In this document: positions 1 through 64,000 of the stretch, in pieces
Layout: each line of letters begins with the position of its first letter
Position numbering within the stretch: position 1 is the stretch's first letter
Assembly: GCA_911728435.2 (NCBI GenBank)
Contig: OU452211.1
Span: 11,638,428 to 11,702,427 of the forward strand
Source of the DNA: Apoderus coryli
Taxonomy: Eukaryota > Arthropoda > Insecta > Coleoptera > Attelabidae
Length of the DNA: 64,000 nucleotides
Direction: 5' to 3'
Made by a program: the position numbers and the translations under genes
Notes under the pieces: generated by a model
Told to the model about the DNA's origin: nothing
Databases searched by the model: none
Seen by the model: the letters and a program-made list of their open reading frames with translations, nothing else

Positions 1-68
1 CATACTGTAAGGATGCAGTTTAAAAGATTTTAAAATCCAATATGCTGAAGTGCGATTTATTCCTAAGT

Positions 69-380
69 TTAAAATCCAATTCGATTTATTCCTAAGTCTG
101 AAGAAATATCACTGACGCTTACATGACGATTCGCTTCCACATACGCAAGAACGCTTATAATATTATCTTCACTGCTAACTGGACGTCTTCTGAGCGGGAC
201 TGGATCAACTCTTACACTTCCCGTTTCTCGTAAACGGACTGCTAACCGACGGAACACTTTTCTGCTATGGCGTCTTCGGTCAGGATATTTAGCAGCATAT
301 TCGCGTTCATTTATTTGTCTCCATGCATGGAAACTTCCCAATTTTGTTTCATGGGTATTTAGATCTACCTCTTTTAACAA
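69..380 (-). pseudogene. N-terminal relic of an IS630/DDE_3-type transposase (DUF4817-like helix-turn-helix)
   Basis: A 103-residue reading frame with the pattern of the N-terminal helix-turn-helix half of a large insect transposase family (HTH followed by DDE_3). Visible marks are AAKYPDRRRHSRKVFRRL, then RLRETGSV, then a second helical block EANRHVSVSDISSDLGIN. In intact relatives this region binds the terminal repeats. The catalytic DDE half is missing downstream, so it is a dead fragment. Related relics occur at 4110-4470, 18700-19490 and 61690-63289. Family assignment is from remembered motif order; I have not aligned it. Confidence 0.6.
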
Positions 381-2146
381 ATTTTATGAAAGCTCTGCAT
401 TTTGGTAATTTTAATGGATCTTTCATTATTTTTATTTGTTAAACTATCAGTTTAATAAAGTTTAAACCTATTTCTTTATTTCCCATGGCATTCTTGATCA
501 CGGAAAATTAAAGATACATGATTTTTCAACGAATTTTGGTGAACAACATTCTTTTGGCCATAACTCTCAAACGAATAACGATTTTCCTGTGCGGTTTTGG
601 ACTTTTTTGTTGCAAATTCAATTTACTTTGCATTTTGGTAAAATATTTGTATCATTCTATTTAAGTTTTTAAAGAAAAATCAAAAAAACCTTAGGCGATG
701 CAAATATCGCCATCTAGCGGAGCCCCAAAAAACAATTATGATTTGAAATCTTTTTTTTCTTCATCAGCAAGGCTTGAGTTCTTAAACAAAAATTAGATTG
801 ATTAATTCGTTTATGCCAAACCAAAGTTATACACATTATCATAGGTAAAATTTCGTCCTTCCCTGCTGCCTTTATTTCAAGCCGCACAATAAAAACTGTT
901 TCACCAAAAAGATGCCGAATCTCAGTAGCATTACTGTGGTAGTATTGTTTTTCTAACTTATATTGCGAAATTTTCAATAAAAATGCATTCAGACGGATCC
1001 ATATAGGAGATGACACCAACATTAGTTTCAAGCAAAAATAATTTTTGAAATAGTTTTCAAAACGTTTCGGAAAAGTATAAATTTGGTTAAATATTTGCTA
1101 TACCTAAGTATGTGAATTTTACCTTCCCATTCTTAGAGAAATTCTTGGATACGCTAATGAATATTTCTTGTAAGTGTAAAATTTTGCTTTTTTAAATAGT
1201 AAAACTTAACGATGAAATATAAATAACAAACTAGTCCGTTACACTGTTATAATATTATATCTACTTACATTTTTAATAACAAATTATTATAAATTGTATA
1301 TGTTATACTTAACACAATTGTTTTGTTAAATTACCGCTTTAAATAAGCAATATCCAATTACTATAATCATTGGAGTTATTAACTGTACTTAGATATACAT
1401 ATAGAAATCCCTTGATAAATTCACAACTGCCTGAGTTGTTACGAATAGATAGTATCGTTAGTTTCTCAACATCACTCTTGCAATTTAGTCCCAACTCCTA
1501 AAGTCCTGGAGATTATCCACTTGCAAGTACTTAAAGCATTTCTGAAAGCTCTCAATTCAAAGTTCAGTTCAGTAATAAACAAAAAACGTTCTCAAAATTC
1601 GTTTTCGTAAACAATAGTTGAATTAAACCTGTATGTAATTAAGACTTTGCTAGATTTTTAAATATCACCCAGCATTTAAAATTATAGTTTGCGCAGTTAT
1701 TTTTCATTTAAATACGAGTATGTACAATGAGAACTAGAAAATCTTAACAAGTATTTACTTTGTATCAGTAAAAAGGAATTTAATGGCATAAATTTTACTT
1801 TATTTGTGATTTTAATTCGACAAGGAGAAACAACAACAAGTACCGATGAAAGTTTTTATAAAAGCGGATGCTGCCAAATGAAGATAAGTAGAATTAGAGG
1901 TGAAATTGTATGCGATACCACAGTATATGCACAATGGTAATTGTGAAGAGGTTACAGACACAGGTATATCACGATTTTGTTTACAATAATGTATTTATAT
2001 TTATGTTGTTGAGAGTTTTCTTAATTTTAGTTGCCTCTATCAACACAAAGTTACCTTATAATACGAGTATATTTAAATAAACGATAATTTACAAAACCAT
2101 AAAATTATTTAAGTACCTATCTAATATACAAAAATAAAATATAGAA
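381..2146. other. AT-rich intergenic stretch, no gene seen
   Basis: No reading frame here has recognisable protein features or a splice-consistent exon chain. The short frames are AT-rich and low in complexity. The part next to 2147 is presumably the 3' untranslated region of the Osiris gene that ends there. Confidence 0.5.
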
Positions 2147-5100
2147 TTACAATGACATATTCTTCTCCTTTTTAAGTTTTTCATCCTCATTCCAAGCAAA
2201 GTTACGACCACTAGTTTGTTCTTCAGACCTATCATATATGGCTTGTGTATCGTGGTAAGTCCTAACTTCATCATTTCCTTGATTAACTCCTTTATATATT
2301 ATATCAGGAGGTGTTTCCTTAGAGTAACTGTAAAAACAGGAAGAATTACTTAATATTCATTGTGTAAAATAAACAGGCATTCATCAATACTCAAAACCAT
2401 GTTGAACATCCTCAATGAAATTAAAATATTTAACTTGCATCATTACCTATAATGTCCAACAAATCCTGGATGCTGGTATGTCTGCTGATAGTGCTCTGGG
2501 GGATAATTCCCGCTAAAACTATTGTATCCGTTGAAAATCAATGAACCCAAAGCAAAAGTACTGCTTGCCAATAAAGCTAGTTTGCTGATGAATACTATTT
2601 TCTTAGCTATTAGTGCTAAGACGCCAAATAAAATGGGTATTATTGTAGCTGCGTTGAATTTGAAACCCATTAGCAGTGGCAAGACAAATTGCCTTGTGAG
2701 AAGTCGAGCTGGAAATAAAATTTCATAAATGCCAGTAATTTTGGCTTCAATTTTAGAGTTAGTGCTGAGTACACCTTAATGCTTCCTGCAATTGTCCTTA
2801 TATCTTGATAAAAGCGGCCCCTACCTTTATTAATGCAACTACCAACACAGAAAAAAATAATTCCTGCTATTTCAAAACGCTCATTGACTTTGAAGGTAAT
2901 TTATCGGTATCTACTTACCAGTTCCTGCTTCTTTCAGTTTGTGCATATTGAGCGCTTCTCGGTGTGGGTCAAGAACAAATTCTAGTACACCATTCGAACT
3001 GATAGATGGCGCCATACGCATGTAAAGGCCTGGATATAGAAAACTCATGTCCCATCGGGTGTTACGATGGGAAAAGACGTGGTCCACGGAATCTACAATT
3101 GTTCTTTAACATTTTAATTAAACAAAACCATTAATAATCTTAAAGTTTACTGAAATATGTTTGAAATATTGTGGTCAAAACATTTCGTCTATCGCAATAC
3201 TCTAGTTAAAAATGTTTTGGAAATTCTACTTAATTTCTTTTGAAGTTACAAAGTAGGTAATTTCTCATGGGAAATTATTTGTGCATTATTTCACATGCTA
3301 AAATAATTTACAGTGTAAGTTCGGAGAAGAATTTATATTTAGAGCAGCCCGTTAACATTTTCATGGCATTCCGAAATTAATAGAGCTTAAAATAACTCTT
3401 AAAGCTGAAAACTTCAACAGACAAAACTAAACTTATAGAAGTAATACTTCTAGATAAAGCATGCGTCAAATTTACAGTAGCTAACGTTTTGCTGATCATA
3501 CTGTCAGCTTCTTCAGAGCAAAATGTTTTTCCTGTTAATAAAAGTTACTTAAATTTCCTTCTTACCTGAAATTGGAAGGATCCTGTTCCGCAAAATTATA
3601 CGGTTGCTCTCTGTACTCTATTTGAGAATCTCTTGTTAGAGTTACTCCATCGATTAGCTCAAACTCCGGATGTTCATTCCAACTTTGTATTCGACTAATC
3701 GCTCCAACTCCTAAACAATGGCCCATAGTACTTTGAGGCTGAAACATAGAGTATTTTACTGTACAATACGATGGTGAAATGTTCTTCCTATTGGGCGCAA
3801 TAGGTTGAGGAGAGCCATAGTTATCAACAAAAATAATTATTTATAATATTATATGCTCAAACTCTTTTTCGTAGATTTACGAGTTACTGGAAATCCACGA
3901 AAAAGAGTTGAGGGTTGGTGAATTGGAATTCAGGATATTAAAGGGGATACCAATAAGCACGTCAGAGCTTTACCATGAGACACAATAGAAACTACAAGTT
4001 ATATTTTATTAAATTGTACTTTATTTTGACGAGTACTTAGTGACATTATGTTTTGAATATAATATCAATTAAATAACCTCCCTGCTTTGTTGACATAAAT
4101 GGATTCTTGTAGCGTAATTTCTGATTACTTTTCCAAACATATATTGTTGGGTTTGTGGTTTATTCTCGTAAACCTGTAAGGCCATAGAAAAAATTCAAAG
4201 GGTGAGAGATCGCAAGATCTTGGCGGACATTTTACATTTCCGTTTGTGCAACTGACCTGCCCATGAAACTTTTTTTGACAACAATTCGATGGTCTTGTGA
4301 GATTTGATTTAAACCAAAATTTGGAACGAGGCTAACTCCTCTAGAACCCAAGCCACGAGAGTTCGATGCACATGGTAATCAGCAGGTTTGAGTTCTTGTG
4401 TAATCTGAATTTTATAAGCTTTTAGGTGAACATCATGATGCAAAATTCATGTAATTTGTTGAGATAACGAGAGCAGTTACAATTCACATTTGGCAAAATA
4501 TAATTTGATTGATGCTGTTGCTAACACAGAAGCATAGAATGAAACCACTGACAAGCGGTTAAATCTCCGCATGCAATGATTCTAATAACGCTTTATTCAT
4601 CAAACCTGTCACAAAGCTTGAAAATTAATTTCACTACTACAAATTGATTTAATATTTATTATTTTTCACTCTTCTGACAGAACGAACAAACTACCTAGAA
4701 AATGAAAAATGCCACAACAGATATTGCGGTATTATTCGCACAACAGCGTTATAGCAAAACATTAAGATGGAAATAAATAAAATTTCAATTTCAAAATTGT
4801 TGGCTTGGAATTAGTAATGGATTTGTATTTCTTATGCTGCAAAACTAAATATATGTGGAAAATATAATGGATTATATATACAGTGTATCTACGTTAAGAA
4901 CTTGCCACCGTTGTAACTTTTTTATCTTTTGATGGATTTTGATAAACTTTTTTTATTAATTTGATTTTATTTTTAATTACTGTGTTAGTTGGTTGGTAAT
5001 TTTGACTCTTCTATTAGGTAGAGGTAAATCATTCCATGACAAGCCTGAAATTTAGGCGATCAATACACAGTTGTTTGGATAATTCACACACGAAAATGAA

Positions 5101-5531
5101 TGTTCATGAGTTAATTCCAGTTTTACTTTAGGCAAATTCTTTGGTATAAGCTGATATGTATAAGATTTCCTCGTATGCACATAATAACATAATCTCTTTG
5201 GATATATTTAATTAAGTTTTAATAACAGTATTCAGCAAATTTCAAACAAATAATAATGGTCTACGATATTCATGCTTTTCATATCGAGAGCATAGCATAA
5301 TATAATATACTGCTATGTAAGATATTCCTTAAATTAATATTATAATATGACGATACCATCTAAATTGAAAATACAAAGACGAATTTAATTAAATCTCGAT
5401 TAGCTACTTACCCTTGATATTAAACATTGTCGGAACACTTCTCCCATAGGAGCTTCATTAGCAGCTGAAACCATACCATTTAAAACAATTCTTGCGAAGA
5501 AAATTAATGTGTTTATAACATTGAACTTCAT
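2147..5531 (-). CDS. Osiris family protein (DUF1676), five exons, complete
   Basis: Coding exons on the minus strand: 5531-5412, 3738-3566, 3103-2919, 2708-2447, 2327-2147. They total 921 nt (306 residues), every junction is GT/AG and the frame is kept throughout. Residues 1-24 are a signal peptide. The paired cysteines are C36 (EVFRQCLISR) and C48 (MGHCLGVGAI). The DUF1676 core includes LYPGLYMRMAPSISSNGVLE. A long hydrophobic segment follows at about residues 168-211 (VLPLLMGFKF then ALIAKKIVFISKLALL), and the tail has DTQAIYDRS close to the family's AQxLAY-type motif. Osiris proteins act in cuticle-secreting epithelia, probably in endosomal or apical membranes. The intron 2 acceptor (3105/3104) was chosen because the nearer TAG acceptor puts a stop in frame. 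I cannot assign an Osi number. Intron 1 carries a transposon relic. Confidence 0.88.
3478..3516 (-). other. Hammerhead-ribozyme-like foldback (degenerate)
   Basis: Read on the minus strand: CTGAAGA, one unpaired A, a 5-bp stem GCTGA/TCAGC around an 8-nt loop, then AAAAC where the hammerhead core has GAAA. It lies in intron 2 of the Osiris gene. A sister copy with the intact GAAAC is at 33453-33494. Such blocks are carried by Penelope-like elements and other retroposons. The extra base before the stem and the lost G argue against cleavage by this copy. Confidence 0.45.
3856..3912. repeat. Imperfect inverted repeat (hairpin)
   Basis: A left arm at 3856-3878 and a right arm at 3891-3912 are complementary over about 22 bp with one bulge and one mismatch. 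They enclose a 12-nt loop, in intron 1 of the Osiris gene. It could be the remnant of a small foldback element. No coding content. Confidence 0.6.
4110..4470 (-). pseudogene. Internally deleted DDE_3-type transposase relic
   Basis: Minus-strand translation gives HLKAYKIQITQELKPADYH, the linker between the helix-turn-helix and DDE halves in this family. After a short gap comes CDLSPFEFFLWPY, matching the usual SPDLTPCDFFLWGY block around the last catalytic residue. The middle of the catalytic domain is missing, so an internal deletion is inferred. Stops and frame changes are present. It lies inside intron 1 of the Osiris gene on the same strand. Confidence 0.55.
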
Positions 5532-5628
5532 TTTCTCTATATTATTTTATCACCCGTTCAGAGTACCTAAAGACTATATTCATTCCGAAAATTTTTTGAC
5601 TTAAACAAAGGAACGAGCAGTTTTATTA

Positions 5629-5634
5629 TTTATA
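5629..5634 (-). promoter_or_regulatory. TATA box of the Osiris gene at 2147-5531
   Basis: TATAAA on the minus strand, 98 bp upstream of the start codon. This leaves room for a TSS about 30 bp downstream and a 5' UTR of roughly 70 nt. Position and sequence only; no initiator was confirmed. Confidence 0.5.
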
Positions 5635-6132
5635 AACTTTGACGAACGTCATGTTTCAGTGAATTTAGTGAAGTTTCCAGTGAAAGTTCCTACCACTATT
5701 CGCTTAGTAATCATTAATTAATTGCGAAAATAATAATAGTCCATTGTTTTGTGTAAAATTGTCTTTGTTTGATGTAGAGATGGTTCACACGATGTCAAGT
5801 AAAATTACTTTTTTTACATCCTACCATCATTATACGGGCTGTCCGAATTGATTATCTTATTAGGTATTACTCGTGTGGACACAATAACAGCGGTTTATTA
5901 TTGTAAACTAAATTTTTTTTTTAAATTTTCGAATCACTCCAATAACTGCAAGTACCTATGTGTATTAAGGTGACCGAAGATAGATAGAGATAGATATATT
6001 TCTTCACCATCTTATGTTACATAACATGTATAGTACGTCATAAAAGAACAAAAATTAAACAATCCAAGTTACAGCAACAAAGAAAGGCTTACAAACAAAT
6101 TAAAATAGCAACAACATAAAACAAACTAAAAT

Positions 6133-7539
6133 CTAAAAAAATCTTACAATATCGCTTCTGAAATACTCCTCAAAGGTATAAAAAGCTTGAGATATCAAAA
6201 ATGATTTAATACATTTGGTAAATTGGACTTCACCAAGGTTCTTTATGTGAGACGGCAGCTTATTATAAAATTTGACACAATAATAGTCAGAACCTTTCCT
6301 AGTCCTCAATAGGCGGTGAAATTCAGGCAATATGTCATTGTGATTTCGCGTACCATAATTATGCATATCAGAGTGTAGAGTGAAATGCGAGGCATTGGTT
6401 CGAATGTAGCCAAGACAGTTTAAGATGTACAAGGAAGGCAAAGTAAGTAGTCCGTGTTCAACAAAATACTTTTTACAGCAGTCACGCCAACCGAGCCCCA
6501 ACATTGTACGTAAACATCTCCTCTGTAGCTTGAAGATTTTCATTGCATGAGAACTATGTCCCCAGTTCAAAATACCATACGACATACGGGAAACAAAATA
6601 ACCATGATATACCGTCAACAGACTGGCGATTGAAACAATCTGCGCAAGCCTTCTGATCAGATATATGACCCTGGACAGCGAGCACCCAAGTTCTCGAACA
6701 TGACTCTCCCAGGTTAATTTAGGATCAAGATGAGCCCCAAGGAACTTCACGCGAACATCGCTCTGAAGATCGATAGGCGCAGAACGCAATGTAAAGTTCA
6801 TGCTCTGACTTTTAGCCTGATTCAAGCTCAGTTCATTTGCCAGAAACCAATTGCCTATGTCAGTCTCAACAGCATTAACCAATTCCCCTAAAGGGTCGTG
6901 TGGTCGATATCTAATCAGACTAGTTGTGTCGTCAGCAAAGAGGATTATATTGGACTCGTCTTGAAATTTGTATAAATCATTTACGTATATTAAAAACAAT
7001 AAAGGTCCCAAAACCGACCCCTGGGGCACACCCCGTCCAACCCTTCGTCTCTCCGAGTATCGTCCCCCATACAAAACGTGCTGAAAACGATCGCTGAGAT
7101 AAGAGCCAACCAAGGCAACACTGTCAACATCAAAGTTATAGTAAGAGAGTTTCTGAAGAAGTATCTCGTGTGAGACACAGTCAAAAGCCTTAGTGAGGTC
7201 ATAAAAGGAAGCAGCAAAGGTGTCACAGCCCCGCTCCATGCCATCCGAAACATATTCCAAAAGGTTATTAATTGCAAGAGTAGTAGATCTCTTATTACGA
7301 AAGCCATATTGACCTTGCATAAAGAGATTATTTGCTTCAAAATATTCAGTTATTTGATTTTTAATAATAGACTCAAAGATTTTCGAAAAAATTGGCAAGA
7401 TCGATATTGGTCGATAGTTACTGGGATCATCAACCGATCCTTTATTTTTGTAGATTGGAATAACCCTTGCGTCCTTCAAGACCGCCGGAAATACAGCGTC
7501 ACCAATGCAATGGTTTATCAACTTAGTAAGCGGCACCAC
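6133..7539 (-). pseudogene. Reverse transcriptase domain of the truncated non-LTR element
   Basis: 468 residues. RT blocks in order: VIPIYKNKGSVDDPSNYRPISILP, QGQYGFRNKRST, FYDLTKAFDCVSHEILL, GVPQGSVLGPLLFLIYVNDL and the catalytic ILFADDTTSL, followed by a thumb and the C-terminal region usual in this group. All catalytic aspartates that I can identify are present. No RNase H domain is visible. The apparent start at 7539 is not a real start: the frame runs on from the endonuclease across one stop codon. Confidence 0.85.
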
Positions 7540-7581
7540 TAGCAGATTCTTTAAAGTCCCAATAATCCTAACATTATAAGC

Positions 7582-8712
7582 TCATAACAATCCGAGCTTT
7601 TTGTGTTTTTCACGTACTTCATTAAATGTTACCGTTCTCAAACTAAATCCAGCAGCTCTAGTGGGAGACATATATTTCTCAAAAGTGACCGATGTGGCTG
7701 GTAGCTGTTTTATGATATCATCAGCCGCAGTTGTAAAGTAATCATTTAAAATATGCGCAGTCAAGTTCTCAGCTATCCCGAGATTTGGAGTTGATTCCCT
7801 ATCCTTGACCAGTCTCCACACAGCAGCAGGCCTATTAATAGCGGATGCAATATACTCCTCATAAGCCCTTCTTTTGGCCTTAGAAAGTTCAGCTCGATTT
7901 TGTTTTTTATAGTGTCTCAAGGCGACTTTAGATACAGACTGAGAATCCGATTTATGAATCAAATGCATGGTGCATAGCAGATCTCTCATCCTGCGCAAAT
8001 CATCGCTGAACCAATTTATGCGACCCAGCGCTGATCCAGCAGTGACTGTTTTAGATTTAAGAGGAAAACAACTTTCAGCTGTATTTGCAATGACATTAGT
8101 AAACGTTAGAAATCTACTATCAATGCTTATATTTTTATCATCGATAAAGTCCCAATTAATATTCTCGATTCGATTGTACAAGTTAAAAAGTCCGTATTGA
8201 GTTATGGGTCTGTAACTAATTTTTGCAACAGGCTCCGTCGGGGAAGTGCGCCCTTCAAAGGTGAAAGAAATGCCATCGTGATCGGACAGATGATGTAAAT
8301 TAAAAGGTTTGAATGTTGTGGGGTTAACATTTATATTTGTGAATACATTATCCAGACACGCACTACCTCGAGCTGGAAAAGACACAGAGCCATGCAAGCC
8401 ATAAGCCCGAAAAAAATCACACAGGTCGGCCGCTCTTGGATCAGCCGTTTCAAAATGGACATTAAAGTCTCCCGTGACAATGACACTCTGGGACAAATTT
8501 ATACTCTCCAGTATCTTAGCCATAATCTCAAAAAACCGACAGAGATCTCTATTTGGCGATCTATAAATAGTGACAATGTGGGTAGGAAAGGTTTTTAGGA
8601 AAATTCCCGCAGCCTCACAGTTCACCTCTTCCGAATTTCCGGAGATATTCAGAACTCGGTACTCAATATTGTTTTTTAGGTATATTCCTACACCTCCATG
8701 AAGATATGCCAT
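7582..8712 (-). pseudogene. APE endonuclease domain of the truncated non-LTR element
   Basis: 376 residues. Endonuclease marks are HGGVGIYLKNNIEYRV, SVIVTGDFNVHFETAD (the catalytic GDFN) and HHLSDHDGISFTF (the catalytic SDH). The first endonuclease strands are missing, so the apparent ATG at 8712 lies close to the truncation point and is not the original start. The linker to the RT follows (INWFSDDLRRMRDLL, the conserved post-endonuclease motif). It ends at a single TGA. Confidence 0.82.
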
Positions 8713-8715
8713 TCG

Positions 8716-10126
8716 TCAGAAAATCATATGAAAAGTAGATTTATTTTATAGTCATTTTCAACATGGTTTTTCACAATAATTTCAAAAGAGAACAGGAAAT
8801 TTTGAACATGTTTGTAAGTAGAATCCTTGAGTCTCCTTGCCATTTAACATTCTTGAAAGGGATGCACCTCACCTTACAATATCCTATCAATATTTTTCAA
8901 AAATCTCACAATAAGTTTTCAGCAAGAATGGTGCCTCAGACTTGAGTTAGAGTTGCTGATAAGAGAGCGGTTGAGTTAAAACGCTGTATTTTTGCATTAC
9001 GATAGGTAAAATGTCTGTATATCTTAACTTAAAAACTTTGAGGATTTAGGTTTATTACTGCTATAGAATTATGCGACACCACAATAGATCTAGATAACTA
9101 CTATGAATTAATGTCCTTTACAGCAATTTCATACACATTTGGGGGTTACTAATACCATACCATCTTTAGCAATAAATTACTGTGCATGCATGTCTTCCTG
9201 TAATTTGCAACTGCGGTTGTTTTCGTACTCGCATGTCATTGACCAATCTCTGGATTGTATCACACAATCACGTACAGACATATAGAAGCTTTAGTTTAAC
9301 AAGTTGATATGTAACTGTGACCGCCAATCAATAAAGTGCTGAAGTGCTTGTGGAAATTTTGTGTAATTTGTAGAAGAACAATGGAACATTTTAGAGCACC
9401 ATAACATGTGATCGATTTTACACAGCATCACTTTCTTTACAGAATTTAATATATCGACTAACAGTTGTATATACAGAGGAATGCGTTGTAAATTTTAGAA
9501 AGCTTGAATATGATGAAAATTGAATTTGATTTCCTCAACAAGCAAATTAACCGTTAAACTTCAACGACTTCTAATTAAATTTAATATTCCCAGGGAACAA
9601 AATAAAATAAAAAAATGTCGAAATTGAAATTGTAGCTGACAATATTTAAAGTTTATAAATGTTTATAATATAACCCTTCATAATATCATTGTCCTGCCTA
9701 AATTATGCCCCATTTGCTTGATATTTTATCGAATTTATGCCTGGATGACTTTTCGTCCTTAAATGGTTTAGAATTTACAGCAGGAACTGCTGTTCTGACT
9801 TCGAAATAATTATCTATAAAACCGTCTACTTACTGACACAAATTACAAATGCTTAAACTTTATATAGTTAAATTTAAAACATCTAGAAAGTAATGCATTT
9901 TCAATTAAATTATTATCAATTAAGTTTAAGTAAGCAACTATAAAATGTAATTTGTTACTTATATTTTCACTAATAAAAGTTTATTTAAGTATATCAGTGA
10001 CTTTAAGTAGGTGCAATGTCACCGAAGGAAATTAATTATACATATAGCGCCGTACTGATTTTGACTTCTATTAAATAATTCTTTAACCATATTAACTTAG
10101 CAGTAGCGGATCTCAAAAACTTATTC
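8716..10126. other. Intergenic stretch, no gene seen
   Basis: No splice-consistent exon chain, conserved domain or repeat boundary could be supported. The sequence is AT-rich with short frames only. Confidence 0.45.
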
Positions 10127-11700
10127 ATATAATAATAATAATAAAGGACTTTATTAAAGGGCGAGTTTCAGTACAGTGGCAGATGTCACTGTTCTGTTCA
10201 GCTAACCCTGAAAATATAACATAATGTTACAAACAAAAAAATTTGCTACCAAAGTACAATCATTATAATATTTTTTGAAACATACAATAATAATAACATA
10301 CAATTATAAAATAGACAATAAAAAACTAGGTACAACTCAAAGCTCATTAATCCATTCAAAAAAAAAGTACAATAAATGAACGTATCTAACTCAAATTTGA
10401 TTTACAAATTAGCATCTTATGTAATTTAATTCTAAATAAATTTTTTGGTAATGTTCTTAAATCAGAGAGTTCATTCATGTATTTCGCTATCATATAAAAG
10501 AAAGATCGTTTACACATTTCCGTAGAGTGAACAGGTGGGGTAAGGGCATGTTTGTGACGCACATTTATATTGTGAACACGCACATATTATTATTATTATT
10601 ATTATTATTTATATTGTGAACATCTGTGCAGTATCTTATTCTCTGGTACAAATATGGTGGAGATTTGTCACACAAAATTTTGTGAAAACGACATACAGAA
10701 TTATAGTATCTTCGGTCTTCCATGTTTAGCCATCTAATCGCAGACAAAGTGTGAGATATCCTTTGAAATTTCCGTATTCCGAAGATCAGGCGAAGACACA
10801 AATTCTGTAAACGGGATTTTGAGATCTGCGTAATGCATGGAGCGTAGATGACATCGCAGTAGTTAAGTTGTGATAAGACTAAAGCCTCGCATAATTTTGC
10901 TTTTATAGGAACACTCAGCACAGAGCGGTGCTGAAATATTAATTTAAGATTCATATATCCAATTTGGATGCGTTTTCAAATATACTCCTCATATCTGAGG
11001 TTCTGATCCATTAAGAGTCCCAGATTTCTCACTACGGTCCTAAATTCAACTGGTTTCCCCTCCAAACTCAAACCGTCCTTATAGAGCTCAAGAAATGTCT
11101 GTCTGTCCCCTCTTCTACCGAATAAATTGCCAACTGTCTTATCGGGATTGAGTTTTAAGCAATGCTCTCGCGAGAAAGGAGAAGGTCCACACAAATCCGC
11201 ATTAAAAGCTGCAATTGCCTGAGGAGCCTCATCAAGAGTGAATGACAGATACATCTGTGTATCGTCAGCGTAGTAATGCTGTTGGCATGATATAAAAGCA
11301 GATGGAAAATTTGAGCTGTACAAAGTGAACAAGAGCGGACCCAGTATCGATCCTTGTAGAACTCCCTTACTAATTTTTTAAAAATAGAAGACAATTTACT
11401 TTTGTAAGTGACTGCTTGTGATCTCTCATCAAGATAATCAGTAAAAAGTCTTAATGACGAATCCGATAACCCGACATATCTTAATATCGACTTCATCAGG
11501 CTGTGGTCAAGCGTGTCAAATGCCTTAGAAAAATCAGCAAGGATCAACACCGTCAACTTTCCCCTGTTCGTGGCTTCCAAAATGTCGTCAGTAATATTTA
11601 AACGGGCTGAGACACAGTCATAACCCGGTCTAAATCCTGATTGTACGCTTAGAATTACACTTTTCTTATTAAGGTAAGAGCGCAGCTGGCCTTCAATTAA
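10127..11700 (-). mobile_element. Decayed non-LTR reverse transcriptase (CR1/L2- or Jockey-like)
   Basis: Minus strand. From 5' to 3': QSGFRPGYDCVSARLN, LTVLILADFSKAFDTLDHSLM, then after a frameshift HYYADDTQMYLSF (catalytic YADD) and CLKLNPDKT. After more shifts come the C-terminal blocks LNYCDVIYAPC and PYLYQRIRY. The coding region is split over at least four frames, so it is dead. The 3' end is a (TTA)n tail at about 10127-10144. The YADDTQ..CLKLNP pattern is commonest in CR1/L2-type elements. A 44-bp insertion interrupts it (see 10563-10622). Confidence 0.8.
10563..10622. repeat. 16-bp direct repeat flanking a (TTA)n-tailed insert
   Basis: The same 16-mer, ATTTATATTGTGAACA, occurs at 10563-10578 and 10607-10622. 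Between them are a few unique bases and a (TTA)n run. This is what a minimal target-primed insertion of a TTA-tailed retroposon would leave. The net 44 bp shift the frame of the older RT relic. Confidence 0.7.
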
Positions 11701-11704
11701 TTAA

Positions 11705-12110
11705 TATATATACTAAGAACTTCATAGTTAACAAATCGAAAGCAATTTGCATCCTATATTGGATTTATTCCAATAATTACATCAGGTGATCCTCAGGGTT
11801 CGAAACTTGGTCCTCTAATGTGACTTTTGTATATCAAAGATCTTGACCAGTGAATTTTGGTATGAAATTGCTCCAGCTTAATCGCTGAGATTAACATCAA
11901 AGTGTTTTTGTAATTGGAGTTACCAAAGTTTTAACAAAGTCAAAAAGCTCCAAGAGTGATTAAATTATCTGACATGATGGAGGGTTTTTCCTCAAAACTT
12001 TTACAAACATGTAGTTCTAAGTACAGTAAGAATGCTATTTGTGACATTTTAAATAAGTAGGATATGCTAAATGGCAGTTTTACTATAAATGAAAATACCT
12101 ATAATCTAAA
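11705..12110 (+). pseudogene. Small reverse transcriptase fragment
   Basis: Plus-strand translation around 11785-11860 reads SGDPQGSKLGPLM, a stop, then LLYIKDLDQ. This matches the RT block usually written as GVPQGSxLGPLLFxLYINDL. About 40 nt later a degenerate LIAEINIKVFL sits where FADDIKVF is expected. Heavily mutated, no boundaries seen. Confidence 0.5.
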
Positions 12111-12311
12111 AAAGAAGCAATAATTAAAATACTTGTAGCAAAATTAGGACCAATTTTTGTTTGTGTTCTAATTCATTTAACTTAATGTTATCTGATTTGC
12201 TGTCATGTTTGTGTCATGTTACGCTACTGTAAATTACCTTCGTACTAAATTAGTTTAATTTTATTTTCATCTGCCCTACTAATGCATATAACTTCATATA
12301 AACATCAATTC

Positions 12312-12318
12312 TATAAAA
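12312..12318 (+). promoter_or_regulatory. TATA box of the plus-strand Osiris gene
   Basis: TATAAAA 75 bp upstream of the start codon at 12393, leaving a TSS near 12342 and a short 5' UTR. Spacing is as expected; no experimental support. Confidence 0.5.
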
Positions 12319-12392
12319 GCTTTTTTATCATAATTTTACCTCTACATTTAACTTTAAACTAGGCAACTAAACAGACAGTTTGTAAAAGAAAA

Positions 12393-15300
12393 ATGTTACT
12401 TCTCAAATTAGCTATAACATTATTCATTGTTTCCAAAACAGTTAAAAGTGATGAATACGTTAACGAACTATTCAAAAACTGCTTCATAACAAAACGGCCA
12501 TACTATTGCGTCAATTACAAATTAGCCAAATTCATTGATGACTTGGTTAAGTCCGGCGAACAACATCAAATTACCAGTGCAATAAAGCTAATGAAATACA
12601 GAAATAGAAACAATAGCCCTTTAAATAATAGTAGTAATAACCAACAAGCCTTATTCCCAGTGCCGCGATATTTTTTCGGTGATTCCCCGTGGGATAAGTT
12701 GTTAAAGTTTGTGCAAAGGAAAGCTATTAGTTTCATGAATAGTCATGCGATCGCCTGGGAGATGCCTGAGGGAGTTGAGGTGTTTGACGGAAGGGATTTC
12801 AAGGATAATGGTATACAGGATAAATCAGGTAAATAGAGTTATAAGAGAACAGTCTATATAAGCGTTTAGTAAGTATAATTTAATTTATTGTGAATGTGAC
12901 TCTGCTCCTGCTGCATTTATCTAGCAAATTAATTATTGGGTGTTTTTGTTGTGTTTTGTTGCTCAGATAAAATCAATTGTTTGCCACCAGGATATATTTG
13001 GACGTCCTCTTGATTCTTACCCATGCAGAAAATACCTGATTGAACATTTTTGTAATCGAAACGAACAACGCATTTCATTTTAGACTCAATATTTGTCCTT
13101 GAAGGTTTTCACTATGTTGTTAGATACCTTAACTATTGTGCTTTTCCAGATCTTGAGAATTTCCTTGCTCTTCATTGATGGCCTGAGATTTTCAGGAAAG
13201 TAATGAACGTTTGATTGATTAATTGATATCCGCATATATAAATTTACCAAATTACCTTAGACCGCTACAGAAAACTTTATAATTGGAAAAGTTAAGATTA
13301 GTGGTATATACAAAATCCATGGATTTTTTTTAATTTCCTCCAAAGTAAGTAAGTTTGTTCCTCAAATCACGTCAGGTTTTCTCTATCACTATACAAATAA
13401 AAGAAATTTCTAATGGTGTTTTCTAGTTTTTAAAATTCTATTCAGCCCTCGACTACTAAATCAAATTATTAAGTTTCTGGATTGAGGATTTTGAGAGCAG
13501 TGAGTACAGCTATATACAGTGAATCCAAATATCGTACACTGAAATAAGGTGAATTAGAAACCAAGGCAGTGAGTTTCAAAGTGTGATATTCTGATGAAAT
13601 TAAGTCCATGTCTCAAACTCCCTCAATTCAGTATTCAGCATATTTTTTATTCTAAATTAGAGTTTGTGCACCACATGAGGCTTAAAACATTTGCTTAGTA
13701 TTTAAGAGTAAACAACTTTATTAGTTTTGTGTATGACATAGAGAGCACGTTTTTGGAATTTTCTGTATTATTCTGTTTTTATCACGGATTCATATTTATA
13801 TCCTACCTACATCTGTTTTCAATCCATTTTAAATATTTTTGCAGTTGTCAATGATATGTGCAACGTAGTTTGTCATACGAATTATGTTATCGAGCTTTAA
13901 ATGAAAGCTGGCATTAAACACAATTTGCGTCAAATTTATTTTAATAAACAACTATTTTTTTAGTGGAAAGCAAAATTAGAAGGTTTTAGTAATTTTCTTT
14001 TCTCACAAACCCTTTAGGAAATTTCAAAACGTAACACCGCGGCATTTCCTTCTTCTTCTGGTGATAAAGAAATAATCCTTAAAGTAATCTAGATGACTAA
14101 TAGCTTTCTAATCGGCCCTGTTCATTTAGATTTTAATTTTTGCCAACCCTTCAGTGCTCCCATTTAAGTAAAGTGTTCAATGAAAATATATTCAATGTAA
14201 ATTATAAATTTTTATTAAATTTTGTATTGAAATATAGTAACAACTTTTTAACTAAAAATCGCGTGAATTTCGCAGTAGTAAATTGTTTCAAGTTTTAGTG
14301 AAAATATTTTGTGAGCAAAAAAAAAAATGGTGATTTTATATAGCAGCAACCAAAAGCAGTTAAGTTAAAAATTTGTTATTATATCATAATATCCAAATAA
14401 TCATACAGTATAATGCAAATGAAACTTGATACTTAAGCAAAATCTAACCTGTGTTGTACAAACTTATTCATACACCTAAGGTATTTGCAATATACTGTGA
14501 AAATCTTGTATTTAAATTATTGCAAACAATAGTTTTAACACATTTATTTGTTTGGTATTTTCAGAAAGCCGTGGCGCAAGAGGGAAAAAGAAGAAAATCT
14601 TTTTCATTTCTCTCATAATTATGGCGAAATTACTAAAAACCAAAATATTGCTTGGCATTGTGTTATTCGTATTGGTATCGATCAAAATGGTGATACTGTT
14701 CGTCGCGTTAGTTTTTCCATCAATTTTAAGCAGCTTGAAGCAGGCCTGTGAGAAACAGCATTTGTATCAGACTGGTGAAGAACATCACACAGGATGGTTT
14801 GGGTAAATATTTTTGTTTTACACAGGAATGTCGTGTTAGCAACATATACAAATAAACATTGACTGAGGGAGTTTGAATATTAACCAAACTAGGTACTGGG
14901 GAGAGCAGCAATATTATTATTCTCCTTTATTGCCAAAATTAGTCACGCAAAAAATAATTTGAGAAGGCCTCAATTATCCTTTAACTTTAAAAAAAATTTC
15001 TTCAATATAAAATGCAATGTCGTTTTTCCATATAATGTTGAATTTTTTTAAAGATTCCCCCAAACACTCTTTTTTTCTGCCATGGTGAAATTTTTGCTGC
15101 TTAATGTGGAGCAGAAGAAATATTTATCGATAAGCAGTTATTTGGGAATTTATAATTATTGATTTATAGCTTTTTGCCAGTCAATTCCATTTATTTTTCA
15201 CTAGTGGTCATCACCACTCTCTATCAACATGATGAAACTCTCATCTTTTTTGGAAAATACGCTGAACCCTGATCTACCTAAAGCTTTGCACTCAGTTTGG

Positions 15301-15600
15301 ATGTGCCAAACCGTTTTTTCTTCTATTGTGTGCATATTCTGGATTCTCCTCTAATCACTTTATGGAAAGAGTGTTCAGTGAAAACAATAGTAGAATAGGA
15401 CGTTTGCTTTATTGAGATGAAAATAATAATAGAGCTGAGCTCTTTTATAGGGATTAGACTTTTTAAGTGAAGTTGCTCTATCTGTGAGCTTCACCAAATA
15501 AAATTAAATATTCAATAATACAAAAATAAGAAACTAATTTAACTTTTCTATTCCAGATAATCCCTATACGACGCAATATAAAAATGAGTTATGTCAATAG
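12393..15600 (+). CDS. Osiris family protein, first exon plus first transmembrane cassette
   Basis: Exon 1 is 12393-12828 and ends CAG|GTAAAT in phase 1. It encodes a signal peptide (residues 1-19), the paired cysteines (NCFITKRPYYCVNYKLAKF, family position) and a DUF1676-like region ending FDGRDFKDNGIQDKSG. Exon 2 starts at 14565 after TTTTCAG: a basic block (RGARGKKKK) then a long hydrophobic hairpin (MAKLLKTKILLGIVLFVLV to VFPSILSSLKQACEKQ). The best in-frame ending uses the donor at 14775 and a short terminal exon 15557-15600 (NPYTTQYKNELCQ), giving 229 residues. Alternatively exon 2 reads on to the stop at 14804-14806, after HTGWFG. Two further homologous transmembrane exons lie downstream in the same phase (18064, 19618) and no other signal-peptide exon is visible for them. 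Confidence 0.75.
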
Positions 15601-16039
15601 CGGAGAAGATTTTTCCCATCTAAATTTTAATGGAAATACAAAAGAAGAAATTAGTTTATTTATTGTAGTTGGTGTATTTCCTTTGTTGAATATATGGTTC
15701 CTAAATTATTATTGAAGTCTTGTTTTTCCATTTCTTGCAGTACTATGGATAATAGATGAAATAATAAACTGTCTGTTTTTTGTTAAATATATAATTTACT
15801 AGCGGTTTTAATTAAAAACTACTGAACGTTAAACGTAAATTGCTTTAGAGATGTCCGAAAGCAATTATTTGAGTTTGAAACTACCAGGCTAAAATCCAAT
15901 TACCATGTATTTTATTATTTATCAAAAGTGTTATATTGAGACTGTAAATATGACTGCACAATTCCAGGAAAATTAAATAACACCATGGAACTTTGATCCA
16001 CTTTTGGCAAAACAGTATAGATTTATCATACTTAAATCT

Positions 16040-17840
16040 AATTCATCAACTTATTATTGCCTGGTAGTATGACTTACAATGGTAATAATATTGATGATCC
16101 GCAGGAGCTTGTCAATAAATTTGCGGAATTTTTCAATACATCATACGTTGCATCTCAGGCATTTGATATTGATCAGGGATTGTTTGATGTTGTGAATGTG
16201 TCTCATTTGCCGGATCGTGTGATTACTGAGACGGAGGTCTATGGAGCTTTGAGAAGGTTAAAAGCTAAATTTACATCGGGTCCTGATGGTATACCATCTT
16301 TTGTAATTAGGGATTGTGCCACTGTGTTTGCTAAACCATTGTGTACAATATTCAATGTTTCTTTGCGATCGTGTAGTTTCCCCTCTGATTGGAAATCTTC
16401 TAGAGTGACGCCGGTTCATAAGAAGGGAGATAAACAGGATATTTCAAATTATAGACCAATTTCCATACAGTCGTGTTTTTCTAAAGTTTTTGAATTTGTG
16501 CTCCATGATATTATTATGAGTCATGTTAGGCGTCAGATTTCATCGGTACAACATGGCTTTTTTCCCGGTCGTTCTACGTCAACTAATTTATTGGTTTTAA
16601 CACAGTTTTTAACTGAGCGACTTGATAACGGGGGTCAGGTAGATGTGGTCTACACTGATTTTTCTAAAGCCTTTGATAGACTTGATCATGGTGTTCTACT
16701 GCGTAAACTGTGTCGTTATGGACTATCTTATAATTTACTGCTGCTTTTGAAGTCGTATCTGAAGGATAGATTTCAGTATGTGGAAAGTCGAGGATTTCGT
16801 TCCGCAAATTTTAAAGTGTCATCTGGTGTTCCCCAGGGCTCTGTCCTTGGACCATTGTTGTTCCTGTGTTTTATCGATGATATTTCTAGTGGCTTGACAA
16901 ATAGTTCGTTATTATATGCTGACGACTTCAAAGTATATTCTGTCATTAATAGTACTGAAGATTGTTCTCGTCTTCAGGACGATTTAAATGTTGTATATGA
17001 GTGGTGTGTCCGTAATAATCTTTATCTGAATATTGATAAATGTTTTAGTGTTTCCTATACACGGAAAATAAACCCTGTCAAATTTTCATATTGTATAAAT
17101 AATAGTCCATTAACAACGTGTGATGAGTTTAAAGATTTAGGTGTTTGGTTTGATGGTAAACTGAGCTTTACTAATCATTACAATAATATAGTTTCAGCAT
17201 CCTATAGATCTCTGGGTTTTATTGTGCGCAATTCGAAAGAGTTTGTGACACCTCAAACTCTCATTGTTCTTTTCAACGCATTTGTCAGATCTAAACTGGA
17301 ATATGCATCTGTAGTATGGAATCCTATGTATGCCATACATATGAATAATATTGAACGCATCCAGCGTCGTTTTGCCAAGTTGCTGTGGTTTCGGGTTGAT
17401 GGGGTTTATCCATCCATTGGGTTTCCTCATGATATTCTGTTAAACCGTTTTAATCTAGTGTCATTAAATACTCGGAGAGAATATTCCGCTCTAGTATTGC
17501 TCTTTAAGATTATTAATGGACTTCTTGACTGTCCAGAGTTTTTAAGCCAGATTCCTTTGTGTGTCCCAAATTTACGTACACGTAATAACGGAATCGTATT
17601 TTACGTTCCGGCCCCGCGTACTAATTTGTTGTTGCGTTCCCCTTTACATTTTATGTGCCATACTTGTAACTCTGTGTCCGAGCAAATTGATATTTTTAAT
17701 TCAACTTTGTCTTGTATAAAAAATATATTTCTTAGAATATAAATTTAGTGTTAGATATTAAGAATTTATTGTAATTTTTCCTGCCCTTTAATTGGATTAT
17801 TTATCTGTCTGGGCAGTGTATCCTAAATAAATAAATAAAC
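16040..17840 (+). mobile_element. 5'-truncated non-LTR retrotransposon, intact RT frame
   Basis: An open frame (16057-17742, up to 561 codons) starts mid-protein with no proper ATG, in the linker between endonuclease and RT. RT blocks: SSRVTPVHKKGDKQDISNYRPIS, QHGFFPGRSTSTNLL, VYTDFSKAFDRLDHGVLL, GVPQGSVLGPLLFLCFIDDI and SSLLYADDFKVYSV (catalytic YADD). The 3' UTR is about 85 nt and ends in an AAAT/TAAA repeat at about 17824-17840. The uninterrupted RT suggests a fairly young insertion. It sits between two transmembrane exons of the plus-strand Osiris locus, same strand. A fragment of the same family lies at 59712-60129. Confidence 0.85.
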
Positions 17841-18063
17841 TTATCGTAGCAAACAACGACCCTGAAATTCAAAAAAAAAATTATAAGCAAAATATATTGT
17901 ATGATTTCTACTGATGACTAGGATGTTTTGCATTGGAGTAAGTAAATTTTAAACTGTTACTGTAAGTCGTACGACCACTAACCGTTGGCAATATCTTACC
18001 AAAGCATCCAAAATATTTTTCATCTAAATTCTGGCGACTGAAAAATAACATTCTCTGTTTTAG

Positions 18064-18368
18064 ATACATCATTTCAAAAACGAATCCTTTACCATCCTGT
18101 TTATAATAGAAATTACAATGTAAATAACAACTCCAGCGGTAATAATTTGAGGAATACCTCTACATTTCCTACACAGCATAAAATGGCAATAATGTCAGTT
18201 ATGTCAATCACAAATGCTACAGATAGTGCAAATAACATAATGTCAAATGGGAAAATGCAAAACACCATGTATTTAATGCCTATAATGATGATTGCAAAAA
18301 CATTTATTGGGATTACAGCAGCATTTATGTTTTTACTGTTCTATGCTGTTGGACAGATGTCCATGTGA
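18064..18368 (+). CDS. Second Osiris-like transmembrane exon (possibly alternative or decaying)
   Basis: An open frame runs from the acceptor TGTTTTAG at 18063 to TGA at 18366-18368. It is entered in phase 1, the phase in which the exon at 12393-12828 ends. It encodes an Asn-rich linker and then YLMPIMMIAKTFIGITAAFM and FLLFYAVGQMSM. Alignment by eye with the exons at 14565 and 19618 shows the same hydrophobic start (IMAK / MIAK). This copy stops before the Pro...Lys-x-x-Cys-x-Lys-Gln end that the other two share. It is either a short alternative terminal exon or a truncated pseudo-exon. No first exon of its own is visible between 15600 and 18064. Confidence 0.5.
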
Positions 18369-18699
18369 CAATTTTTGTTTTTAGGTAATTTTTTTTTAAA
18401 TATAGTTTCACCTTCCTTCAAAAACTGATGATGCGAAAAACAAAATCTGTTGACAAGTTACAGTTTCATCAAGGATGATCCATGTAAAATCCTCACAGCG
18501 TGTGCTCAACTCATTTGTAACTCTGTTCTATATCGCGGAAACTCGTTATTCGCCATTTTCGAAAACAAGTTAAGCAGAGGAACTTATTTCACTCCTTTTA
18601 ATTAAGAGCACGTAACTATGCATTGGTAAAGGTATCATAGACGTGATGCCCAAAATTCAGTTTGAAATAAACTTCAAGGCGCATATTATGTACCGAGAG

Positions 18700-19490
18700 G
18701 TCTACAATTGAGACTGCATACAAACACAAAGAGGATCTGAGCAGTTCAAACAGCTTATCCTGTAACGTGCGTGTACAGCCTTACAATGAAGGCAACACAA
18801 CATTTTTGGGCAAGCGCTTATTGCGCCAGAAAATATTGACACTGCTAAGTACAGACTAGTGGAAACTGATTGGCGGGGATAAATAAACGGTTTTTTTACA
18901 GTAAAGGCTGCAGGAAACCGGGGAATTTTGTTAAAAAACATATCGTAATCCTATAGGCATACTCAACGAAGAGATAAAAAAAAATAACCATGGTTTTCGG
19001 AGCACAAATTCAATGAGTTTATGGTCCTTGCACAATGTGCATGGGGATCATCATGCTGGAAGAAATATCATCGTTAATGTAAGGTCCAATGAATTGTCCT
19101 CTAAAAATTCCTATCCACACAATGAAGCTAAATCTTCCTTGTTGTCTATTTTCGACAGTCACATGGAGATTTTCTTGGTACCACGTGTAATTATTAAACC
19201 GATTAAATATGTCCCTACTATTAATCAAAGCTTCGTCGGTCCAAATACAATTTAATGCGAAATTTGGTTGATTCAAAAACGAGTTCTGTGATCCAAATCC
19301 CCAGGGAGAAGATGATGGATTTTGCGGGTTGGATAAGGCTTATATTATATATATATGTCTCTCTATTTCAAGTTTTCTTGTGGAACTTTTACCATTATTT
19401 TCAAATAAAGTTCCCAATACGGTTAGAGTTTTTACTTCATTTTCGTTTTGAATTTCTTAATTTTGCTCTGGGTTTGTTGGAGTGTTTTGG
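18700..19490 (-). pseudogene. DDE_3-type transposase relic
   Basis: Minus-strand translation gives KIHHLLPGDLDHRTRF, then CIWTDEALINSRDIFNRFNN (first catalytic Asp in TDEA), then FIVWIGIFRGQFIGPYIND. These are the usual consecutive blocks of the DUF4817/DDE_3 transposase family. The C-terminal part toward 18700 is only weakly recognisable. Frameshifts and stops make it dead. It lies between two transmembrane exons of the plus-strand Osiris locus, in the opposite orientation. Confidence 0.65.
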
Positions 19491-19617
19491 CGCCTGAGCA
19501 TTTCTATGTCACAATCAAGCATGTTGAACTTTTAGAAATTTTCATACAATTTTAAAACGTAACAATTAAATAATTGTGTATTTTGTAAACTAACATATAT
19601 TTTTGTTTTTATTTTAG

Positions 19618-20575
19618 CCTTAGATATACAGTCAAAAACCAAAAAGGACAAACACCAAGAAAAAGACTTCATCCATTTTTCCATCCCAATTGCAATGTTA
19701 ACACTAGCATTTTTCGCTAACATTGGATCAGGAATTCTATTATTTGGTTTATTATTTCTCAAAAAATTGCTTATTATTGGAGGATTTTGGTTACCATATA
19801 TGGCGTATAGTGTAAAGAAAACATGTCTAAAACAAGGACTGATAAAGGAGTTGTGGAATGGATTATGGGGAAGGAATGATAACTTCAGTAATTATACTCG
19901 TAATGAACCAGGACAACTTGATAATGGATATTATAGTAAAAGTGATACTGTGTGGTCATATTTTCCAGAATATAATATAAATGAGACTTTAGCTATCTTT
20001 AACAGTAAGTCTGAATTTATTTCTTTTTCAAATATAGTTTGAAGTTCTTGAGATGATCACAGCATGTGTACACTCAGGTACAGACAAATAAACAGTGTTA
20101 AAATTTAAAGGAAACAATCGAAAAACCGCTTCTTTACTTATGTTCCGATTTTTTGGATAGAAGAAGAAAAGTCTATCCAAATTAATACACATTATTGAGA
20201 TTTTTGAATATTTCTATCAACTAGGTTCAGATTTATTTCCAACACATGGGTTTTTGAACATTTCGCTTCTCTTTTCACTTAGGATTGAGGCTCATAATCA
20301 TTATATCAAAATTCTTTTCTATCAACAACGTTGTTAAAAAAATATAATATGAGAATTACTTGCAATGATATGCTTTAATTTTTAAAAGTTTTTAAATTAA
20401 ATTACAAAAATTAATTATACGTTCACCTAGATAGTCCCAGACAAAACCTATATGATAGGAACATAAATTGATGTCTTCTGCCCCTGAATGTATATTTTGT
20501 CTCTGGGTTTTAAAAGCAAATTTTATATTTTTTGTAGATACAAACCATCCCACGTTGGAATATCAATACCACTAA
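19618..20575 (+). CDS. Third Osiris-like transmembrane exon with terminal exon
   Basis: Exon 19618-20004 follows TATTTTAG and is entered in phase 1. It ends at A|GTAAGT, again in phase 1, and joins exon 20538-20575 (after TTTGTAG), which ends in TAA. An AATAAA lies near 20628. The protein part has a basic, Lys-rich start and a hydrophobic hairpin (ILLFGLLFLKKLLIIGG). It then has LPYMAYSVKKTCLKQ, which matches FPSILSSLKQACEKQ of the exon at 14565 with the same spacing of Pro, Lys, Cys and Lys-Gln. A Trp/Asn/Tyr-rich tail follows. There is no signal peptide or first exon of its own upstream to 18368. It joins in frame to the exon at 12393-12828. Confidence 0.6.
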
Positions 20576-20599
20576 GATGTACAACAAAAGTAAAATGGA

Positions 20600-21145
20600 A
20601 TTTCAATTTGTGTTGTGTTTTTATTAAAAATAAATAAATAAATTATAAATAAATAGAATAAATAATCTAATCTAGCCCTTATTGTGAAAATTTACTGGTA
20701 AAGTAATAAAAATGAATTTGTAATTATTAAAATTCTAATTGTATAATTTTGTTTCCTATCTACCCTAGTAGATGTCGTCATTGCATAAATAAATAAGAAA
20801 AAAATAATGCAAATACATCGGGAACAGGTTTGTATAAAACTAGTCAAGTTTTATTAACCATGCCCATATATAAGTTTAATTAAAAAAAATAATTACTAAT
20901 TAGTGAATTCTGACATCAATCTATCTTATTAGGTCATTCACCTGTTACATAGTAAAGTTTGTTTTCTCAAAATATGCAACTGAATTTAAAGCAGAACTAG
21001 ATTCACCTGTTGCCGACGCTCTATAATATAGAGTAAATCTGTCTCACATTATCAAAGACTTAAACCTCGATAAGAAGTCTCTACAGAAAAATAACCCAAC
21101 CACCACACTCCCAGAAGTTTCATTAGAAGGTATGACTACAATTTA
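20600..21145. other. 3' flank and spacer, no gene seen
   Basis: AT-rich sequence with repeated AATAAA-like words just after the last Osiris exon, then a spacer up to the convergent gene that ends at 21146. No reading frame can be supported. Confidence 0.5.
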
Positions 21146-24100
21146 CTACTTAATATTTCTAGCTTGTACTAATTTATTTATCTCATTATATGTTGTGAGC
21201 AATGCAGGACTAGCTTGGTTTGTTGTTAGACGTGAACATCCCTTATGTGCAAGGCATTCCTCATCGTCTTGACCATCTTTGGCAGCTTTCATGTAGCGGA
21301 AGAATCGTAGAATCTCTGGGTTGTCTGATGATGGCTTCCGCAATTCATTGAGTTCTCTATAAATGGGAAGTCACATTAAAATATAATTCAGCTTTCAAGC
21401 TATGGAAGAGTTATGGACGAATGATGCAGCTTGTTTAGTGACCAAGCTTTTATGTTCCTTCATAACATAGTCAAGACCAAGCAATATTACCTACAGTTTC
21501 CATTCCTGGTAAAATTTTTAATGTAGTAAATTACCAAAAACCATTTGCATCTATATGTTATAACTCCACATTACCTGCTTAGTTGAGCTGAAACTAAATT
21601 GCTGTATGGTGCGTATTTAGCTGGATTTGCATACATCAGGCATACGAGGCGTTCCCTACACCTCTCTGTCTCTGGAGAATTCCCATCCTAAAATAATTAA
21701 CACACATAAAAAACGGAAAGACTGTTATTTATGGAATTCTCGAAAATAGATGGTTTACGTGTAGATAAAAAAATACCATCTATCAGCGTATATATAAAAT
21801 AGTAACAGAATTGTTGGCTAATTAATAAAACATTAGGTTTCTGCCTACTTTTCGACAGAACTCGTTTCAGTCAACTGATCAAAACTTGTATATTCCCAGA
21901 AACCAGTTGATTTTGTTGCCGATTCTGGAACTACTTCAAGTCCTATTGTTATAAAAACACAAACCTTATATTCCCTCAGAAATACGCACAAGGACAAGTG
22001 CACACTAATCAAAAAGGGATACCAGTGGGGTATTTGGCCAATTTAGCAAGACAAAATTATACAAGAAAGACACTAAGTGCAAAACAGGTTCTAACAGTAA
22101 GGTTGGTTGTATAATTACTAAAATTGGTAAATTAGCTAAGTTTTCTTACACAACGTAAATATACAGGGTGTCCTTGGCAAATATAACAAGAAAACATCTA
22201 GGAGAAAATATTAAATACAAAATAATTTTATAATGATCAAAAATATGGGTCAAAAAGATCATTAAAAAAACAAACAAACAGGGTGTTTTGTAATTTGGGG
22301 TGTTTCGTGTATGTAACTTGATTAAAACACTGGTTACGGTATTTACAAAATTAAATATTTAATTACAGAACTTAATATGAATTTCGTATATTGAAGTACA
22401 TTATTTACAATCATTACTAAACTTAAAATATGTATACAGTGTGGCACAAGATAAATGGTCGCCATAGTACCAGCAGACTAAATTAAAATATATATATACA
22501 GTGTGGCACAAGAACAATGATGGTCGCCACAAGCACAGATCTAGAAGAAAATCGAGTTACTAGATCTGTGGCCACAAGTGTACCAAACATTTTCACCACT
22601 TTAGAAAAATTCTAGGGGAAAGATATTAATTGAAAATTAGTTACGTTTTTTTTTTACAAATTTATCCATATACAGGGTGTTCCAATTCTGACACCAACAT
22701 ACAACTAGCTTAGTTCTAAAAAAAAATATGCAAACATAATCAGAGCCGCTAGGGGAGTTATTTGGCCTTTATCTTCTTCTTCGTTTGTTGTGTAAGATTT
22801 TTAATATTTTTTCCACGGGTAGCAATATTTTTTAAAACCTGTGCGGCATCTCTTTTTCCTGTAGACTGGAGCTGACTGTGTGTAGCAAATAAAATCTCAC
22901 TGCAGCTTACATTGCTTCTTAACTGTTCTGTTTTTCGCAATTTAGGCAATCACTTGCAAGCTGTCCATTTGCTTTTCATCTACGATTTAAAATAAGAAAA
23001 TTTTATTTTAACGTCTTTCATATCTTCTTCGGAATAATGGAATCGATTTTGCAGATGATGAAGAATAAAATCGTGGATATCCATATCAGTTTGTTCTCGC
23101 ATAATGTTGAATAACTCCCTTTAGTGATTAGAGTCACAAGTGATGGGTCTATAAAAAAAGATATATTGATGATGTTATAATCTATTCGAAACGTTAAAAC
23201 ATTTTTTTTATTTTAAATGAATATTTGCAATAAAAATATCCAACACTTTTATTGATAAGGTATTATTATTATTATTAGAGAAGTTTCAACTTTAGATTTT
23301 AAAGAATATTAAATCCAATGAGACAAAAAAATATGGCAACCTCTATTTTTGTATTAAAATAGACATAAACTATAATAGTTTTAAAAACAATTTATATCAA
23401 AATAATTTTCGATTTGCAAAATTTTTTTAATTATGTATTTCGAACATAGTGCATAAAAATAGTGATGATTTCTTGGACACAGCGTATTATTAGAATGCCG
23501 AATTCACTAAAAAACCGGACAAAACCGGATGAGAATTTCATTGAGCTTGAAAGCAGGATAACTATACTTCATTCTAAAGTAAAAATTATAGCTGGGACTC
23601 GCTTGGAGATATAACAAATTTCTTGCGGTTTTTTAAGTTCCTTATAAAAAGTAAGAAATAAAAACACTATTTTTGTCAAATATGATTATTAATAAAAGAA
23701 AAGTAAATAAAAGTGTACTTATGTACTATATATAACATAACTTACCTGAAAGACTAGATTCCATCATAAATTCTATTTAAAACAATGTCCAAGTACAAAA
23801 AAATTTTCACACAAAGACACACTTTATATAACGAAATACTAACTGAAACACATGCTCTTATATAAATAGTCAGATATACACTAACCCTATGCACCTATGG
23901 GTAAAAACAGAGGTCCAAAAAGAATATTTTATGGTTCTTTGTCTATATGGCTTTATGATAGGTACATTTACTACCCATTTCTTACAAATTTACAAAATTG
24001 AATTTTGGCGCGCTAAATTTGGCAACTACCCCACTGTGCGTCGCTATGCTCTCTGTAGAACATCACAAAAACAAATTAGAAGAGACTAGATATGTTCTGT

Positions 24101-24635
24101 ATGCAAAGTTCCGCTTTGGAAAGTTACCACCAGCAAAATGTGCAGTGGTACAAACATTAAACCTCCTGTTTTTATTCCAAAATTTAAGAAAAAACTAGGA
24201 AACTCTAGGACTTTTTTCCCATAAATATCTTGCCCTTGAAAGAGTTAATAAGGTTTTGTTTGCTAATTACATTATTTAAATCCAGAATGCACATCATCTC
24301 TACCCTAGTTTATATTTAAATGTCGAAAGAGCGATAAGTAACACGAAAATAACAACCAAAGTTTGATAAAACTTTATGTATTTGTTAAATTAAAGACACC
24401 ACTATCGTGACTCTCTCCACTCATACATACCACCAATGAGAATTGTTGAAATACGGCATCCAATCTAGATAGTAATGGACTATAAAATGGGTCGTAACTC
24501 GTCAACAATAGTGATGAGGAAGGGATCTTGTGGAATACTTTATAGTCGCTCTTTTTAGAAGGTCGTCTCAGATAATAGTTGTCGTTAAATGTTGATGGCT
24601 GTGAGTAGATTCTTTGGTTTGGAGTGAAGCCTAAC
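21146..24635 (-). CDS. Uncharacterised cysteine-containing protein, 3' exons
   Basis: Three phase-consistent exons: 24635-24431 (enters with 2 nt missing, ends phase 0 before GTATGT), 21687-21575 (after TTTTAG, ends AG|GTAATG) and 21356-21146 (TAG stop). They encode 175 complete codons plus a partial one. Features: SRLDAVFQQFS, then ERCRERLVCLMYANPAKYAP with two cysteines, a helical stretch (NLVSAQLSRELNELRK), then DDEECLAHKGCSRL with two more cysteines. Four well-spaced cysteines suggest a secreted protein. The first exon with a signal peptide was not found upstream of 24635. The gene lies within an Osiris cluster, which in other insects also holds a few non-Osiris genes; I do not recognise the family. 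Confidence 0.65.
22440..22590. repeat. Short direct repeat plus perfect hairpin in an intron
   Basis: TATACAGTGTGGCACAAGA occurs twice, about 60 bp apart (from about 22433 and 22497). Next to the second copy is a perfect 11-bp hairpin (CACAGATCTAG / CTAGATCTGTG, 22534-22571). Isolated TACAGGGTGT words, typical ends of insect MITEs, lie at 22164, 22280 and 22672. It looks like nested, decayed MITE material in an intron of the gene above. Confidence 0.45.
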
Positions 24636-25049
24636 CTACAAGACACAACAAAATCAATAAAAAATGCAAATAATATGTGGCAAGTTAATACAGTCGGTTT
24701 ATTAAGATTTTTTTGTGATACCAATACTAACAATACCTTCTGTGATTGTAAAGCTGTTGTTTTATAACATACTTTGGTAAACTTTACCATCCTTGCACAA
24801 CTCGTTTATCGAGAGATGTTCTTTGTAACTTTTAAAGAACCATTAGAACTTTACGACTAAGAGTTCCTTATGACATAATGATCCTCCTTAGGTTTAGAGC
24901 ATTTTTCTCTATTTAAGTCGTATATCCCAAGACGAGTATAATCTCTAATAACAAATTCTTCAATTTAAGATGATGGGGAGATTTAATATCCAATCCAAGC
25001 TAGAGCCACAGAGAAATGTAATTGTTGGTTCCCATGGCAGACAAAAGAC

Positions 25050-25923
25050 TACGAGGGTTGGCTTTTATATTTCGAGATTAGAGAACAAAAACAAATATTA
25101 ATCATCAAAAATCACTTTATTGTTTTTCAAAATATTCCCCATGAAGATCTATACACTTTTGCAAGCGTTTGAACCAATTGTCGAAGCCGATGAGTGAGAG
25201 CTCGCATTGCCGTGGTGAAGAGTGATCCGTCTTCGGCGGTTGGTTTTCCTGATTTCTTGGAAGACAACTGGCAAACAAATAGTTGTGTACCACTCAGAAT
25301 TGACTGTTCTGCGTTGTTCTAGTGGTTCGGTTGCGACATGTCCAGTTGTGCCGAAAAAACAGGCGACCATTTGCTTGTAAGTGCTTCGTGCGCGAACAAC
25401 TTTTGTTGGATTTGGCTCATCTTGAAAAACCCATACAGTCGACTGCTGTTTACTTTCGGTCTCATACGTGTAAATCCACGATTCATCACCTGTCAAGATG
25501 TCATAGACGTGTTTCGAAGTACCGCGATCGTATTTTTTGAGCATTTCTTTCGACCAATCGACACGAGCCTTTTTTTGAGCGATTCACAAATTGTGTGGGA
25601 TACAACGCGAACAAATTTTTTTGACAGTCAAATGTTTATGCATTATTGAATGTATGCTGGTCCCACTAATGCCTAAGGTTGTCTCAATCTCTTGATAGGT
25701 CTCATGACGATCTTGCAATATCAGTTCGCGCACAGCATCAATGGTTTTCGGAACTGATTTTGAATCTTTTAAGTTACTGTAAACAACACAAATAGCGCTA
25801 GTATGTCAAAACGTTCTGAGTACGTATAACCTCAAAAATGTCCAACTTTACGATAGAGCTGTCAGTTGCCAGATTGCAACACCAGGGTTGCCAAATCCCG
25901 AAATATAAAAAGCTACCCTCGTA
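25050..25923 (-). mobile_element. Dead, internally deleted mariner transposon with both terminal repeats
   Basis: The terminal inverted repeats start CGAGGGTTGGCTTTTATATT at 25052 and are matched in inverse at 25921, with about 27 of 31 positions alike. TA dinucleotides flank both ends (25050-25051 and 25922-25923). The element is about 870 bp against roughly 1.3 kb for a full mariner. The minus-strand transposase remains: a helix-turn-helix (ETYQEIETTLGISGTSIHSI), then an in-frame stop, then TGDESWIYTYE with the first catalytic Asp. The second-Asp motif reads HHGNASSH where HHDNASSH is expected, so that Asp is lost. The C-terminal third is gone. The element cannot encode an active enzyme. 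Confidence 0.85.
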
Positions 25924-27884
25924 TATTGGCCATATAAGCGTAAGTAGAGATATGGCAAGTTACAAAACTGATATAATACCCCACAGATATTTCAGCGAAG
26001 TCTCATTTTGTTGCAGGACGACCCGCCACTGATCTACATCAAGTGTTAAGTGGAATTCAAATGAAGACAAAAAACACTATATTTCGTACTAAAATAGGTT
26101 TTGTGCAACGGGAACATCACCCGAATTTCCTAAATTTATACGAAGTGTTAGGTCAAGTAGAAATTTCATTAGAATTTTCAATTGCTGGGCATGTACATTT
26201 TTTATACTATCAAGTCCAGATCCATTATGTTGAGGTGCTTTAGGGGATCAAGTGTCTTATTTATCACACGTAGTGCTATATATATTTTTTACTCTGTCGC
26301 CGTTTTCTACTAGCCGCCACGATATGTTGGGAATTCACATGTTTTTGCTGTTATAGGGTAGACACATGGCAAATGAAAAACTACATAAAAGGAAATTAGG
26401 ATGATTAATAAAAAAACTAACATCTTCTAAAAAAAGTTCATGTCCATCGTACATGTATCAGTTCTATTTTAGAAGAAATAGGAGTGCGGGGGTGGAATTT
26501 CCAACTTTGATAAAAATAAAACATTTTTGCTTCGTAGACTAGCTAAGAGATCATCATCAATCAATGAAATGGTTAGTGTGCCTTTTATTGAAAGCTTATT
26601 TATATAGTCGTACCTTCTAACTTTATTTGTTGAAGTTCTATATGTATCCTAGAACTTTGAAACACCCTGTAAAGAGCGCCTCTTCAATAAATGCTATACA
26701 GAATAAATGTATACTCCACAGGGACAAATATGCACGAGTTAGAAGTTGGTAGAGTTAGGTTTGAATGAAGAAGTTACATGAAATAATAACTGCCAGTTTG
26801 TATAACTTGATTCAGAAATTTTGACTGAATACTAATGCGTAAAATTTACACCTGTAGGTGCAACTTTATGTTGCGCGGAAAATAAATTATGCAGTATATT
26901 TAATATATGCAAATTGAATAACTATTTGCTTTTGAAAATATTACCAGCAAAACATAAATTGTATTACATATTATATTAAAACAGTGTTGGGTGTAATTAG
27001 ATGTATTGTAGATATAAATTAATGTTTTTATTATCACAATTTTGTATGTACTTTCAGCCAACAACGTGCAATCTTTTTTTAGTCAATTGGATTGGCAAAG
27101 TGTTTCAATATCCCCGTAACAATACGAATAACCTAAGCTATTCCTTATTTAGGTGGACTCCAACGATAGAATAAAATGCCACAGATTTCCGTTTTGGTTC
27201 GTGAAAATAAGTCAAGCTTTTCTACATACTTTTCTTAAATTTTTACTGTTTTTTTTTATTTCTCAGTAAATTTCATTGTTTTGTTTTAGGTACAAGTTTT
27301 GTTTGCAATTGACACTTTCAATCTGATAAAAGCCTGACCAGAACTTAACTGATTGCTTTTCAAAATCACATTAATATTTAATATAATATTACTCGACACA
27401 AGATAACTTCCAGGTGCAATCTGAATTATCTCTGAGGACGTTTCTAGTTAAGCAGCATTTGTATTAAAAGCAAGCAAAGTCTCATTGTGCGAAATTGAAA
27501 TTTTATTTAGGTTCCACCATGTTAAATTCTCTTTTTGTTTGATCAGTTTTTGAGATCTACGGCAACAATTTAGACTTAATATCTGTGTCTTTTGAAAGCC
27601 CAGTAACCAGATAACAACAGTTAGAAAATTTAAATTAATAAAATCAGGCCCAACCCCCATTTTTGTATCATCGCACCCTTAAGATCACTTACACAGGTAT
27701 TCACCCGGTAATTCTTCCGCAACTTTTTTCAAATGAATTTAAATAAAAAAGGAGAAAAATTTTCCCCAGTGCGATAACTATATAACGATGAGAGAACGGA
27801 CGTTTATATCTAACGTACATTTACGAGTTTATGAACCGAAAACATTTATACTGAGCTCACACATGAATAAAAATGTCAGAGAAA
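25924..27884. other. Spacer between the mariner and the next Osiris gene, no gene seen
   Basis: Only short frames without domains. A CACCCTGTA word near 26664 is a possible MITE end without a visible partner. The region next to 27885 should hold the 3' UTR of the Osiris gene that ends there. Confidence 0.45.
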
Positions 27885-29356
27885 TTACCTGCTATTTGTG
27901 TTTACAACTGCAGGATCAGCAGTATCTAAATTCAATGTACTGCCATCTCCATTAATATCGTCACCTAAAGCAGGGTCGTTTTCGTATGGATCGGTATCTT
28001 TAAACTCAAAGTCGTCAACCTGCTGCGGATGATTTTTATTTAAACCTAAAAATATAATAAACATAACCACAAACAAATTCGGTGGATAGAAACTTTACCT
28101 GCTGATGCACCAGATAGTCCCGAAAATGTAGACAGGCCTTTTCCTACCAATTTACCAACACCTCCAAGTAAGGAAGGTAAGAACATCGCTATTAACACTG
28201 ACTTTACCAGTTGCGCGCCAATAAAAACTGGCAAGAGTAACTTTTTAAGAAAAAAAGCTATAAATCCCATACCAAAGCCCATTAGGAATGAACTTTTTCC
28301 ACTATCAGTGGAACTGTGACCTGAAAATATTTTGTTTTTTCAAATATATATAATCGCGTGTCCTAAAATTAACGCAGGATTTGAATTTGCCGCCATTTAT
28401 TCAGTAAAGTGTTGGCAATCAAAAAAACAAAACAATTCGACAGCGGACAGATTAGGGTAAGTAAAAATGGAGCGTTACACGATAGATTATTGAACAATAT
28501 TTAAAAAAAAATAATGAAAGCAGGAACCTCCATTCGATTTCGTGGACAAGAATTGCAAATTGCAACAAGCGTCTACTTACTAATGATCTGTGTCTCCATG
28601 CTTACAAAAACAACAACACAACAGGCCCACAACCACGCCTGCATTAAAGGAGAGTTGCATCAACGAAAGTCAACCATATTTATGCAGAATGGTCATGGAA
28701 AATTTCGACAAACGAGTGCGTATGTGTATCCAAAGCCATGGACCAAATTGCCTGATGTGTTATTCCATAAATATCCCTATCCTATGTACTTACGTTATGA
28801 TTCAATAAAAATCTTGCAATCAAAAGACTAAAAACTGTATTTTCTATTTAATTCAAATATTGCGTTAATTTTGGGACACCCTTATAGATTACCTTAACAA
28901 CCCTAAAAACAACAGTAAATTTGTGATGTTTACTAAATTATAATTGTTACCTTGGTCGCTGCCACTGCTTAGAGTAAAGAATCTTGCCGCTTCTGAAACA
29001 TTAACACTTAACGAATGTCTATCGGAAAACTCATCCAATCTCTCCTTCACGTAATCCTCCAGATTTTTTGCGCTTCTACCCGTCTCACATTTCTCACTAC
29101 TATTTGTAAACGTTCTAACACCACTGCTGTCAAGCTTTTCCACAGTTAATCCCGGTAAAAGTGTAAACTTTCCCTCAATACTAAACACATCGTCCACATA
29201 ATCTTTTAATTCCTTTTCTAAAACACTTTGATGTGAAGATGAAACATTTTCTTTACATTTGCTTGCAATCACACATGATAGTTGGTTGAATTGGACGAAT
29301 ATCAGTAGTGGTAGAAGTTGTTTTGTTGCAATTATCACATGATGAAATAGAGCCAT
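27885..29356 (-). CDS. Osiris family protein (DUF1676), three exons
   Basis: Exons on the minus strand: 29356-28951, 28320-28099, 28045-27885. They total 789 nt (262 residues), and both junctions are GT/AG in phase 1. Residues 1 to about 31 are a signal peptide (KQLLPLLIFVQFNQLSCVIA). The DUF1676 core shows VFSIEGKFTLLPGLTVEKL, a cysteine in SEKCETG, and YVKERLDEFSDRHSLSVNV. Exon 2 is the membrane segment (FLKKLLLPVFIGAQLVKSVL then FLPSLLGGVGKLVGKGLS). The tail is acidic (DTDPYENDPALGDDINGDG). The TAA stop overlaps a donor-like CAG|GTAATT, so a further small exon cannot be excluded. Intron 1 contains a MITE-like relic. I cannot assign an Osi number. Confidence 0.87.
28357..28881 (+). mobile_element. 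MITE-like deletion derivative of a DDE_3 transposon
   Basis: Ends form an inverted repeat of about 30 bp with the core GTGTCCTAAAATTAACGCA / TGCGTTAATTTTGGGACAC. Inside, plus-strand frames keep the family's C-terminal block FDKRVRMCIQSHGP and, in another frame, LPDVLFHK. The rest of the transposase is missing. The whole element lies in intron 1 of the minus-strand Osiris gene. Confidence 0.65.
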
Positions 29357-29399
29357 TGTTTATGGAATTGTAGTGACATTACGACAAAGCTACTCTGCA

Positions 29400-30960
29400 A
29401 TTAAAAAATACATGTAAATTTTGATACAATTCTCAATTATTTGGTGCAGCAAATACTATTCGAAACTGATTTACATCAAAGTAAAATAACCGTATAAATT
29501 TAAGCTTTATTTAAATTTTTACTGCATGCGTTAGCTTAGATGTCGATTCCACTGAAATAAATACTCAATTCTGGACTTGATCAGTTCTGTTTTCGAAACT
29601 TTGTAAGTTTTTTTTTACATCTTTGGCGAATTGAGCAATCTGTAGTTCCTCAGATGCCCTAAATGAAGAGGTTAGTTCAGTAACAGAATGACTGAAAATT
29701 GATAGTAGTAAGGTTGATAGAAAGAATGTTACGAATTGTAAGAAAAAATCAGAAAGCTTTTGCTGAGTGCATTCACTTCGTAGTAGGTGTAGATATTATT
29801 ATTTTTCAAGAGGAATAAAATACATATAATTTAATTCATTTCTCTAGTACAGGCGAGAAACAAGCCAGCACCTACTAACACCGTTTATTTCACGGAGTAA
29901 ATTGGAACACGCTCGATCTCTGTTGAGTTGTTTTATTATCTTACCGTGTTATGTATGATAACCATACTAAATATGTGTATCACTAGGTAAGGTTTGCATA
30001 TATTTATTTAAATATGTGAAAGTTATTTGTCATGGAAGTTTTTGTTTAAATATTGTAAATCTTTCAATTAAAAATTGCTGGAGGTAAATTGTCAATTATT
30101 ATCCACGGCTAACCAGTAAGCTCATCATGGATCCTATATGTTTCTTATTTAGCTAGGGCTTAGACATCCTTCAGAAATACGAATTATGGGCCACAACAGA
30201 TCCTCCAAATTAAGTGATATTCGATGAAAATATTAAATCTTTGTCCTTTTTAGTAGAACAATAAAACAATAACAAACTTAATACAGCGCTGCTCATATCT
30301 AAGACGTTTGCAATCTATAAAAATAAAGCCAAAATGGTAGTCGGATTTTTGATTTATTTCAAATAGGTAAGCAGATTCAGAGGGACCTCAAGTGGAATTT
30401 TCTATTGGATATCATGAGGTTGAGAGACCAGCTCTTCAAAATGGCAGTCCAAGGAAATCAGGTGACCCAGTAAGACGTGGACTACAACGTAGTCGATGTT
30501 GGGAGATACGAAAAAACATTGACAAAGAGATCGGAGAAGCAATTCACCATGCCTAACCACAAAGATAAGGAACGCATTTTGCGGCTTAGACTCGTCTTTC
30601 TATGGGAAGAAGTGGGTGTCCTGAGGATTGCCTCTAAAACAAAGCTACAAAATTATCGCTATTCAGAAAACTTAGAACTTTCTTCCTATGTCTAACATTT
30701 CCATTTTTTGGAATGCACTGAAGGATTGAACTGGTCTTAATTTGTATGTAGTTCATAATTCTTCAATAAAAACACTCGATATAGCAGAGAATATTATAAG
30801 TATCAATCACCTTGCCTCAATTAAATTTACTATCACCTTTTCACTGTCTATGAAATTCTTTACAATTATTTATTAGAGCAAGACAATATATGTTTTAAAT
30901 TATTATTATCGTGTATTATATTTTTATGCTTTCTTCAATTTTCTTATGTTATATGCAATT
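29400..30960. other. Spacer upstream of the Osiris gene, no gene seen
   Basis: Should contain the promoter of the minus-strand Osiris gene starting at 29356, but no convincing TATA box at the right distance was seen. A 72-codon frame at 30477-30695 has no recognisable domain and no splice partners. Confidence 0.4.
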
Positions 30961-30965
30961 GACAA

Positions 30966-31229
30966 TTGATGAAGGTTACACTTGATTTGATATTGGAGGG
31001 ACAGAAAGTTCAATTTATTTTTTACACCATGAATACTATGGCAAATTTGAATGAATTGAGCTTCGAATTGCATACCCACCCACCGTATTTTCCAGATTTA
31101 GCCTCCAGCGACTTTTTCCTGGTTTCAAATCTCAAGAGAATGCTTGCTGGAAAGAAATTTAAGTGCAATGATGAAATAATCTCTGAAACTGAGGCCTATA
31201 TTTTGACGAGAAAGATAAATCGTAACTGA
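30966..31229 (+). pseudogene. C-terminal fragment of a mariner transposase
   Basis: The frame contains FELHTHPPYFPDLASSDFFL, the mariner block with the third catalytic Asp, then NLKRMLAGKKFKCNDEIISE and TEAYI, the usual C-terminal order. The N-terminal two thirds and the terminal repeats are not visible. It belongs to a different mariner lineage from the relic at 25050-25923, judging by the LKRMLAGKKF block. Confidence 0.7.
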
Positions 31230-33450
31230 TATAAGTATTTACATCAGATTTTTGAGCCAAAAACGTTCTAGACGAGCTTTGGAGGGTATCCAAGGGTTTC
31301 TGAGCTGGAGTGACTGCTAAGGATCTGTTTTGGACGCCTGGCGTCGGGAAGGGATAAAGAATATTACGGTTAGTAAAAAACGCTGTGAATAGCCCAGTTG
31401 AAATACGTTACGTAGAATTCCAAACGATGAAATAATGTTAAAAGAAATTTTAATTATAATTTCTAATACATGCTGATTTTATTTAGTAGTGTTAATATAT
31501 ATTTTGAGGTTAATGATACCAAACCAGAATAAGAGTTAAATTATTATAAATATCAAGGACATACACCTATAGTTAATCAGATAAAAAACTTTCCAATTTT
31601 ATAACATTGAATATCAATCGTACTATAAACTCTTCAAAAACAGATTTCTTTGACTGCCACAAACAACATAATTAATTCGCCTATGAATTATTATTAGCTT
31701 GAAGGTTATCAGATTTATAGCTACTGAAATTTGGTTCTCCCAGAACAACATAATGATCTCAACCATTCTGTTTACTAATAAATTTGGTGTAAACAGAGTA
31801 ATTTCCCTGTTTTTGTCAAAACACCATAATGTAATTTATTTAGGCCAGCATAGAAGCATAAGTAATCAATTACCGACTATACGTTTTAGGGACAAAGACT
31901 CAAACGTTATTTAATTTTCCCTTTTGGTAAAATTAATGTGGAAGCTGTGGGGATATCTGCCAAAACAAGTTAATGTCTAAATTCAGAAACGTTATTAAAA
32001 ATACTTTTGTTCAGTACTTAACGAAAGCAGTGTCGTAGAAATAGGTCCACACCACTTACGTGCGTAGATATCTAGAACTTTCTTTATAGATAAGATATTA
32101 TTTACTTCCTCTTATCAACCTATCAAAGAACTCCCAAAGTGTAACAACAACTACAAGTCGTTGAGGTATTTTTCTATAAATGTTCAAATTTGATTTGATG
32201 TTTTATAGTAAAGGAATCATGTTTTGGGGCTTATATTTTGAAATATCACAAGATTTCGTTGAAGGTTGCATCTTGTCTTCGTATATCGTCTTAAGTAGTG
32301 TACTTCCGAAAGGATGAGTAACTAACTTAAACTTTAAATCCTTTCTTGTAGTGAATCCTCTGCAGTTACGATTGCTGTTGTTACGAAGATAACTGAGGAG
32401 GAACAACCGTGTTTCTTATTCGGGATAGGAACAACTACAATTTAACAGACATTGGACGATTGGTTTAGATTCAGGTAAGATTGTTGTTGCTGAGCAACTT
32501 GTAGCTTATTTTGTGTTACGTGATGAAAAACACTTTAAAAGGAAATTCCCCAAACACGTTCGTGTATGTCCTTACGAGAAAACACGCCAATCAAAACATA
32601 ATTTTCTCTTCATTTATTTACTGAGTTGCCATATTTTGTATCGAGGTTAATAGAATTTAAATTTGTGGTGTAATTCAACGCATGTTCAAGCACATTGATT
32701 TTACTCCCACGGAAATATACCCTAATTGGTTTATTTGTTACGGGAACAACTCTTTACTCCATTTACATGAGTATAAGAGGTGCTGAAAATTCATAAGCAG
32801 CATCAACAATGTAATCTATATTGAAAGTACGAGACATTTCCTGTGCTTTGAGTGTGTTTCCATGGTCGCGCTTACATCGACTACATTCAAGGTAGAATGC
32901 TGTAAATGACAGTTTGAGATCAAAGGATCATTTATAGACGACAACAAACTGAAAGAAAGAACATCCCATCTCTCTCTCTCTCTTTTGTTACACCGTTTTG
33001 CCGTTTTTCTCAGTGGAGGATGGTTTGAAAATTAACTGTGATAAAAAAGGCATCAAAAATTCTCATGTTACTGCATTTAGGGCACAGCCTTTGAAGTATC
33101 AGTGCCAATCCAGTACCCATTCATTTTCCCTAAAGCCAACTTATCAATAATTGTGACGGTTATGATTTGTGCTTATTAATAACCAGCAGGTCCTGACTAT
33201 TAGCATGCTTTCCGATAAGGTATGCGTAACTAAGAGTTTAATTTCAAAAAGTTGGGGTGGGTGGGGGGTTGTTAAGGTGCTGACGGTACAAAATAATGCT
33301 CACCCCTAACACAGCGCTTGATTTAGATCCTATTTACGTCTTTCTGCATTTTCGCAAGAAATAAAACGGAAAAAAGATATGAATGACCCTTTTATGTTGA
33401 ATAACAGCATATTTGTTATTGTTTGGGCAAACTACAATTATTATTGAATT
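31230..33450. other. Intergenic stretch, no gene seen
   Basis: No conserved domain, exon chain or repeat boundary found. Short frames only. A (TC)n run lies near 32970. Confidence 0.45.
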
Positions 33451-33452
33451 TA

Positions 33453-33494
33453 TAGTAGCCAATGTTTCGCTGATTATGCTGTCAGCTTCTTCAA
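33453..33494 (-). other. Hammerhead-ribozyme-like foldback
   Basis: Minus strand: TTGAAGA, one unpaired A, stem GCTGA/TCAGC with an 8-nt loop, then GAAAC and CATTGGCTA. It is the sister of the block at 3478-3516: stem and flanks are conserved while loop bases differ. The first core base is T instead of C. The extra base before the stem makes catalysis uncertain. Confidence 0.5.
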
Positions 33495-33499
33495 ATCAA

Positions 33500-36100
33500 C
33501 TTTGTATCGTAAAGTTAAAATTGTTCTAGTGTGCAGTATTGTTTTTAAAAGTTGTGCAGGTTTTCTGTTTAAAAATACGCTAATTTGTTTCGCTTTTCCT
33601 TAATAACGCTCGACTATTCCTTAAAAATTATAACTTACCGCTTATGTAGTTACTGCAACTCCCCAGAACAATTTCTTTGGTATGCATACCTAATTCACTT
33701 AATTTTCCCAATTATACTTATAAATTATGTACTGATTTATTTTATGAAACTAATTATGTTAATAATTAAATAAGTATAATTAATGAGCGATATATTTTTT
33801 AAATAACTGAAAACAAAACCAGGTATTCGCGTGTATTTTAGAGTCAAACTAAACATCTATAATAAATGCGGTACTAAGGAAGTACCATTCATTCCGACGT
33901 TGCCACGTCCGTAATTTAAGGAACCACAACAGTGTCAGTAATTGTCCATAGCAATACATATGAATATATATGAATGCATAAAGTTTATACTGAAAACTTA
34001 CTTAACTATTAGTTGGAATTTTAAAAATCTAATGGTGAACAAAACACAAAACATTCTTGAATCAGCTCTAGATTGTTTGCATAAAATAGTTCTTTAAGGC
34101 AGGTAAGTAGGTTCAAAATAAGCCCAATGCGAACACCGAAGGTCTATTGGTCTTTATACCTGTTTATATCAATTTTTAAAGACATCTGCTAAAAAAATCC
34201 AACAACGATTGTGTTATCATGCCTATGAAGCACGAAAAATCATTAAATTCCTTATTTATGTAGCTGTTGAGATAGAATATGAAGCTGCTCTAAATTCCAA
34301 ACAAAAAAAAACAGTTCAACGTTGTAAGCAAATGATCATAGGAACTTTGGCGTGTTGAGGTTTTCGGGCTTAACCGCACATTATTCCATAGGAACAAATT
34401 GGAAAGCAATCAACAAAACATTCTTACGAAAGCCTTTTCATCTACTTTGGATAAACAACGGTGTACGGTGTACCATTTAAGAGATCCGTTCTTTTCAAAG
34501 TTGAAATCAGGTGGAATCACCTAACGATTGGAGTGATGTTTAGAGTCCAGTTTGAGCGTTTTGTCAGTATTTAAAACAACAAATTATATATTTCCTTGGA
34601 TCTGCGATAGTCATGTTTCCTGTACGTTTGATAGCATCTAGTTTTCTGTCAATTTGTGATGAAATCGGCGAGAAGGAACTTTCCTAACTCCAAGATAATC
34701 AGGGAATCTATTTTGAATTGCTGTAATTATTATCCCTAAGCTATACCGAATAATTCTTTATAAGTCACATAAATAGCTTCTTTAATAATATGTAGAACAA
34801 TCAACTCTACCCTAATATTCCAACTTTGAGGTTCTCAAATTGAGTTCTGGTCCATTTTCGACACATTTAGATCAAAAAATTAGCCTCAGATGTGTTCGAA
34901 AGGGGTTGCCCTTACATGTCAAAGATCGAAGCTGTAGAAATTCACTAAGAATGCATGAGGCGAATAAAAATTCAACAAGCTGCCTTGGAAGTTATCGATT
35001 TCAGTTAATCGTATATTTGTTAGTTCAAATTCATTTTGACCTGCCTCTCAGTTACTGTTACTCTAATAGGCCTAATATTATATGTTTAAATAAAATACCA
35101 TACTTCTTATATGTACGTTTTTTTTTTCTACTTAATATTATGAATATTTTAACTATGCAATCTTAGTAAAACGCTAAATATATAATTTTTAAAGAAAATA
35201 ATATGTCTAAAGCACGCGACCAGAAGTATATCGCACACAGTGTAATTGCATACTATACAGTACCGTTCATGCATAAAATTTTGTGAGTCAATTTGGTCAA
35301 CCACCGACCAATGCAATAACAACCTAACCTAAAAAACATACAAATTAATTGATAAACTAGTTACGCTTCTTCTGCTTGATTTTTAGTACTAATAAATTCT
35401 GACAACGCTGTATACATTCATTATTGAAACGTGGAAAGTCCATTTGGGGTCACTAGGTTGTTCGTCCGAGACGATGATACTACCCAATATCGACAGTGTT
35501 GTCAATTATTAATTTTTTTTAGTGTGTAGTGTTAATAGTGCTAGACATTGACCAAGGTACGGCGAAGGAGTAAAAGAGATCAAGGTCGCAACGTCAGGTA
35601 AATTGGGAAAGTAATAGATACAAAATTATATACCTAGCGGTCCTTCATTTAGTTTACACTTTATTTGATGTTGTGTAAGATGATTGACTAACAGTAACAT
35701 TTTACCCTGAAGGTGCTTTGAGAAATTGAATTAACCAAAATATTTCCTTAGCTATCGAAGCATCTTAACCTTTCCGAAAACTACTCCTTTCTATACACAT
35801 TTAATTAGCAATAACCTTAAAGATCGGACATAAACGTCCTACAATGATTCATGTCGATTGAAAATTGTCTGACAAAGTTCTTCTTCTTCAGTGAGTTCCA
35901 TGCTCGTTCATGATAATTCTTGCTTTTATTTCAAAGGACTGATTTCTTGTGTAACCTTAGGAATTATATACGACCTATGTCCCATGGATATTTGAACGTT
36001 TGCTCTGTAGATTTTGAATGAATTTTGTACAAAAACTTGACAGAACTTTGCAAATTGTTCCACTTGAGGCGAATAAGCCCAAGGCATTTTGCTTGTTTTT
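33500..36100. other. Intergenic stretch, no gene seen
   Basis: Frames at 33585-33773 and 34840-35166 are AT-rich and hydrophobic or patternless, without splice partners or recognised domains. No repeat boundary was resolved. Confidence 0.45.
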
Positions 36101-36102
36101 TT

Positions 36103-36363
36103 TTCTTTTTACAACGTTTCGACGATGGTTTTGCGTCTTCTACAGGTGTTAAAAAATACATCTATTTCACAAACCATCACATTTACAATCATATACAGTT
36201 TAAAATCCTGCCAATATAGTTCTGTATATGATTGTAAATGTGATGTTTTGTGAAATAGATGTATTTTTGTGTAAAAAAGAGGATTTTGTATTTAATGTCA
36301 AAACGAAGTAGAATAACACCTGAAGAAGTCAAAAAACATCGTCGAAACGTTGTAAAAAGAAAA
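36103..36363. repeat. Long imperfect palindrome with hammerhead-like motif in both arms
   Basis: The left arm is 36103-36198 and the right arm 36222-36363, with a 23-bp spacer. The inner 45 bp or so of the arms are nearly identical when inverted. The right arm carries about 45 extra bases. Both outer ends contain the same block: left (minus strand, 36145-36111) CTGTAGA-A-GACG...CGTC-GAAACGTTGT, and right (plus strand, 36320-36352) CTGAAGA-A-GTC...CGTC-GAAACGTTGT. Only the left copy keeps a perfect 4-bp stem. Inverted paired repeats of this kind suggest a Penelope-like or retroposon remnant. Confidence 0.65.
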
Positions 36364-36714
36364 AAAAATAATAAAAAAATAAAATTAGACAAGCGAACTG
36401 TAAACTTCGCCAAAAATTAAGAGAACCTTAAACTCAAAAAAAAAAAACAAAAAATGCTTCAAAAACAAAACAAAAAAATGTTGCCCTCGAGGCACGAATA
36501 GCTCTCCATATTTAAGTGTAAAAGTAATAATTTTATGACCTTTTTGGCATTTATCTAAATTTAATAAATTTTTGTTTTCTTTTAGACATCAGGTATTTTT
36601 TTTAAGTATCGGGTTTTGTTCATTTTTCTTCTCTTTGGAGGCACTATTTATACGTACATATTTTATATTTCAGATCTTCTAGGCCAACTTCTTGTACGCA
36701 AAATAATTGATTTT

Positions 36715-38680
36715 TTTTAGTTTTATTATAAAATTTATTTTGCCTCCTTTTCTACTATTTACGAACCTATATATAAGTAGCCAATTTTTCTGTTATATTT
36801 GGAAAAACATTTTTTTTTTTTTCGTTTTTGACCCTTTTTCGAACGCATGTGTGAACCAATTCATTTATGTAACATTTTTAGGTTATATTCTATTACAACT
36901 ACGAAAAATTATTCCATATTCGCATAAGTTTAAGAAGTATATATGTTTTTATTTTGACCCCTTTTACACTATTTACGAACGCCTATGAAAACAAGTTATT
37001 TATAACACATTTTTTAGGTTATATTCTTTCAAAGCTATAAATAACTAGTCAATATTTCTGCTATGTTGAAGAAATAGGTTTTTCTAACCTTTATACCCCG
37101 TTTTACACCTTTTTCGAATGTCAATATGGTCTAATTGTTTAGGTTAAATATTTTAGGTTATGTTTCATTAAACGCCCAAAAAATTATTCAGTATTTTGGA
37201 TAAGTTTAAGAACTATGATTTTTTAAATTTTTGAACCCTCTTGTAAACCCCTTGTCTACGCTCAATGTTAATCACCACCTATAAATATCCTGTAGTATTT
37301 TCGTACCAAATGTGGTTAAAATCCGTTAAGTGGTTTTTGAGTTATCACGGATACAAATTTTTTCTGACCCTTTTATAGAATTTTCACGGACGCCTATGGT
37401 ACATTAATTTGTGTCGTGTATTTTTAACACCAATTCAACTAGTTAAATATAAACAATGTTACATTTAATTATTTTTTTCATTTTACCCCTTTTTCTACTA
37501 TTTACGAACGCCTATGTAAATGAAAATTTGATGCTGCATTTTTTAGGTTATGTTATATCAAGGCTATATATAATTCGCCAATTTTCCTGGTATATTTGGG
37601 AAACATTTTTTTTTTCGTTTTTGACCCTTTTTTTAGACTATTTTGGAACGCCTGTGTAAACCAATTCTTTTATGTAACATTTTTTAGGTTATATTCTATC
37701 ACAACTATGAAAAATTATTCAATATTTCGGATAAGTTTAAGAACTATGATTTTTTCAATTTTTGAACCCTCTTGTAAGCCCCTTGCCTACGCTCAATGTT
37801 AATCACCACCTATAAATATCCTGTAGTATTTTCGTACCAAATGTGGTTAAAATCCGTTCAGTGGTTTTTGAGTTATCACGGATACAAATTTTTTTTGACC
37901 CTTTTATAGAATTTTCACGGACGCCTATGGTACATTAATTTGTGTCGTGTATTTTTAACACCAATTCAACTAGTTAAATATAAAAAAAAATTACACTTTA
38001 TTTTTTTTTATTTTACCCTTTTTTCTACTATTTACGAACGCCTATATAAATAAAAATTTTATGCTGCATTTTTTAGGTTATCTTATATCAAAGCTATATA
38101 TAATTAGCCAATTTTTTCTGGTATATTTGGGAAACATTTTTTTTTCGTTTTTGACCCTTTTTTTAAACTATTTTCGAACGCCTCTGTGAACTAATTCTTT
38201 TATGTACCATTTTTTAGGTTATATTCTATCACAACTATGAAAAATTATTCCATATTTCGAATAAGTTTAGGAAATATATATTTTTTATGTTTTGACCCCT
38301 TTTCCACTATTTACGAACGCCTATGAAGGTAAGTTATTTATGACACATTTTATATGTTATATTCTATTAAACCTATAAATAATTAGTTAATATTTATTCT
38401 ATGTTTAAGAACTACGATTTTTTTAAATATTTTTTACCCTCTTTTACACTATTTTCGAACGCCAATGTGGTCTAATATTTTATGTTCAATATTTTAGGAT
38501 ATATTCAATTAATAATAATTATGTGTAAAAAATTATGCAGTATTTCGGATAAGTTTAAGAACTATGAATTTTTTTAAGTTTTGAACCCTCTTTTAAACCC
38601 CTTGCCTACGCTCAATGTTTCCCAAAATCTAATCAGCTCCTTGCCATGTCCAATAGTATTTTTGTACCAAATTTGGTTAT
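36715..38680. repeat. Complex AT-rich satellite with about 531-bp and about 140-bp periods
   Basis: A block starting CTCAATGTTAATCACCACCT recurs at 37261 and 37792 (531 bp apart) and as a variant (CTCAATGTTTCCC) at 38611, 819 bp later. Within units, the word TTAGGTTATATTCT and the phrase CGAACGCCTATG recur every 135-145 bp. So there is a subunit of about 140 bp inside a larger unit, and the last interval has about two extra subunits. Each large unit carries ACCAAATGTGGTTAAAATCC followed by GTTCAGTGGTTTTTGAG. Hydrophobic frames inside are chance products of the T-rich subunits. Confidence 0.8.
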
Positions 38681-38850
38681 TTATTTATTTTATTTTATAA
38701 AACAGATACAGGCATAAAGTACCCAATTACACTGTTTTGTTTAACCTAAACTTAAAAACTAACTTAACTAGTCGTATACAACAATTTGGCTATAATTTAC
38801 TATTAAGTAATACTTAATTAGAAAGATTTGTTTTCATATTCCCAGCATGG

Positions 38851-41679
38851 TTATTCTGACAAAGATTTTAGGTGACTGATTATTTGAAACCTAAACTTTC
38901 TGTAGGTAGTTCCATAAATATCAGATATCTCTTGAAATGAATTGTAGTTTCTCATCATCATATTAATAGGAGATTTATATTGATAGTTTGTTCTTGCAGC
39001 TCTTGTCAAAAATGTCTGATTATTTTTGTGGCGTGTTTTAGATATGGGAATTGAGAAATTCAAAGTTTGCAATGACCAGCAATCATTTGCCATATTGTGG
39101 ATGATTTTAAATAAATATAGCATACCTGATATTGTTCGTCTGTTATATAAAGAAATTAAGTCAAAATCTTTTAAGTTTTTTTTGTAGTCCGAAGTGTGTT
39201 CCTCCTTTAGTAAAAAATGCGACAATCGTACAAACTTTTTTTGAACTTTTTCTATCATTATCGCATATTTTGTGTATAAGGGCGACCATACGACATTACA
39301 GTATTCCAGATTTGAGCGTATATGCGCGGTATATAGAATTGTAAAAGTTTTTCGGTTTTTAAAAGTTTTTGAATTTCGCATGATAAAACCCATTTTTTTG
39401 TAACATTGATTAGTTATGTGAACAATGTGATCTGTAAATGTAAGCTTACTGTCAAATATTATGCCAAGATCTTTTATGGATTGTACATTTTGAAGAGAAG
39501 ATCTGTTTAAGTTGTACTGATATTCCATTATGTTTTTTGAGTAAGTATACGTCATTTTCTTACATTTCTCTATGTTAAATGGAAGGAGGTTTTGCAATGA
39601 CCAATTATAGAGACTATTCAAATCGGTTTGTAGTGCAACGCTATCAAGTGGATTGCGTATTGTTCTATAAATTTTCAGATCATCCGCAAAGAGCGAACAT
39701 TCACTATATCTGATAACATGGGTTATATCATCTATAAACATTAAAAATAAAATGGGACCCAATGTACTTCCCTGAGGAACGCCTGATTTTGCAGTAAAAT
39801 ACTCTGATCTACTTCCTGAAATTGAGACATATTGAGGCCTGTTTATTAAATAAGAATTAAAAAACTCGCTAAGTTCAGGAGATATTGAGAAATTCTTGAG
39901 TTTGTTTAGTAAAATGTTGTGGTTCACTTTATCGAAAGCTTTCGCAAAGTCTGTGTATACAGTGTCTACCTGGCCGCCACTCGCAAGAACGTCTGTGGTA
40001 TAATTCACAAAGTCCATTAAATTTCCAGTGGTTGACCTGTTTGAACGAAACCCGTGTTGGCCATTACTTAGTCTGTTTTTGAGGTGGTGATTTAGTTTGT
40101 TCGATATTATTGTTTCAAACAAAGTTGCTATATTAGACAATACTGCTATTGGTCTGTAGTTTGTAATGTCCGCTCTGTTACCACTTTTAAGTATTGGCGT
40201 AATCTTAGATATTTTCAGAGAGTGAGGAAACACTTTATTTTTCAAAGATATATTGAAGATAAAAGCAAGAGGTTTTGATAATAAATCCTTGCAGCCTTTC
40301 AAAATGTATCGAGGAATAAGATCATCCCCAACACATTTCTTGTTTTTCAATTTTTTTATGGCCACCTGTACGTCATTTTCTGTAATACAATTGATATTTA
40401 AGTAGGGTTCACTGTTTATGGTAGATTGACAATAGTTGGGTGTTTCACAATCCACGTAAACACTCTGGAAATAATTCGCAAATGCCTCTGAGATCTGTTC
40501 TGAACCAATATATTTGGTGCCCTGAAAATTCATTTCTAATGGTATATCCGTGCAATTTTTTTTCTTAGATCTAAGGAAGTTCCACAACTTTGTAGGGTTT
40601 ATTTGTATATACTGCTCAAATCCAAGGGTGTACTCAGAGTATGCCCTCTTTATATCTTTCTTAAGCTTGGACCTTAAAAATTTAAATGTTTCGTGACACT
40701 GAATTAGATTGGTTTTTTTATATAGCTTTAAATTTCTTTCTTTTGACTTAATATCCTTTATTATTTCGGGTGTAAACCAAGGGGGGTACTTTCTTTTTCT
40801 GTATTTCGATAGCGGAACACAATTATTAAATATAGAATATAGTTTTTTGTAAAACACTTGTAATGCCTCGTTAGGATCATTATGCATTTCTAGACAGCTC
40901 CAATCTTCTGATTTTACGTAGTTGTAAAGATCAAAATAATTAGCCTTTTTGAAATTATAAAATACTTTACCATTTGGCTGACAGAAAGTCATATTCTGAT
41001 TTAAAATAAGATCTATATTTAATGCTGGATGATAGTCATCCTCTGGAATTAACGGATCTAGATTTTTTTGTACAGTGCATTCCAAATCAGAGATTACCAA
41101 GTCTAGAATTGCATTTCTGCTATTTACAGTGTTATTAAATTGTTTTGCCTGAATTAAGTTGCAAAAATTTATAAATCTATTACAAACAGTAGCATTTGTA
41201 GAGTTGATATTAAAATCCCCCACAATAATGAAGTTATTTCTGGTATTACTAAGCCTTAATTCAAAAAAGTCAAAAAATTCTTCGTAATTAGTAATGTTTG
41301 TTGCCGGGGGTATATATACAACAAAAATCTCCAAAGAATTCGAGAGTAAATTAAGTTTTATACTAACTAACTCAATATAGGCATTTTGTAGTAGGATAAC
41401 AATATTTACTGCAGGTATTTTTTTGTTCACAGCACACAACACTCCACCTCCTCTTGTCTTTCCCGTTAGATCTTGGTTTCGGTCACTTCTAAAAACCTCA
41501 TAGTCTTCGCCAAAAAGTTCTCCATCGTAGACACCTGGATGTAGCCACGTTTCCGTTAGGGTTATTACGTCATAGCTTGAGCTGGTTACATTTTCATATA
41601 AGTCGGTGGTTTTCGTTCTTAGACCTCTTACATTTTGGTGGTAAATATTTAATTTGTTTCTACTTACCAATCTAGCCAT
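38851..41679 (-). CDS. ORF2: APE endonuclease and reverse transcriptase
   Basis: 942 residues. The endonuclease starts at once (LNIYHQNVRGLRTK), with VITLTETWLHPGV, FIIVGDFNINSTN and the DDYHPALNID region. The linker contains PPWFTPEIIKDIKSKERNLK. RT blocks: KITPILKSGNRADITNYRPI, QHGFRSNRSTTGNL, TVYTDFAKAFDKVNHNILLN, GVPQGSTLGPILFLMFIDDI and CSLFADDLKIYRTI (catalytic FADD). The thumb follows (LEYCNVVWSPLY). No RNase H domain is visible. The start codon lies inside the end of ORF1, so translation probably depends on termination and re-initiation. All RT catalytic residues are present. It would copy the element RNA at a nicked chromosomal target. Confidence 0.93.
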   Translation of the reverse strand: MARLVSRNKLNIYHQNVRGLRTKTTDLYENVTSSSYDVITLTETWLHPGVYDGELFGEDYEVFRSDRNQDLTGKTRGGGVLCAVNKKIPAVNIVILLQNAYIELVSIKLNLLSNSLEIFVVYIPPATNITNYEEFFDFFELRLSNTRNNFIIVGDFNINSTNATVCNRFINFCNLIQAKQFNNTVNSRNAILDLVISDLECTVQKNLDPLIPEDDYHPALNIDLILNQNMTFCQPNGKVFYNFKKANYFDLYNYVKSEDWSCLEMHNDPNEALQVFYKKLYSIFNNCVPLSKYRKRKYPPWFTPEIIKDIKSKERNLKLYKKTNLIQCHETFKFLRSKLKKDIKRAYSEYTLGFEQYIQINPTKLWNFLRSKKKNCTDIPLEMNFQGTKYIGSEQISEAFANYFQSVYVDCETPNYCQSTINSEPYLNINCITENDVQVAIKKLKNKKCVGDDLIPRYILKGCKDLLSKPLAFIFNISLKNKVFPHSLKISKITPILKSGNRADITNYRPIAVLSNIATLFETIISNKLNHHLKNRLSNGQHGFRSNRSTTGNLMDFVNYTTDVLASGGQVDTVYTDFAKAFDKVNHNILLNKLKNFSISPELSEFFNSYLINRPQYVSISGSRSEYFTAKSGVPQGSTLGPILFLMFIDDITHVIRYSECSLFADDLKIYRTIRNPLDSVALQTDLNSLYNWSLQNLLPFNIEKCKKMTYTYSKNIMEYQYNLNRSSLQNVQSIKDLGIIFDSKLTFTDHIVHITNQCYKKMGFIMRNSKTFKNRKTFTILYTAHIRSNLEYCNVVWSPLYTKYAIMIEKVQKKFVRLSHFLLKEEHTSDYKKNLKDFDLISLYNRRTISGMLYLFKIIHNMANDCWSLQTLNFSIPISKTRHKNNQTFLTRAARTNYQYKSPINMMMRNYNSFQEISDIYGTTYRKFRFQIISHLKSLSE

Positions 41680-43162
41680 TGTAATTTATATATTGTCGAC
41701 GTTGTTCAACTTTTCTATGATATGTAGGACAGTTGAAGTCGATGGCGCGATGTTTTCGGTTTTGTAGCTTTAGTTTTTTACAGTTGGGGCATTCAGGATT
41801 TTCCTTTCTGGTACAATTTTCAGAGGTGTGATTATCTCCGCAGTAATAGCAAACAAGCTGGTTGTTACAGTATTTAGCCACATGTCCGTACTGACAACAT
41901 TTGTAACATATAGCAACAGTGCAGTGTTCTTTTACATATAATTTAGTGAGATCAAAAAAGAGATTGTCGGCTTTTACAAAGAATTTAAATACATCTGAAT
42001 TTGCTTGAAAAATCCAGTTTTCTCGATATGGATTACGGCACGATTTTTTTGCAATAAACTTTAATTTGGAATGGAGAGTAGTTCCATAGGCATTTGAGAT
42101 TACTTCGTTTTGTGTTATCAGTTCGTTTATGAAGTTTTCTAGGGTGTAACCTGCCTCAATTCCAGTTATCATAAACATTGGTTCCAAATTTGTGACTTCC
42201 TTAGTTTGAATTTCCTTATTGGTTTGAAGAATATTCGAGAGCTTCTTATGTTGTTCACTATTATGAGACTCAAGTATAACGCCTCCACTTTTCAACTGTC
42301 TGACGCCTTTAAGGGGTCCATTTATCTCACTGACAGTTAGATTATTCTTTATTTTTTCAAGGACATATTTTGAATTTTTTTCATCTGGAATTCGTACTAT
42401 TGTTTCATGTTTATTTTGTATTGGAGGTGTTTTCCAAGTTGGTACTGAGACTTGATTATTTACATCTGGTGATATATTTCTTGGTTTTTTAACTTGCTGC
42501 GCAAAAGTAGGTTGTGAGGACTGTAGGAGGGTTTTCATTTTTATATTCTCCTTTTCGAGATTTCCAATTTGATTGACCATTTTTGTGAGATTTTTAGATA
42601 TATCATAAACTGCATTTTGAATACTTAACTTTATTTGCGTAGTAAGTATTAAATCAGTTTCATTTCCAGTATTACCTAAATTTGCAATTTTCATCATTTC
42701 ATCTAAGGCCGAGATTACAATGTTCATCATATCATTGCTGTCTTCATTTTTACTAGTTTCCTTTAATGGATCTCGGTCAGTTTGGTCTAAAATATTCGTG
42801 CATCCATAAACTTTTTCTGTCTCATCACAATGTTTTTTCACTTCTCTGGGTAGGTCCGGTGTTAAATCTGATCTTTTTCTCTTTTCATTTTGTGGAGGTG
42901 TTCGTTGCAAAGATGCACGCGGTTTAAAAATTTCAGTCGATTTTGATCCATTTTTATTTTCCTTGTCACTGAGTATATTTCCAACTGCTGGCTGCTGTTT
43001 ATCTGTTATTGTTTTTTTAAGTGCTCGACATTTATCAGTTTTATTTTTTGCTGGTGTATTTGATTTGAATATATTTGATTCATAGTCGTTTTCTGACGTA
43101 ATTTCAAGAGTAATTGTCTCAATATTTTCATTTTCATATTCTCCATCACTTGTTACACTCAT
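41672..43162 (-). CDS. ORF1: Gag-like nucleic acid-binding protein with zinc knuckles
   Basis: 496 residues. The N-terminal half is Lys/Glu/Asn-rich and low in complexity. A coiled-coil stretch follows (MVNQIGNLEKENIKMKTLL), then an RNA-binding-like core (EIQTKEVTNLEPMFMITGIE). At the C-terminus are three zinc knuckles: CYKCCQYGHVAKYC (CX2CX4HX4C), CYYCGDNHTSENC (CX2CX3HX4C) and CPNC...H...C. Such proteins coat the element RNA and carry it to the nucleus. The stop codon overlaps the ORF2 start in an 8-nt ATGGCTAG overlap. Confidence 0.9.
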   Translation of the reverse strand: MSVTSDGEYENENIETITLEITSENDYESNIFKSNTPAKNKTDKCRALKKTITDKQQPAVGNILSDKENKNGSKSTEIFKPRASLQRTPPQNEKRKRSDLTPDLPREVKKHCDETEKVYGCTNILDQTDRDPLKETSKNEDSNDMMNIVISALDEMMKIANLGNTGNETDLILTTQIKLSIQNAVYDISKNLTKMVNQIGNLEKENIKMKTLLQSSQPTFAQQVKKPRNISPDVNNQVSVPTWKTPPIQNKHETIVRIPDEKNSKYVLEKIKNNLTVSEINGPLKGVRQLKSGGVILESHNSEQHKKLSNILQTNKEIQTKEVTNLEPMFMITGIEAGYTLENFINELITQNEVISNAYGTTLHSKLKFIAKKSCRNPYRENWIFQANSDVFKFFVKADNLFFDLTKLYVKEHCTVAICYKCCQYGHVAKYCNNQLVCYYCGDNHTSENCTRKENPECPNCKKLKLQNRKHRAIDFNCPTYHRKVEQRRQYINYNG

Positions 43163-43301
43163 AGTGGGAAGTTCACAATTTTTAGTTTTTATTTTACCCT
43201 TTAAACACTACTTAGAGATAACGACAGTATATTCTAGTGTACTACCAGTATTATTCTGTTAAGTATTAAATCTGTTAAGCGGTTTTTGCGTTTTCGTGCA
43301 T

Positions 43302-43339
<38 letters not shown>

Positions 43340-43357
43340 TGACAGACAGACAGACAT
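43302..43357. repeat. (CAGA)n microsatellite
   Basis: About 13 units of CAGA/GACA with one ACTG interruption. It directly follows GTTTTCGTGCATACAGAC, the usual 3' end of an RTE- or SINE-like repeat that terminates in such a run. It is the right-hand remainder of the repeat that the retrotransposon at 38690-43260 interrupted. Confidence 0.85.
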
Positions 43358-43359
43358 TT

Positions 43360-45174
43360 TTTTAAAACTACTTATTTATGTATAAAATGACCAAAAACAA
43401 GTATTTCCGGTGAAATTAAAAAACATTTTTTTTTCATGAAACTAATAGTCTCCATATATACATATATTACATATATGATATGGAGAGCTAAAAAGAAAAA
43501 CTAAAGTCCAATATAAATGAATCAGAAACAGTTTTTTTGAAGTATCCTGTATATATTTTAAATTCCGAATACCTTTTTTCTTTAGCTAGAACCAAAATAA
43601 ATGTCTAAATGTTCAAAATAGGCTTCGCGTGTAGTTTTCCAAATCGCCAAACTGAAAGTCTAAATTTTTGAAAATATAGCCTTCGCGAGTCGCGGTTTTC
43701 CAAACCGAATGTAAAATTATATACCTAAGTAGCGATATGTTCATCTGTGTATACAAAACTGTTTCATGCTCGAAATATTCTCATTATGTATATGACCAGT
43801 AAAATGTATGTCAACAAATTTCTCGGTTAAATGGTTGAACAAAAGATACAATGATGACTATGACCAATGGAAAAATGTAGGCAGCTCCACTTAACAGGGA
43901 TCAACTAGCCAAAATAATCATCAACCCCATCAAAAATAAAATTATTTATTTTTTTTTTTCAATTTGGTAATATTTTGGGGAAAAAAAAAATAGTTATATT
44001 TCAAACCTGGAATATATTACAGGGTGTTGTGGAATTAAGGATGGATGCCCTTCAGATAATCTCAAGTCAGGCCTCAAACCAGCATAAATTTCACAACCCC
44101 ATCAGTCACGAGACAGGTTTTAATTTATTAAAATTAAAATTTTACAATATTCTTTCAGCAGAATGCCAACGCCAATGTTGTAAAAATAAAACCTCATTTT
44201 ATATATGCAATAATTTATATTTTGAAACACATTACAGAAATGTTTACATAAAATTTTCCCAATTTTTATCAACAATACAAAATATTTGTTCAAAACCTAT
44301 GAATAATATTTTCTTATTTAATTAGCTTTGCTAACATTTAATTTTGTACAAATGTGACTTATATTTACCCTACCTATGTTAAATAATTTATATTGAAACA
44401 TTTTTAAATTACAATAGAAAAATACTCTTTACAAAATTTATTATTTTATACAAATCTTGGTTACTACTTTTTTTTAGAGAAATTTGATACTCTAAACATT
44501 GATTTTAGAGCAACTTTAGTAATAAAATTGTGCATGTTAAATATCGTGGACTCTCCGATACAACTTCAAAGTTATTGTAAAGTTGCAATAAAATTGTTGG
44601 AACATATAATAATACTTAAAATATTATCAAAACGTAATTTTATATTATTTAAATATTAATTATAGAACAGATGAGTAATAATTTTAAAGACACAACTTAA
44701 GTTTCTATTAATTACAAATATGTAATGATTACAACTACTTTCTAACTTCTACAGGAAACAATTTAGAAAATGTTCATGCAAATATACAAAAATACGATAC
44801 TTTGCTTAATAATTTTAACTTTTTTCCTATGTCACAGCTTTTAGCTTAAATTTACTTAAATATTAATCAGTCTCTATAATACAATAGACAAATTTAATCT
44901 CAGTTACTATTTCATAATTACTTTATAAATCCTAAATATAAAACGGAAGTTCAAGATGGATATTTTGAACATTTACTAACATAATTGGTGCAGAGATATT
45001 TTATTTTTTCGCTACCCTTTGCAATGGATTACTTGAGAAATTACTTTATTAATTATTTACAAATAGTCTGTGGTCACTCGATTATTACTATGTACACCAT
45101 TTCCATTATTGCGTGCTGCAATATTCCTTATTAGCTAGCATTTTGTTAAAACAGTCATATCAGTGGTTACTGTG
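43360..45174. other. Spacer and probable 3' UTR of NPFR
   Basis: AT-rich sequence without domains. A 116-codon frame at 43975-44325 has no recognisable features. The part nearest 45175 is expected to be the 3' UTR of the neuropeptide F receptor gene. Confidence 0.45.
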
Positions 45175-61092
<15,918 letters not shown>

Positions 61093-61689
61093 TTTGTCAC
61101 GATAATTAATTAACTTAAGTAACAGCACAAAAATCATATAATTTTTAATACAAACAATTAAAATTAAACGATGTTAAAGTGCTTTTCTTTGCCATTAAAA
61201 ATTGTTATTTCACTTCACGTATAAAAGTTTTTCCCATTTATTTTGTTTCACAACTTTAATGCTGAAAGGGTGTAGATCTCCACGGCTGTGGCGCATTTCC
61301 TGAGTTCGCTATAGGGATTCATCAATCTGTAACAAAAAATAAAAAAGTAAAATTAATTGGAGGCGTCGTTAGAATATTTTTTGAAATTTAAAGTGCTACT
61401 TTAAAAATATGCTATTCATGTAAAAGGTCTCAACTTCTTTTTCCCTATTTTAACAAACACCAACAAATGCTAAAGAAAATTTTATTAGATACGGCAAATA
61501 GAAATACACTGACGTACTTAAAAAATTTTTGGAGGCCTAGTACAGTATTTATAACTTATATAAACTTCCAGAGTTTTTAAGAAGTTCTTAATAATTTATC
61601 CAATCTGTATATTGACCAATCATTTGTGAGCATTTGGCATTAGTTCTGCTATCAATATTTCAATAAGAATTTCATAACTTTACTCTATA

Positions 61690-63289
61690 CAGGGTGATTC
61701 ATTATGGTTGCAACAAACGAAAATTGGAGATTGCTGAAAGTGATTTAAGCATTTTTTGCTTCGTTATCGAGATACAGGGTGTCCAAGTTTAGTAGTCAAA
61801 TTAACTTTCTTGTTCATTTCTCAAAAACTAGCTAACCGATTTCGACAAAATTTTACATGCATTTGGGGACCGATAACCTAAAATAATCTGCATTATTTTG
61901 GCTTTCATTAACTGTTCATTGGCGTAGATATAGGGGGCATTTGGGTAAATTTTACACATAAATTAATTAAAGACAGCTTTGACAAGCTTCATTATTTTAA
62001 ATTATTACTTTTTTAAAAAGAGCAACTTGTAAGCTACAAAAAAGTTAATTACGTCGATGTGGTGATTTCTACCATTTTTATGGAAACCGATAATTGCAAT
62101 CAAAATAACGTTTACCAGAAAACCAAATGAAAAATCAAAGTTGCCATAAAAAACGAATGCCGCAACAATAAAAAAAACTTTGACAGCAACAAATTTACAT
62201 TAGTTAAAATTGTTTTATTATTTCGTAGTTGTTTTTAATATTGCGAATGTTTTTTTCTAAATTAAAATGAGTTTTTCAATTGCAGAATATGTTTGTGTAA
62301 TGCAAATGCAAGAGCAGCGACCAGAGATTACCAAATTAGCTATCCTAATAGACGTCATCCATTTCACAAAACATGGACGGCTACATTTCACAGGCTTAGA
62401 ACGATAGGGAGCATTTTACCTAGAGTTAACAAACGATCGCATCGTCTAAATATTCAAACTGACGAAAACATCGTGGATTTAGTTTTAGACGATCCGAAAA
62501 TAAGCATTGGAAGAATTCCAACTCAATTGGCATTACCTCGAACAACTGTTTGGAGACTATTAAATGGAGAAATGCTCTATCTTTATCATCATCAAGATGT
62601 CCAGGCCCTACATCCTGGAGACCGTAAAGGCACCTACTATTTTGTAATTGGGTTCTTGGTAAGCATCAAGAAGATGAAAGATTTTTAGAGAAAGTGCTCT
62701 GGTTAGATGAAGCAACGTTTACTAGAGATGGGTAAATACAAACCATAATGAACATGTATAGTCTTTAAATAACCCTCGTGCTATTAGGCCGCGAAATTTT
62801 CAAGAACGTTTTGATTTCTGGTAAACGTTATTTTGATTTAAATCTACCATTAACTTGCAATTCATCGGTTTCCATAAAAATGGTAGAAACCACAACATCG
62901 ACGTAATTAACTTTTTTGTAGCTTATAAGTTGCTCTTTTTAAAAAAGTAATAATTTAAAATAATGAAGCTTGTCAAAGCTGTGTTTAACTAATTTATGTG
63001 TAAAATTTATCCAGATGCCCCCTATATCTACGCCAATGAACAGTTAATGAAAGCCAAAATAATTCAGAATATTTTAGGTTACCTGTCCTCAAATGCATGT
63101 AAAATTTTGTCAAAATCGGTTAGCTAGTTTTTGCGAAATGAACAAAAAAGTTAATTTTACCACTAAATTTGGAGACCCTGTATCTCGATAACGAAGCATT
63201 TGCGGACATGGGTTCAATGGCAAAAAATGCTTGAATTGTTTTCAGGAATTTCCAGTTTTCGTTTGTTGCAACCATAATGAATCACCCTG
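61690..63289 (+). mobile_element. 1.6-kb DNA transposon relic with inverted repeats of more than 400 bp
   Basis: Ends CAGGGTGATTCATTATGG and its inverse lie at 61690 and 63289, each flanked by TA (61688-61689 and 63290-63291). The inverted arms are about 61690-62122 and 62815-63289. They are similar throughout, but with enough mismatches and small gaps to show age. Between them is part of a transposase gene. TA targets and the DDE_3 gene place it in the IS630/Tc1/mariner superfamily. It lies just upstream of NPFR. Confidence 0.85.
62293..62755 (+). pseudogene. Truncated transposase (HTH and start of the DDE_3 domain) inside the long-repeat element
   Basis: The frame shows NARAATRDYQISYPNRRHPF, then HRLRTIGSILPR, then DDPKISIGRIPTQLALPRTT and VWRLLNGEMLYLYHHQDVQA. 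These are the two helix-turn-helix blocks and linker of the family. A frameshift near 62640 is followed by LWLDEATFTRDG, which holds the first catalytic Asp. The gene stops there; the remainder of the catalytic domain was lost when the element shrank. Confidence 0.8.
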
Positions 63290-63317
63290 TATACTTCATG
63301 GAACTTTACATAATATA

Positions 63318-63551
63318 CCGGGGGTCTCACTAAGGCTATAGGGAAGGGTGGTAAAAGAATATGCGATATCTAGGCGACTCTCTATCCCGTTGAAGGCTAC
63401 TTAAGCTCGTTGAATAAGAAATTGATACCTTTAATTTAAAATGCAAACAAACCTTCATTATTTTTTACCAACTGTCCGCTAGGTGGCGCTGAATACTGAA
63501 ATAACAATATTTAACCTGTCTATCATATTCCAAACTTAGTGAGACACCCGG
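63318..63551. mobile_element. 234-bp MITE
   Basis: Ends CCGGGGGTCTCACTAAG (63318) and CTTAGTGAGACACCCGG (63551) are inverted repeats of about 17 bp with one gap, flanked by TA on both sides (63316-63317 and 63552-63553). No coding capacity. It lies 28 bp from the long-repeat element. Confidence 0.8.
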
Positions 63552-63553
63552 TA

Positions 63554-64000
63554 TCAACCTCAATATATTTTATTGAAAATTCGAAAAAAGAATTTTCCAT
63601 ATTGCTTATTTATCCCCAGAATTCAATTTCCCGATGACATTCTATAAGGAATAGCAAGAGATGACGGCAGATTAAAATCGGATAACTCATTTTAAAAAAA
63701 AAAACCCTTTAACTTTTTTTTTATACCGTGTAGCACATCTGTTAGGCTATCAATGACGAAAATATCTTTGCAATTCATGTATTCTATAATATGTCGTATG
63801 CCGCGAGAAGTATTCGTGCGAGATCACTTTGCAATGTTGCAAAAACTGTTTGGAACTGACTTTGGAAGACTTTTCACAAAATTGTGAGAACGCGTTCCTT
63901 GAACTATACAAAAATATCTTGGAAATCTGATAAGAGTCAGGGAAACTCAATCAAATGTCACTGATATGTTGCAGAAGAATGAGCTGTCGCGTTGCGCCTT
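63554..64000. other. End of window, no gene seen
   Basis: A 66-codon minus-strand frame (63750-63950) has no recognisable domain. Nothing else can be supported. Confidence 0.45.

What the first reader, a model, noticed from the sequence alone, without database searches (positions are those of the whole stretch)
12393..20575. One Osiris first exon followed by three homologous, same-phase transmembrane exons
Exon 12393-12828 ends in phase 1. Three downstream acceptors (14564, 18063, 19617) each open a hydrophobic exon that is in frame from phase 1. The exons at 14565 and 19618 share the ending Pro-x(8 or so)-Lys-x-x-Cys-x-Lys-Gln, so they look like exon duplicates. No second signal-peptide exon is visible between them. 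Either this is one Osiris gene with alternative membrane and C-terminal cassettes, which I do not know from this family, or it is a set of tandem genes that lost their first exons.
Basis: partly seen in the sequence, partly recalled or inferred. Interest (0 to 1): 0.8.

Follow-up and report, generated by a model that had tools for sequence, protein, structure and literature searches.

The report
Osiris gene with duplicated membrane exons
A beetle gene of the insect-only Osiris family seems to have one front half but two related membrane-spanning back halves, which could be chosen between by RNA splicing or could be the remains of a second gene; only RNA data can decide.

Summary
The sequence features are real; the reading is only partly supported. 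Exon 12393-12828 ends in phase 1 at a strong donor, and acceptors at 14565 (A), 18064 (B) and 19618 (C) each open an in-frame hydrophobic exon. No other + strand phase-1 site in the window meets the same limits, which were set from these exons. Exon 1 plus A is a convincing Osiris protein (PF07898, 70.9 bits, above 10 of 10 shuffled joins). A and C are homologous (16 of 57 residues, no gaps; 3 of 4000 shuffles score as high). B is not shown to be homologous, so 'three' becomes two. Phase 1 before the membrane exon also occurs in both other Osiris genes of the window, so equal phase cannot separate cassettes from tandem genes. No second front exon was found, within limits. Best explanation: one Osiris front half with two homologous back halves (A; C plus tail exon 20538-20575), probably used as alternative last exons (confidence 0.45). 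A second gene that lost its front exon is the main rival. No transcript or orthologous locus could be checked.

The parts
12393..12828 (+). Exon 1: hydrophobic N-terminus, two Cys, first part of DUF1676; ends in phase 1
   Evidence: PF07898 37.8 bits alone, cut-off 24.3; donor in the top 0.67% of + strand GTs
14565..14806 (+). Exon A: basic block and membrane segment, stop TAA 14804-14806; candidate last exon
   Evidence: Join with exon 1 70.9 bits against 49.7-63.6 in 10 shuffled joins
15557..15600 (+). Possible tail exon of A (extent uncertain): from donors 14747 or 14774 it would add NPYTTQYKNELCQ and stop; from donor 14802 it stops at once
   Evidence: Acceptor in the top 0.69%; the three donors only in the top 3.3%, 3.3% and 5.0%; unproven
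16042..17742 (+). LINE reverse-transcriptase frame, 566 codons, inserted between A and B; not part of the gene
   Evidence: RVT_1, 99.5 bits
18064..18368 (+). Frame B: hydrophobic C-terminal end, stop; membership doubtful
   Evidence: Open from phase 1; no homology to A or C; weaker acceptor
19618..20004 (+). Exon C: membrane segment homologous to A, then a long tail
   Evidence: Alignment with A, 16 of 57 residues, 3 of 4000 shuffles as high; codon positions
20538..20575 (+). Exon D: short tail exon joined in phase 1 to C, stop
   Evidence: Acceptor in the top 0.75%; frame

Best explanation
This is a divergent Osiris gene on the + strand with one 5' half (exon 1: signal-like N-terminus, two Cys, start of DUF1676) and two homologous 3' halves: A, and C followed by tail exon D. 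The 3' halves arose by an old local duplication. The proposed working is alternative last exons: the phase-1 donor at 12828 is joined either to A, with cleavage and polyadenylation soon after, or past A to C and D. The two proteins would share the domain before the membrane and differ in membrane segment and tail. Shown: frames, splice-site rank, Osiris identity of exon 1 plus A, homology of A and C. Partly shown: absence of another first exon. Inferred: that the 12828-19618 junction is used, that the choice is regulated, and any difference in function. B is probably not part of it.
For: Frames and sites; exon 1 plus A is Osiris against shuffled controls; A and C homologous with codon positions 1 and 2 above shuffles and position 3 at chance, so both changed as coding sequence; C open over 128 codons, probability about 2e-4 for non-genic sequence at equilibrium; no DUF1676 match in 29 gap frames and no other signal-like single first exon; AATAAA 45 nt after the stop of A and within 60 nt after that of D.
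Against: No transcript seen. C does not raise the DUF1676 score beyond its shuffles (46.9 against 41.7-54.3) and matches no family alone. Equal phase is the family's usual phase here. A front half made of several small exons, as in the left-hand gene, would escape the search. Shah et al. 2012 judge a merged long Osiris 10 model to be a likely gene-prediction error and mention Osiris fragments elsewhere in the cluster, so tandem genes and relics are known look-alikes. AATAAA is common in this A+T-rich DNA.
Confidence: 0.45

Rival explanations
1. C and D are the back half of a second, tandem Osiris gene whose front exon was lost; C is now an orphan, still open because the loss is recent.
For: A and C are homologous but old copies (third codon position at chance); a LINE with an unbroken 566-codon frame lies in the interval; phase fits any Osiris back half; Osiris fragments are reported elsewhere in the cluster (PMC3284338).
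Against: C, its acceptor, its donor and D are all intact; the donor of exon 1 is in the right phase to serve it.
Confidence: 0.3
2. C and D belong to a complete second gene whose front exons are present but were not recognised, being several small or very divergent exons.
For: The left-hand Osiris gene has several exons before its membrane exon, the first ending in phase 0. The single-exon search would miss such a design, and my own N-terminal profile failed leave-one-out for exon 1.
Against: None of 29 open frames of 35 residues or more in the gap matches DUF1676; tblastn with exon 1 and with 10 beetle Osiris proteins gave no significant match there.
Confidence: 0.13
3. C and D form their own short gene from the internal ATG at 19695, with its own promoter.
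For: ATG 19695 is followed by a hydrophobic stretch and 103 codons to the donor.
Against: That stretch is the membrane segment homologous to A, and the good acceptor at 19618 would be unexplained.
Confidence: 0.06
4. About B alone, not exclusive with the others: B is a chance open frame or a decayed exon, not a cassette.
For: No homology with A, C or the neighbouring membrane exons; DUF1676 score of its join inside five shuffles (44.8 against 40.6-46.2); acceptor only in the top 6.4%.
Against: A frame like it appeared in only 3 of 600 simulated spans.
Confidence: 0.65

Closest known systems
Osiris family (PF07898, DUF1676), as defined in Shah et al. 2012, PMC3284338 (parts 1-3 of 4 of the text read)
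   Same: Hydrophobic N-terminus, two Cys, DUF1676, membrane segment, place in an Osiris cluster beside a neuropeptide-receptor gene
   Different: Two homologous membrane exons behind one front exon; no clear AQXLAY motif in either product
Drosophila Osi19-A and Osi19-B isoforms, PMC9870157 (passages seen)
   Same: More than one protein from an Osiris gene
   Different: They differ by nine residues, not by whole membrane and tail exons
Homologous terminal exons used with several poly(A) sites, one of three look-alike classes in Pillmann et al. 2011, PMC3228551 (12 of 44 passages seen)
   Same: Homologous 3' exons in one frame behind one donor
   Different: Use in transcripts is unproven here, and lengths differ (79 and 128 codons)

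Membership tests
Osiris | Hydrophobic N-terminus, likely signal peptide | tested here: met
   Mean hydropathy 2.46 over ten residues near the start of exon 1; no signal-peptide program was run
Osiris | Two-Cys region | tested here: met
   NCFITKRPYYC in exon 1, read from the translation
Osiris | DUF1676 domain | tested here: met
   Exon 1 alone 37.8 bits, with A 70.9, cut-off 24.3, above 10 of 10 shuffled joins; for C the gain is not above shuffles
Osiris | Membrane segment | tested here: met
   Best 19-residue hydropathy 3.08 in A, 2.16 in C, 2.07 in B
Osiris | AQXLAY motif and nearby Tyr | tested here: not met
   Read by eye: absent in the A product; C has Tyr residues and only NETLAIF. Shah et al. 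say the domains are in most, not all, members and are weak in Osiris 4, 13 and 21-23
Mutually exclusive internal exons | Homologous, similar length, same frame, flanked by further exons | tested here: not met
   A and C are homologous in one phase, but A holds a stop and the lengths differ
Alternative last exons | Transcripts joining one donor to either terminal exon | not testable with these tools
   No RNA data at hand

The most novel reading that the evidence does not exclude
One Osiris promoter and front exon serve two, or with B three, membrane-and-tail cassettes, so that a single Osiris gene makes proteins with the same domain before the membrane on different anchors: a layout I did not find described for this family, arisen by absorbing the back half of a tandem copy.
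Probability: 0.35. Interest if true: 0.6.

Novelty: new variant of a known kind. Interest (0 to 1): 0.4.

Why it matters
Osiris genes underlie the dose-sensitive Triplo-lethal locus of Drosophila, and their order is unusually conserved (PMC3284338). If one front exon serves two back halves, two members of a tandem family have merged into one gene with alternative last exons, and the part played by the membrane segment and tail could be tested within one gene. If C and D are a relic, it is an ordinary step in gene loss.

Tried and rejected
Homology of B: no signal. Equal phase as evidence for cassettes: set aside. DUF1676 gain from joining B or C: not above shuffles (the real C join included D, 286 residues, the controls did not, 274; the matched stretch ends before D). 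Codon usage: uninformative. A membrane profile from 9 of the 10 beetle proteins plus the window's own exon: no discrimination, A itself scored below 890 of 1000 shuffles, B and C were reached by 156 and 130 of 1000. My N-terminal profiles: failed leave-one-out for exon 1, so Pfam was used on 29 of the 31 gap frames listed; the two left out overlap exon A. Relatives: none in the protein collection for exon 1 plus A (148 candidates) or C (26); none in viral contigs for exon 1 and for the left-hand membrane exon or in genome contigs, which holds bacteria and archaea, for C. The 10 beetle hits show that the protein collection holds beetle Osiris proteins, but that search needs shared 5-residue words, so the absence of this gene is weak evidence. 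Repeats: 12 direct families, none marking the A-C duplication. Rfam: no match in 12000-21600. Solved structures: nothing below E 1 for exon 1 plus A. In print: seven searches of the open PMC library, seen as listings of at most 20 papers each, showed no title or abstract on alternative membrane exons of Osiris genes; PMC12825958 holds none of the words exon, isoform or splic.

Name of the left-hand gene: 4 of its 10 hits are named osiris 10 or 10a, while the published order NPFR1-Osi24-Osi2 would suggest Osi2. This gene could then be Osi11, published as running opposite to most others, or an extra inverted copy. Not resolved.

Full report
What was checked. Exon 1 (12393-12828) ends in phase 1 at ATCAG|GTAAAT. 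Acceptors at 14565, 18064 and 19618 each continue that frame: A for 79 further codons to a stop ending at 14806, B for 100 to 18368, C to a donor after 20004, then exon D from 20538 to a stop ending at 20575.

Is it more than chance? On the + strand of the window, phase-1 acceptors at least as good as B's with at least 79 open codons number 3: these three, all hydrophobic. The other five strand-and-phase classes hold 43 such sites, 6 of them hydrophobic; four of the six start within the frames of the receptor gene and one at the membrane exon of the left-hand Osiris gene. In 600 simulated spans of 5,996 nt, 11 had one or more such phase-1 hydrophobic sites, 1 had two or more, none had one like A or C, and 3 had one like B. 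The limits were chosen after seeing the exons and the splice weights are recalled approximations, so these numbers are a guide. Codon usage did not separate exon 1, A, B or C from random open frames.

What the pieces are. Exon 1 alone matches DUF1676 at 37.8 bits. With A the score is 70.9, above ten of ten controls, eight with A shuffled locally and two with only its part after the basic block shuffled (49.7 to 63.6). So exon 1 plus A is an Osiris protein. A alone scores 10.1 bits and B and C alone match nothing. Joined to exon 1, B and C give 44.8 and 46.9, but shuffled B gives 40.6-46.2 and shuffled C 41.7-54.3, five controls each: no evidence from that test.

A and C. They align without gaps over 57 residues with 16 identities, including P-x(6)-K-x-x-C-x-K-Q. 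3 of 4000 shuffles that keep the local hydrophobic pattern reach the score; ten exon pairs were tested, and no other pair was below 280 of 4000. Identity by codon position is 27, 38 and 17 of 57, against means of 17.2, 24.8 and 15.1 for local codon shuffles. The third position is at chance, so the duplication is old, and the match lies in the protein, not the DNA. Neither A nor C resembles the membrane exons of the neighbouring Osiris genes beyond shuffles, and B resembles none.

Surroundings. On the left, minus strand, about 2.2-5.5 kb, lies an Osiris gene whose 10 hits all carry PF07898 and come from beetles, the first two from the weevils Cylas (51%) and Anthonomus (52%); 4 of 10 are named osiris 10 or 10a. 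So the window is most likely from a beetle. On the right, minus strand, at 28-29.4 kb, lies another Osiris gene (joined model 32.8 bits). Further on is a rhodopsin-type receptor gene, minus strand: one of its five exons passes the 7tm_1 cut-off, three match below it and one has no match. Its best solved relatives include neuropeptide FF, cholecystokinin and neuropeptide Y receptors (best 60 of 325 shown). I take it for NPFR from recall. Shah et al. place NPFR1 between Osi1 and Osi24, so the right-hand Osiris gene is probably Osi24. In both neighbours the intron before the membrane exon is phase 1, so the equal phase of A and C is what tandem genes would show too.

Is there another front exon? 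Between 12000 and 19617 the ATG frames with a signal-like start and a phase-1 donor are exon 1 and two ATGs inside A (six ATG-donor pairs in all). That test sees single front exons only. Of 29 + strand frames of 35 residues or more in the gap, none matches DUF1676 at E up to 1. A LINE frame of 566 codons, unbroken and so probably young, lies between A and B.

How it may work. The simplest arrangement that uses all well-supported parts is alternative last exons: exon 1 to A with a poly(A) site soon after (AATAAA at 14851), or exon 1 past A to C and D. The products would share the domain before the membrane and differ in anchor and tail. A may have its own tail exon at 15557: it has a strong acceptor and reads NPYTTQYKNELCQ from donors 14747 or 14774, but stops at once from donor 14802. 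If real, A-15557 and C-D would be two matching back halves, the trace expected of an old tandem duplication whose second copy lost its front exon. Whether C is now served by exon 1 or is an orphan cannot be told from one genome. Pillmann et al. 2011 name three look-alikes: mutually exclusive exons, terminal exons with several poly(A) sites, and tandem duplicates (passages). The first fails here because A carries a stop and the lengths differ.

Limits. No transcripts, no other insect genome; the window's own genome was asked eight times without an answer. In checking this report I found no fact that required a change of odds.

Noticed in passing
48679-54369 (+): Three tandem papain-family cysteine protease genes (Peptidase_C1, 190.8-198.3 bits; cathepsin L-like by recall) lie, on the opposite strand, between two exons of the receptor gene (45.5 and 55.2 kb), so apparently inside its intron.
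   Followed up: partly
16042-17742 (+): Reverse-transcriptase frame of 566 codons without a stop inside the Osiris locus (RVT_1); a piece related to it lies at 59780-60087 on the other strand (67.8% over 329 nt).
   Followed up: partly
18702-19339 (-): Two open frames between B and C look to me, from recall, like a decayed transposase, but neither matches Pfam.
   Followed up: partly
25149-25583 (-): Partial mariner-type transposase frame (Transposase_1, 30.0 bits, E 4.9e-07), not part of the Osiris locus.
   Followed up: no
38851-43207 (-): Two long adjoining open frames (944 and 511 codons), by look a second retroelement with two frames; the 511-codon frame had no Pfam match.
   Followed up: no
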